A DNA stretch of 64,000 nucleotides from Cladocopium goreaui (taxonomy: Eukaryota > Sar > Dinophyceae > Suessiales > Symbiodiniaceae), in NCBI GenBank assembly GCA_947184155.2, contig CAMXCT020000811.1:122501-186500 (forward strand). Reading direction: 5' to 3'. The position numbers were made by a program, and so were the translations under genes. Below are positions 1 through 64,000 of the stretch, piece after piece; position 1 is the stretch's first letter; every line of letters starts with the position of its first letter. The notes below the pieces were generated by a model, which did not search any database, was not told the DNA's origin, and saw nothing but the letters and a program-made list of their open reading frames with translations.

Positions 1-950
1 GGTTCTAAATTCAAACTTGTTCTCCTAGTGAATATGGTCCGATCTGATATTCTACATTCTTCTCGTTCTTCTCCCTTCAGAATGGAAAATCATGACACAA
101 ATCCCAGAAGCTTCCAATGAATCAGACGTTTTTCCCCAGGTGAGGGTTGTTAGATTTTATGTCAGCTGGCCCGCCTTCCTCCTTCTCCTTCTCCTCCTTC
201 CTCCTCCTCCGCCAGACCTCAACTGCAAGCTCTAGATCGCAGTGTTCCCCGCCGGACCCCAACAGCAACCTCTGGATCAAAATGTTCCCCGCCGGATCTC
301 CACCGCAAGCTCAAAATGTTCCGCGCCAGAGTGTTCCCCGCCGGACCTCAACCACAAAGAACCTCCGAAGATATACCAGATAGAATGTCAGAAAACATGT
401 GAGATAAAATGTGAATGCCAGATAGTATGTCAAAAAACATGTCACTTGGTGGGGACCACTCGAAGAAAGTAATTTTAGCCTGGTGCATTTTCGATCACCC
501 TGCCAGGTCCGATCCGGTGACAGGAATGGGGCAAGGATTGAGGCCCGCAAAACCGCCTATTTTCGGTTCATTGGTCATTTCAAGATGTATTAACAATCCA
601 ATCTTAGGGGTATTTTCATATATATATATACCCATACCCCCATATGGTGCCCAGAGGGCATGACATGCCACATACAATTCATATCATATTCACATATGAA
701 TGAAACTACACGAAACTGTCAGATGAACTAGACATTACTCAGCTTTGGGATGTTCCAGAGCCACCCAATTCCCCGCAGAGCGGTCAATGCAAATTTGGGA
801 ATTTCACAACACCTTGGCCTTTTCCGAAAAAATGCATCTCAGCCATATTAAAATAAATCTGGAAAGCTCATTGGTTCTTTATCACTGACAGTTCCCAGGA
901 CGAACCTTTTTTGCTGGGCCAAACCCAAACCTCAGAGGCTCAGGCCCCAC
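1..950. other. Non-coding stretch, no gene seen
   Basis: Moderately AT-rich sequence with a pyrimidine-rich low-complexity patch (about 165-215) and a short imperfect repeat of a CCGCCGGACC-type motif (about 250-350). The small open frames lack codon bias or splice context. It lies downstream, in minus-strand sense, of the exon at 951-1034. Confidence 0.5.
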
Positions 951-1034
951 CTGCAGTTCACTGGTCACTTTTTCTTCCAACTTCTCCAGTTTCTGCATCA
1001 GCCCATCGTTGGATTGTCTTATTTCCGCGAGCAC
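951..1034 (-). CDS. Exon of unidentified coiled-coil protein (partial)
   Basis: The 84-bp open segment is exactly 28 codons, phase 0 at both ends. On the minus strand it is preceded by a CATAGCAG acceptor and followed by CAG|GTGGGG. The translation (VLAEIRQSNDGLMQKLEKLE then EKVTSELQ) has leucines spaced as in an amphipathic coiled coil. The parent gene is unknown. It could be the 3' part of the ZIP-like gene upstream or a separate gene. Confidence 0.5.
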
Positions 1035-1189
1035 CTGCTATGACCATCGAGCAAAAACAGGGCTGGTGTAAACCGAAAAACAAAGTGATGAAGGGCCAGC
1101 GTCAGTCCAAGGGAACCTGCCCTTCACATGTGGACTTGAATGGAACAATTCCTTCATTTTAAGTATACCTACATCCCTTATAAAATGTC

Positions 1190-1610
1190 TATATGTTTCT
1201 GTAAATATGTATGTATATATATATACATATAATATGTGTACATTTGTATATATATATATAGTTATTATTATATATATGTTATATTAAAGATATATATATA
1301 TATTATTATATTATATTAGATTAGATTATATTATATTACATTACATTACATTATATTATATTTTACTATATCATATTATATTATAATATATTATATTATA
1401 TTAAATTATAGTATATTAAATTGTAGTATATCATATAATATTATATTATAATATATCTTATTATATTATATTAAATTATATTATATTTTATTTTATTTTA
1501 TTATATATATTTTTGTTGATATATATATATATTATTTTCAATAAAATATAATACATATATATATATAAATATATTATGCTACATGCATAAATATATATAT
1601 ATAAATAAAG
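1190..1610. repeat. AT-rich microsatellite tract
   Basis: About 420 bp made almost only of A and T, built from TATAT runs and degenerate TTATATTATA units with a short TTACA sub-array near 1340. No coding signal. Confidence 0.9.
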
Positions 1611-1997
1611 GTCAGATGGGAATAAGTGGAGATTTTTTTACTCCATACGTTGAGCAAATGACATGAGCATGGTTTTGACCCGAAACATGTGCAGGCACAT
1701 GACTTGAGAGTAGTCGACAAACCGAATTTTTATGTGTGCCGCCATTTTTGGGCCTTGTTAGCAGATGACATGAGACAATGTGACATTTTTGGTCGCTGAC
1801 CAAGTCATGTGTTCAAGCATCACTGCCAAACAAGGGTGAAGCCAAGAAAAAAACAAGATGCAGCCCACAAACCCGAATGCTCACACGTATGTTAATGGCA
1901 CAGATGTCGAAACACATGGATATGCAGTCACGCAGAACACTTTTCTGCAATAGTTTATTTGAACACTCTTGTACATATTTCCCCTGTTACCATTCTG

Positions 1998-2440
1998 CAG
2001 TGTGGAGTGGAAAGTGTAGAGTGTGGAGTGTGGAGTGTAAAGTAAGGAGTGTGGAGTGTAAAGTGTGGAGTGGGGAGTGTGGAGTGTGTAAAGTGTAGGG
2101 TGTGAAGTGTGGAGTGGAAAGTGTAGAGTGGAAAGGGTAGAGTGTGGAGTGTGGAGTGTAAAGTAAGGAGTGTGGAGTGTAAAGTGTGGAGTGGGGAGTG
2201 TGGGGTGTGTAAAGTGTAGGGTGTGAAGTGTGGAGTGGAAAGTGTAGAGTGGAAAGTGTAGAGTGTGGAGTGTGTGGAGTGTGGAGTGTGTGGAGTGAGG
2301 AGTGTGGAGTGTAAAGTGTGGAGTGTGGAGTGTGCAGTGGGTAAAGTGTAGAGTGTGGAGTGTAGAGTGTAGAGGGTGGAGTGAGGAGTGTAAAGTGTGG
2401 AGTGTGCAGTGGGTAAAATGTAGTGTGGGGAGTGTGCTTG
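1998..2440. repeat. GTGGAGTGT minisatellite
   Basis: Degenerate tandem array of GTGGAGTGT and GTGGAGTGTAAA units with strong purine/pyrimidine strand asymmetry. A larger block repeats at about 120-bp spacing (compare 2026-2110 with 2146-2230). It produces three overlapping spurious open frames on the minus strand made of HSTLHTLHF-type repeats. Confidence 0.9.
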
Positions 2441-3310
2441 CCACGCAAAATGACGACAGAGATCTCCGAAGTGTTGCTCAACAAAAACTTTCGAAAAGGA
2501 AAGGTTTTGCAGCTTCCCCCATAGACACGGCGAGGTGACAGGAAAGCCAGAGACTCGAGTCGAGACAAAACGAGCATTTCGTGCGAGACTTCCGCTAATT
2601 TTGACACGTTGCAGCTTCAAAATCGACGTTTTCCTATGGGTTTTCTTAGGAACCTCTTTCAGCATATCTCACAAAATGCCACGCCTGCCACGGAATCTGC
2701 ACCTTGTCGCCACTTGACGCAGCCCTGCCATTGCGATTCGCAAAAAACACGCAACACGACACGTCTGGATGGACATGTCCAAAGTGCTGCGCCTGCCTTG
2801 AAAACTGCAACGCATCTTCTGAAAACGTCGTAAAGGTATTGCGCCTGCCACACAAAACGATTTTCGACACGTTACAAAACACGTCTGAATGTCACGAAGT
2901 GCCACGCCTGCCACACGAAACGAAGCAACACCACATATGAAACCTCCAAAAACGACCCCTTCTGCAGAACTTACCATAGGCACGGCCATATGGCCATCAC
3001 GCGGACGGTTGCGAACGGTTGCGGACGGTTGCGAACGGTTGAGCAACGTCGAGCGAACACACCCTCAACCCCCAGACCCCCAGAGTGAAACGGGAACCCT
3101 TCCTACGCAGTCGAGAAACATGATACGACTTTTACAAGCTGATACGACTTAACGCTAGCGCTTGTACGGCACAAAAGCACATGAGATGACTTCTCAACTC
3201 TGTCTTGGGGAATGCTCTTGATGAAATGACAGTGAGCCCTTAGCTGAATCTTTGCACCTGCCCTCACACACTTTGAAGGCCATGTCTAGATATATATTGA
3301 AAACATTTAG
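2441..3310. other. Non-coding stretch with short dispersed motifs
   Basis: Holds several copies of a CGCCTGCCACACGAAAC-like motif (about 2685-2930) and a short GCGGACGGTT/GCGAACGGTT array (about 3000-3045). No open frame with exon context. Confidence 0.5.
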
Positions 3311-3313
3311 AAA

Positions 3314-3650
3314 GTTGAGAGCTTTTCATGCCAGTGCTCTGCCTGGTGTTGAAATTACAAGGTTAACCGGGCTAAAACCCAGCTTACAATATAAAATTCT
3401 ACATTCCAGAGCTCATGTCATGTGCTGTGCTCTAGGGGCCTGGTGTCGAAACCGCAAGGTGAACCGAGGTCAAAACCAGCTTACAATATACATTTTTACA
3501 GTCCCCGTGTCCTTAGTTGAGAGCTCATGTCCTGTGCTCTCTGGGCCAGGTGTTGAAACCACAAGGTGAACCAGGGTTAAAACCAGCTTACAATGTTCAT
3601 TTCTAGAGTCCCCGTGTCCTTAGTTGAAAGCTCATGTCATGTGCTCTAGG
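3314..3650. repeat. About 105-bp tandem repeat, three copies
   Basis: Three imperfect copies share the order GAGAGCT(C/T)..., CTGGTGTYGAAAC, AAGGTGAACC, AACCAGCTTACAAT, CAGTCCCCGTGTCCTTAG. Divergence between copies is visible. No coding potential. Confidence 0.8.
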
Positions 3651-4015
3651 ATGCTCTAGGGGCTCTTAGGCTTTCCAAAACACCGGCAGCCGGCAAAGGA
3701 GTAGCAAAACTTGGGATGGAAATGAGAAATGGTGGGTACATTGATCGCTATGTCTGCAGAGGCAGGGCCATCAACTGGATTGAGGCCGCGCACAGGCGGG
3801 GAAGAAACATAACTGGGACCAACAGGTGAAAAACAACGAAGGGAAACATAATGGGGAGGAACAAGTCTGCAGAGAGATGGTGAAACTTTAGGGGGAAATT
3901 GTTTCACGGGCACTGCAAAACTCTGAAGACAGATCAGGAAACTGTGAAACTCCAAGTTTCATAAGCAAAGCCTCAAGTCCCAGAATGCGACATCCAAGTT
4001 TCACAATCCGACGTT
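3651..4015. other. Non-coding stretch
   Basis: Unique-looking sequence between two repeat arrays. A 99-codon minus-strand open frame crosses it, but it has no recognised domain or splice context. Confidence 0.4.
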
Positions 4016-5105
4016 TATCACCTTGTGGACAGTCACAGTCAGTTTGAAGTTCCATGGGGGTGGGAATTTTGATATCATCTTAACCTTGTGGAGACTCCAA
4101 GCCAGTTTCAAGTTCCAATGGGGTGGAAACTTTGATATCGTCTTCACCTTGTGGCCACCCCAAGTCAGTTTGAAGTTCAATGGGGGTGGGAATTTTGATT
4201 TCAGCTTAATCTTGTGGACAATTTTGATATCATCTTCACAGGGAAGCTTGATATCGTCTTAACCTCGTGGACACTCCAAGTCACTTTGAAGTTCCATGAG
4301 GGTGGGAATTTTGATATCACTTAACCTTGTGGACACTCGAAGTCAGTTTGAAGTTCCATGGGGTGGAAATGTTGATATCATCTTAACCTGGTGGACGCAC
4401 TAGTCAGTTCGAAGTTCCATTGGGTTGGGAAACTTTGATAACGTCTTAACCTTGTGGACACTCCAAGTCACTTTGAAGTTCCATGCGGGTGGGAATTTTG
4501 ATATCATCTTAACCTTGTAGACACTCCAAGTCAGTTTGAAGTTCCATGAGGGTGGGAACTTTGATATCGTCTTAACTTTGTGGACACCCCAAGTCAGTGG
4601 GGTGGAAATTTTGATATGATCTTAACCTGGTGGACGCACTAGTCAGTTCGAAGTTCCATTGGGTTGGGAAACTGTGATAACGTTTTAACCTTGTGGACAC
4701 TCCAAGTCACTTTGAAGTTCCATGAGGGTGGGAATTTTGATATCACTTAACCTTGTGGACGCTCGAAGTCAGTTTGAAGTTCCATGGGGTGGAAATGTTG
4801 ATATCATCTTAACCTGGTGGACGCACTAGTCAGTTCGAAGTTCCATTGGGTTGGGAAACTGTGATAACGTTTTAACCTTGTGGACACTCCAAGTCACTTT
4901 GAAGTTCCATGCGGGTGGGAATTTTGATATCGTCTTAACCTTGTGGACACCCCAAGTCAGTTTTAAGTTCCATGAGGGTGGGAGCTTTGATATCGTCTTA
5001 ACCTTGTGGACACCCCAAGTCAGTTTTAAGTTCCATGGGGGTGGGAATTTGGATAACGTCTTGCTCTTGTGGACGGCACGTGTCATTTTCAAGCTCTATG
5101 GGGGC
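4016..5105. repeat. TTGTGGACACTCCAAGTCA minisatellite
   Basis: About fourteen degenerate units of roughly 60-80 bp. The shared order is CTTAACCTTGTGGACACTCC, AAGTCAGTTTGAAGTTCCATG, GGGGTGGGAATTTTGATATC. Higher-order repeats are visible: the block near 4380-4600 recurs near 4620-4960. Open frames on both strands are periodicity artefacts. Confidence 0.9.
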
Positions 5106-5117
5106 TGGAATTGTTTG

Positions 5118-5375
5118 GAGGAAGTGTAGTTGCAGAGTTGCTCAATCCGGCCAGCGTAGTTGCACAAGCAGAGTTGCACAATCTGTCAAAAGCAGTTGCG
5201 CAAGCAGAGTTGCGCAATGCTACGAGTTGCGCAAGCAGAGTTGCGCAATCCTGGAAGTTGCGCAATCCTGGGTGTTGCGCAAGCCAAGTATCGCAATCCT
5301 AGTTGCGCAATCCGACCAAAGAGTTGCACAATCCTAGTTGCACAATCCTAGTTGCGCAATCCGGAGAAGTTGCGG
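5118..5375. repeat. TTGCGCAA palindrome-rich array
   Basis: Repeats of AGTTGCGCAAGCAGAGTTGC and AGTTGCGCAATCCT. Most units contain the 8-bp palindrome TTGCGCAA or its variant TTGCACAA. Three-frame openness here reflects the repeat and is not evidence of a gene. Confidence 0.85.
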
Positions 5376-5392
5376 AATCGGACTGTATTCAT

Positions 5393-5690
5393 TGGATCAT
5401 AGACTATAGAAATATTGGATCATAGACTATAGAAATATTGGATCATAGACTATAGAAATATTGGAATTGGATCATAGACTATAGAAATATTGAATCATTA
5501 GACTATTGAAATATTGGATCATTAGACTACAGAAAAATTGGTTCATTAGATCAATAGACTATAGAAATATTGGATCATAGACTATAGAAATATTGGACAA
5601 TAGACTATAGAAATATTGGATCATAAACTATAGAAATATTGGATCATTATACCATAGAAATAGTGGATCATTAGACTATAGAAATGGAGG
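5393..5690. repeat. About 23-bp TTGGATCATAGACTATAGAAA array
   Basis: About a dozen copies of a 21-24 bp unit containing ATAGACTATAGAAATATTGGAT, with deletions and substitutions. Units are contiguous with no unique spacers. Confidence 0.9.
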
Positions 5691-5784
5691 TTTCCTAAAA
5701 TGGGGGTACCCCCAAATCATCCATTTCAATAGGATTTTCCATTAGATGGTTCTCCAGATTCAGTCTGGCATCCCCCCAAGGGGC

Positions 5785-5815
5785 CTGAGCCAGAGTCAGC
5801 TGGATCGAAGGCAAC
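5785..5815 (-). CDS. Candidate short exon, unidentified
   Basis: A strong acceptor (TTTCTTCAG) precedes GTTGCC and the reading VAFDPADSGSG, followed by a GC-type donor (CAG|GCCCCT). The frame stays open beyond this point, so the 3' limit is a guess. The exon is very short and support is modest. Confidence 0.3.
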
Positions 5816-6930
5816 CTGAAGAAATCGATGCGGAATGTTTCATGATGTTTCATGATGTTTCATGATGTTTATTCCCCTCAATGTGGTAATAAATGGAATA
5901 GATGTCATAGGTTTCGAATGGTTTTGACCCATCCCCAGATGAGTTGGGCGCTTCCGGTACAGTACCAAAGGGATGCTGCTAGGATTTTGAACCAGAGGCT
6001 TTTCAAAATTTCAACATGGTTTTCCCATGTTTTCAAAGTTCGGCAAACGGAGTTGTCCCATTCTGGTGAGTTGTCCGGAGGGTAATCATTGTCCAAAGCT
6101 GTAGTTGCAATCTCCTCATACACAAAGGTTGATAGGATTTACACTACTACGAGAAGTGCTGGTAATCGACATGGGTGTGTCTGAAAATTTGGAACCCAAT
6201 CACATCCCAGAGTTTATCCTCCAGTTCATTCATATTCCCAATGAAAATTGCCATATCCACCATTTTGCGGTACCTCATTATCGTCTGGTGAATTGGCAGA
6301 TTGGTTTGGCCGTGAGAACTCACCGAGCGTGTCACCGGTGGATGGATCTCTGCTAGTCACCGGTGGAATGAGAGAATGGGATTCCATTACCCATGGCTAT
6401 CCTATTCTCAGACAAAGCCTGTCCCAATCTATGCTTCTATCCTAATGTTGGGATGCAGTGGTCCTGGTGATGGGGTCCACAGTTTTCATTTCCGGCTAAG
6501 TCTCCATATTCGAGTATGACCAGCCAATAGTGCTGTTTTCGAAAAAGAAAAGCAGTTGTTCTTTACATCTCCCCACGAAGAAGTCTCCCGAAATCCCGGG
6601 CTTTGACGTCGACTCCAAGCTACTCGACGTGATCACTGGATTGGCTAGCTTTGACCTGCAGGTATATCTCTGGGGTGTAGCTAAAGAGCCAGTGATGTCG
6701 TTACCTTTGTTGGGCGCGGTGGGCTGGTTAATTCTTGGACTTACCACACGAATCCGTCTTTATCCGTCAAAAAACATAGCCCAGCTGTGAAATATTTAGA
6801 TACACCTCAAGAAATTAACAGATGATCATATGAATTACAGCTCTAAGAATACAGGTACAAAAGTATACAAAAGAAAATTTGACATGGAACTCAACCCATT
6901 TCGGTGAACGAAAAAACATCAACTCCTCTC
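5816..6930. other. Probable intron, no convincing gene
   Basis: Contains three tandem TTTCATGATG copies near 5838-5865. A GC-richer segment at about 6565-6660 is open on both strands with a donor-like CAG|GTATAT on plus and an acceptor-like CTGCAG on minus. I could not decide its strand, so it is not called. Confidence 0.35.
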
Positions 6931-6982
6931 CTGGACACTCTTTGGGGCGCCATGGGTCCCTTTGTCACTGAAGAGGACCCTG
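6931..6982 (-). CDS. Candidate exon, unidentified protein
   Basis: The 52-bp segment is bounded on the minus strand by the acceptor ATCCACTTCAG and a GA-type donor (CAG|GAGAGG). Its translation is RVLFSDKGTHGAPKSVQ, entered with one base of a split codon. It follows the ZIP-like exons, but the phase does not join directly to 7459-7494, so an exon is missing or it belongs elsewhere. Confidence 0.4.
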
Positions 6983-7458
6983 CTGAAGTGGATGTCTATC
7001 ATGGTTGGCGAGTCCCCCAACTGGGGGATACTGGGGTGCTCCAATTCGTATCTGGGTACCCCGGATCTAGCCAGCTAATGGAACAGTATGGCTGGTCAAA
7101 CAAAAACTCTCCAAGCCATCCGCATTGAGTTGGAGGTTTCATTGAATCCAAATAAAGCTATGCGTACACACCATATATCATATATCCATATAAAAATCAA
7201 ACTAAACACCCTAATATAGTCCTTGATTCTTAGACTTGCACACTCCATCAGTTTGCTCTTTCGAAAAGTCAGGTCGAACTACTTGAAACCACCAGTTAAA
7301 ACTACTTCATATTCCCCACTCAAAATGGTCCGGAACAAAAAAAGAAAAAAACGACCTTGACATACCTTGACATTCTTTGGAAGATCAGATGTTCCCCATG
7401 TTTCCCCATATGTTTTCCCACAGATTTCACCCCAGGAATTCCCATGGCTAGAAGGCAC

Positions 7459-7494
7459 CTCGGAAAGCGCTCCCAGGTCTTCTCCTGACCTTTT
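7459..7494 (-). CDS. Candidate ZIP-transporter exon, loop after second helix
   Basis: The 36-bp segment is exactly 12 codons (KRSGEDLGALSE), with a TTTTTTGCAG acceptor and a GAG|GTGCC donor. Phase 0 at its start matches phase 0 at the end of the exon at 9146-9179. Splicing would give a hydrophilic loop after the IEIFQK helix end, the expected place in a ZIP protein. The assignment rests on phase and position only. Confidence 0.4.
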
Positions 7495-9145
7495 CTGCAA
7501 AAAACGACGGAAAAACTCTGGACTTCTTAGGTGAAAGTCAAGAAAGTTATATTTCAATTGCTACCACCATGTTAATTGTTTATTTAACCCTATTTAACCA
7601 ACAGGTACACTATTAATTTATTAGTTGTTATGCTTCGTCTGAAAATCGGGTACCACTATGTTGATTTTTCTGAGTAATCACTATGAAACCATCTATTTCC
7701 CCTAATAAAAATGGGCATGGGTATCCAAGATTGGCTATGGCTAAAGTGGGGATCCCCGAGTCAAGTAACCGTGGGTTTCAATACTAAAATCGTCGACTTG
7801 GATGACTTGGGGGTACTCCCATGGATTGTAAACCTCCATATAGATGATGTTATATGATGTTAGATCGTGTGTATAAATGATGTTAGCATTTAATCAATGG
7901 ACTCTCGAAAATGGAAAGTGATGTCTTGAGCTGATTTCCGCACAGCTTTCCAAAATCTATACTTAAAAAGTTCGAAACCAGCAAGTAAAAGAGATGACGT
8001 TCGAGGCTCCAACATGGATTTCAAGAGGGGAAAAAATGCGACTGAAACAGCACTTTTATGTTCGCATCTCCAAAAGTTAAATGAGGTAACAATATATAAT
8101 CCTATAGGCCCATAGGCTCCATCTCTGGTTCATATTTCCCTACATGAATGAGTCATTTCTGCAGTGACAGCGATGTTCTCCCTGGAAGTGTGGAAATTCG
8201 CTCAAAATTCGCTGCCCAAAAAATGACACGAAGACTTGGGTGTTTTTGAAAATGGTGATTCTAACCCCACAAAATAGTCTCATTAAGGGAAAATGACAAT
8301 CAACCAGTGAACGGAATATGATGGCATAGGGTTTCCCCCCACATTTTCAGGTTCCAAACCTGCAGTTTGGTCCAAACCCAGCCCCCAACTGCCACCCAGC
8401 GGCATCTGAGATAGCTGGTTCATGTGGTGAAACGCTCCCGGATCCGTGAAATTACGTCAACGGATCACAGGGACGAACTACCGGCTGCGGTGGCGCCAGA
8501 ACGTGGGTTGCGGTGCCCCAATAGGTGGATGTTCCGTCGGAAAAACATGGTCCCAAGACGTCCCAAATCACTGGAATATGACTGGAAGGATATTTGTTTG
8601 CTTCCGCTTGTGAGTGGTGCCAAAGGGAAGACATCACAATCTGGATCATTTGAAATCATTTGTGTTATGATGCATGCCAAACCAGATGAGTTGTGCATAG
8701 GCATAGTTTTGCGATTTTGCGGAGGATTCCCCATCTATAAATCACCACCAGGCTTTTCGGTGGCTGAAATTCCTACATTCCGAGGCCTCCCAGGAATTCC
8801 ACTGGCCAAGCATCAAATCCGGCGTTTGAAAAACCCGTGTTGGCCTGTTGGGCCATGTCTTGAATGTCTTGAAGCTACAGTGGTGCCCCATAGCACACTT
8901 GGTTTGAACTGCTTAACTATGCTTGGGGTGTCCGATGATATCCATGGCTTGGTTAAACAAACATGACTGGCACCACTTTGTACTGGATTTCTTTCGATTT
9001 CCTTCATGCCATCGGATGATTTGACTGAAACTTCTGGGTCCAAAAAGGTCCAAAATATGGTCAACTCATTCTGAAGTCGCTTCCACACTAGGGAAACGCT
9101 CCAAAGGCATGCCCCGCGGAGGGACCAGTGAACGGGTCTCCGCGC
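7495..9145. other. Probable intron of the ZIP-like gene
   Basis: Mostly AT-rich, with a palindrome-like stretch at about 7700-7840 (GGGGATCCCC core with a GGAGGTTT-type arm). A 180-codon plus-strand frame at 8424-8966 is open but has no recognised domain and ordinary base composition. A GC-rich patch at about 8480-8525 could be an exon on either strand. Confidence 0.35.
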
Positions 9146-9179
9146 CTTCTGAAAGATTTCAATGAAGGAGACATAGAGC
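9146..9179 (-). CDS. ZIP-family metal transporter, exon (end of second membrane helix)
   Basis: A 34-bp exon with acceptor GAGCCCAG and a GC-type donor (AAG|GCGCGG). The leading G completes the ATG left by the previous exon, giving M-LYVSFIEIFQK. The LYVSF(I/V)EI run is characteristic of ZIP-family (ZupT-like) transporters. The acidic residue in this helix lies in a region that lines the metal pathway in characterised members. Confidence 0.6.
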
Positions 9180-9439
9180 CTGGGCTCCACCAATTCTGGA
9201 CGGGTGTCAAATATCATGATATCTCCAGTGAATTTTGGGGGTCTTTTTGGAGGATAACCCCGCATATTTCTGGATTCCCGTTGATTTTCCGTGTTGGAGC
9301 TGGTATTTTCGGTTGAAGTCGTGCATTTTGGTTGTGTTTTTGACACTTTGCCATGCTATTTGCAGTTTGTGTTGCAAATGCTGCTGCTTGTGGCCACGCC
9401 TGTGCTTGTGCTCTTGCTTCTGGTGGGGGTTTACTTGGG

Positions 9440-9600
9440 TGAATTTAGGGTTGGTTCAAGGTTTATTTGGGGTTGGTTTAGGCTTTTGATTGGGGTTACT
9501 TCGGGGTTGATTTCAGGATATGTCAGGTCGGTTTGGGATCTTTTAAAGGTTGGTTTAGGGGTTATTTAGGGTGGGTTTAGGTTTGTCTAATTCAGTGTTT
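9440..9600. repeat. GGTTTAGG/GGGTT-rich degenerate repeat
   Basis: Loosely periodic G/T-rich sequence with variants of GGGTTGGTTTAGG. It recalls the dinoflagellate telomere unit TTTAGGG, but exact units are too few and irregular to call a telomere relic. Confidence 0.5.
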
Positions 9601-9654
9601 TCAGAGTTGTTTTAAGGCTTTACAGTTCGTTAAAGCCCTTGGTTCAATTAAGGC

Positions 9655-9850
9655 ATTTAAGGCACGAAAAAATGGCAAAGAAACATAAAAGCAAAGAAGC
9701 AGGAAAAGATAGAAAAAGCAAACAAGCGGAACATTGAAGAGGCAGAAAAGCGAAGAAGCGAAAAGGCAAAGAAGCAAAAAAGCAAAGAAGCGGAAAAGCA
9801 AAGAAGCAGAGAAGCGAATAAGTAGGAAAAGAAGAGCACAGGCAAAAGCA
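9655..9850. repeat. AAAGCRAAGAAG purine-rich array
   Basis: Degenerate tandem repeat of GCAAAGAAGC and GCGAAGAAGC units. It yields a Lys/Ala/Glu-rich frame on plus and a Phe/Leu-rich frame on minus. Both are most simply explained by the repeat. Confidence 0.8.
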
Positions 9851-10248
9851 GCCAGATTTAAGTCAAAAGAAATGAAAAAGGAATACAACAAAAAAATGAT
9901 AATTACGCTTCCATTCTGGACTCATTGAGTTTCACGGAAACTTTACAGGAAACTGTGTTTCTTCGACCACAAAATTCAAAATGTTACACCCAAGTGACTT
10001 TGAGAATCCGAAATATTGACATGAATTATATAACTACTTCAACGTATCACAAATCATACCAAGCATACCCGCATACCCGCATTTTAAAATCTAAAAAAAA
10101 AACTTTCTCTTAAAATATGGGGGACGTCTTAAAAATGAGGGATCTCAAACAACCATTGGATCCCTCATTTTGAAATCGTCATAGCGTTGGATGAAAAAAT
10201 GGGGGTAGCCCCAAGGCCCTATGGATTGGTCCAAGGCGTCCAAGGCGC

Positions 10249-10307
10249 ATGATGCCAGCTGAGAAGCCAAGGGAGCCCGCCAGCATGCGTTTGCTGGCGA
10301 ACTTCAC
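10249..10307 (-). CDS. ZIP-family metal transporter, exon (second membrane helix)
   Basis: A 59-bp exon with acceptor TTCACCTAG and a GC-type donor (CAT|GCGCCTT). Translation is VKFASKRMLAGSLGFSAGI plus two bases that the next exon completes to Met. The pattern basic loop - LAGSLGFSAGIM-LYVSF matches the helix-2 signature of ZIP transporters (L-x-LGF-x-AG-x-M). Phase 0 at the 5' end agrees with the exon at 11429-11571. Confidence 0.65.
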
Positions 10308-11428
10308 CTAGGTGAAGTTGACCCTGGGTGTCCAGTCCTTCCAAAGCACCTCAAAAATGGAATGTAACATTATGTAACCAGCTGTGATTTGGACACTAAG
10401 TCTGGTATCTTCCAGCAACGAGAGAATTCCGCGGATCTAGGGGCTGATTAGGCTGATTGACCTCCAAGTGATGGAAACGCAAGCATTCGGTAGCTCTGAT
10501 ATCAGTACCTCCAAGCCATACCATGAGTTACAGTACACATCCGCAGTAGCTCGCAGTTCCTCTCTACAGCGGAATGCTGGCTGAGGTGAGAAAACTTCAA
10601 CAAAGCAGCAGACAAAGTGAGACAAAGTGATGCAGCAATATGGTGAAATGAGACGACAAGGAGGATAGTTTAGGGTTCTGAAGATGGTCAGCGGTCACCC
10701 TACCCAGGATCGACATGTGCGAAAACAAAAAACAAGGACCAAGGGATCTCCATCCCCTATGAAGAGTTTATCAATCATAACTTTGTCAGTTGCTGATATG
10801 AAACCTAGGCTGAGAGACCAACTTTGCCACGAAGAAAAGGGCTGCCACTCGCATCATGTTGGCGTAAGAACAATAAGTGAAACATCTTTTCCCCCATGGG
10901 TTTGTCATGTCTCAAAATGTCGGATTTACTCCTCAATATGAGAATGATTGTCCAAAAACCCTTGGATTTTTTCTCACGAAATTGTCACAAATTGGTGCTG
11001 TTTTCATGTTTGAGACAAACCCGAGCGATTTACCTGGGCCTGGCTTGCCATGACTCGTGTCAACTTGAATATTACCAATCATCATTGGCTGATACAATTA
11101 ACAAGGAAAGAGCCTTTGTAGGAATAAAAGTGTATATAATGAAGAATGATGTAAACCAACAGGACGTATAGATAAAACCGACACTGGTAGCAAGTCAAGA
11201 AAATGTCTGCAAGAACGTCGTTGAAGATTGTGATTGCCAACTCACAAAGCAAATACCCGCAGCATGTCTTGGCAAAAATGCTGGAATCCCAAGCAACAGG
11301 AGAAAAAACACGCTTATACAAATCTGGCTAAGAATGTCCGAATCACCTAAAATTTGCACCACTGTGCATCCATGATTTCTGAAAAAGCGCCCCCCAAAAC
11401 CATCCAGCTGCAATTGCCGCCTGGTAAC
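10308..11428. other. Intron of the ZIP-like gene
   Basis: About 1.1 kb of AT-leaning sequence without repeats of note. Open frames are short and show no coding bias. Confidence 0.5.
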
Positions 11429-11571
11429 GCAGTTGTGAAAGAACACCGCAGAGGCACCCAAGCAAGTTGCGAGGCCAGCCAAAACTACCATGAAGAAAGC
11501 TATCCATGCATTCCCTAAGTCCAACGCCATGGCGCCCACCAAGTTGTTGCTCCTGTTGGTCCCCCGGAGGC
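11429..11571 (-). CDS. ZIP-family metal transporter, exon (first membrane helix)
   Basis: A 143-bp exon with acceptor AAAATCCTAG and donor TGC|GTTACC. After a short polar leader it contains Met at 11530 and a long hydrophobic helix (AWIAFFMVVLAGLATCLGAS, then AVFF). The L-AGLAT-x-LGA pattern is typical of ZIP helix 1. Joined to the next two exons it gives helix 1 - basic loop - helix 2 with normal ZIP spacing. The frame also stays open into the exon at 12294-12344, so translation may start upstream. Later ZIP helices, including the HNxPEG-type metal site, were not found, so the gene is incomplete here. Likely role: divalent metal (Zn or Fe) import into the cytosol. Substrate is inferred from family only. 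Confidence 0.65.
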
Positions 11572-12175
11572 CTAGGATTTTCGGCGGAAGCACGTGAAGC
11601 TGGAACCAAGCTGCGGCATGACCAGAATCTGCGGTGCGATGTCTTGAATGTCGAAGATTGTTCAAACATCCAAACGATTGTTCGTTTTGCATTACAACTG
11701 GGAAATGCGGCTGAAACTCTATGATTGAATTTGTGGCCAATATGTAACCCATTCACCAAACCGAGGTCGATGATCGTCATCTACCATCAGGGCAATCCAA
11801 ATCCCAATCTCACAATGCCTGTCAACATGCCAGCATCATCAGCACCTGGCCGCGGGGAAAAGCCCAGTTTGGGGATGTGCACCCACCAGCTCCCTCCAAC
11901 CAACACGCAGTTTGCTGGGATAAGCAACACGTTCTGGCATGTAATGTCATTATATATCATGTGATTGAAGATATGAAGCAACAAACAGACATATAAAAAA
12001 CAGCCAATTGCTGCAAATCATCAAAAAACCTGGGATCGTCACAGCTGTGGAAAGGTGCCGAAGGCCGGCTTCCGGGAAGAGTCATTGGAATTTACCATGG
12101 CAAAATTGGGGATTTAACATGATATAACTCCGCAAAATATGGCAAAATGGTGACAAGATGGCAATATGATGGGAA

Positions 12176-12269
12176 TACCCTCTGGTAATTTGACAGTGTG
12201 CGAACGTTTTATAGATGATTGTCCTATATTTTCCCATCTGAAACCCTCCATAGATGACCTGAGAGGGTT
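12176..12269. mobile_element. Degenerate TACCCTCTGG palindromic element
   Basis: Starts with TACCCTCTGGTAATTTGACA, like the left arm of the copies at 41612 and 45501, and ends near a GAGAGGGTTGGTAAA sequence resembling the complementary arm. Interior arms are decayed, so this is a weak family member. Confidence 0.4.
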
Positions 12270-12293
12270 GGTAAACCCTCCCAGTTTCAGCGC

Positions 12294-12344
12294 CTGTGGC
12301 TTCGAAGTTGGGCCAGGCGGAGTCTTCAGAATCCTCCAGCTCAC
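12294..12344 (-). CDS. Candidate N-terminal exon of the ZIP-like gene (acidic)
   Basis: A 51-bp segment with acceptor CACGTCAG and a GC-type donor (ACAG|GCGCTG). It encodes ELEDSEDSAWPNFEAT with split codons at both ends. The single trailing G joins the two leading bases of the exon at 11571 in frame, giving ...EAT-G-LRGTN.... An acidic cytosolic or lumenal tail before helix 1 is plausible. Confidence 0.5.
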
Positions 12345-13539
12345 CTGACGTGACATCAGACGTTGGACCTCAAAATCCCACCATGTGTAGGATGGGTTTT
12401 CCACCATGTTCGGCGGGAAATGAACGACATGTAGATGGTTTTTTCCATGGTTTTCCACATCTATGTTGGTTTGGTGGTGAGGGTTTCAAAATGTACCATT
12501 GATAAACCAACTCTTGAAATGTAAAGTAAGTGGTTAGTCTGGATCACCGAAGAAATGAATGGTATTTGGGTGATGTAGACTCCCAGACTCCCAAACCATG
12601 GGACTTCCTTACCTGTCTTGACTAATTAGTAGTTCTTGTGGTTTAGGGGGTTCGCCAATGTTTGAAGACCCCCATTCGGAGTCTTCTGGGTGCCCAATTT
12701 TGGGGAAGCCCCGCTTTGGGCTCTGTCTGACCTAGCCCCAATCAATGGCGACTGTTTTGATAACCAGTGGATTTGGAGCATAGCCCATTTTTCGACAAAG
12801 TGAAATAAGATGCTTTGAATGGAGATTCCCAATAAATCAAAACAGAATAGGGTTTTCCGAAATCTATGCCCAATTTAGGTGTCTTATATAAAAAAAATAG
12901 AAGAAAAGTGATGTGGTAGTGTTTTAGTAGGAAATTAATTTGTTTTTTGGGTTATTGCAATAAAAGATCTATTGTTAGCAAGGTATTTGAGAACACACGG
13001 GTTCCCAACCAGTCAATATGGGTTTATTCAAAAACTGGTCTCTTATGATGTATGGTCCATCACCCGTTGCTGCTTAATGCCGTCGCTTCAATCATTATGA
13101 CCCTTTACGTGGACCCCCCAAAAAAAAGGTTCGGTTTGTTCAGGACTGAGCACAGGCGGGTATCTTTGGGACAATAAATTTGGCCATTGATTGGGACGTG
13201 AAACTGAAAAGCCTTTGAACTTTGAACCTCTCGTGTGAGAATATCGCCCACACATAACATCAGCAACTGGTGGCTTTTCAGGCTTGAGGGTTACTTTCAT
13301 AAAATACTGGGGGAAAAATCATTTTTTTTGAAGGCAAAATCAGTGTCTCAGATCCTAAAATCCATGGATACGGGAAACCCATGGGTTTTTACAGCCAAAA
13401 AATCCTTGGGGCCTTTCCTGCAGATGTTTCCATCAACTTCTGGGTCCAAAAAGTGTCCATTCTATTCTATTAGGTTAGACGGTTAGATGTCCCCCATTTA
13501 TTGATAAATATGTACATATATATATATAATTATATATAT
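12345..13539. other. Probable intron or spacer
   Basis: No exon-like GC island or repeat array. It ends in an AT-dinucleotide tract (13508-13539) into which the copia-like element is inserted. Confidence 0.45.
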
Positions 13540-13691
13540 TGTGAAACTTCCTAGTTTCCTGAAGCTGACAGGTTCATTGACATTTTCCCGTGATGATCGG
13601 GTGTCCGTTCGCCGCGGCTCAAGTGGCGGGAGGGCAGTGGAGCTAAGGCACGGCAGGCATTGGAAAAGGGTCAGAGGGTCTGACTTTCGCA
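13540..13691 (+). repeat. 5' LTR (152 bp)
   Basis: TGTGAAACTTCC...GACTTTCGCA, identical by eye to 21582-21733 (offset 8042). It is short for an LTR. It must hold promoter and polyadenylation signals if the element is transcribed, but none can be identified by eye. Confidence 0.92.
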
Positions 13692-13692
13692 T

Positions 13693-13705
13693 TGGTAGCG
13701 GAGCC
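13693..13705 (+). other. Primer-binding site, initiator Met tRNA type
   Basis: TGGTAGCGGAGCC starts one base after the LTR end. Its first eight bases equal the start of the yeast Ty1 primer site, and the whole resembles the plant copia site TGGTATCAGAGCC. Both are complementary to the 3' end of initiator methionine tRNA. The dinoflagellate tRNA itself was not checked. Confidence 0.75.
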
Positions 13706-13848
13706 TACCCCCGGCTCACGCATATAATCTTTTGGGGTGATCTAATGTCCCTAAGATTTAGGCCTAGGCATAGGTGAAAGGTCAGGTGACAAGGACAGGG
13801 CGACAGGGTTGCCCACAGTTTTTCTTTTGAAAAATCTCTGGACAATAG

Positions 13849-16800
13849 GTGTCCGCCGGTGACGCAATGTCAGGTTCTGTGCCAGCTGCTGGGGCAGCAG
13901 CGGCATCAAGTCAGAACGATGAGAAGGGCAACAGCCTATGGAACATACTCCCGAGCTTCGATCCTCAGGTGGACGATCCTCGTGAGTACAAGGACAAGGT
14001 GCTTTTCCTTCATGGAATATGTCCAAAGAAGGACAGGGCCATGTTGGCACCACGTCTTGCTATGATGATGAAAGGGACGGCATGGGCTCAGGTGAAACAG
14101 TTGGACACCGAACAGCTGTTGGATCCGGAGAAGGGCATCAAGGTCCTGCTGTCAGCAATCTCGAAGTGGGAAGAAGCTGAGGAAATGCAGCTCTACGACA
14201 AGTTCGAAAAGGCACTCTACCGAACAACCCAGAGGAGTGATGAGACGACCCAGAGCTATGTGAACAGGATGGCAGTGTCTTTCCACGAGCTGGGAACTCT
14301 CACAGTGAAGGACATCCAGGCATTCATCCTCTTGAGGCAGTCGGCTGTTTCAGTGGAGGACAAGAAACGTGTCTTGACCATGGCAGGGAATCCACTGGTG
14401 CCAGAGAAGGTTGAACAAGCCATGCGGCAGTTGTCGACCAAGGTGTTGGTGGGTCAAGCTGATGGAAAACGAAAGGTCTATCCAGTGAACTACCTGGAGG
14501 ATGATGCTGAGGAGGTGAACTTCACAGCAGAGGGAGACGGCTGGGACGAGGACTTGGCCATAGCATACTTGGCCGACCATGGAGACGAGGAAGCCCAGCT
14601 GATCAAGGACTTCGAAGATCAGCTGATTGAAGTCTGTCAGGAAAACCAAGATTTAGCTCTTTGCTACACCTCATACGCTGATGCCCGAGCAAAGATCCGA
14701 GATCGACTTCGACATAGGGGCTTCTGGCCATTGTCTGGTGGAAAAGGACGAGGCAAGTTCGGGAAGAAAGGTGGGAAACCGGACTTGGGAAAGTTCCACA
14801 AGAAGAAGGAGAGCCTGGCAGAACGCATTGCTGCGTCGAACTGCCGTCGATGCGGGCAGCGCGGCCACTGGAAGTGGGAATGCCCACAAAGGGAGGGTGC
14901 AAAAGAAGATGTCAACATGGCCGTGGAGGTCCTGACCACTATGGAGGACAAGGAGATCTTAGACTCCCTTCCTGACGGTGTGCGTGGGTCGGACACCATC
15001 GACGAACTGTTCAAGAACTTTGCCAACCAGGACAAACAGGGTTCCGCTGCTTCTTTCGCAGGAATTGTTTGTAATTCCACGGTTAATGATGAATTCATGG
15101 AAACAGCTTTGGTTTGTTCTCTGGAAAGACAAAAGGGCAAAGGTCACTGTCTCGGTAGGGCACTAGTTGGGGCCATGTCCAGGAGGGTTGAGTGTGAGAA
15201 GAAGAGTAATAATGGGTCCCAGGCCATAGGATGCCCAGGGATAGTCGACACCGGTGCCAGCAAGACAGTGATCGGGCAGAGAAAAGTCAAAGCGTTGATC
15301 CAGAGCATGCCACTTGAGATCCAAAATCAAATGAATTGGAAGAAATCGGAAACCATGTTCAGATTTGGGAATAATGCTGTTCTTCCTAGTGTTGGGGCAT
15401 TGTATTTACCATTTGGGAGTAGGTGGATGAGGATTGAAGTAGTTGAGGGAGACACGCCTTTTTTGCTGTCCAATTCATTTCTTCGTGCAATTGATGCTAA
15501 TGTGTGCATCCGAAATTCATCACTCCGCTTGAATCAACTAGATATTGAGGTCCCGTTAATTGTGAATCCAAAGGGTCTGTTTATGGTTCAACTTGCGGAT
15601 GTGATTGCTGCATTCAGTCGTGAGCACACCAATCATCAGTGTGAAGTTGTCACAAATGTTATCACTGAACACCATCAGCAACAACCGCAGCAGCCAATCA
15701 CCTCTTGGACAGCAGCTGACGTGGCTCAATCAACTTCCTCAAGAACGAGGACGCTCAACGTCGGTGAAAACAACGATCAATCTCGACATGGCGAACCAGA
15801 AGGAGAAGGCAGCCTATGCCTCGCCCCTGGACCAGCCTCTTCCATTTCCGGAAGACCCAGAGATGACATACATGACCATGACAGAGGAGGAAAAGATCTG
15901 TCGCCCTCCAGGCGTAGTGAACTTGCGCCAGTGGGGACAGATGACGATGGCGGAGGGCAAGCACAAGGGCAAGACCTTCGCAGAAGTCATCGAGAGCGAC
16001 AGAGATTACTCCAGCTGGATGAAGAAACATCCCAAGCTTTCAAGCGGCTGGGCCACCTCGTTTCAGAGCTATGTGAAAGCCTGGGATATGACTCAGCTGA
16101 AAGGTCAGAACCCAAGGGATGCGCTGAAGCCCAAGGCATCGGCATCACCGAAGAAGATGCCCCATCTTGGGGAGTGGAGCGAGGAGGAAGAGTTGGTGAT
16201 GATCTAGAAGGGGGCAATGCCGTCAGGTATGTCGGGCAAGCCGATGACGTCTATGTCGTCGGCACCAGTGAAGAGGCAGATCAAGGACGAGAGCAAGGGC
16301 AAGATGGAGGCGGAGGTGGATCCCGATTTGGTGCAGAGCTTGCAGATGCAGATTGCGGTCCTGCAGGATCAATTGGCTCGCATCACCAAGAACACCAACG
16401 TCTGAGCCGAGAGGCAAATGAATCAAAGGAGAACCAGAATGTCAGCCGATCGTGTGACAAGGCCTCAAATAAGCCCACACAAAATGATCAAGTTCTTCAT
16501 GGTGTTCATGAAACACTCTGTCACTTGGAAGTGGTGTCACGGCAGATTGAGACCGAGCTAAATGAAATCATGATGGTGACATCTGGGGAAAAAGTCACAC
16601 GTGGAGCACAACGAGCTCAAGGTCGTCCGTGTCATCTTGATCTCTTGGAAGTGTATTGTGAAGATGATTCCAATCTAACAAAAGTCTTTTCTGATTTGGG
16701 AATGAAAGCCAAGAGATTCACGAGAAAGGATGGCGATCTGAGCACTCAAGAAGGGCAAGCAAAACTCTGGAGGATGATCGAAGAAGAGCAACCTTTGAAT

Positions 16801-17640
16801 ATATGGATGGCACCTGAATGCAAAGACTGGGGAAACTTCAGCCGGTGGAACAGTGGTCGCAACCCAGCAACAGCAGCCAAAATACAAGCAGGTAGGCAAC
16901 GTGAAAAGGGGCACCTTAAGTTGTGTACCGAGGTATTCTGGCATCAGGTTTCATTGGGTCGACATTTTCACTTGGAACAACCCCAGGGGTCGGAGGCTGT
17001 TGAACAAAAGGAGTTGGGTGACATTGTTGATGGAACATATCGGACTGTTTTTGACATGTGTGAAGCAGGCCAACTCAAGGTGCCCCGAGGAAATAATTAT
17101 CTTCGGAAAAGAACGATTGTGCTCACGACATCCAAAGAGTTTCATAGCTTGCTTGACGCGAGATACTGCCGGAAAGGTCATGAACACAGACCTATTCTTG
17201 GCCAAGCGTACATCAACGGTCGTTGGCAAAACTTGTCAGCTTTTGCAGCAAAGTACTCCAAAGGATTTGCAAAGAATGTAGCTTTTGCACTATCGACTAG
17301 CAAGCATTTGAAGGAGTGTCCAGTGACTTTGGAAGAGCTGTTGGTGCCGTGTTTTGGAGTACGAGCTGCTGAGCAACAAGAGATAGCTGAACAGATTGTC
17401 AAACGACGTAAATACAGTCATAAACAAGAACCTCGACTTGGAGAAGAAGAGCTGCCAGCCATTCCTTCAAACTTGTCATATGGCCCAGCCCCAACATGGA
17501 GAAGTATTTTTAAGTCAATTGGAAACCTAGCGCCAAGGGTTGGAACAATGGTGATTGATCCTGAGGGTGATTTGTTTCGCAGGGTTGCTCAGCAGGTAGA
17601 CCAGTTTCGAACTCTCCATGTGGAAATCTGTCGAGACTGA
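13849..17640 (+). CDS. Copia-like Gag - zinc knuckle - aspartic protease - methyltransferase-like polyprotein
   Basis: A 1263-residue open frame starting 157 bp after the LTR. Residues about 25-200 are a Gag-like helical region. A CCHC knuckle (CRRCGQRGHWKWEC, about residues 331-344) should bind RNA. A retroviral-type aspartic protease active site (IVDTGASKTVIG) is near residue 465. Residues about 640-850 are Ser/Gly/Asp/Arg-rich and overlap a second coding frame (see 15780-16405). Residues about 928-1150 carry a Rossmann-like segment with LDLLEVYCEDDS, NIWMAPECKDWGNFSRW and HFHLEQPQGS motifs. These recall motif I, the PC loop and the ENP/ENV strand of DNA methyltransferases, without a canonical catalytic PC. 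The frame ends just before integrase. The downstream polyprotein continues in another frame. Confidence 0.85.
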   Translation: MSAGDAMSGSVPAAGAAAASSQNDEKGNSLWNILPSFDPQVDDPREYKDKVLFLHGICPKKDRAMLAPRLAMMMKGTAWAQVKQLDTEQLLDPEKGIKVLLSAISKWEEAEEMQLYDKFEKALYRTTQRSDETTQSYVNRMAVSFHELGTLTVKDIQAFILLRQSAVSVEDKKRVLTMAGNPLVPEKVEQAMRQLSTKVLVGQADGKRKVYPVNYLEDDAEEVNFTAEGDGWDEDLAIAYLADHGDEEAQLIKDFEDQLIEVCQENQDLALCYTSYADARAKIRDRLRHRGFWPLSGGKGRGKFGKKGGKPDLGKFHKKKESLAERIAASNCRRCGQRGHWKWECPQREGAKEDVNMAVEVLTTMEDKEILDSLPDGVRGSDTIDELFKNFANQDKQGSAASFAGIVCNSTVNDEFMETALVCSLERQKGKGHCLGRALVGAMSRRVECEKKSNNGSQAIGCPGIVDTGASKTVIGQRKVKALIQSMPLEIQNQMNWKKSETMFRFGNNAVLPSVGALYLPFGSRWMRIEVVEGDTPFLLSNSFLRAIDANVCIRNSSLRLNQLDIEVPLIVNPKGLFMVQLADVIAAFSREHTNHQCEVVTNVITEHHQQQPQQPITSWTAADVAQSTSSRTRTLNVGENNDQSRHGEPEGEGSLCLAPGPASSISGRPRDDIHDHDRGGKDLSPSRRSELAPVGTDDDGGGQAQGQDLRRSHRERQRLLQLDEETSQAFKRLGHLVSELCESLGYDSAERSEPKGCAEAQGIGITEEDAPSWGVERGGRVGDDLEGGNAVRYVGQADDVYVVGTSEEADQGREQGQDGGGGGSRFGAELADADCGPAGSIGSHHQEHQRLSREANESKENQNVSRSCDKASNKPTQNDQVLHGVHETLCHLEVVSRQIETELNEIMMVTSGEKVTRGAQRAQGRPCHLDLLEVYCEDDSNLTKVFSDLGMKAKRFTRKDGDLSTQEGQAKLWRMIEEEQPLNIWMAPECKDWGNFSRWNSGRNPATAAKIQAGRQREKGHLKLCTEVFWHQVSLGRHFHLEQPQGSEAVEQKELGDIVDGTYRTVFDMCEAGQLKVPRGNNYLRKRTIVLTTSKEFHSLLDARYCRKGHEHRPILGQAYINGRWQNLSAFAAKYSKGFAKNVAFALSTSKHLKECPVTLEELLVPCFGVRAAEQQEIAEQIVKRRKYSHKQEPRLGEEELPAIPSNLSYGPAPTWRSIFKSIGNLAPRVGTMVIDPEGDLFRRVAQQVDQFRTLHVEICRD
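15780..16405 (+). CDS. Overlapping second-frame coding block inside the copia polyprotein
   Basis: Reading frame 2 here gives protein-like sequence: QWGQMTMAEGKHKGKTFAEV followed by IESDRDYSSWMKKHPKLSSG, then after one stop (16205-16207) a heptad-patterned DPDLVQSLQMQIAVLQDQLA. The GKHKGKTFxEVxExDxxYxxW pattern recurs in dinoflagellate and other proteins. Frame 1 over the same bases is low-complexity and Gly/Arg/Asp-rich. Most likely the ancestral polyprotein used frame 2 here and two compensating indels moved the long ORF to frame 1. True dual coding is less likely. Confidence 0.5.
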
Positions 17641-17959
17641 TCGATTTCGACCACCTAAAGCAGGTGTGAACATCTCCAAACTGAAATACCGATTGACGGT
17701 CATCCTCAACCGGGAGTCAGGGGTAGTGGAAATATTGGGGGACCCTGAAGAGTGGAAGACCCTTTCAAAACGTAAGCAGATCAGGAAAGCTAAGCCTGCT
17801 AGGATCTGTGTTACTGTGTTTGGGGATGATGGGGAAGATGACTATCCTCTGGGAAAGAACCTGGCTGAGGGTGACGGGAAATCTGATGTGGAGACAAAGG
17901 GTCCTGTGGTGGTAGCGTCACAGACTCGGACTGTTCCCGAATTGGACCAGATGGACACG

Positions 17960-19150
17960 ACGGATGGTCAGGATGAAATCGTTGAGAAACCCAAACATCT
18001 CATGCAGGGTCATCCTCCGAAATGTATCCCAAAACATGGACCCCAATATCTTTCATTGCCTCATGAGGATCAATTGTGGATAAGGGAGACACATCATAAG
18101 ATGGGACATCCTGACACAGAGAGATTTGCAAGGTTTCTGAAGTCAACGCATGCATCGTCCGACATCGTTGCAGGATCACTGGACTTTCAATGTGATGCAT
18201 GTGTAGAGTCTCAAAAGGGATTTCAGGCGACCAGGCAGGCAGCAATTCATGAAGACATTGGTTTTAATCAGGTTGTTGGAATGGACATGGCGTTTTGGAC
18301 GAGTCAGAAGGGGGTTCGTTTTGGTTTGTTCATGTTGTGGATGAGGGTACTCTGTTTCAACAGGCAGTGCCATGTCAGGAAAGTGCTGCAGCGCAGTTTC
18401 AAGCATTTCAAAATTGCTGGCTGACCTGGGCGGGACCCCCTAAAGAAATGTATTTTGACCCAGCAACAGAATATCTGTCAGAGGAGTTCTTGACTCGGTT
18501 GCAAGAAGAGGGGATCCAGGCACGGGTCACTGCCAGGGACAGCCATTGGCAGGCAGCTTGGTCGAACTGAAATTCATGGAGCAATCCTGAAAAGGATGCT
18601 TGAGCGAATGGATGCTGAACATCCAGTGGAGTCTCCTGAACAGTTTTCTCATTACTTGGTTCAAGCCGTGTGTGCCAAAAATTCACTATCTCGGGTTAAG
18701 GGATATACCCCGGAACAAGCGGTGTTGGGGATTTCCAGGCGCTTGCCTGCGTCAATTGTTTCTGACACCTCTCAAACAAGTCACACATTGGCAGATGGAG
18801 ACACTACTGAGAGTGATCAGTTTCGTGCGGCGTTGTCCCGGCGCAGTTTAGCAAGGAAAGCCTTCATCGAGGCTGATAACTGCAGCAGCTTGCGGCGTGC
18901 CCTGCTCCGAAGAACCAGGCCAATCAGAGAACCCTTCGAAGAAGGGGATTGGGTTCTTTACTGGAAAAGGAAAGGAGGAAATTTAAGGAGGGAGCGGGGT
19001 AGATGGTATGGTCCTGCCAGAGTGGTCCAAGTTGAGGGGAAGAGGGTCATTTGGCTGGTTCATGCGCATCAGCTCGTCCGAGCGAGCCCGGAACAACTCC
19101 GGCCAGCGTCCATGCGTGAATGGAAGGCTGTACAGAGCTCAGAAGAAGCA
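17960..19150 (+). pseudogene. Integrase domain (zinc-binding, DDE core, C-terminal)
   Basis: A pre-integrase HHCC region (HHKMGHPDTERFARF, later CDACVESQKGFQ) precedes the catalytic core. Core acidic residues can be placed in VGMDMAFW, FDPATEY and, after the GGCA duplication, the GRTEIHG segment. A C-terminal SH3-like block (EEGDWVLYWKRKGG ... RGRWYGPARVVQVEG) ends near 19120. Two frameshifts split the core, so this copy cannot make an intact integrase. Confidence 0.8.
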
Positions 19151-19539
19151 ATGATCCCCGTGAAATCCTGGCTTCAGAAAATTCATGCACAAGACTTCTT
19201 TAACTTGGAGTCCGAAGAGATTCCAGGTGAAGAGGATTTCCGAACTGAGCCAGATCCAGTAATTGACCACGAAACCCTTGAATCATCGGGATATGATCCT
19301 TCAATTGGGGAACCTGAGAGGGAGGTAACCTGTGAGGGGGTAGAGAAGATACCTGGGGATTTTGGGGGAATTGGGACTCCTGTACCGGATGATGGTGATT
19401 TACTGTTTGGGGACACTGTGAACTTCTGGCATCCTGATCCAACAAAAATGTGGGAAATTGATATTACACCCCCGAGCTGTGATCCAAGTTGGTCTTGGGA
19501 AAATCCAGAGGAAATTGTATGTGTGGCAACTGAGACCAG

Positions 19540-20640
19540 GAAAAAGAGGGTTGAGGTTGCTTTGAAAGACCTTGGAGAAGAGGACCAACTCAGGTTTGCA
19601 GCAGCCAAGGACAAAGAAATTCGTGCATGGCTGCATCATCGCACTGTAAAAAAGGTTTCAAAGGGCCGAATTCCGGAACATGCAGTCATGCGATGCAGGT
19701 GGTTGCTCACATGGAAGGGAGCCAATGGAGATGAGCCTCCAGGTGAACTGGCCTTGAACGGTAAGAAGGGGCAAAGGCTAGGTTGGTGATCATAGGATAT
19801 GAGGATCCAGATATCTCTACAATCAAGAATGATAGCCCGGCTTTGTCAAAGGATGGTAGGCAAACAGTTCTCCAACAGGTGAGCAGCCACAAATGGCCGC
19901 TGGTGTCATTTGACATCAGCACGGCGTTTTTGCATGGCAAGGGGGACGGCCGGAATCTGGGATACACCCTCCACCGGAGATCAAAGAGGCTCTCTCAATG
20001 GATGATGGGGATCAATGTGCACTAAGTGGAGGGGCTTATGGAAGGATAGACGCCCCTTACTTGTGGTTTTGTGAATTGAGAGATGAACTCTTACGACAAA
20101 ACTGTCGTCAGTGCCCGTTGGATCCATGCGTTTTTACATATGGGAAGACTGGACCCGATGGCAAATACAAGCCATTGGGATGCCTTGGGATTCATGTGGA
20201 TGATGGCATCGGTGGGGGAACCCCGGAATTCCTAGAAATGTTAGGCAGGGTGGAAAAGCAGTTCAAGTTTGGAACGTTTGAGACAGGGGAGTTCAAGTAT
20301 ACTGGAATTCAGTTTAAACAATGGGACGATGGGAGCATTGAATATGACCAAAAGGGTTACATAGAGAGGATAGAGCCCATTTCGACTCCAAGGGAGCGCA
20401 AAGCTAGGCCAGAGACTGCTGTTGATGACAAAGAGAGACATGCTCTCAGAAGTCTCATTGGTGCACTCCAGTATGCAGGCGTTCATACCCGACCGGATTT
20501 GTGCGCCAAGATTGGCGAGGTTCAAGCGTCGGTGACACGTGCCACCATAGCTGACTTGATGCAATGCAACCGCATTTTGCACGAGGCAAAAAGCCATCCG
20601 GTGTCTCTCATGGTGCTGCCCATTGAACCAAAAAGGGTGA
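19540..20640 (+). pseudogene. Copia-type reverse transcriptase domain
   Basis: Motifs in order: RCRWLLTWKGAN (start of fingers), SFDISTAFLHGKG (motif A, catalytic Asp), SGGAYGRIDAPYLWF (motif B, usual copia Y-G-L changed), LGIHVDDGIGGG (motif C, HVDD instead of YVDD). Two frameshifts lie between the first block and motif B. Confidence 0.8.
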
Positions 20641-21140
20641 CCTTTTGTGCATTTTCTGATGCAAGTTTTCTTTCAAGCAAACACAGCACAGCTCATCAGG
20701 GGACTTTGGTGTTCACAACTACCCCTGAAATTTTGGAGAATAAACGGGCAGTGGTAGCACCAGTTGCATGGTCCAGCAAAAAGGTGCCCCGTGTTGTACG
20801 CAGCACCTTAAGTGCAGAGGCGGCAGCACTCAGCAACTCAGTAGACAGACTTCTTTGGCTGAGAATGCTGTGGGCATGGGTCGAAGACCCTGACTGTGAA
20901 TGGGGCAGTCCAGAGGATGTGCTTCAAAGCGAAATGTAGTTACAGACTGCAGGTCCATGTTTGATATACTTACCAGAACAGCAGTTCCAAGCTGTACAGA
21001 GCACAGAACGACCATCGAATGCCTTCTCATCCGTGAACGTCTCAAATCAAATTGTGATGTCAGGTGGGTGACTAGTCAGGCCATGTTGGCGGACTGTTTG
21101 ACAAAGACAATGGACTCATCGGTTTTGAGGGAGTGCCTAC
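20640..21140 (+). pseudogene. Copia-type RNase H domain
   Basis: CAFSDASFLSS supplies the first catalytic Asp, VRSTLSAEAAALSNS the Glu helix, and after a frameshift VTDCRSMFDILTR the next Asp. The tail WVTSQAMLADCLTK is the usual copia RNase H ending. The frame then continues about 90 codons to a stop at 21412. Confidence 0.8.
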
Positions 21141-21581
21141 GAACAGGTCGGTATTCTTTGTTTGATGAGGATTTGATACTCAAACAACGTGCGGATGGAA
21201 GACAGAGACTCAAATGGGTCAAGGATCAGAAAGAGCCTGAAGATAACTCTGATCCAAATTTGACTGAAGACAGTCAACCAGTGATGGTCTCTGAACATTT
21301 TGGATCTCAAGATTTTTGGAAACTTGGACCTGGAGACATGGTGCGTAGGATCCACGTGCTGCCAAGAACGAGAAGGTTTGTCCCTATTGGGGTTACTGGG
21401 TGTCCCCGGTGATATCAAGGAGTTGTCTGCTTGTAGGGAGACTAGAGTAAAGGGGTGAAAGACTGAGAAAGACTTTTGGCCCGGAACACGTGGTGCTGCA
21501 CCTTTATCCAGTCCATGGACAGGTGAAACTGTCTTCTTCAGGAAGAAAGCCAAGTAGGGTTTTCTAGCAAAGAATAAGGTG

Positions 21582-21733
21582 TGTGAAACTTCCTAGTTTC
21601 CTGAAGCTGACAGGTTCATTGACATTTTCCCGTGATGATCGGGTGTCCGTTCGCCGCGGCTCAAGTGGCGGGAGGGCAGTGGAGCTAAGGCACGGCAGGC
21701 ATTGGAAAAGGGTCAGAGGGTCTGACTTTCGCA
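21582..21733 (+). repeat. 3' LTR (152 bp)
   Basis: Copy of 13540-13691 with no difference seen. The sequence just upstream (AAAGAATAAGG, about 21569-21579) is the best polypurine-tract candidate. A TA-dinucleotide tract follows directly. Confidence 0.92.
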
Positions 21734-21878
21734 ATATATATATATATACACACATATATATATATATACAGATATACATATAATATATATATATATAGTA
21801 TAGTGGCACCATGCACCTATCAGTGGCAAAAATCTTCAGACCATCATGTTGCGAAACGCTGCGTAGCTCCGATGGGGC

Positions 21879-21932
21879 CTTTCTTATTGGGCAAGATCTG
21901 CGACCTGGGTGCTCTGGGCGCCCATCCGGGGC
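21879..21932 (-). CDS. Candidate exon, unidentified
   Basis: A 54-bp segment with acceptor TTCCCAGAG and a GC-type donor (AAAG|GCCCCATC). Reads PGWAPRAPRSQILPNKK with split codons at both ends. Phase fits the exon upstream (23188-23289) and also the ZIP N-terminal exon downstream (12294-12344), so it could link the two exon sets. Each match has a one-in-three chance of being accidental. Confidence 0.3.
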
Positions 21933-23187
21933 CTCTGGGAATTGGGTGGGTAACTGGGTGTTTTAAAAGTACCAGAGGGTAAGTGTTTGAGCCCATCTTT
22001 GCCAAAGAATGTCGCTTGGAAAGTCCAACCATCTTCAGTAAAGCATGGTCTTCCTGATTCGGTTGAACATAATCAACCAGATTCCATGGCGAGCTTCGAG
22101 TGTGACAACTCCCAAGGACATTGTTTGATGACAATAGTTAAATCATTGACCCGGGCTCAATGTGGTGTGGGGTGTACCAGGTCATTCTGAATACGGAGTG
22201 CCTGAGCGGCGTCCAAAATCGGGTCTTAAAAAATGGTTCGACTCCCTACAAGCTTTCGCGGGGGGTTTTCGCGGATCTTTCGGGCACACATGTTTTTGCC
22301 TTTGCGGCGACATTTTTTTCGTAATATCGTTCGCCGTGTGAAGCAACCACTCCGAGACATAATTCCCTGGCAAGCGACTTGGAACATGCCCGCAACAACA
22401 AAGGCAGGTTGTGCCAACCTGAAGCTGCCAGGACTGCGAAAAACCCCCCAGGCTCTGCCGGGATGCTCCCCTCCCCATATTTGGTGGCTGCTTCACCCGG
22501 GCAAAAAAAACAAGTCCCTTGAAGATCATCGAAAGTAGGGCTGGCGACTGGAGAATGAGTTTAGACCACCAATCAATCAAGTGTTGAAGCTCTGCCCCTA
22601 TTGGATGGTGGTTAAACCTCCGTATTTGTCGGCAAAATCTGACTGAAACCACAAACCAAACATTTTTTCCAACAACAAACAATGTTCATTGGTTTCTAGT
22701 TTCTACCACTATTTCTGTTGGTTACCCTTTGTTAATTTCACATCGCTATTGAAAGTTAGCATGTCATAGCTGGGTAAATCATCATTTATATATATATATA
22801 TATATCATCCATTTTCATGGGCCATATTATATTCATCCATCTATACCATAGCTATGTTGCATAACCAGAGGGTAAATCCCGAAAGGCCATTTATTTATGG
22901 TGATTATAATTATACTTAGATGAACTTAGATGTGACTTAACCAGTTTTAACCATTATTAACCACTAAAATTCCCTAACTACACCAATATTAACCAGTATT
23001 AACCGTTATTGACCATTATAAATCCCTAACGACACCAATATGAACCAATAATATGAACCGTTATTAACCACTACAAATCCCTAACTACACCAGTATTAAA
23101 CAATATAAACCGATATTAAACACTATAAATCTTCATTGATAACTATTGTTATTAACCACTAAAACTCCCCGATGTTTAATGGTTCAC
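21933..23187. other. Probable intron
   Basis: Contains a GC-richer patch at 22230-22520 open on both strands without decisive splice signals, a half copy of the CCAGAGGGTA palindromic family near 22845-22880, and short AACCAGTATTAACC repeats at about 22930-23150. Confidence 0.4.
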
Positions 23188-23289
23188 CCCATCTTTCCGT
23201 TGACCCCGCCCCTTTCCGCTGCTGGATTCGGACTCCGCACACGCCAAGGGTCTGGCCGATGCGCGTCGCTGCTCCAGTCGATCCAGGGC
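23188..23289 (-). CDS. Candidate exon, unidentified (low in the long gene)
   Basis: A 102-bp open segment with acceptor GGCTTCGTCAG and a GGG|GTGAAC donor. Two frames are plausible. Phase 0 reads ALDRLEQRRASARPLACAES. The frame that fits the upstream exon (two leading bases) reads PGSTGAATRIGQTLGVCGVR. Third-position GC does not separate them clearly. Confidence 0.4.
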
Positions 23290-24205
23290 CTGACGAAGCC
23301 AGTTCGGAAATGGCCGGTTGAACCATCAAAAATAGAGAATTCAATGATTTTTTTGTTGCAGCCTGATACTCTGAGTGCCGCGCGCGAAACTCAGCAAGGT
23401 AATGAAAGCAGAAAGCACAATTAATCAGCGAAAGCAGGAAATGATCCGAGGACAGAGAAAAGAAGATCAATGGACCGACAGGACACACCAGGACCTCTAC
23501 CAGAGGCAGAGGGAGACCCACCCGAATAGCCAATTTGAGCAGAAGAATGAACACTAAGGAAAGTGACTTTGTGAATAGAGACAGGTTTGAACAACCCAAC
23601 AAAACCACTCAACTACTCAACCTCCCAAAATGGAGGTCGCGGAGATTCATGCAATGATGATATGAAGTGAATTTTCCATGGCAGAAACGGCGAAATCGGG
23701 TCGTGAATTGACTCAAAAAATGTTGAAGTTTCTTGCCGTCAACCCACTCGGGTAAATCAGGATAACAACCCACAAAGTCAAAAAACACCAAGACCCATGG
23801 AACTTTAGGCCCTTGTGTCGAAGTCATTCGGGCGAACGGTCCCGTTTTCACACTTGGTCAAAAAAAAATAATGGGCATTTCACTGGGTCTTAACAGGGAT
23901 TTCATGGGGTTTCGCGGATAACGGATGATAAGGGGATATATCTGGCTGAATATTAGCTAATTAAACTGACCGGAAAATAGATGAAACTTGGTGTTTTCTG
24001 AAGGTGGTTGGGAAACAGCTGCAAATGTGGACAAACAATGATTAACAAACACATCAACAAATTGTCAACCATATCCAACCAAGAGCTGGAATCGGAACAA
24101 AATTATGCCCTGAAAATTGAATTTCCTTGGAAGGATAAGCGCTTGGTAGGTGGTTTGGAAACAGAGTTCTTTCGCAATCTTTGGGAAAATCAAACAGATT
24201 TCATT

Positions 24206-24311
24206 TACCCTCTGGTTAGCCATGGAAAATTGCCCATTTATAGATGATTTTTCCATTAAAACTTCCATTTGTGAGGGATTTTCCATGGCTATCTTAAATA
24301 ACCAGATGGTA
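24206..24311. mobile_element. MITE-like palindromic element (TACCCTCTGG family)
   Basis: About 106 bp. TACCCTCTGGTTAGCCATGG at the left is the imperfect reverse complement of CCATGGCTATC...AACCAGATGGTA at the right. GGAAAATTGCCC and the inverted GGGATTTTCC continue the pairing inward, so the whole element can fold into a hairpin. No ORF. Confidence 0.6.
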
Positions 24312-25448
24312 TCATAGCAAAATTCCAGATCTGGAGTCCAGGACAAAAAAGAATGAAGCTGTGTCTGTGTGGCCGCACGAATTGTATTATCAATCCTGCA
24401 TCTACCTACTGTCCTTGCCCACTTCCCGTATATTTCGGTCCCGGCGACGAAACGGGTGCGTCAACCAATGCCAGAAGTAGAACCACAGGTTTTCTCATCC
24501 CGGCTCTTGGTATGTTACCATCAATTTTCAACTCGGGCAGGTTGAGCTCTCCGGCTCAAGGCCTCATTTTAAGTGGCCCAAAAGGTGACAAACTAAATCC
24601 ACTAATCAATCCATGTTTGTTAGAAAAGACTCCACTTAAAAATGGATGGTTTGGTTTGGTACAATGTACAAAGTGCAAAAAACCTCTGCGCCCAAAAAAG
24701 ATGTTGGCTCTATGATTGGATTTACCAGTCAATCCCATTTCTGGTGAGTCCTGAACTAAACGGTATAATTACCACAAACCATGCCCAATGCCATAAACCA
24801 TACCCAATGACTTATCAGAAATGTATGCTATGAACTTATATAAACCATCCCAATGGCAGCTGCTTTTTCACATTTAAGATCGAAAATGATGCTATGCCAG
24901 GTGTAACTAAAATCCACTAGAACCTCATGTGTCCCCTGTTTTAAAGTTGTTTTTATTCATGGATCTAGATAAATCATATTAATTCACCTACCTAAAGAGT
25001 TTGGATCGCCAAATACATATCACCATGTATCCCATTATATGTATTCATATTTATCCCATCATATCAATTCACATATCCATTCATGTATATATATATATCA
25101 AACATATATCCCCATGATATTAATCACCATTGTACCGCTATCCTTTTTTCAGATCACCATGCCCCATGAAATCCTGCCATTTCCAAAGATATCCCATAGA
25201 TACCTCCATTATATCCCCATGTTTGTTGGTGATAAGCACCCCTTTACAATCCTTAATTTACCCATTCGGGTTATGAAAAATACACCCATTGTCAATGGTT
25301 GGTTGGTTGTTGCTTAATATACCCAATAATGGTTGCGAAAATTGATATATATATATATATATGTGTGTGTGTATACATATATATATATACATATTATATA
25401 TATACCCATTACTGGTTGGTTACACCATGGGCTCAACTCCGAGTTCAC

Positions 25449-25507
25449 CCAACATCGCCTCCTCACAGTCGCCGTTCAGCTTCAGGGCCTTGTCCCCGCG
25501 CCCACGC
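25449..25507 (-). CDS. Exon of the long unidentified gene
   Basis: 59 bp with acceptor GCTCCTGAG and donor TTGG|GTGAAC. After one split-codon base it reads RGRGDKALKLNGDCEEAML with high third-position GC. The leading G pairs with the two bases left by 27498-27568. Confidence 0.5.
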
Positions 25508-25639
25508 CTCAGGAGCCCGGGGCCCGCCCTCCCATGACTTGGGGGCAGAAACATAAATCAAAAGAAGACTGAGATGCTTCATCTATGTAGCGACTGTAAT
25601 GTACTGTGCTGTACTGCAGTTCGTATGTATGCATGTCAT

Positions 25640-26790
25640 GTAGTGTAGGTAGGTAGCTTAGGTAGCTTAGGTAGCTTAGGTAGCTTAGGTAGCTTAGGTA
25701 GCTTAGGTAGCTTAGGTAGGTTTGGTAAGGTTAGGTAAGGTTAGGTAAGGTTAGGTAAGGTTAGGTAAGGTTAGGTAAGGTCAGGTAAGGTTAGGTAAGG
25801 TTAGGTTAGGTAAGGTAGGTAAGGTAGGTAAGGTAGGTAAGGTAGGTAAGGTAGGTAAGGTAGGTAAGGTAGGTAAGGTAGGTAGGTAGGGAGGTAGGCA
25901 GGCAGGCAGGCAGGGTAGGCAGGGTAGGTAGGGTAGGTAGAGTAGGTAGGGTAGGTAGGGTAGGTAGGGTAGGTGGGGTAGGTGGGGTAGGTGGGGTAGG
26001 TGGGGTAGGTGGGGTACGTGGGGTACGTGGAGTAGGTGGGGTAGGTGGGGTAGGTGGGGTAGGTGGGTTAGGTACGGTTAGGTAAGGTTAGGTAAGCTTA
26101 GGTAAGCTGAGGTAAGCTTAGGTAAGCTTAGGTAAGCTTAGGTAAGCTTAGGTAAGCTTGGGTAAGCTTGGGTAAGCTTAGGTAAGCTTGGGTAAGCTTA
26201 GGTAAGCTTAGGTAAGGTTAGGTAAGCTTAGGTAAGCTTAGGTAAGCTTAGGTAAGCTTAGGTAAGCTTAGGTAAGCTTAGGTAAGCTTAGGTAAGCTTA
26301 GGTAAGCTTAGGTAAGGTTAGGTAAGGTTAGGTAAGGTTAGGTAAGGTTTGGTAAGGTTTGGTAAGGTTAGGTAAGGTTTGGTAAGGTTAGGTAAGGCTA
26401 GGTAAGGCTAGGTAAGGTTAGGTAAGGTTAGGTAAGGCTAGGTAAGGCTAGGTAAGGTTAGGTAGATTAGGTAGGTTAGGTAGGTTAGGTAGGTTAGGTA
26501 GGTTAGGTAGGTTAGGTAGGTTAGGTAGGTTAGGTAGGTTAGGTAGGTAAGGTAGGTAAGGTAGGTAAGGTAGGTAAGGTAGGTAAGGTAAGGAAGGTAA
26601 GGTAGGTAAGGTAGGTAAGATAGGTAGGGTAGGTAGGGTAGGTAGGGTAGGTGGGCAGGTGGGTAGGTAAGGTAAGGTAAGGTAAGGTAAGGTAAGGTAA
26701 GGTAAGGTAAGGTAAGGTAAGGTAAGGTAAGGTAAGGTAAGGTAAGGTAAGGTAAGGGTAGGTAGGTAGGTAGGTAGGCAGGTATATATG
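25640..26790. repeat. GGTAAG minisatellite, about 1.15 kb
   Basis: Blocks of TAGCTTAGG, GGTAAGGTTA, GTAGGTAAG, GTGGGGTAG, GGTAAGCTTA and finally (GGTAA)n follow each other, so the array is a patchwork of related 5-11 bp units. It is strictly purine-rich on the plus strand. Its long minus-strand frames (LTLPYLTLPYLT and similar) are artefacts. Confidence 0.95.
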
Positions 26791-27497
26791 CAGTGTATAA
26801 ATCCGCCGACCCCGCTTGCAGCAGGGGGAGCGCGTCAGAGAAGACATTACAAGCAGCCAGTGGCAAGAAATGATGACACAGCAAACTGTAAGAGCCAGAG
26901 AGAGGGGAGCAGACAAAGAAGAAAGCAAGGAGCAAGAGCAAGCGAGCAAGGCGGAAACAAAAGAGATAAGGAAGACGAAAGCAAGGCGACGGACAGCAGC
27001 ATTTTTTCTGGTACTTTGATGGTGAAATACCAGAGGCATTTCCCCAGACCCCTTGACATCGCCTTCTCTCCAGAATGAACTTTGTCACCGTGGCCGCCAG
27101 CGACAGCCTTTGATGCACCTGGACGGAGGCATAACCATAAGAACCAATCGAGTTATAAATTGTCATAAATAGAATATATTATAACCAACAATTACTATTA
27201 CAGTAAAACTAATTGGTTATAACCATAATAGATTAATCCATCATTAATAACCATAATCAGTTATAAAATTATGAGTAGTACTACTAACCAGTTTCAGTAG
27301 TACTAATTATTGCTAAATATTAGTAGTACTACAAACTAATAAAATAATTAGCAATAATGAGTCCAAGTATCATCATCAATATTTTCTTTAGAGTTCAAGA
27401 TATTTGCTCGGGCGAGATATTCGTACCATCAGTCTGGATATACTCCTGGGATCTTATAATAAATCTCAACCAAGCTGAAGGCCATTGGTAACTTCAC
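26791..27497. other. Intron sequence, no gene seen
   Basis: A GC-rich stretch at 26805-27060 rich in AGAGAGCAAG-type purines is open on plus (Arg/Lys/Glu-rich) and minus (Leu/Ser-rich). It lacks a convincing acceptor-donor pair and looks like decayed simple repeat. ATAAATCCGCCGACCCCG at 26797-26814 recurs at 36986-37003. Confidence 0.35.
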
Positions 27498-27568
27498 CAA
27501 CATTCATGGCTAGGCTTAAAGGATTCAACGGCGGAAAGTGCGTGTTCCCACTTGGATGCGCATCCCAG
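27498..27568 (-). CDS. Exon of the long unidentified gene
   Basis: 71 bp with acceptor ACTTACGAG and donor TTG|GTGAAG. Reads LGCASKWEHALSAVESF and on to PSHEC. The spacing W-x-x-AL-x-x-x is reminiscent of one helix pair of a PPR repeat, but a single motif is not enough to assign that family. Phase fits both neighbours. Confidence 0.45.
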
Positions 27569-28517
27569 CTCGTAAGTGGTCCTTAACCATACTCACGCAG
27601 CACCCCAGTCATACAATCAGTACATATACGGGGGGATAGTCCCTTTATGTATATAATATATATATATATATTATTCATGTATATATATATATATTATTCA
27701 TGTATCCGTTTATGTATCTATTTATGTTTTTATGCATTTATTTATTTACTTTATTCATTAAGTTATTTATTTATTCAATGTTGTAATTTGTTTGTTAATC
27801 TATTTATACATGTATGTAGTATGTGTTATTCACCAGTCACTAAAAGGGATGCAAAGGTGTCTCCAAAAATTGGAAACCCCTCAGTTTCATCCGTCTAGAT
27901 TGCTCATGATTCCCCCGAAAGTCTCACTATGTCAATAGCATAACTTGAGGTACACCACATTTCTGGACAACCCCATATTATATTCTGAGTCACAATAGTC
28001 ATATATAATCATATATGTATATATCCTCATTCAACCCCCATGCAATCCCCATGGTCCATGAAATGCTTGGTGTCATTTCCACATAGGTTTATCTGAAAAT
28101 ATGGTACACCGCATGTGCTGTTTAAAGACCATTGTTGCCATTGAATTTGCCAGCAAATCCCTTGCTAAATAATCAACTATCATACTACCTTGTTAGTTAT
28201 ATTCCCATTCTACAGTAATCCCTTTGTTGGTTATTGTCGCTTCTCTATCCTATGATCTCCTCATTTTTGTTGCTTGCACCCGCCATGTTCCATCTGCTTG
28301 GTGTTCTTCCAATCCCTTCCCCCCTTCCCCCTAGTGTTGGACATTCCCATCATATCCCCATTGTCTCACCATTTTTCCGAGTTACAAGCTCAAAACCTCC
28401 ATTGATGGGGGATTTCCCATTGCCACGTTTGATTACCGGAGGGTCCGGAGGGTAATTCCCTGCTTTTTCATGGCAAATCTACCCCACATCCTCCAATGGC
28501 GTAATGTCGGCCCTCGC

Positions 28518-28556
28518 CTCCGCAATGCGCTCGGCATGCGCCAGGAGCTCTTCCGC
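28518..28556 (-). CDS. Exon of the long unidentified gene
   Basis: 39 bp, exactly 13 codons (AEELLAHAERIAE), acceptor ACGAAGAG, GC-type donor (GAG|GCGAGG). Strong alpha-helical pattern and very high GC against an AT-rich intron background. Confidence 0.55.
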
Positions 28557-29773
28557 CTCTTCGTGTGGATATCCCATACTTAGTTCACAACAATTGTCTC
28601 ATGGTATTGATACTTGGATGAGACTACAACAAAGAAACCACCTGCTTATCAGCGCTTGAGAAGAAGAAGAAGAAGAAGAAATGTAGTGAGAGGATTTGGA
28701 AACGAGAAATTCCGTTGATGCCCTACATGCAAAATGGCCCTAGCTGGCTCTCACCGGGGAATGAAAAATCTCAAATTTACATCCTCACGGAAATATACAG
28801 TGATCTTGGATCATGCTTGGAGATTGGCTGGGAAGATGAATTTCACTGCAGCAATGTGAAGTAGAGATGGCAATAGTATTGCCAATAGAGTCAAATTCCC
28901 CTATTGGATGATTATAATCCACAATATGTTGGGTAGTATAATCCCCTATAATCATCAACCAATAGGGGTTTTGAACACTGCTCAAATGGGAACTAAAGCA
29001 GCAAGAATTGAGATGACCGTGCCGGTGAGACCTCAGTCAGTTGCCGGGAGGCATCTTCGTAGCATCCAAAATGGACCAGGCGTATACCTTGCAACAGGGC
29101 GTTCCCACACTAGGAAAAATGAGGATGTACAGGGGATGTGATGGATATATGGTGTATGCGAAGACAGCGTATACCCCAAGTTTGCCAGCTTGTTGGGCTA
29201 GTACATCATCAGCAACATGGGTATACTTTGGGATGATCTCATCCGCATATACCCACATGAACAGGAGGATGTGCTCCAATATTAATGCTCCAAAGGTTAT
29301 ACATTGTGCCTACATAATCATACATATACATATATCATGTATAATCATGTATACATATCCACAATATAAATATCTATATATATATATACTATATAAATTA
29401 CATGTAACATGTAAAGATAATCAATATATCTGGATAAATCTAAACATAAGTTCAATCTGAAAAGTTCGGCCATATGGGGATGATTCCCCCCATACTTGGG
29501 CCAAACATCTCCCAACTTGTGCGGGGGAATTACGTGTCATTACCATGGTTATATCAATGGTTTCTCCATTAAAAACCAGTAATGTTAGCATTCTTAAGTA
29601 GCATGGAAAATCATTACTCATTGTTAACCCATCTCAACCATGAAGTAATACAACCATGGATATGTTAACCATGGGATCAAACATCCCTAAGTAGCATTTG
29701 ATCATATCAAGCATGAATAATCCCAACTAAGTTAACTACACCCCTAAGCGCAGCATTTCTGGTGACATCACTC

Positions 29774-29815
29774 GCCTTTGGTCAGAAGGCGATCTGCAGC
29801 GGCTTCGAGGGTTTC
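29774..29815 (-). CDS. Exon of the long unidentified gene
   Basis: 42 bp, 14 codons (ETLEAAADRLLTKG), acceptor TCCTAGCAG. The donor is read as GA-type (GGC|GAGTGA) because that keeps phase with the next exon. A GC-type donor two bases earlier (AAAG|GCGAGT) would break phase. Confidence 0.5.
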
Positions 29816-30229
29816 CTGCTAGGACTGCTTGGCGGAGTGCGTACACCTAGTTGGATTCCCTAGGTATACGTGTATATATAATTATATAAATATATGTATA
29901 TATACATTCATTATTATTACTATATATATATACGAATTATACAAACATACATAAATATATTTATATATTATTACAGATATGTTCATACAAATATATTCAA
30001 TATAGGTATGATAATATAAGCCACGGATCGCGAATGAAATAATTTATAACTTCAGAGACCGGACGGAAAAATGGGAGATTCTTGGGGTATCCAATGTTTT
30101 CTCAAAGCCATATTTCAACCGGAAGGGTTCCAAACTCAAACTCAAACCCATAGAGTTGAAGCCTTCATCTCCAGAAATGATTCAAACATCAGACATAAAT
30201 CCGCGTAAATATGTATCTGTATATATATA

Positions 30230-31200
30230 TATACACACATACATACATACATACATACATACATACATACATACATACATACATACATACATACATACAT
30301 ACATACATACATTACATACATACATACATTACATTACATACATACATACATTACATACATACATACATAAATACATACATACATACATACTAACATACAT
30401 ACATACTAACATACATAACATACATAACATACATAACATACATAACATACATAACATACATAACATACATAACATACATTACATACATTACATACATTAC
30501 ATACATTACATACATTACATACATTACATACATTACATACATTACCTACATTACATACATTACATACATAACATACAATACATACATTACATACATTACA
30601 TACATTACATACATTACATACATTACATACATTACATACATTACATACATTACATACATTACATACATTACATGCATTACATGCATTACATGTATTGCAT
30701 ACATTACATACATTACAATCATTACATACATTACATACATTACATTACATTACATATAATACATACATTACATACATTACATACATTACAGACATTACAT
30801 ACATTACATACATTACATACATTACATACATTACACACCTTACACACCTTACACACATTACACACATTACACACATTACACACATTACACACATTACACA
30901 CATTACACACATTACACACATTACACACATTACAGACATTACAGACATTACATACATTACATACATTACATACATTACATACATTACATACATTACATAC
31001 ATTACATACATTCCATACATTCCATACATTCCATACATTCCATACATTCCATACATTCCATACATACCATACATACCATACATACCATACATACCATACA
31101 TACCATACATACCATACATACCATTACATTACATTACATACCACTACATACCATTACATTACATTACATTACATTACATTACATACATACATACATATAT
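30230..31200. repeat. TACA / TACATTACA microsatellite array
   Basis: Nearly 1 kb of (ACAT)n grading into (ACATACATT)n, with local variants ACACACATT, CATTCCATA and CATACCATA forming homogeneous sub-blocks. Sub-blocks of a variant repeated many times point to local expansion by slippage or unequal exchange. It creates a 403-codon spurious open frame. Confidence 0.95.
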
Positions 31201-31947
31201 ATATATATATCATATGTCTGTTTACAGCACATCTCACTGGACGGGCCTTCGGCCTTCGCCTGCCACTGCCAGGGCTCCAGGCAGAGTCGCTTCCATGTCG
31301 ATTTGCTCCCCATGGTGGCGAACTTTCTGAGATCTTTTTGGGGAGCAAAGTGCAAAAACCATGGTGAATTCCTGGTGAATCGATGTTCATTGACCCACAA
31401 AAAAAATGTTCATTCAAAAATTGATGTGAAAAAATGGTGAATACCAATGTCTGAAAAATTGATGTTCATTGACCCACAAAAATAACCTACATGGGGAGAT
31501 ACCCCACAGAATTGGACCTGTTCTTGGCTCCGACAGGAACAGGAACACGGAATGGTTTCATAAATGTTATGCCTGTAGCTCTTAGCATTTATCATAAAGT
31601 TACATGATGTGACAATATCTCCTCTATACCCTTGGCAAATGTGAGAGGTTGTGCACTCTGCAGATGCCATTGTTTGCTTCGTGATTTTGCGGCCCGAACC
31701 ACATCATCTTGCCATGGAAATAAGTTTGCTTCGTGGCTGAGCCAAAAAGAAAGGCAGGGTCATGCTCTGAAATTTTGATGGCCTACGAGGGGTTACCAAA
31801 AGACGGTAGAAAAGTCCATCACTCTGCATGTTTATCATGATTTTGTGCAAACTATTGGACATGTTACCTTTCAACCGTGTTCTTTTGCACGCTGTAGCAT
31901 CCAGCTTCAGCTACCGCAAAATCTTATGGTTAAGAAGCTATACAGTA

Positions 31948-32047
31948 NNNNNNNNNNNNNNNNNNNNNNNNNNNNNNNNNNNNNNNNNNNNNNNNNNNNN
32001 NNNNNNNNNNNNNNNNNNNNNNNNNNNNNNNNNNNNNNNNNNNNNNN
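31948..32047. other. Assembly gap (100 N)
   Basis: Exactly 100 Ns, the usual placeholder for a gap of unknown size. The right edge enters (CATA)n directly, so the gap probably hides more microsatellite. Confidence 0.99.
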
Positions 32048-32603
32048 CATACATACATACATACATACATACATACATACATACATACTAACATACATAA
32101 CATACATTACATACATAACATACATTACATACATAACATACATTACATACATTACATACATTACATACATTACATACATTACATACATTACATACATTAC
32201 ATACATTACATACATTACATACATTACATACATTACATACATTACATACATTACATACATTACATACATTACATACATTACATACATTACACTACATTAC
32301 ATACATTACATACATTACATACATTACATACATTACATACATTACACTACATTACACTACATTACATTACATTACATTCATACATTACATACATTACATA
32401 CATTACATACATTACATACATTACATACATTACATACATACATTACATACATACATTACATACATACATTACATACATACATTACATACATACATTACAT
32501 ACATACATTACATACATACATTACATACATACATTACATACATACATTACATACATACATACATACATCCATCCATCCATCCATCCATACATACATACAT
32601 ACA

Positions 32604-32634
<31 letters not shown>

Positions 32635-32695
32635 CATACATACATTAATTACATTAGATTACATTACATTACATTACATACATACATACATTATA
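32048..32695. repeat. TACA / TACATTACA microsatellite array, right of gap
   Basis: Same unit family as 30230-31200, ending in (CATC)n and (TACA)n near 32565-32640. It may be the far side of one large array or an independent expansion. Confidence 0.95.
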
Positions 32696-33534
32696 TATAT
32701 ATATGTTGTGGGAGGCTTTAACAGACCACTATTTATGCTGCAGTGTGCCCAGCAGCATCATGGTGACTTCGGGCAGTGAGGCTCTCACAGTTCATCATGT
32801 TTTCCCTTCTTTGACACTTCAGAATCGCTGTTTTGCTGACAAAATAGCCATAAATCAGGGTAGATAATGATAATTATAATATGTTACCAACCTGAAAGAA
32901 GGCGAATTTCTTTCGCCTTATGCTCGTCAGCACCCTGCCAGATTCGGCCAAGTGAAAGCTGATAGAAAGTGAAAAGACAAGAAAGTCGAAGGAATGGTTA
33001 CCGCAAGGTTACCGCAATTCTACCATCTTTGCAAATGGGCCACCACAGACTCCTCCTTGGGCAATGGACAGCTCTGAGTATGTCCAAGCCCCCAAATCTG
33101 GCAAGGCAAACTTCCGATCGGGAAAAAAACCATGGCACCCCAAAATTCCTTCAACATTTGTTGTTTATGAAGTGTTCTTGGGTCCCACCTGATGCTGGAC
33201 ACTTACCCGGAAACCAGCCAGATGGCATACAGTGACTTATCTACTCAATGACCTGTTTTAGGACTTTTGAAGGGCTGAGGCTGATTTAGACCCTTGACTC
33301 CCTCCCCAGATCATCTGCGAATAATATCAACGTCTCGTGTTAATGGATGGATGAATGAAAAAAGAAATGAATAAATGCAAAGATCATAGATGAAGGAAAA
33401 ACATATACTGTATGTATAGGCAAATAAACGGATATGCACAAATAGATGTTTGATAAATCATTGACAATGGTATACAATAGTAATATCCGATTTATCCAAT
33501 AACAAATCAAAATCTTCTAGTTGGACATCCGATC

Positions 33535-33579
33535 CCTCAGCACTTCCAGCCTCGCCATCCAGTTGTTGAGCAGCGGCAT
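33535..33579 (-). CDS. Exon of the long unidentified gene
   Basis: 45 bp, 15 codons (MPLLNNWMARLEVLR), acceptor CACACTGAG, GA-type donor (AGG|GATCGG). Codon third positions are almost all G or C. Confidence 0.55.
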
Positions 33580-34031
33580 CTCAGTGTGCCGTTGCTGTCA
33601 TGATCATCACTATAAATCCACTATAAAACAATAGTAATCAATGGTGATTTATAGTATATGATGATCATCACTATAGATTTTATAAATCGTCTATAAATAC
33701 TATAAATAGTGATTCTTACATAGTTCCATGGTACTAAATAGTCGTCAAATCCACTGCTTGTGATTCTTTGTCGTCGAAATCACTATAAACCATTCCACAA
33801 TCCAAATTATTCAAGCCCGTTGAATGGCTCCATGCTCGGGAGATAAGTTTAGGCCTAGGTGGTAGATGATTTTGATCCAAAAAAAAACTTGATGGATAGC
33901 ATCCCTAGTGTCTTTTCCAGACACCTGATGAAACTGCTAATTTGAAGCAACAAGAAAAAAAAACGCGGCATTAGGTTCACCGCATCATCCACATCAAAAC
34001 CACCAGGCTCCGCACTCAACAAGTGTGACGC

Positions 34032-34070
34032 CTGCGCTTTGCCGCGCTTTCCGGCATAGAGTTCCGCGTC
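34032..34070 (-). CDS. Exon of the long unidentified gene
   Basis: 39 bp, 13 codons (DAELYAGKRGKAQ), acceptor TGGTTGGAG, GC-type donor (CAG|GCGTCA). Phase 0 at both ends, matching the exons on either side. Confidence 0.5.
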
Positions 34071-35034
34071 CTCCAACCAGTTCGGGGGTGCCATGGGGAA
34101 AAAACACTGATCAAATGGGGCGGTCATCCAATCACTAGGGATGGCTTCTATTCGACAGATCGATAGATAAGAAACATGGATGAACGTAAGAAACATACGA
34201 TAAAATACGATGAGATCAGATAAGACAAGATAAGGGATGACAAAAAGATAAGAATAGATTGTAATTGTTTACAAAGAAACTAAAAGATACAGAAAGATAA
34301 AATAAGCTATGAAAAGATAAGATAAGAGTAGAGTAGGGTAGGCTACATTGATTAGATTCGATTAGATTAGAGTGGAAGAGGATATATTGCATACAACAAG
34401 ATTAGATATTAGATCAGATTGAGATTGAGAAAGGTTTGTATATATATATACATATGATTTCTGCGCTCACAAACTACAAGAAAAGCTTTCGCCACAGCGA
34501 AGCGGCTTTCAGCATGGTGAAAAACCTTGCAAAGTAGCGTGACATCTTGTGTTTATGCAATTCGTTCTGAACGTTATTGCAATCCGCCCACCTCATATGT
34601 ACCACAACCAAAGAAAAAGATGAACAACAATTGACCTCAAAAACACCAGTGCGGTTTTGCCTGCTAGCATATACATATTGTATTATATACACATAATGGT
34701 TACTCATAATATCATGTAATTATATATACACACTACATATTGTATACACATGCAAGACCCCTATTCACTTGGGCATGACCATCAACATTCAAACTGGAAA
34801 ATCCATCCCTGTTTCGAACACGGTACATGTTTCGGGTGTTTTTGGTGGGAATTTGAGTGTGCTGGTAACTTGAGGCATAGGCCACACAAGCGATGATGGA
34901 ATGGATGCGAAGAGATAATTGGGATCGCAAAATTGGGGACCCAACAAAACTTCCTGTTTTCAGCTTGTTCAATTACAAGACCGAGAACTTATGTCGGATA
35001 AATCCTCCGAAAAAAGGGTGAGTCCGGGTGAGTC

Positions 35035-35082
35035 CTTCAGCCACAGGCCCAGCACCCCCGACTTGCTCCACTCCAGCATCTC
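35035..35082 (-). CDS. Exon of the long unidentified gene
   Basis: 48 bp, 16 codons (EMLEWSKSGVLGLWLK) with a good acceptor (TTTACTTCCAG). The donor is read as GA-type (AAG|GACTCA). Two tandem GACTCACCC copies follow, so the real cut could be nine bases later. Confidence 0.55.
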
Positions 35083-35487
35083 CTGGAAGTAAAGGAACGC
35101 AAAGGATGGCTACTTTAGAACCAACAACTGTGGAAACAACCCGAACAAAGATATCACCCATGAACATTATTGGGCAAAAAAACATGATTTGTACGCTATC
35201 AAGTTGGAGGGAAACCTACCATTTTGGGGTCCCAGTCTTGGGAAACAGCCATGGTGCAGTTTGTCAATAAGGTAACACTAAATCCACTGGTTCATTGTCA
35301 TTTTCCCTACTAGAGTAGCCACGTGGGGTATACCGGTATACCCCATTTTCAGACATACCCAAACATATACTGGTTGGCTCTATGAATCATCACGAGTATT
35401 CCCATTCATATCCCATAAGTTTGCGGGTTGAACCTCCATTCATCACGATTAGCCTGGGCCGAAGTCAAGGCCACCTGCCCCATGGTC

Positions 35488-35532
35488 CTTGGCCATGGAA
35501 ATGGCCATTTTGCTTCCCAGGCTGTGGCTATC
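35488..35532 (-). CDS. Exon of the long unidentified gene
   Basis: Acceptor GTTCATGCAG, reads DSHSLGSKMAISMAK with a GA-type donor (AAG|GACCAT) that keeps phase. A GT donor 13 bases further (GCAG|GTGGCC) is a stronger signal by sequence but leaves one extra base. Confidence 0.45.
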
Positions 35533-36125
35533 CTGCATGAACTGCGGTCATTGTAGGACCGTCGGGGCTGTTTGGATCCAAGTATTTGAAGGGAAATATC
35601 TATAGTGACGGACAATCACTTAGATCAAATATGTGATTCGATTCAGCCAGATGAGTTTTTCCTTTTTTTTCCTCTATTTGAGCATTTTGGGATACCCCAA
35701 GGATTGATTTTTCAAAGAATTGCCCACTTCGATGCCTTTGGGTTTCGATGCCGAAAGTGCGGAATCTCAGAAGCCGGTTGGTTTATTTTTCCTATGATTT
35801 ACCTCCCAGAACGCAAACAAACACTGAATGTCCCAGCGCAGTGACAAGGCAAAACCTACAGGAAAAACATGATTTTCTTCCCATCATAATCACCATGTTG
35901 AATTATGGTTTTTAAACTTTTCTTGTAGGAATCCCAAATTTTAGGCCTAAACCCTGCATAAATCCCATTTAATCCCATCCCATGAAATCCTCCATTAAAT
36001 GATGGTTGAACCTCCATTGTCCATGGAATATCAAAATTTCCATTAAACCCCCCCCATCAAATCCCATTAAATGATGGTTAAACCCCCATCAAATCCCATG
36101 AAATCCTGACCCGCCGTCAGGGCAC

Positions 36126-36185
36126 CTCACCGCCCTGTCCGGCCAGCGCCGCTTTGAAGCGCGCCAGCGCCTGCGCGTCACGGTC
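36126..36185 (-). CDS. Exon of the long unidentified gene
   Basis: 60 bp, 20 codons (DRDAQALARFKAALAGQGGE), acceptor TGCTGCCAG, donor GAG|GTGCCC. About 75% GC inside an AT-rich intron and helical in pattern. An alternative donor (GGCG|GTGAGG) lies five bases earlier. Confidence 0.6.
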
Positions 36186-36379
36186 CTGGCAGCATCATGG
36201 GAGATGAGATCTCATGATGATCTCATATAATAAATATAATAAATATGAGTATACTAAAAATAATATGTTAAATGACGTTAATGGTGTCAACACCAGTAAG
36301 AGGCCATGCGCGTGTGGATGTTTTGGGTGTGGGGGCGGGTGGGGGGGGGGGGGCGGGGGGGGGTGGGGTGGGATGTTAA

Positions 36380-36595
36380 CGTTCATTCTCTTGCACTTCC
36401 ACACATACGTCATGCTCCGCTGCACGTTCCCTTGCACTTCCACACATACGTCATGCTCCGCTGCACGTTCTCTTGCACTTCCACACATACGTCATGCTAC
36501 GCTGCTGCACGTTCTTTTGCGCTTCCACACATACGTCATGCTATGCTGCTCCATGTTCTCTTGGGCTTCCACACATACGTCATGCTACGAGCCAG
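36380..36595. repeat. About 43-bp minisatellite, five copies
   Basis: Copies of CTTGCACTTCCACACATACG-TCATGCTCCGCTGCACGTT with point changes and a 3-bp CTG insertion in the third and fourth. A poly-G run lies just upstream. Open frames (LALPHIRHA repeats) follow the unit. Confidence 0.9.
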
Positions 36596-36984
36596 AACAG
36601 CTTGCTATGCTGATGGTTGCAAAGCTTGGAAAGGGGCCTCCAAACCACAAGTGCCAGAAAAACGCCTCAAATGGCAAAACGTTGCCCACAACCGCGGTGA
36701 GTTTGTGAAGCACTTGTGCAGAAAGCCCACAAAAAAGAGTTCTTCTTTGGCCGGAACACAGACTCTAGACAGACAGTGGGACAAAAAAATTGGAAGTACT
36801 TGTATGCTGCAGTCTGGCGCAAGAGCGTCAAAGGCAATGTCCTGAACAACTTTGTGATTGAAAGGAAAAAAGGAACTTTTCGGCAAAACCCTCGATGAAC
36901 AAAACTCCTGTTTCGTGCTTGTAAAACACTAGATTTTCCATTTTTCAAGTGACCCTTCCAAGGGATTTGCACCAGAAATTTATT

Positions 36985-39810
36985 CCATAAATCCGCCGAC
37001 CCCGGCCTTGGCCAAGGCAGGGGCGGCGCCTGGGACCACCGCAGGTGTGGAACTTCTCCTTCTTCGCTTTCCAAGGTCAAACCCATCTCGCAGCCAGCAA
37101 GCTGCCCCAAGGCTCCTTCTTCGCTTTCCAAGGTCAAACCCATCTCGCAGCCAGCAAGCTGCCCCAAGGCCACATCGCGTAAACATTTTCCTGGCATGCT
37201 TCGTCCTCCAGTTAAGACTTCCAGGCATTTGGACATGAAAATTACATGCTTTGGGCAAGTAAGTTTTACTCCGGAAGGTTTTGTCTGAAGGTTTTGTCTT
37301 TCAAGCCCAAAGCAGCCGTTCCCGCATTCCTGTAGTAGCAGTTCAAATCATTGACCACGCTTACAACTTAAAACGCTTAAAACCCTTAAAACGGTGACTT
37401 GGCATGAACAGGCACCCCAAGGCCACACATCAATGGCTTCTTATGGGCCGCTTCAAACAATCCCTTGGCATGCTTCATCCTGCAGCCAACAGGCACCCCA
37501 AGGCCACACATCAATGGCTTCTTATGGGCGTCCAAGCCTGCCGTTTGCCAGCCCTTAAACCCTTAAAACCCTCCAAACCCTTAAAAGCCTTAAAACCCTT
37601 AAAACGCTGACTTGGCATGCTTCATCCTGCAGCCAACAGCCACCCCGAGGCCACACATCAATGGCTTCTTCTGGGCCGCTTAAATAATCCCTTGGCATGC
37701 TTCATCCTGCAGCCAACAGGCACCCCAAGGCCACACATCAATGGCTTCTTATGGGCGTCCAAGCCTGCCGTTTGCCAGCCCTTAAACCCTTAAAACCCTC
37801 CAAACCCTCCAAACCCTTAAAAACCTTAAAACCCTTAAAACGCTGACTTGGCATGCTTCATCCTGCAGCCAACAGCCACCCCGAGGCCACACATCAATGG
37901 CTTCTTCTGGGCCGCTTAAACAATCCCTTGGCCCATCTCGCAGCCAGCAAGCTGCCCCAAGGCCACATCGCGTAAACATTTTCCTGGCATGCTTCGTCCT
38001 CCATTAAGACTTCCAGGCGTTTGGACATGAAAATTACATGCTTTGGGCAAGTACGTTTTCCTCCGGAAAGGTTTTGTCTGAAGTTTTTGTCTTTCAAGGC
38101 TCCTTCTTCGCTTTCCAAGGTCAAACCCATCTCGCAGCCAGCCAGCCGGCGCAAGGCCACATCGCGTAAACATTTTCCTGGCATGCTTCGTCCTCCAGTT
38201 TAGACTTCCAGGCATTTGGACATGAAAATTACATGCTTTGGGCAAGTAAGTTTTACTCCGGAAGGTTTTGTCTGAAGGTTTTGTCTTTCAAGCCCAAAGC
38301 AGCCGTTCCCGCATTCCTGTAGTAGCAGTTCAAATCATTGACCACGCTTACAACTTAAAACGCTTAAAACCCTTAAAACGGTGACTTGGCATGAACAGGC
38401 ACCCCAAGGCCACACATCAATGGCTTCTTATGGGCCGCTTAAACAATCCCTTGGCATGCTTCATCCTGCAGCCAACAGGCACCCCAAGGCCACACATCAA
38501 TGGCTTCTTATGGGCGTCCAAGCCTGCCGTTTGCCAGCCCTTAAACCCTTAAAACCCTCCAAACCCTCCAAACCCTTAAAAACCTTAAAACCCTTAAAAC
38601 GCTGACTTGGCATGCTTCATCCTGCAGCCAACAGCCACCCCGAGGCCACACATCAATGGCTTCTTATGGGCCGCTTAAACAATCCCTTGGCATGCTTCAT
38701 CCTGCAGCCAACAGGCACCCCAAGGCCACACATCAATGGCTTCTTATGGGCGTCCAAGCCTGCCGTTTGCCAGCCCTTAAAGCCTGCCGTTTGCCAGCCC
38801 TTAAACCCTCCAAACCCTCCAAACCCTTAAAAACCTGAAAACCCTTAAAACGCTGACTTGGCATGCTTCATCCTGCAGCCAACAGCCACCCCGAGGCCAC
38901 ACATCAATGGCTTCTTCTGGGCCGCTTAAACAATCCCTTGGCCCATCTCGCAGCCAGCAAGCTGCCCCAAGGCCACATCGCGTAAACATTTTCCTGGCAT
39001 GCTTCGTCCTCCATTAAGACTTCCAGGCATTTGGACATGAAAATTACATGCTTTGGGCAGGTACGTTTTCCTCCGGAAAGGTTTTGTCTGAAGGTTTTGT
39101 CTTTCAAGGCTCCTTCTTCGCTTTCCAAGGTCAAACCCATCTCGCAGCCAGCCAGCCGGCGCAAGGCCACATCGCGTAAACATTTTCCTGGCATGCTTCG
39201 TCCTCCAGTTTAGACTTCCAGGCATTTGGACATGAAAATTACATGCTTTGGGCAAGTAAGTTTTACTCCGGAAGGTTTTGTCTGAAGGTTTTGTCTTTCA
39301 AGCCCAAAGCAGCCGTTCCCGCATTCCTGTAGTAGCAGTTCAAATCATTGACCACGCTTACAACTTAAAACGCTTAAAACCCTTAAAACGGTGACTTGGC
39401 ATGAACAGGCACCCCAAGGCCACACATCAATGGCTTCTTATGGGCCGCTTAAACAATCCCTTGGCATGCTTCATCCTGCAGCCAACAGGCACCCCAAGGC
39501 CACACATCAATGGCTTCTTATGGGCGTCCAAGCCTGCCGTTTGCCAGCCCTTAAACCCTTAAAACCCTCCAAACCCTCCAAACGCTCCAAACCTTCCAAA
39601 CCCTTAAAAACCTTAAAACGCTGACTTGGCATGCTTCATCCTGCAGCCAACAGCCACCCCGACGCCACACATCAATGGCTTCTTCTGGGCCGCTTAAACA
39701 ATCCCTTGGCATGCTTCATCCTGCAGCGAACAGGCACCCCAAGGCCACACATCAATGGCTTCTTATGGGCGTCCAAGCCTGCCGTTTGCCAGCCCTTAAA
39801 CCCTTAAAAT
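36985..39810. repeat. Tandem segmental duplication, units of about 1.0 kb
   Basis: The block around TTTAGACTTCCAGGCATTTG recurs at about 37208, 38197 and 39207, i.e. about 990 and 1010 bp apart. The segments between match closely. Inside each unit a shorter module (CACCCCAAGGCCACACATCA) and a CCCTTAAAA/CCCTCCAAA string repeat again. Differences are mostly unit gains or losses in the CCCTTAAAA string. Long matching frames on both strands show recent duplication and do not indicate genes. Confidence 0.9.
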
Positions 39811-41208
39811 CAATTCTAAGCGCAATGATCTCTCTCTCTCTCTACCAGACCACCCCCAATAGGGGGGTCGGCGGCACCCGGGCGCTAGCCCATTCTATAA
39901 ACATGTATAAATTACTACAGTTTCAGACACTTCCCTGATCGAACTGGCACTGTGTGATAACATCACCGACACGGCCTCTTACAGACGCTGTTACCATGTT
40001 AATGTTAGATGATATCTAATAACTTAGATCTAATATAACAATGATAGTGATACTAAGTTACTGATCGTATAATGATAGTTAACTGTGGTATATTGATAGT
40101 ATACTCATAGCTTTGGTATCTTTGTATTCTGACAGTATAATGATGATATAATGAAAGTATGATGACAGTAGATTGATTGTATCTTGATAGAATCGTGATA
40201 GCATAATGATAAGTAGATCAAATTACTATAGTGACATATATATATATATATGTGTATGTGTGTGATAGTCCAGACACCATCTTCATTATGGATGATATGT
40301 ACTAACTATAGTGTTGATAGTCATATACTAGGGCTATGAAAATGGGTGTGTGGTATTTAATGGTGATTAATGAAGGTTTAACCCCCCATATAGGTGGGGA
40401 TGTTAATGGGAATAATATTGGTGGTATATCAATGGCTCTAACCATCTTACAATCATGATGGGGCTGTCTGAAAATGGAGTCTTTTGTGGCTAAAACAATG
40501 CCATTTGCACCATCCCCCAGTCATCACCATAAATATATAGGTGGTATGGTTACCATTCCCAGTCATGGGTGGTTTATTGTTTTAACCACAAAAAAAAAAC
40601 CGGGTAAACCCCCATTCTGGCTGACAATGGATGACAAAGCATGGGATTACGGGTACCCTATCAGACATGGCAGCCACATATACAGTGGGGTATAAAACTC
40701 ATGGGTTATATTGGTTATATTAATTGTATAGCTCGATATTGGTTATCGTTACTTATCTTTATGTGGTAGATTATGGCAATTAGGAACAGTACTGTAAGTA
40801 ATTAATTAGAAATACTGGCTCACAATTAGAAAACTGGCTCACTGGTGGTCAGTTTTTCAACCCAACTGCAGAGTGAGTGCTGATAACTTACTTCAATTCA
40901 TGGAAGATCTCCAGATTCACGGCTTTCAGAGATGGGCTATCCCCGCAGTTCCACCAGGGTCATCAGTGGCCCGTCAGTCGGTCTTAAAAGTTCTATACCT
41001 AGATCCTCTAAGACGAAGTTAGGCCGATCAGATGTTGTATCATTGTAAATTGATAAGTCACTTCAACCTATAGTGAGTTATATTACCTATACCCTTACAG
41101 ATGGGGTTATATTACTACTGGTATCCATGTAGTTAGTTATATACCTATAAGATCCAGTTAGACTGACTAAGCCCGTCCAATAAAAACCCAATCACAAGCC
41201 GGCAGCAC

Positions 41209-41255
41209 CTGGATCCGTAGAGCCAAGTGCCTCAAAACCAGCTCCAACACCTGGG
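41209..41255 (-). CDS. Exon of the long unidentified gene
   Basis: 47 bp with a strong acceptor (TTTTCTCTGCAG) and donor (CAG|GTGCTG). After two split-codon bases it reads QVLELVLRHLALRIQ, an amphipathic helix. A second open frame (PGVGAGFEALGSTDP) has much lower third-position GC. Confidence 0.6.
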
Positions 41256-41611
41256 CTGCAGAGAAAATTTCCAAGTCTTTGCTGTGGAGATTTTCTCTGC
41301 AAGAGTGACTGAAACCACCATAGAAAAACTCGTGGTTGTTTGGGGTTGCATGTGTGTGTGTGTCTGCTGATATGAGTTATTTGCATGTTCAAACACGAGA
41401 ATATGAAGAGAACAGGGAACAAGAAACCAACCACGCTGGCAAATGAAGGGGGATGCAACCCACAAAGAAGAGAAATATAAAATTCAACCTAAGTGCCGAG
41501 ATCCCAAATTCTAAAAATATCCATGATGCAATGTCAAACCAAATCCCACTTTGAAACCAAACTTCTCAATCTGCTGTTTGAGTAGAATCAGAACTATGAC
41601 TCTCTTGTAAT

Positions 41612-41715
41612 TACCCTCTGGTAATTTAACATAGCTATTGAAAATGCTGATTTATAGTGGATTTACCCATTAAAAATTGTGATTTTCCATAGTTATGTTA
41701 GTTTACCAGAGGGTA
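41612..41715. mobile_element. MITE-like palindromic element (TACCCTCTGG family)
   Basis: 104 bp. Left end TACCCTCTGGTAATTTAACA and right end TGTTAGTTTACCAGAGGGTA are inverted repeats. Pairing continues inward (TAGCTATTGAAAA against TTTTCCATAGTTA). The clearest copy of its family in the window. Confidence 0.75.
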
Positions 41716-42219
41716 ATCAAACCTGACACTGGAAAATCCATCACAATCCATTTTTTGTAGGTCATCCATCACTGGGAAATTGTCTGCGATGTTTGCAGAA
41801 GAGGGTCTCTGAGTTTAAACCACCTGCAGGGAGCAGTGTCAAAACCCTACTGCAAATTCCAAACGTAATGGTTGCTTGTTTATGGGATTCTTCATGTCAT
41901 GGATTGCGATTGATAATCCCCAGAAACTTTTTGGGGTAGAAAACGGTATACAGTACCCCCGCAATTCAAATCATCCACCAACCTGAAAATTTCTGGACGA
42001 TATCCCCGTGTTTGCTGGTTCCTTTCCCATGTGAATCATGGTCAAATCCCCATGGAAGAACATGGAATAACTCATCAAGCATTATGTTATATCCTAAGAT
42101 AGGTCATGTTCCTACAAATTGGTCATAATCATCAACCAACCAGGCTTTGTGATGATAAACATCAATCATGATTTCATCCACAATGGATTAGCACAGAACG
42201 GGCCAAGGCGCAATGTCGC

Positions 42220-42249
42220 CTTTCTGAGACTTTCCGCGCAAGGCCAAGC
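42220..42249 (-). CDS. Exon of the long unidentified gene
   Basis: 30 bp with acceptor TGTGCTGAG and a GC-type donor (AAAG|GCGACA). All three frames are open. The frame fitting both neighbours reads LALRGKSQK with split codons at each end. Identity as an exon rests on the splice signals and GC content. Confidence 0.4.
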
Positions 42250-43390
42250 CTCAGCACAAATTCTGGCTGTGGTAGTTGGCTTAGATTGTATTATATACAC
42301 AATATATTGTGATTGCATGATTGTATTACCTACAAATGTATATATATGTGTGTGTGTGTGTTTCATACATAGTATTCCCATGAATAATACTCTATGTGAA
42401 ATTCATTATATGGTGCAGTAGCTATCTTGTGGTATACTAACATAGACGTGGAAAATCCATGGTTTGCCTAAGAAAATGATCTACAACTAGTGGCTTCTTC
42501 ACATCTACGTTCGTTTACCAGAAGTTAATAGTGAATAATGGACCATCCCCAAAATCATCATTTTTGTGGGTGTGATTCCAACCATCGCCAAATGGTAGAT
42601 TTATTTTTGGGTGTCCCACATCATTCTTCTAATCATCCCATTTATCCCACCAATAGTCAATAGTTAGTAGATGAAACTAGTCCAGTAATGGCTACGTTAA
42701 CATTTCCAGTGGTTAAATAACCAGTAGTTGAACTATTCCCAGAATATTCCATAATAGCACACGCTTAAATCACCAGTAGTTCGGTAGTTTATAGATGATT
42801 TCCCATCATGTTTATTTAGCTATTGTGGGTGGAAGAAATCCTGCACCAGTTTAATAGGTGGTAAACATCCCATTAATTATAGACTTTCTACCATCCCACG
42901 TGGTGCAGGATTTCGCTGGCCCATCCACTTAAGTAGATTGGTAACTATTTCCAGATATTCCCTGTATTGGAATGTCAAATAGGGAGTACTATGACAAATA
43001 CAAGACTATTAAATCCATACTATTAATAGTATTAATAGTTAACTATTCCAAAATATGTAATACTCCCATCCAAGAATAGTAGACCATGATACTTTCCCAT
43101 GAATCATATGAATATATATATATATTTAATAACCTTCAAATATGGAAAATATGAACTGGTTGGTGGTTGACCTACCCCTCCGAAAAATATGAAAGTCAGT
43201 TGGGGCTATGATTCCCAATATATGGAAAAATAAAAAATGACCCAATAGATTATTGGTTGGTGGTTTGAACCATCTTGAAAAATATTAGTCAATGGGAAGG
43301 ATTATCCCATATATTATGGAAAATAAAAAATGTTTGAAACCACCAACCAGTATTATTTGAAATAACCACGTTTCCCATGAATTTCCAGAC

Positions 43391-43481
43391 TCCCATCCAA
43401 GGCACTGGGGAGTCCCGAAGTCGTCGCCAGATGCTGCGTGAGATCCAAGGCCCAACGGATCTCACCGCCCTGGACCTCCTC
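43391..43481 (-). CDS. Exon of the long unidentified gene
   Basis: Acceptor TTTCCATCGCAG, reads EEVQGGEIRWALDLTQHLAT then TSGLPSALDG. The donor that keeps phase is A|GTCTGG. A GA-type donor at TTG|GATGGG is an alternative. The GGEIRWALDL pattern loosely recalls the GDYRWA segment of alkyl-sulfatase-type proteins, but no catalytic motif of that family was found upstream, so no function is assigned. Confidence 0.55.
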
Positions 43482-44143
43482 CTGCGATGGAAATCGTGAC
43501 ATGCTGGAGTTTTACCATGAAAAATGGGGAAAAACCATGGAAGAATGCGAGAATTCACATGAATACTATATATATATATGAAACATGTGGATTCAAACAA
43601 GAGATCTGAATTTAAACCATGGATGCTGCCATTGAAACATGAGTGTTTAACATCATCGAGGCATCAAGAATGATGGATTTGAGTACGACGAATGCTGGAA
43701 TTCACCAACAAATATGAATAATTAGTTTGTCATCAAACATGATTTTGAAATGGAGATGATTTGCACAGATTTTTCGAGCAAATGTGGTGAGTGTTCAACA
43801 AAATGGAGATAAAACCGTGTCAAATGCTACTCAAGAAAAGGCAAATACTCGCTGGCGATGATCTTGGAACATTCGAAAAGATTGGGATATTGCCTACCCA
43901 ACAAGAACATGGCTAGCGTACCTAATAATCAATTGAGGTAGAATTTATTAAATCTTACCACTGGGAGTTTGACAAACCTGTAGAAATTTTGGTTTATTGT
44001 TGGGTTTATGAGACTAGTAATCTTGGATGCCCGGAAAAACAAAAAAGTGATGCTTTTTTTCTTGGTAGAGAAAACAGTATTCCACCATCAAAATGTTTGA
44101 AATCCACAAACTTAGCAAACCAAGGTGTACCAAATGTGTTCGC

Positions 44144-44183
44144 CGGCAGCAGAAAATCTGAAGATCTCCTGCCCACGCTGATC
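44144..44183 (-). CDS. Exon of the long unidentified gene
   Basis: 40 bp with acceptor TGTGCTCAG and a GC-type donor (CCG|GCGAAC). Phase with both neighbours selects the reading ISVGRRSSDFLLP. The other open frame (DQRGQEIFRFSAA) would not join. Confidence 0.5.
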
Positions 44184-44618
44184 CTGAGCACAAGGATGGA
44201 GGAGATCCTGGGGTATCCCTTGACTGAAGAGTCATATAAAAAGTGCCATTGGGGCCATATAAGCCAATCATGTATATATATATAATTATATATATAACAT
44301 ATACTGTAGATAGTACATCCCCAATTATTGCATAAACCCATCTCGTCTTGTTGGTGTCTTATGTCCCATTATATCCCACTATGTCTCACTATATTCCCAT
44401 GGAATCGTCGGTTTTATACACCGTACTCACTTTGTTGGTTAAATTCTTAAATCACCGAGTACAGGGCGAACATTCAAAAGTTATTAAATCCATATTAATA
44501 TAGACCAAATACAGTATCTACTCATATTTCAAGGATCTTCCCATCTATTGTGAACAATTGTTGGCAAATAGATCAATTATCAAAATAACCCTGTATTAGG
44601 TGGTAAAGTTTCCATGTT

Positions 44619-44743
44619 TACCCTCGGGCAAACTAACACAACATAACACAACTATGGAAAATCACCATGTTTAATGGGTAGATCAATTAATTAAAAATGG
44701 CCATTTTCAATAGTAGCTTTTTGTATGTTTACCAGGCCGGGTA
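44619..44743. mobile_element. MITE-like palindromic element (TACCCTCTGG family), diverged
   Basis: TACCCTCGGGCAAACTAACA at the left, GTATGTTTACCAGGCCGGGTA at the right, with inner arms ACTATGGAAAATCACCATG and CCATTTTCAATAGTAGC pairing imperfectly. Ends differ from the 41612 copy by a few bases. Confidence 0.6.
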
Positions 44744-45258
44744 ATATAATGTTTCAAAGAAATGAGCTTCCCACTTATTTGGGATTGGTCCTTTCCCAGC
44801 TTCGGGCTTGGCCGGGCCCACCAATAAGGCTGATAAATATCCACTTCTTGATGATGAACTCCGCTATGAACTACCACAAGTAACTACCTATTTTCTGTTC
44901 GACAAACCCATGGTTTTTCGGTTACTAAATCTACTTCTTGATGGACGTCCATCCCCGGTTTGGATCCGCTCAAAATGACATGTGTTTCACTTGGTTCATG
45001 TGCTGGGCAAATCATGGGGAGTTAACTAACCCCCAACTGTTAGTGCTGGTGCCAGGTCACCATTGAGGGGTACCAGTTTTCCATCCATTGGGTCATCACC
45101 ACTTCGCCCAGAAAACAATTGCAATTTGGGGGGATACCTCATTTCTATCCCCATTGGCCCAGAAAATATCCCCATTCTATCACCAATATATCATATACTC
45201 ATCTCAGACTCTACCGTACTCAAACATGGCGGCAAATCCATCATCCATAAATCTAGGT

Positions 45259-45353
45259 TATATGGTGGTTTCCTAAAATAGGGCTACCCCTAAATCATCC
45301 ATTAAACTAAACCATCCATAATGGGGATCCCCCATGACTTAGGAAACCTCCAT
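45259..45353. mobile_element. MITE-like palindromic element (GGAGGTTTCC family)
   Basis: Left arm TATATGGTGGTTTCCTAAAA and right arm TTAGGAAACCTCCATAT are inverted repeats around a GGGGATCCCC centre. Half copies of the same arm (GGAGGTTTCCTAAAATGGGGG) lie at about 5686 and related sequence near 7820 and 10200. Different from the TACCCTCTGG family. Confidence 0.6.
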
Positions 45354-45500
45354 ATCTATGGAAATACCTATGGGAATATCAATGGATTATGAATCATGAA
45401 TGGCTTATAACTAAAAAAATGATATCTCATGAATACTTCTATTGGCAGTAAGTTACGTCACGTTAGTAAATATTACCATGTTAGTTACTTATATGGCCAG

Positions 45501-45605
45501 TACCCTCTGGTAAACTTACATAACTATGGAAAAACACCGCTTTTTAGTAACTGGGCCATTTTCATCCATGTTCCATAGATATGTGACATAAATTATCAGA
45601 GGGTA
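45501..45605. mobile_element. MITE-like palindromic element (TACCCTCTGG family)
   Basis: 105 bp. TACCCTCTGGTAAACTTACA at the left, ATAAATTATCAGAGGGTA at the right, inner arms TAACTATGGAAAA and TTCCATAGATATG paired. Length equals the 41612 copy within one base. Confidence 0.7.
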
Positions 45606-45679
45606 TATCCCATTCATCATCCATTGTTATCTGACCCAGCTCTAAACCTCCATATACTTTCCGAGGCACCGCTTCTCGC

Positions 45680-45728
45680 CAATCCTCCGCCACTGTCAGA
45701 TGCGACACAGGGAAGGGGCAGAAGCCAC
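45680..45728 (-). CDS. Exon of the long unidentified gene
   Basis: 49 bp with acceptor CAGTCGCCGCAG and a GC-type donor (GATTG|GCGAGA). The phase set by neighbours reads GFCPFPVSHLTVAED with split codons at both ends. The other frames are less protein-like or stop. Confidence 0.5.
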
Positions 45729-46719
45729 CTGCGGCGACTGGGCGCCAAGCGCAAAAAAAAAGGGGTCGAAAAAAAGGTTAGGCCGAGATACCATGTATGG
45801 GATATTATATATATATATATGTGTAAGCAACAAAATAGTGGGATTTTTCAGGCGATTTTGGATGGGAATGAGTGGGATGATTGTGCGACAGTGTAAACCT
45901 TGGAATGATAAACCCAGGATCCCCCCAATATGGTGATGTCATTTGCTACTTAAATGGTACCACCCCAATGACCAACGGCCCAGGGTTTATTAATCCGCGC
46001 TTGACATTAATCATACAGTCTGCCACAGTCAAAACATGGCACATGTGGTATGGTAATCCATCCCATACTGGAAATCCTCTTTTCATGCGCGCATACATCC
46101 TTTTTAATGGATTCATGACCATCCTACACTGTGGGTATATCACTATAGTCACTATATCCCATGATCATCCCAGTAGTGGAAGGACAGCTGCTGACTCCGC
46201 TTGGCTGGTTGATTCGTAACCGACCAATGGTTGATATCACCATGGAAAAAGAACATGTGGAATATCAGAATATCCAACGGAATGATATTCCAAATATTGA
46301 TATTGATATGGAAGTATTGATTATTGATTATGCTTTCCAAATATCTGAGAATATCGGAATAATCACAATGGAAAAAGGCAAATGTCGAGTGTTCACAAGT
46401 TGCTTCTCCCATGTCCTTTTACATGAGTTGAAGGGAATCCCCGTTTCCTGTATTTGTTTGCTGGTTACATCGGGTGTTGGTGGTTCACTCCAATTTTTTC
46501 TTGAGCATATTTTTTTCCTGCTTGAATACCAGTGGTTCCTGCTTATCATCAATTCTTTGTTTCAACTGAGAAAAGAAAAATATTAAAAAAAAAAACATGT
46601 GTATAACACTATAATTATATATAATGGTTAACTCTGTATACATATATATATATATTATATAATGGTTATGGTTAAATCCCCATTGAAGAACTCATATATC
46701 TTGATGGTCCCCTCCTTGC

Positions 46720-46788
46720 CTCTCTTGTGGCTCAAGAGTTCTTGGGCCAGGCCCACGAGTACTTCCACCTCAGGCCTGGCATCGCTTC
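46720..46788 (-). CDS. Exon of the long unidentified gene
   Basis: 69 bp with acceptor GGGACACAG and a GC-type donor (AGAG|GCAAGG). Reads SDARPEVEVLVGLAQELLSH-KR, strongly helical with heptad-like hydrophobics. The frame remains open upstream, so the acceptor could be further 5'. Confidence 0.55.
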
Positions 46789-47573
46789 CTGTGTCCCGAA
46801 CTTGGGACAGATGTGGCACGAGACATGAAAAAAATCCCTGTTCTTCTGAAATGCTGGTTGATCAATAGCTATACTTCTATATATCCATATATCATCATAT
46901 ATCCATGGTTATAATGATCCTCAATCAGGAAGGTATAACCCTCTACAGCATGCGATAAAAGCGGTAATTTGGTTTATTTCACAAAAATAAGGAGGGTTTC
47001 TGGTGGATATATTCAACTCGTTAAATTGGTTTAACCAACTTATAAATTGGGGATGGCAGAAATTAAAAGGCTGATACCATCATGGATTTGTCTCCAAATA
47101 TGGATTGGAAATTTCGGGGTGTAAGCCAATATGTGGCAATCCTAATGGGGAAGATAGTCATCATCAAACATGAGTTTTGGGGTACAGTAGACTATTTTCA
47201 AACAAACCAATTATTTGTACAAAACAGTCCATGTTGGCGTGGTGACAATTTTGAGTCAGGATTACTAATCACTTACTAAGTAGGATAAGCCTTCAAGTAC
47301 AACCATCAAAAATTGAAAAAAATGTGGATTTGGCAGCTGGTGAATAGTTATGGTAAGTTGCCTCAATTACTGTCTAAATCATGTATAGCACTATGTGTAT
47401 GTATCTATAAGTATAGCCCCAGCATCTACCAGAGAATCCTCCCAAAGAATTTGTGCACATCTTAATGTGGGATTCACCCAATTTCGTCACCATCTCCAAG
47501 TCCCATTTTTATTGGTGCCATAAACCATCCCCCATGCCGCACTAGTTCTAAAACTGGCAGCCAGGTCGCTCTC

Positions 47574-47628
47574 CCCGTGCCGCCAAACGCACCCCGTGCC
47601 GCGTCACGCGCGTGGCAAAGCCCAAGGC
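47574..47628 (-). CDS. Exon of the long unidentified gene
   Basis: 55 bp with acceptor TTCAAAGCAG and a GA-type donor (CGGG|GAGAGC). Reads ALGFATRVTRHGVRLAAR plus one base. Third-position GC is very high. Confidence 0.5.
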
Positions 47629-48617
47629 CTGCTTTGAACCATGGAAAATCCAGAGTTGCCCCACAAAAATGAGGAGTTGGAAAAGACAATAATGGCGCTT
47701 CAATCGCGACCAACAAACATTGGGGAGTGTAACCCTGGTCTGTGTTGCAGCGCCTGTGCCCTTCGAACGGCGGAGAAAATTTGTTTGGCCCCATTAATCA
47801 TTTTGAGATAGTTGCCAAACAACTTTTCTCATGATTAATGGGGCCATCATTATATATATACGTATATATGGGTGACTATTGATCAGTTTAATGGTTTGCC
47901 CCAATAGTTGCCGTGATGTCACCCTTTTTTTAACCATCATTTCCGTGATGTCGCGACGTGAGGTCGTGATGATGTTGGGCCCATGATTTTTTTGTGAAAT
48001 CAACAGAATCTAATCAGCATCAATTGTGTCGCCTGTGCTTTGTGATGATTTGGGCTTTGGATGTTTTAAGTTCTAATCGATAATCATATGATATCTTGGT
48101 ACCCAGTATATCTCCATGAATTTTGAAGTCATGTGTATGTATATATATATACATTATATTCATGATATCCAGTTGTATCTCTATTGCATCAAATATCTTT
48201 CGTTATCCGATGTATAGTAAAAATTGTTGAAACTCATGCATCTCCAGTATTTCAGCATGTATTTGCTGGAGATGTGTCGTCTTATGTTCAATCCCTACAG
48301 GGTGGTAACCCCCAGTTTTGTTGTTGGTTTAAAATCCCCGTGAACTAGTTCGATATAACCCCCTTATCAATCAACCCAAACGGAATTGGAGTTATGTTCA
48401 CTTAAATAACGAACTGGGGCACTTGGGGCTGTACTTCCAGTTATAAGTGGATATATATTTCACCATAGTTATATTATAACTATAACTGAATATCTCCCAA
48501 CTTTTAGATGTTAGGATCCTAAAAACCAGTTGGTAACTATTGCTATTCCTATGAAGCTATTCCTATGAAACACTGTAACATAAATCATGGGATTCTCATG
48601 GGATGCTTACCATCTAC

Positions 48618-48738
48618 CCCGGCATGTTCATCCCATCGCGCTGGCTGTCCATGGCCAGCCTCCAATGCCACAGCCAGGTCGTTGCGGTCGTATTGCGACA
48701 GGGAACGATCCACGTAGACCGCCAGCTGTGGGCTCTGC
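48618..48738 (-). CDS. Exon of the long unidentified gene
   Basis: 121 bp, the longest exon of the set. Acceptor TTTCCGGAG, donor GGG|GTAGAT. One split base then QSPQLAVYVDRSLSQYDRND, LAVALEAGHGQPARWDEHAG. An AG 13 bases further in offers a second acceptor. Its 5' phase completes the Arg codon left by the exon at 49898-49995. Confidence 0.6.
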
Positions 48739-49574
48739 CTCCGGAAACGGCACCCATCTTTGGGGGGATTCACAGCCATGAAATCAATGAGTATTTTGAT
48801 GCCGGTTAAAAAAAAACAAAAAACAATAATTATTATTATTATTATATAGTAGTTCACCATTATGCTGGGAGTATCCAATTATATGGTTTTTACATAGTAG
48901 ATCATTTATATTTATAAACACCATATAAAACAAAAAAAACTTCCCCAGGTTCAGAATTTTTATGTCGCTAGTATGTTTACCATTCCCAGTCATGGATGGT
49001 TGAGTATTGTAAAAAACAACACATGATATAGTTGGGATTCCGCTCTGGGATTCACCCATAATCTGATGAACCTTCCAGTTTTGGAGGCTTTATACTACCC
49101 AGTTTGTGAATTTGGGGATGGTTTATTGGGTTTACCATGATGCAACCAAAAATGTTTTTCCAAGAAATTTTGAACCAAAAATATGGTGCTTAATCAAAAA
49201 AGGTGATTGTCCAAAATTTCATCATTGGAGTAACCAAAATGGTGAGTGAGTGGTTTCCAACAAAACTGGGAGTACGCTCATCGAAATTGGGATTTAAGCA
49301 ACGAACAGTGTGGGGATTGAACGGAAATTCTGATAAGATCTGATAAGCATCATGATTTTCCCAGTCAAAATTCCTGACTTCCCGCTTCAAAATCAGGAGT
49401 TCTCCACGAAATCAAGAAAATCCAATTTGAAACTTAGGATTTCCCCAATTTTTGATTTTTGAATGCAAGATGTGTGTTGTTTTTCAATCACTAAATCAAC
49501 TAACGTGTATATATATACATATGTATGTGTATTATATCATCATTTTTGCTATGTTTATTATTTATATTGAGTAT

Positions 49575-49717
49575 TAGTAGTAGCAGTAGCAGTAGCAGTA
49601 GCAGTAGCAGTAGTAGTAGCAGTAGCAGTAGCAGTAGCAGTAGTAGTGGTCGTGGTGGTGGTGGTGGTGGTGGTGGTGGTCGTAGTAGTAGTAGTAGTAG
49701 TAGTAGTAGTCGTAGTC

Positions 49718-49749
<32 letters not shown>

Positions 49750-49752
49750 TAG
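49575..49752. repeat. Trinucleotide AGT/AGC array
   Basis: (AGTAGC)n, then (GGT)n, then (AGT)n with CGT interruptions. It creates a poly-Ser/Gly open frame on plus. No exon context. Confidence 0.95.
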
Positions 49753-49897
49753 GATTATTGTTAGTCTTGTTTTTTACTGTTATATTACTATATTATATTA
49801 AAATATTATATTAAAATATTATAAAATATTCTTGATGATTATTACCACCAGGCTTGCTCCCAACACCCCAGATACACCGGAAAAAACTGGCTATCGC

Positions 49898-49995
49898 CTG
49901 TGCGCCGTCGGTGCCGCGCTGATGGACTGCAGCGCGTCTTCCCCCAGCAGCTGCAACACGCTGCGTTCCACCGCGGCGCGGGCGTCTTCGGGGAC
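49898..49995 (-). CDS. Exon of the long unidentified gene (first after the retroelement-bearing intron)
   Basis: 98 bp with acceptor CTGGTTGAG and a GC-type donor (CACAG|GCGATA). Reads VPEDARAAVERSVLQLLGED then ALQSISAAPTAH. An in-frame TAG just beyond the donor argues for splicing. About 70% GC. Confidence 0.6.
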
Positions 49996-50086
49996 CTCAA
50001 CCAGGGGCCCGTTTTTTGGGGCCGTTGGTTTCAGCCAAAAAAAAGAAATTGGAATTTATATCTATAATACATATATATATATATAT

Positions 50087-50349
50087 AGGCTTCGATTCTT
50101 GCACTGTTTTGACTCCACAGCACGACCTGTAAGGTTTTTCAGGCTGTGACTCAGTCATCAGCCAACCTTCAAAGGAAATCTTTCTGAAATGGTACGGTCA
50201 TCCATGGCAGGATGATTTCACAACAGTTTTATTTCTTCAACTCATCCATGGCAGGATGTTTTGCAAAACAACACATGCAATCCATGGCAGGATTGGTTCG
50301 AGAAAAAAATAAAAATGACTCACAAACGCATTGAAAAGTTTGGTCTTCC
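50087..50349 (-). repeat. Split direct repeat B2 (outer 3' end)
   Basis: 263 bp matching B1 (50467-50701) except for 28 extra bases at 50281-50308. Contains TCCATGGCAGGAT three times. The outer end reads (TA)n-GGCTTCGATTC on the plus strand. Confidence 0.9.
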
Positions 50350-50389
50350 GTCCCTCTCAGCTCTTTTCAGAGTGGTGGGAGAGGCTGGG

Positions 50390-50467
50390 TGAACTGAAAA
50401 GGGGCTTAACCATGAACAAGTGGAGTCACGTTCCAGATCTCAGCCTAACTTTCTGCAAGAAAAACAA
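50390..50467 (-). repeat. Split direct repeat A2
   Basis: 78 bp, identical by eye to A1 at 57836-57913. It abuts B1 directly: AAAAACAA|GGCTTCG on the plus strand reproduces the sequence expected if the two outer ends were joined in a circle. Confidence 0.92.
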
Positions 50468-50701
50468 GGCTTCGATTCTTGCACTGTTTTGACTCCACAG
50501 CACGACCTGTAAGGTTTTTCAGGCTGTGACTCAGTCATCAGCCAACCTTCAAAGGAAATCTTTCTGAAATGGTACGGTCATCCATGGCAGGATGATTTCA
50601 CAACAGTTTTATTTCTTCAACTCATCCATGGCAGGATGTTTTGCAAAACAACACATGCAAATAAAAATGACTCACAAACGCATTGAAAAGTTTGGTCTTC
50701 C
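50467..50701 (-). repeat. Split direct repeat B1
   Basis: 235 bp immediately 3' of the recombinase ORF in element sense. Two copies of TCCATGGCAGGAT, versus three in B2. Likely includes transcript 3' signals, but none is identifiable. Confidence 0.9.
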
Positions 50702-50708
50702 ACGACCC

Positions 50709-51662
50709 CTAAACTCGACACTTGTGTTGATATGGGTGCCAGCGTCGAATCATTTCTTTGGTCTTGGAGGAAAAGGTCATTGATGGAATCTTGGAAAGGC
50801 CATCTTGTATATACACTTTGGCCACTTGTGCTGAATTCCAGCGTCCTTTAAGCAGTGCGCGCTCCATGGAGCCTGTGGACTGAAACGTCCACGTTGCGCC
50901 ACCGCGCCTCAGTGAATAAGGGCGAAAACAGTGATGTAAAAGATCGAACTTCCGACAATAAAATGTGAATCTGTTCCTAAAAGCCTGTGGTGAAGCTTGC
51001 CAAATGGGCACTCTCGTCAACCCCTGAAATTCACGCAATTTGATTGCTTCACGGATAGCATCCAGAGCAAAACTGTCATCAAAAGCAATGGTCTCACCAG
51101 CACCATGCCTTACCCCAGTCTTAGTGATGGGGAGACTGAGAACACCCTCGTCAGCACCCAAAATGAAATGTTCAGGGCAGGCGTTGAGTATTTCTCCGGT
51201 GCGGAGCAAGGCGAAGAAGCCTAAAAGAAGTAGCGCTGCAAAAATTAAGTCATCATGATGGAGTGCATGGTGCGCTAACACATAGACCAAGTCAAGTGTA
51301 AGAGGAGGCGCCCGGTTTGGGGCTTCCAGTTTCCGCCATGTGCGGAACAGCTTCCAAGTGTTAGGGATGCACTTTTTCGTACTGGGCTCAAAATGATGGA
51401 GCCCACAAAGGGCATCACTGACAAAACTCAATGTCTGACCCCTTTCCCATTGCCTTTCCAGCCAGTCACTGATATTATCATCCAAATGAGACAAATGTTT
51501 GGTCTTCTCAACGGTCAGTAATAGCCTGCGTAAGGCGACATAGTACCTTTCTTGGGTTCTTTCAGTGATGGCGGCGTCCGCCAAAATTACATTCTTTCGT
51601 TGCGCTTTGCGTTCTGCTGTGGTTGTTTTGGCCAAAAACTTAGGCCTCACGACTCGCCCCAT
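50709..51662 (-). CDS. Tyrosine recombinase of the YR retrotransposon
   Basis: 317 residues. It should integrate the circular DNA intermediate by strand exchange. The catalytic-domain landmarks are in order: first Arg in FALLRTGEIL (about residue 151), a Lys in ITKTGVRHGAG, second Arg in YSLRRGGAT (about 250), GRWNS, and the nucleophile Tyr in AKVYIQ (about 283). The usual H-x-x-R box is Y-x-x-R here, seen also as the RRGGAT context of DIRS/Ngaro recombinases. An N-terminal helical region (residues 20-120) would be the core-binding domain. The start overlaps the Pol stop by 23 nt in another frame, suggesting reinitiation or frameshifting. Confidence 0.85.
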   Translation of the reverse strand: MGRVVRPKFLAKTTTAERKAQRKNVILADAAITERTQERYYVALRRLLLTVEKTKHLSHLDDNISDWLERQWERGQTLSFVSDALCGLHHFEPSTKKCIPNTWKLFRTWRKLEAPNRAPPLTLDLVYVLAHHALHHDDLIFAALLLLGFFALLRTGEILNACPEHFILGADEGVLSLPITKTGVRHGAGETIAFDDSFALDAIREAIKLREFQGLTRVPIWQASPQAFRNRFTFYCRKFDLLHHCFRPYSLRRGGATWTFQSTGSMERALLKGRWNSAQVAKVYIQDGLSKIPSMTFSSKTKEMIRRWHPYQHKCRV

Positions 51663-54600
51663 CAGTGGGGTTGTGAGATGATTCTACATGGGCCACGACC
51701 AAAGTCAGCCCATGTGCCAACAAATAGGCGTTGAGGATCTTTAAAGTTCGATTTAGAAGACGACTACTGCTCCGACCCTTTCCGATGATAGACATGCAAA
51801 CATAACTGTCGGTGATGTGGAAAATTCTGTAGTTCACCAGTTTGTGATGATTGACTGTAAAAACCACTGATTGCAAAATAGAACGCAGTTCTAAGAGGTT
51901 TATGTGTTCCTTATGCTGCCACTGAAATTTAAAAACAGGCTTCCAATGCCACCACTCGGCTTCAATGCTTTGACGGGGAAAGGCTTTCGGAACCATGATC
52001 TCACCTGTGCTGATGCGTACGTCTGAGCCAGTATGATTGACCTTTGTTAACAACAAACGGTTTAGGTCTTGAACTGAAAGAGATTGATCAGGGCAGGTAG
52101 AACCATACTGAAGTTTCCTAGCAAGGGGGGCTCTCAATCTCCATGGTGCCCTGAAACCAGGAGCCATGCCCATGCGGCTGCAAAGGTGTTCATATGAAAA
52201 AGTAGGAGTGAAGTTTCGACACATAGCCGCAGCCACAATCACAAAGGAATAGATACTGAATGAGTCTCCCAGTAACGAAAGTCGTTCGTTTTCGTACCGT
52301 TTCTTAGACCCTTTGATGTCAGAAGCACTATAGCACAATTCAGTATGGTTATATCCGTACCCCAACAAAAGTTCCCGTTCGATTGAATCAGCTAAACGCC
52401 ACTTGCCGTTCCTCCAAAATACAAATCTCTCAATGTAATGATATGGGGGGAATTTGAAGTCGTCAGAAGCCCATCGCCCTTGAGTGTCTTGGTCACACCT
52501 GGCCAACCCTGCTGGACAAGGAGGAGGTCTTTTTCTCTCAATAGCCTTCATGGCTGTGGGGAGAACTTCTCCCCACAATCCAGGTTCCCAAGATACGCCC
52601 GTTTCCAACCATTGCTGTTGATCAGGGTAGGCATTTTTCGCTGTGACCTTCCACCAGTAATGTTCTTCGTCAATTTCAATGCCAGTAACAGCATCCCACA
52701 GGGACTCACTCGTCCAACACAGGCGTGGTCTGTTCATCGGGACGGCATCACTGCTGTTCAAATGAAAAGGAACTGTTTCCAACTCAGCGGAAATCTCCTC
52801 CAAGTCTTTCTTCGGCATGGAGGCCACATTTTCAGTAGCGTACTTGACAGTAAAAGTAGGCTCACACTCCTGTTTCAAGAGCTTGATGATCCTAACCACC
52901 TCATAGAACAAGCTTGATTGGGCACCAGCCAATCCTTCACGACCCGCCTTTGCCGAAGACAAGTCCACACAGGGAAAGCCTGCCCAGAGGTGTAGTTCCC
53001 TTACTTCAGGAAATTTCAGCAAGATCTCCCAAAGGAGCTCTCTGTCCAAGGACCTCACATCTCCATACTGCAATGAGTGCGGCCAGCGGCGAGAGCATAC
53101 CCTATTTGCAGGACCATGTATATCAAAACTTACCAAACCCACTGGTGAAAAACCCAGGATGTCGTATGTTCGGAATGCTCCCCCTATTCCATTAAAGAGT
53201 GAGATCACGAGCACTGGAATCACACCCGTGTTCCGCTGACTAAACAAAGAAGTGGTAAGGTAATCTTTCCCTTCATCAGTCAGACTGTCTGCAAGGCCTA
53301 CAGCACCTCCAAAGTGTGACGCATCTGAGGCAGTAGTAAAAGCACTAACACCTGAGGCCAGGTTTGCTTGCATAAGGGGAGCTCCTGCCACACAGGCGAA
53401 GAGTTCCCGGCGAACTCTGCGCACCAAGTCTAGTGAAAATTGTTTTCTACCCACGAATTCCCAAATAGCTTCAAAGAAGCCCATGGCAGGCCTGCGAAAT
53501 TGCATAATGTGGACCCATCGTCCTGCAATGACCTGAAGTTGTTTCTTTGACAAGTGTGGCCTACTCAAGATCCAGATGGTGGCTTGTAAGAGGCGTAAGA
53601 GCCTCTCTGGTGATGGACCCAAGGTCTTTGAATCACCTGCGATGAAACCACCCAGTTCTTCTCCCAGCAATACACCACTCTTTCTCTTCTTTTCGGCCGA
53701 TATCACATGAGCTGTGGCCCATGCAGCTTCTGCTGTGTCGTGCAATGCATTTCCACTCACAATGGTTTCAGAAGGGTTCACAAGTTGCCCAGCAGCGAAA
53801 TTGTCCAAATAAACGTGCCACCACGTGCGGTGGGATTGCTTGGCAGTCTTCAATAGCCCTACCATCCAAAGGGGAACTGACTTGTTCCGTGCCAGTTGGT
53901 GCTCACTGCTGAGAGAATATTTAAGCAACAAGTTTTCAGAAATCTCCTGCATCACTGAAACAGAGGATAACCAGCCCATTGGTAAAACCATACAACTCAA
54001 TGCATAACTAATTCCCGGCTTGAGGCCCAACGACTCACCATTCCGCACAACGTTGAAACTTAGGTATCTTGCCCAACAATCTGGCAAACGAAAAAGGTAG
54101 AAAGCGTTTGACATGTCAGATTGCCACACACGAATGACTTCATCATCTTCAGCAACACACGACATCCAAGACGTAATCCCCGGTAGATTCTTAGTAGACC
54201 CTTGAAGCTGTAATAAAACAGAATTTGAGGGTACCAGATTCATGATGATACGCAGAGCAGATTTTCCTGAGGGTGTAGTTGCACTCTTTTCCACTCCAAA
54301 AAGCCCATTTAATAACTTCTCCCCGCGGTATGTCGCAACTTCGGACAAGGGGGTCCAGCAGCAAATACCCCGCTCAACCATCAAATCCGCAATAGCATGA
54401 AGATCTTCTTCCACAATGTGAATCTTTCCCTGCAGTTTGGGGAGTTTCTGACCCTTGTCGGGGAGTAGGCACAGTTCAGGATTCAACAACAACCTACGGG
54501 TGAAAGGTGAAACAAACTCCAACAAATCAATACTACCACCATGACCAGGAGGAGGCAAAGAAGGGAGAATCTGTTCAAGTGAAAGGCGATGACATGTTTT

Positions 54601-55218
54601 TACCTCCCCCCCACTATAGGAGACACGCGTCAGCTTGACATCTTTTTCAATGGCACTCAAGTCGGCTCGCATGTCAACACTGTGGCGCCACATGTTCTTC
54701 ACAGCGCCACGTATGGAAAGCACAACCCTCTTTTCGGCCTGGCTCCATCCCCCAAGCTCAAGTGGGGACTGCTGGCCATGAAGGGTATTACATGCGTAGC
54801 ATGCCAACAAGGTCCAAGCATCTTCAGTGAATTCTTGCACAAAGGCGTGTTGCAAAGCCGCAGCAAATGAACTCTCCAGGAGCCTGTCTCTTACCATTCT
54901 CAGTTCTCCCAGCCTCACAGGCAGGGCCACGCGCTTACGGCTGGCCCGGGGCCATGCTGTGGAACAAAACAAGGTGAAGAAAAGAGTTGACTTCTGTGAG
55001 TGCAAATGTCCTGCAGCTGACTGCACAAAGACCCAAGCCAGCGCACATCCTGTAATGGCGGTTGACGTGCACTTGCTCAGTATATCAGTGAAACTAGGGA
55101 CCCAAAATGGGCCTTGACTGGGAGAGCTGGCCGGTGCAGGCCCAATGGGGCCTTCTGAAGGCCCCTCACAAGCACATTTGGGTCCAGGCACGGCGACAGC
55201 CAGCCTCCCATCTCTCAT
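51640..55218 (-). CDS. Pol: reverse transcriptase - RNase H interrupted by C5 cytosine DNA methyltransferase
   Basis: I start this at 55218, where ATG overlaps the stop of the Gag-like ORF as ATGA. This gives 1192 residues. The frame is open further upstream but overlaps two better ORFs. RT: motif A QSDMSNAFYLF (about 370), motif B CMVLPMGWLSS, motif C VYLDNF (about 471; YLDN replaces YxDD). RNase H: first Asp in TASDASHFGGA (about 631), Glu in HINLLELRS (about 1109), next Asp in HITDSYVC (about 1135), end HNPTDGASR. Between them sits a C5 methyltransferase: motif I LFNGIGG (about 674), III GDVR, IV GFPCVDLS with catalytic Cys (about 749), VI ENV (about 797), VIII NRPRLCW (about 831), X LLGDSFSIYSF (about 985). 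Expected products: cDNA synthesis and methylation of cytosine, perhaps on the element's own DNA. Confidence 0.9.
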   Translation of the reverse strand: MRDGRLAVAVPGPKCACEGPSEGPIGPAPASSPSQGPFWVPSFTDILSKCTSTAITGCALAWVFVQSAAGHLHSQKSTLFFTLFCSTAWPRASRKRVALPVRLGELRMVRDRLLESSFAAALQHAFVQEFTEDAWTLLACYACNTLHGQQSPLELGGWSQAEKRVVLSIRGAVKNMWRHSVDMRADLSAIEKDVKLTRVSYSGGEVKTCHRLSLEQILPSLPPPGHGGSIDLLEFVSPFTRRLLLNPELCLLPDKGQKLPKLQGKIHIVEEDLHAIADLMVERGICCWTPLSEVATYRGEKLLNGLFGVEKSATTPSGKSALRIIMNLVPSNSVLLQLQGSTKNLPGITSWMSCVAEDDEVIRVWQSDMSNAFYLFRLPDCWARYLSFNVVRNGESLGLKPGISYALSCMVLPMGWLSSVSVMQEISENLLLKYSLSSEHQLARNKSVPLWMVGLLKTAKQSHRTWWHVYLDNFAAGQLVNPSETIVSGNALHDTAEAAWATAHVISAEKKRKSGVLLGEELGGFIAGDSKTLGPSPERLLRLLQATIWILSRPHLSKKQLQVIAGRWVHIMQFRRPAMGFFEAIWEFVGRKQFSLDLVRRVRRELFACVAGAPLMQANLASGVSAFTTASDASHFGGAVGLADSLTDEGKDYLTTSLFSQRNTGVIPVLVISLFNGIGGAFRTYDILGFSPVGLVSFDIHGPANRVCSRRWPHSLQYGDVRSLDRELLWEILLKFPEVRELHLWAGFPCVDLSSAKAGREGLAGAQSSLFYEVVRIIKLLKQECEPTFTVKYATENVASMPKKDLEEISAELETVPFHLNSSDAVPMNRPRLCWTSESLWDAVTGIEIDEEHYWWKVTAKNAYPDQQQWLETGVSWEPGLWGEVLPTAMKAIERKRPPPCPAGLARCDQDTQGRWASDDFKFPPYHYIERFVFWRNGKWRLADSIERELLLGYGYNHTELCYSASDIKGSKKRYENERLSLLGDSFSIYSFVIVAAAMCRNFTPTFSYEHLCSRMGMAPGFRAPWRLRAPLARKLQYGSTCPDQSLSVQDLNRLLLTKVNHTGSDVRISTGEIMVPKAFPRQSIEAEWWHWKPVFKFQWQHKEHINLLELRSILQSVVFTVNHHKLVNYRIFHITDSYVCMSIIGKGRSSSRLLNRTLKILNAYLLAHGLTLVVAHVESSHNPTDGASREA

Positions 55219-57071
55219 TTCGGCTTGTCCTCGGCCTTGTCCTTGTTCTTCTCCCAGTCGCGTTGTGTCTTCTCCCAGGAGGCACCCTGATTGCCCCCCC
55301 ATTTGCCTTTTCCCTTCTTTCCTTTTCCGCGTCCTTTGGCATTGCCTTTGCCCTCGTCTCGATTGTCCCCATAGGACCACTCTCCTTTGCCACGGCCTGC
55401 CCGGCCTTTGCCAGCAATGCCACTCGCGCCGCTTAGAGGTAGCGCTCCGACCGCCTTTGAAACCAGTCTGGCATGCTTCCTGGTGGCCAACACTGTAGCG
55501 TGACCGGCGGCTGAGCTGTCTTCCATGGGGTGCAGCTCCATGTGACGAGCCGTCGACCAAGAAGCATCCACCAGGCTCTGGTGGATGGCCATGTAGCGTG
55601 CCGCCAATGTATCCCCCAGGCTGGCGACGTCTCCTGACCTCAGCTGATCTATGGAGATGGAGAGATGGTGTAACTCCCTCAGTTCTCTCAAATGGTGGGG
55701 ATAGGACGGCTTCACAAAGAGGTTGAAGTGGCTCATCACCTTGATGCCGGAGGTCAAAGAGCCGCTTTCGCTCCCACATTCCAGAAGTGCTGTCTGATCC
55801 ATCTGTTGTCGAATGTGGTCCACCAGAAGCCGCAGCACTGATCCAGGGTTGTCCCTGCTCTTCTTCTGCATAGGCGCTTCCAGCTCCGCATCTGGACTCG
55901 CCTTCTCCGACGCTTCCTCCTCCGAGTAGTCGCTGCAGCTGGGACTGGAGCTGACAATCGTCCCATCTTCCAATCTCCTCTTCTTGCGCTTCTTCCGTTT
56001 CTTGTCTGAGTGTATCTCTTTCCCTGTGAGAAGCTTGACCAGCGTCTCGGTGAGCTTCGTGGAACGACTCTTGCCCTTCTTGGTCCTTTTCTGTCTCTTG
56101 TCCTCTTTCCGCTTGGAGGTGACTTCCAAAGCTTTGCGAACCAATTGGCCACTCAAGCTGCTCGTAGTGATGTCTTTTAAAGCCAGCTGGTTGGAGTCCC
56201 TCGACTTCAGAGGGCGTCGTGGGTCCCCAGAAGTTCTCGCCTTCTCCTTCTTCTTCAACTTGGGCTCCACATTCATCCCATTGATCAGTCCTTCGTCCTC
56301 CGCATAGCCTGAGTCTATGGTTGAAGACACCTCTGAACCCCGGCTCTCTACATCTGACCCTGGTATCTCCTCTACCTCCTCGGACTCTTTCACCTTCCCT
56401 TGTAAACGTTCTCGAGTCTCCTTCAAACGCTGCCTGAGCTCTTGCCTTTTCTGGTCGTCCTCTTTTGTCTTTCTCAGAGCCGGTGGCCTTGGCTCCTCCT
56501 CTGCAGGTGCACGACGTCCAGGACCGCGTTTGGGGGCCGCGCCGGGATCTTTGGCTGCTGGCTTGCGCCGGCCAGGACCCGCCGGCGCCCCAGGTTTGGC
56601 CTTGGCTTTGCGAGGGGCACGGGTTTCCCCAGCCTCCTTCAGCCATCGATCTGCTAAGGCCAAACGTTCTGCTGTAACATAGACCTGATCCCTCATGAAG
56701 GCACTCATATCCCACAACCTGACACGAGTTGCATGTAGGCCTTGAGAGGTGTCGACGCCGTCCATGTCCGGGGCCACGCATGGCTCTGAGAGACATAGAT
56801 GAATAAAATAGGGGGCGTCGTTGAAAGCCCGGTCCAGCTCGGCATCGTAGGAATTGTTGGTGCATCCCAAGTGCTTGCATTCCAGAGCCAGCGAACCGTC
56901 TATCCAATTGGAGACCTTGAGAATCACAAAGGATGCCCAATGTTCCACGGGGTCGCGGAAGGTAGAGCGCGCCAGGAAGACCTCGATGACCTGTCCTCGA
57001 GTGGGAGACAAAGCTGACCAAGCCTGTAGCTGGTCCACATCTACATCCTCTCCTGTGTCCTCTTTCTCCAT
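55215..57071 (-). CDS. Gag-like protein of the YR retrotransposon
   Basis: 618 residues. An acidic N-terminal globular part (residues 1-130, with Cys/His-containing ECKHLGCTNN) is followed by Pro/Ala/Lys-rich linkers, long Lys/Arg/Glu-rich stretches (KKRKKRKKRR near 330), a helical region around residues 400-520, and a Gly/Lys tail (GKGNAKGRGKGKKGKGKWGG) typical of nucleic-acid binding. No zinc knuckle. Position before Pol and composition suggest the particle or RNP protein. Its TGA stop shares two bases with the Pol ATG. It begins 8 nt after the preceding ORF. Confidence 0.7.
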   Translation of the reverse strand: MEKEDTGEDVDVDQLQAWSALSPTRGQVIEVFLARSTFRDPVEHWASFVILKVSNWIDGSLALECKHLGCTNNSYDAELDRAFNDAPYFIHLCLSEPCVAPDMDGVDTSQGLHATRVRLWDMSAFMRDQVYVTAERLALADRWLKEAGETRAPRKAKAKPGAPAGPGRRKPAAKDPGAAPKRGPGRRAPAEEEPRPPALRKTKEDDQKRQELRQRLKETRERLQGKVKESEEVEEIPGSDVESRGSEVSSTIDSGYAEDEGLINGMNVEPKLKKKEKARTSGDPRRPLKSRDSNQLALKDITTSSLSGQLVRKALEVTSKRKEDKRQKRTKKGKSRSTKLTETLVKLLTGKEIHSDKKRKKRKKRRLEDGTIVSSSPSCSDYSEEEASEKASPDAELEAPMQKKSRDNPGSVLRLLVDHIRQQMDQTALLECGSESGSLTSGIKVMSHFNLFVKPSYPHHLRELRELHHLSISIDQLRSGDVASLGDTLAARYMAIHQSLVDASWSTARHMELHPMEDSSAAGHATVLATRKHARLVSKAVGALPLSGASGIAGKGRAGRGKGEWSYGDNRDEGKGNAKGRGKGKKGKGKWGGNQGASWEKTQRDWEKNKDKAEDKPK

Positions 57072-57079
57072 TGTGCCGA

Positions 57080-57826
57080 CTAAAGGCGATCAAGGGCTTC
57101 ACGGCCCTTGTGTAACGAAAGCTCCAAGAGGGCCGGACTGGCCTTCCTGTGGACCCTGAGTTGCGGGTTCTCAGCCAACCTGGACAACCTCTGGTGTTTG
57201 CGCCCTCCTCTGTGGGTGCTACCTCTCTTCCTTTTCGACCTGTGGGTGTGCGACTTGTCCTCTGATCTCCTGTCCCTGTCACGGTCACTGCGACGCTCAC
57301 GGCCAGGGCCGGCGCCACGCCTGTCTTGTCCTCTGCGATCTGGGCTCCTATCAGGACCTGGGGGCTTGCGCTTGGCGGCAGCGCCGTCGTAGATCTGATC
57401 TGGGCTCTCTTCTTCTTCTTCTTCTCCTTCTTCACCTGCTTCTGTCGCCTCCTCTTCCTTAGGAACTGGTGGCGGCGGAGGCGCTGGTGGAGCAGGGAGA
57501 ATAGGTCGAGCACGGGGAAGCTCTGGTCTCTCAGCCGGGCCGGAACGCGCGGTGTCACGTCGCGGGCGCGACTGGCTAGCACTGGCAGAAGCGCCAGGTG
57601 CCGCCCTGTCAGCCGTGCGACTTAAACCAGCGCTCAACGACCTGAGGCCACGAACCTGTCGCACACAGGATATGACCAGATCACCAGCCCGCACTCGGGC
57701 CCCTTGACTGTCCCAATGCCCGGCTAACTCTCTTCCCAAAGCCTCCCACCCTGTGCAAGCTAAACACCACGAATCTCCTTCAGCAGCTGGAGTCTCCCTA
57801 CACTTAGCGCACAGCGGGGGAGGCAT
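57080..57826 (-). CDS. ORF1 of the YR retrotransposon: CxxC/CxxC, RS-rich basic protein
   Basis: 248 residues. Starts with a zinc-ribbon-like C6-x2-C9 ... C21-x2-C24 (LCAKCRETPA...WCLACTG), then a Pro-rich segment, an acidic run (GEEGEEEEEE, about 125-140) and an Arg/Asp/Ser-rich tail (RRSDRDRDRRSEDKSHTHRS). Likely an RNA- or chaperone-type accessory protein, but no family was recognised. It starts just inside the A1 repeat, so the element's leader is about 90 nt. Confidence 0.65.
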   Translation of the reverse strand: MPPPLCAKCRETPAAEGDSWCLACTGWEALGRELAGHWDSQGARVRAGDLVISCVRQVRGLRSLSAGLSRTADRAAPGASASASQSRPRRDTARSGPAERPELPRARPILPAPPAPPPPPVPKEEEATEAGEEGEEEEEESPDQIYDGAAAKRKPPGPDRSPDRRGQDRRGAGPGRERRSDRDRDRRSEDKSHTHRSKRKRGSTHRGGRKHQRLSRLAENPQLRVHRKASPALLELSLHKGREALDRL

Positions 57827-57835
57827 TCAACTACT

Positions 57836-57913
57836 TGAACTGAAAAGGGGCTTAACCATGAACAAGTGGAGTCACGTTCCAGATCTCAGCCTAACTTTCT
57901 GCAAGAAAAACAA
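57836..57913 (-). repeat. Split direct repeat A1 (outer 5' end)
   Basis: 78 bp, same as A2. The outer end (plus strand ...AAAAACAA|(TA)n) is followed by a TA tract. Expected to include the transcription start, but no promoter motif is visible. Confidence 0.9.
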
Positions 57914-58546
57914 TATATATATATATAGTTCTATAACATATCACCTATTTCTCACCCGGCCAAAAAAAGTTTTTGTTTTTTTGTTGTTTAATGAAACACA
58001 GATTTGGGGATTTCAAATCTAACCAGCAAGAATTGGCATGTCGCTAGCAGGAGTTGGGATTTGACCAGCAACAACTGGTGGTTCGGCAACAATGGTGATT
58101 TCCCCATCGCAGCAAAGCATGGAATCTATGTAACCCGCACAAAATCGGATTTTACGTGCAAAAAAACTAGGAAATCACGATCGAACTCAACAAAAAAAGG
58201 AAACTTCAACAAGACTTGGAGCCCCGAAAGGAAGATCCAACCGGGGGATGATACAGGCGAGATACAGGTGAAGTTTGCTAATAGCGATATCACTGCCCAA
58301 GTCCGCAGCCATGAACAGGTAGACCATGCTGTTTGATATTTATTATTTTTGCGGATCCCCAGTTGAAGTTAGTCCCCAAAAATGCGGGATTTACCCAAGT
58401 TTGCCGTGGGAATGGTAGGAATGACGTTGTCAACTATCTTCTCGCTTGTACATCCCATGATATTCCACTATATCCACTTCAGACCCCCGTATCTGTTGGC
58501 TTAAATCCCCCCATGCATTAGATTATAATAATCCCTGGGGAAAGGC

Positions 58547-58603
58547 CTCGTGCGGAGTCTTGTAACCAGCGTAGTGCTCGAGTTCCTTACCCAATGGCAA
58601 ACA
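58547..58603 (-). CDS. Exon of the long unidentified gene (last before the retroelement-bearing intron)
   Basis: 57 bp, 19 codons (CLPLGKELEHYAGYKTPHE), acceptor CACTGAAGAG, GC-type donor (GAG|GCCTTT). Phase 0 on both sides, so it joins 49898-49995 cleanly across an 8.6-kb intron that carries the retrotransposon. Confidence 0.55.
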
Positions 58604-59264
58604 CTCTTCAGTGGCTGTGAAAATTGGGGATACCTGGGATACCAAAAAAGTCAGTGCCAGTTTAAATGGGGAACATGATATTGTCTGAACCTTGGGATGG
58701 AAAAATGGCAATATCCTTGCTTAATCAACATTTTAATTTTAGCCATTTTTCCGACAAATAATGCTTATTTTTTGCCATTTTCCCGACATGTTCAAAACCG
58801 CCTGGTCCGGTGTGAAACTTGGATCAGGTCCAGGGTTCCATTAAGCTTGACCTCAAAAAGTTGGTTGCTGGAAAGTGATATGAAGATATTGACATCTAAA
58901 ATACCATAGATTCAAACCCTCTGGCAAGTTCACGTAGCGACAAGAACAACTCACCATGTTTTAAAGGTAATCATCATATTCAATTGGTTTTTACAGCAAA
59001 CTGCGAAAACTACAAAAGAGTAGATCAGTTCAAAACCCTCAGATGATAAAGGATGTGGCACCTGCAATGACAATCTTGTGCGCTGCACGTTCCAACAAAA
59101 CCAAAGTTGAAGGAAACTATCCCGCACATGACCCACGGCCATCCATGTACCTCCAGAAAACCAGCATCAAAGTCGGAATTCGGAAAACAAGCATAAATTG
59201 CAGTTCCATTTGGCCTCCAATAGATGGGATTCCTCCAAAACACGAACATCATAATTCTGTGTAC

Positions 59265-59333
59265 TCTCCAATCGGAATTCAGAAATCCCCCGGCCAAAGC
59301 AGCCACAGACAGAACGGGATCTCTCAAGATGTC
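59265..59333 (-). CDS. Exon of the long unidentified gene
   Basis: 69 bp, 23 codons, acceptor CTTTGTCCCAG, donor AGA|GTACAC. Reads DILRDPVLSVAALAGGFLNS-DW, a helix with a hydrophobic AALAGGF core. Confidence 0.6.
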
Positions 59334-59399
59334 CTGGGACAAAGCAGGGATTGAGTTGGCACAGTAACCACTTGCCATAGCAAGCCTTAGAAATACATA

Positions 59400-59690
59400 T
59401 TAGTATGTTATATATATTATATATTATATATTATATATTATGTATTATATATTATATATTAAATATTATATATTAAATATTATATATTATATATGTTATT
59501 ATATGTTGTATTATATTATATATATATATTATATATTATATATTAAATATTATATATTATATATTATATATTATAAATTATATATTATATATTATATATG
59601 TTATATTATATACTATATATCATATATTATCTATTATATATTATATATGTTATATTATATATTAAATTATATATATATCCCCATAAACCA
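59400..59690. repeat. TATATTATA microsatellite
   Basis: Nearly pure A/T array of TATATTATA and TATTAAATATTA units. Its open frames (IYYILYIKYYIL) are artefacts. Confidence 0.95.
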
Positions 59691-59751
59691 AAGTTCTCCC
59701 TGGGGTCGCCATGCCCTGACATCCCTCGTTTTCGTCGCCATGCCGTGGCTC

Positions 59752-59850
59752 CTCCAAGATCGCCAAGGTCTCCTTGGAATGCTTCGTGGGCGGCTTCTTC
59801 TTCTGACTCTTCGCACGCGCCCAGGCCAGGTTCAGCTGGCTCTGGCGACG
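59752..59850 (-). CDS. Exon of the long unidentified gene (most 5' phase-linked exon)
   Basis: 99 bp, 33 codons, acceptor GTGCCGTCTCAG, GA-type donor (GAG|GAGCCA). Reads RRQSQLNLAWARAKSQKKKP then PTKHSKETLAILE, very basic. Most third positions are G or C. A competing acidic frame (EPAEPGLGACEESEEEAAHE) has much lower third-position GC. Confidence 0.5.
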
Positions 59851-60069
59851 CTGAGACGGCACAAATCGGTCTAATGACTAATGGCTCATAAAGAGATCGT
59901 GAGGATAGAATGGGGATATAAGGGGTATGTATAAGGGATATGATATGTATAAATATATGTATATATACAAAAACAAAACAAAACATAACATAACATAACG
60001 TTACATTACATTACGTTACGTTACATTACATTACATACATATGTATATATATATGAGGGATATAATGGA

Positions 60070-61056
60070 ATATGTATATATATATAAGGGATATAATGGA
60101 ATGTATAACCAACAGTGTGATTTGAGGAAATCATCACCAATAAACATAGCAGCAGTGCCACTGCAGGGCATCCCACAAGACCATTCAAACAGAACTGGTG
60201 GGTCTGGTTCCTATTAGTTCAACGGAAAATGCACAACAAACCAGTCTGATAAATCTGAAACCATCTGAAACCAACAATGTGATGGGATATGATCCAATAT
60301 GGCCTGATAGCCAACTTGAATGACCCTCAATTGTTGGCGATTCATGGCAGAAGTGCGGGGTTTTAGATCAAGAAACCTCTTTTTCTTAGACCAACAATGA
60401 GGATATAATGAGGATATAATCCATATGTACTTATCCATCAGTTGGGGAGTCTACTGGGAATATATGCCTTGTATGCTTCATGGACCCAGCAAATCCAAGA
60501 AATTGGATGCGCGTTTTTGCTGCAAATAGTTCCACTGGTTGATATATAGAGAGGAGTTAAACTCCATTGAGCAACAAATAAATCATGGTATGAATAGGTA
60601 AATGAATAGTTAACCTTCATTAACCTCCATTGAATAGGTAAATCAAGATAAATGGTATTCCCAGTCGGCCCCTCTATTGTTCCCAACAGTCATTGTCTCC
60701 AATTCCCAAGATGATATATTGTTGTCATCATGATGTCAACCTTTTTAAATGGTTCTAAGATGGGCCAGCGGCATGTTGAACATAGGTAAAAGAGCTGAAA
60801 ATAGGGAAGAAGGGGACAGAAGCATCAAATACTCATATTCAGCCTGCAACCTCAAAATACCCTCTTTTGCCGTTTACCTACGCATCTGTCCATCCAACTA
60901 GCCATGACTTTCTACTTGAGGGTACAGATATATCCCAAGGTCTCCAAAAAAAACAACAAACATCTCTAGTTGTACATCCATATCATATTTATCAAAATCA
61001 TTTATCTCATATTTATATCCCCATGATATCCCCATGATCTCCCCATGTTCCCTCGC
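60070..61056. other. Spacer or intron, no gene seen
   Basis: AT-rich with a short (TTACA)n/(TTACG)n run at about 59975-60040 upstream of it. A weak minus-strand frame at about 60290-60360 (MNRQQLRVIQVGYQAI) was considered but lacks splice context. Confidence 0.4.
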
Positions 61057-61182
61057 TTCGGCGCCATGGCCTGGCGCGGACCGTCCGGCAGCGCGTCCCG
61101 AGGCCGCCGCAGGCCGCGCTTCCAGGACTCGCGGAAGGGGCGATGGCCCTTCTTCAGCCGCGCCGAGTGGCGCAAAGCCATC
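61057..61182 (-). CDS. Candidate exon, basic protein, possibly 5' part of the long gene
   Basis: 126 bp, about 70% GC, acceptor CGTGTCTCAG, GC-type donor (CCGAA|GCGAGG). The high-GC3 frame reads MALRHSARLKKGHRPFRESW then KRGLRRPRDALPDGPRQAMA. The Met is near the start but an acceptor precedes it. Phase does not join 59752-59850 directly, so an exon is missing or this is another gene. Confidence 0.5.
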
Positions 61183-61881
61183 CTGAGACACGGGTGGCAC
61201 CGGGTGGTGGCGCTTGTTGAAGATATCTGGAGCAAACATGGGGAAGATTGGTGAAAATGTTGGGTTAAGCCGTAAAACGTTGGAAATGTCTGGAATTGCA
61301 GCTGCAAATGTGAATTTGGTGGGAGTTGAGCTGCAAAATACAGGGAATAGTGGGATTCAAGCAATCCTGTTGTGTTGGTTTAATGAAAGTCAGCCCTATC
61401 ATCTCATCCCAAAAAACACTGAACGTCTAAGAGTATGGCTACAATCATGCAACTAGTACTGTTGAAGCAATGCCCATCCTGGGTTGATGAATACGACCAA
61501 CTGATCAAATGCCGATTAGGGACTACTCAGCGCCAATATGACATGGGAACCCCCATCAACCCAAACAGTAGGGGATGAGTGTTGACATCTTGGCTGGGCA
61601 TCGCTGATCACTTGTGTAGCTTGCTTCCACCTTTCCAGTTACCCAGTAGACCCTGGGGGAAAAGACTTCGACAAAAAAAGGCCCTGAACAGTGTCCAGTG
61701 TCTACAAAAATCCGCCACAAAATCTGGGATGCAAAGATATTCCAGGTGGGTTCCCCATGGTTCCCCAGCCAGAGGATATTCCTAAGATCATCACTTCATC
61801 CTCCGATCGATCCCATCGCCATGTATCGCAGGGGAATTTCCTCGAGGTGCACCATTGACAGTCGACCAAACCACTGCCAAC

Positions 61882-61979
61882 CTGGGCCGCTTGGCCGCTT
61901 GGCCGCTTGACCTTCCCAGCCTTCCCAGGAGCATGAGAAGTCCCCAGTTGGATGTCCAAGGCCAAAGGCCCAAGGCGAG
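61882..61979 (-). CDS. Candidate exon, unidentified
   Basis: Clear donor (GCCCAG|GTTGGC) after LGPLALDIQLGTSHAPGKAG, KVKRPSGQAAQ. The upstream limit is uncertain because no good AG acceptor lies near. Confidence 0.35.
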
Positions 61980-62289
61980 ATTCACAGCCACACATCATGA
62001 GATATGCCAAGAAATCCGTGCCAAGCAGGATGATCCTTCAAGGAAATGTCTGAGTTTCCGACAGAAAGGAAACACTGCACCAAACACCCAGCGCCAGAAG
62101 TCAACGTGACAGAGCCATACTTTGTCCAGTTCTGATGGGTAAGCAGTTTGCTCTTTCCAGACTTATCTATTCTATACTGCAAATCTCTAAGAATCTGAAG
62201 TTTCTCATGCAAATAAGTGGTCTGATGTTGACAAGATTCATGTACATGTTCTTCATGTTCACATGTCATGTAGGTGAGGTTTGCAGTTC

Positions 62290-62352
62290 CGCAATCTGGC
62301 AGCCATGATGCTTTTCTTTTTGTGACGCGGATGTCTTCGCTTCTGCCGAATT
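62290..62352 (-). CDS. Candidate exon, unidentified
   Basis: 63 bp with acceptor CATTTAGCAG and a GA-type donor (GCG|GAACTG). Two frames are open: IRQKRRHPRHKKKSIMAARL, which fits the exon upstream in phase, or NSAEAKTSASQKEKHHGCQI. The frame and boundaries remain open. Confidence 0.35.
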
Positions 62353-62666
62353 CTGCTAAATGCTGGCAGCCCGCAGTGGTTGGGACCAAGGCGGCATCCG
62401 TGGGATAAGCACCAATTAAAAAAATGTGATCAACATTGGAGAAAAAAAACATCGTCAAGGATTAAAATCATAGTAGTGAAAAAATTATAGTAGCACCAAA
62501 ATTAACAATAATAACTATGATCAAATAACAATTGTACAATAATAGATGATAGTAATATAGAACTATAATAATCAACATAACAAATATATATATATATAGT
62601 AATAGTAACACTATTCAACAGTTACTGGACAGTTGCGCTTCCAAATGGTTCACAGTTCCCGGTCAC

Positions 62667-62747
62667 TGCCAATTTTCCAACGCGTTGGAGCGTGCGTTCC
62701 TGGAATCGCTTTGGCTTCCCATCTGCTCCCGCTTGCGCTCTCGAATC
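62667..62747 (-). CDS. Candidate exon, unidentified
   Basis: 81 bp with acceptor TGCGCCCAG and donor GGCA|GTGACC. Reads IRERKREQMGSQSDSRNARS then NALENW, hydrophilic. An in-frame TGA lies just beyond the donor. Confidence 0.45.
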
Positions 62748-62899
62748 CTGGGCGCAACAAAAAAACATGGAGAGTCGAAGGACCGCAGGGTTGATGTAAT
62801 TAGTCAAGTTGGAGTCTGTGTTTTTTCTTTCAGTATGTATGTATGTGTATATATATATATATGGTCCCGTCCTCCGTCTCTCCACCCCCCCCCATGGGT

Positions 62900-64000
62900 T
62901 GGGTCCCCAGGTAGCAGCCCCAATTCCCTTCTATTTGCAAGCTATTGGCAGCATTTCTGAGGTCCAGCTTCGTATTTGCTAGGTTTTGCAGCATTTCTGA
63001 CTACCAGCCTCGCATTTACTAGGTTCTTGCTACCTTTTAGGCGGCCTACGTAGCACACATACTCCTTCAAAGTACCTACGTGCTACCTATATACTCATAT
63101 ATACATGTGCTATGTATCTACTGTATCTACGTCCTATTTACTACTTGTGTACTCTGACAACACTACCTGTGTTTAACATATACCGTACCTACCATACATG
63201 TCAATGATGCCATGCATACCATACCTATTATATCTATCATACATACCATACATACTAATACATACAATACATATGAAATGTAATTACCACACCTACCATA
63301 CACACAATAGCAAACATACATGCCATACATACCACACCTACCTTACATGTCCTTACATAGGAAATATTCCATACCCGTTATAGTAACCATACATACCATA
63401 CAGACCATACATACTGTCATATCAAACATAACATGCCAAACAGATTTACATACCATACCTACCATACATACCAAACATGCCGTACTTTCCAAACATGCCA
63501 TACCAGACCGACCATACACACCATACATACCCAACATACCATACCACACCCCCACCACACCACAGGGGGGGGAGGGGAAGATCTCATATGGGGCCAGTAT
63601 ATGGGACCCATCCCATGGAGGGGGGGGGAGGGGGGGGGTGGCAGGGCCTGGTGCATATATACACTTGTATACCCGCAACATGCGGGGCTCACTGCCAGCG
63701 AATAAAATGTTTTCTGCTGGAGCACTGGTGAGGTGAAAATTGGGTAGGGTGGGGCGCAATAACGTTCGGAAAATGAGGGTAGTTGGGAATGATGCTACGC
63801 TAGAGACAAATTGGGTTGGTGTGGGGGGCATTGGAAACCTGGCTTGGTGACAGTTCTGGAAGCATTCGCGAAACTGCGCAAAGACCTTTGCAGCGGGGTG
63901 CTGAAAAAATGGCACTGGTTCAAACCAGAAAGCCACAAGGTGTTACAAGAGGCATGTAGAAAAAAAAATAGCGGCACATAACGTTGATTCAGCATTGGGA
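62900..64000. other. Repeat-rich end of window
   Basis: 63170-63550 is a degenerate CATACCATAC/ACCATACATACC array. 63560-63645 has G-runs. A plus-strand frame at 63850-63960 (VLEAFAKLRKDLCSGVLKKW) after a GACAG acceptor looks coding-like but its strand and continuation cannot be judged at the window edge. Confidence 0.4.

What the first reader, a model, noticed from the sequence alone, without database searches (positions are those of the whole stretch)
51640..55218. C5 cytosine DNA methyltransferase nested inside the RNase H domain of a tyrosine-recombinase retrotransposon
Seen directly: the RNase H first Asp (TASDASHFGGA) and its Glu helix (HINLLELRS) are about 480 residues apart, where DIRS/Ngaro-type RNase H normally needs a few tens. 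The gap holds a full set of C5 methyltransferase motifs (LFNGIGG, GDVR, GFPCVDLS, ENV, NRPRLCW, LLGDSFS). Known: retrotransposon-borne cytosine methyltransferases have been reported in dinoflagellates and charophyte algae, and DIRS elements of other lineages carry an adenine-type methyltransferase near RNase H. Inference: the enzyme was captured into Pol and could methylate the element's own cDNA or circle, hiding it from the host or altering host methylation. The nested position is the part that may be undescribed.
Basis: partly seen in the sequence, partly recalled or inferred. Interest (0 to 1): 0.92.

Follow-up and report, generated by a model that had tools for sequence, protein, structure and literature searches.

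The report
Methyltransferase nested inside retrotransposon RNase H
A jumping gene, probably from a dinoflagellate, carries a DNA-methylating enzyme that seems to be built into the middle of its RNA-degrading enzyme; elements of this kind are already known, but this nested layout was not stated in the paper passages that were read.

The parts
57836..57913 (-). A1 terminal repeat (5' end of the element)
   Evidence: 78 nt, identical to A2
57080..57826 (-). ORF1, 248 aa, with a CxxC...CxxC start
   Evidence: open ORF; N-terminus resembles that of homologue P0107 by eye; no convincing family hit
55215..57071 (-). Gag-like ORF, 618 aa, ending in TGA that overlaps the Pol ATG (ATGA)
   Evidence: no convincing family hit; called gag-like from position only
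51640..55218 (-). Pol ORF, 1192 aa plus stop
   Evidence: AlphaFold2 model m2f423a5fbd33
53419..54321 (-). Reverse transcriptase core, residues 300-600 (motif A D368; motif C YLDN 470-473)
   Evidence: motifs recalled, invariant in 84 of 84 rows; no Pfam hit; fold not tested by itself
53239..53361 (-). RNase H first half, residues 620-660: b1 623-633 with D632, b2 637-646, helix 648-660
   Evidence: secondary structure of the model; conservation
52201..53229 (-). DNMT3-type C5 methyltransferase, residues 664-1006 (C750 in GFPC)
51964..52200 (-). Linker, residues 1007-1085, with a conserved NHTGSD; 1066-1072 has pLDDT under 50
51643..51963 (-). RNase H second half, residues 1086-1192: b3 1090-1099, helix A with E1110, b4 then D1137, D1186
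50709..51662 (-). Tyrosine recombinase ORF, 317 aa, overlapping the end of Pol by 23 nt
   Evidence: PHROG integrase family phrog_1, E 1.4e-7; no hit in Pfam or NCBIfam and no relevant PDB sequence
50467..50701 (-). B1 repeat
   Evidence: identical to B2 over 194 and 43 nt, apart from one 28-nt length difference (D6 and D11)
50390..50467 (-). A2 repeat
50087..50349 (-). B2 repeat (3' end of the element), next to a TATATA tract like the other end

Best explanation
A recently inserted split-direct-repeat, tyrosine-recombinase retrotransposon of the SymbioDIRS-Dnmt3 kind, in which a complete DNMT3-type methyltransferase sits as an insertion between strands b2 and b3 of the Pol RNase H domain. The two RNase H halves pack together around it, so one polypeptide carries the RT, RNase H and methyltransferase sites. 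Most likely (inferred) the methyltransferase works on the element's double-stranded cDNA or circle as RNase H clears the RNA template, so that the new copy is already CpG-methylated, like the host genome, before the recombinase inserts it. Shown here by computation: anatomy, order, conservation, identical repeats. Predicted: the nested fold. Shown by others for relatives: CpG activity in yeast.
Confidence: 0.72

Rival explanations
1. The methyltransferase lies between RT and a complete RNase H; the TASDAS hairpin belongs to the end of RT and the real RNase H (first Asp perhaps D1066) is entirely downstream.
For: D1066 is invariant in 85 of 85 rows. 43 of 50 rows start before b3.
Confidence: 0.13
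2. The methyltransferase is kept mainly because its removal would break RNase H (structural lock-in), not because methylation helps the element.
For: 149 of 149 retained in nested position. [quoted passage not shown]
Against: Catalytic residues, not just the scaffold, are near-invariant (C750 83/84, ENV 84/84, RxR 84/84). Published Ka/Ks is below 0.2 for a majority of DNMT sequences.
Confidence: 0.2
3. The methyltransferase acts on host DNA or on RNA rather than on the element's cDNA.
For: In yeast, related domains methylate the genome and a plasmid without sequence preference beyond CG.
Against: Its placement in RNase H favours the element's own hybrid or cDNA; inference only.
Confidence: 0.2

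Closest known systems
SymbioDIRS-Dnmt3 retrotransposons (de Mendoza et al. 2018, PMC5890265)
   Same: DNMT in the Pol ORF with RT, separate recombinase ORF, A-coding-B-A-B repeats, intronless, conserved DNMT residues
   Different: The text read does not say that the DNMT splits RNase H; it speaks of two domain orders in Pol, drawn in a figure I could not see. The host here is only inferred to be a dinoflagellate
DIRS1-like elements
   Same: RT, RNase H, a methyltransferase and a tyrosine recombinase
   Different: They carry an adenine (Dam-type) methyltransferase listed after RNase H, and inverted terminal repeats; here a C5 enzyme lies inside RNase H, with split direct repeats
Ngaro / PAT-type elements
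   Same: Split direct repeats (A-pol-B-A-B in Ngaro) and a tyrosine recombinase
   Different: The Ngaro Pol is described with RT and RNase H, the methyltransferase only for DIRS
DNMT3A/3B catalytic domain
   Same: Fold over 664-1006
   Different: 21-24% identity in the DNMT3 rows; embedded in RNase H; no other Pfam domain found in Pol
KnitGypsy-Dnmt3 and SymbioLINE-Dnmt
   Same: Retrotransposon-borne C5 methyltransferases
   Different: Gypsy and LINE backbones; no tyrosine recombinase (recalled)

Membership tests
SymbioDIRS-Dnmt3 | A-coding-B-A-B repeats | tested here: met
SymbioDIRS-Dnmt3 | C5 DNMT sharing an intronless Pol ORF with RT | tested here: met
   the RT itself by motif only
SymbioDIRS-Dnmt3 | DNMT falls in the Dnmt3 clade | tested here: inconclusive
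   best PDB sequence 4onj (listed as DNA methyltransferase; DRM as recalled), then DNMT3A; best folds DNMT3; no tree was built
SymbioDIRS-Dnmt3 | separate tyrosine recombinase ORF | tested here: met
   phrog_1 integrase E 1.4e-7
SymbioDIRS-Dnmt3 | one of the two published Pol domain orders | not testable with these tools
   Figure 1e not held
SymbioDIRS-Dnmt3 | de novo CpG methylation | not testable with these tools
   needs an assay; shown for two relatives in print
RNase HI domain | D-E-D-D catalytic residues in the right strands and helices | tested here: met
   D632, E1110, D1137, D1186; pattern recalled
RNase HI domain | RNase H fold, whole domain | tested here: inconclusive
RNase HI domain | recognised by sequence profile | tested here: inconclusive
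   no hit to Pfam or PDB sequences; Pfam fits such elements poorly in print
DIRS1-like (strict) | inverted terminal repeats and Dam-type methyltransferase | tested here: not met
   terminal repeats are direct and split; the enzyme is C5-type
Ngaro | split direct repeats, Pol of RT and RNase H without methyltransferase | tested here: not met
   repeats fit but a methyltransferase is present

The most novel reading that the evidence does not exclude
RNase H and DNMT3 form one interlocked two-enzyme unit that couples removal of the RNA template to immediate CpG methylation of the nascent element DNA. The nesting makes the methyltransferase nearly impossible to lose, which would explain its long retention across this retrotransposon clade.
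Probability: 0.4. Interest if true: 0.72.

Novelty: new variant of a known kind. Interest (0 to 1): 0.55.

Why it matters
The 2018 paper calls the role of these methyltransferases unclear. A methyltransferase built into RNase H would give a physical reason for role and persistence alike: it places CpG methylation where cDNA is freed from RNA, and it makes loss of the domain costly. It makes the question testable with one expressed domain and point mutants. As far as I recall (not searched), a whole enzyme inserted between b2 and b3 of a true RNase H is unusual.

Tried and rejected
Sequence profiles for RNase H: full Pol, the second half and the joined halves of the window, 11 joined members one by one and their profile against PDB sequences found no RNase H. 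The only PDB row was a condensin chain at E 1.2; one of 11 members had a Pfam row, Peptidase_M48 at 0.051. Residue co-variation on 150 rows was dominated by gap and end artefacts; the best pair between the halves came after more than 4000 others. It is not used. Comparison with the RNase H piece of the Copia-like element in this window gave nothing.

Search for methyltransferase-free relatives: a length-limited RT query and a joined RT-RNase H profile showed no contiguous RNase H among their 120 listed rows each (188 and 171 hits; profiles). P0123 has the first half but no methyltransferase match; its tail matches none of the family profiles and looks unrelated by eye, so I read it as a broken copy. 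Pattern scans of viral contigs and genome contigs confirmed no relative. Rfam found nothing in the window.

Literature: searches. 'SymbioDIRS' occurs in one held paper. Of PMC5890265 I saw abstract and outline, sections 6, 7, 10, 11 and passages. Of PMC3266345, PMC3783388, PMC6338049, PMC9998398 and PMC12344493 I saw passages only. None of these states that the methyltransferase splits RNase H. Figures and supplements were not seen, so an earlier depiction cannot be excluded.

Full report
What is there. On the minus strand between 57913 and 50087 lies one complete element: A1 repeat, ORF1, gag-like ORF, Pol, tyrosine recombinase, then B1-A2-B2. A1 and A2 are identical over 78 nt; B1 and B2 are identical apart from one 28-nt length difference. 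All four ORFs are open, so the copy is probably young (inference). The gag stop and Pol start overlap as ATGA, and the recombinase ATG (51662) lies inside the end of Pol. Both ends abut TATATA tracts, so a target duplication cannot be judged. The recombinase ORF hits a PHROG integrase family at 1.4e-7 but nothing in Pfam or NCBIfam and no relevant PDB sequence.

The RNase H. In the full model b1 is 623-633 (with D632), b2 is 637-646, then a helix 648-660 leads into the first methyltransferase strand at 665. After the methyltransferase and a linker of about 80 residues come b3 1090-1099, a helix 1106-1124 with E1110, b4 1130-1136 followed by D1137, two helices, b5 1172-1178 and a last helix from D1186. 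D632, E1110 and D1137 are invariant in 84 of 84 rows, D1186 in 83 of 83 with a letter.

How general. Three searches listed 120 proteins each, of 363, 188 and 171 hits, 291 distinct in all. With profiles for each part, 149 carry both RNase H halves and 149 of 149 have the methyltransferase between them, 385-414 residues lying between the two matches. The other 142 lack the second half (77 with RT, first half and methyltransferase; 45 RT only; 18 RT and first half; 1 RT and linker; 1 up to the linker); I read them as truncated copies, an inference. No contiguous RNase H was seen, but the queries favour this clade and the lists were capped. Mean pairwise identities are alike: RT 0.507, methyltransferase 0.527, RNase H halves 0.506 and 0.565, which suggests like constraint. 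Some homologues are named Skav by EukProt, which I take as Symbiodinium kawagutii (recalled); the host of the window is inferred to be a dinoflagellate. One JGI protein (P0001, contig of 13,141 bases) is 100% identical over 91% of Pol.

What is known. De Mendoza and colleagues described SymbioDIRS-Dnmt3: DNMT in the Pol ORF with RT, a separate recombinase ORF, A-coding-B-A-B repeats, two Pol domain orders, purifying selection on the DNMT, and CpG methylation in yeast by two copies. They propose methylation of cDNA and call the role unclear. The window element fits this kind. The nested position is not stated in what I read of that paper, nor in the passages of the others; Figure 1e could not be seen. 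In DIRS1-like elements the methyltransferase is Dam-type and listed after RNase H.

How it likely works. In the predicted order the methyltransferase follows b2 and precedes b3 of RNase H. As RT copies the RNA and RNase H removes it, the double-stranded product would lie close to the methyltransferase, which could add CpG methylation before the DNA is inserted. That step is inferred. The element shows no CpG depletion relative to its flanks (0.614 against 0.525 and 0.601), in line with the published lack of a significant difference for SymbioDIRS-Dnmt. Nesting also suggests lock-in: losing the methyltransferase without harming RNase H would need a precise deletion. Near-invariant catalytic residues argue that activity matters as well.

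Verdict. A real and conserved gene order, with a nested fold well supported by prediction, in a published kind of element: a new variant of a known kind.

Noticed in passing
53800-53811 (Pol residues 470-473): Reverse transcriptase motif C reads YLDN, not the usual YxDD (recalled), invariant in 84 of 84 rows.
   Followed up: partly
13849-21412, + strand: A second, broken Copia-like retrotransposon: zinc knuckle (1.5e-5) and RVT_2 (0.0063), both below Pfam cut-offs. A stretch DLLEVYCEDDSNLT...MAPECKDWGNFSR in its first ORF looks by eye like a degenerate methyltransferase-type fold, unsupported by any profile.
   Followed up: partly
50087-50701: B2 is 28 nt longer than B1, by about one more copy of a CCATGGCAGGAT-containing unit, as if by slippage.
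   Followed up: partly
57083-57826: ORF1 begins with a CxxC...CxxC segment that resembles by eye the N-terminus of the long gene model P0107, so it is probably real coding sequence of unknown function.
   Followed up: no
51997-52041 (Pol residues 1060-1074): An NHTGSDVRI segment between methyltransferase and RNase H is highly conserved (D1066 85 of 85), yet 1066-1072 has pLDDT under 50. Its role is unexplained.
   Followed up: partly
26438-32779 and 59373-59714: Long simple-sequence tracts that stay open as ORFs, and a 100-N gap at 31948-32047.
   Followed up: no
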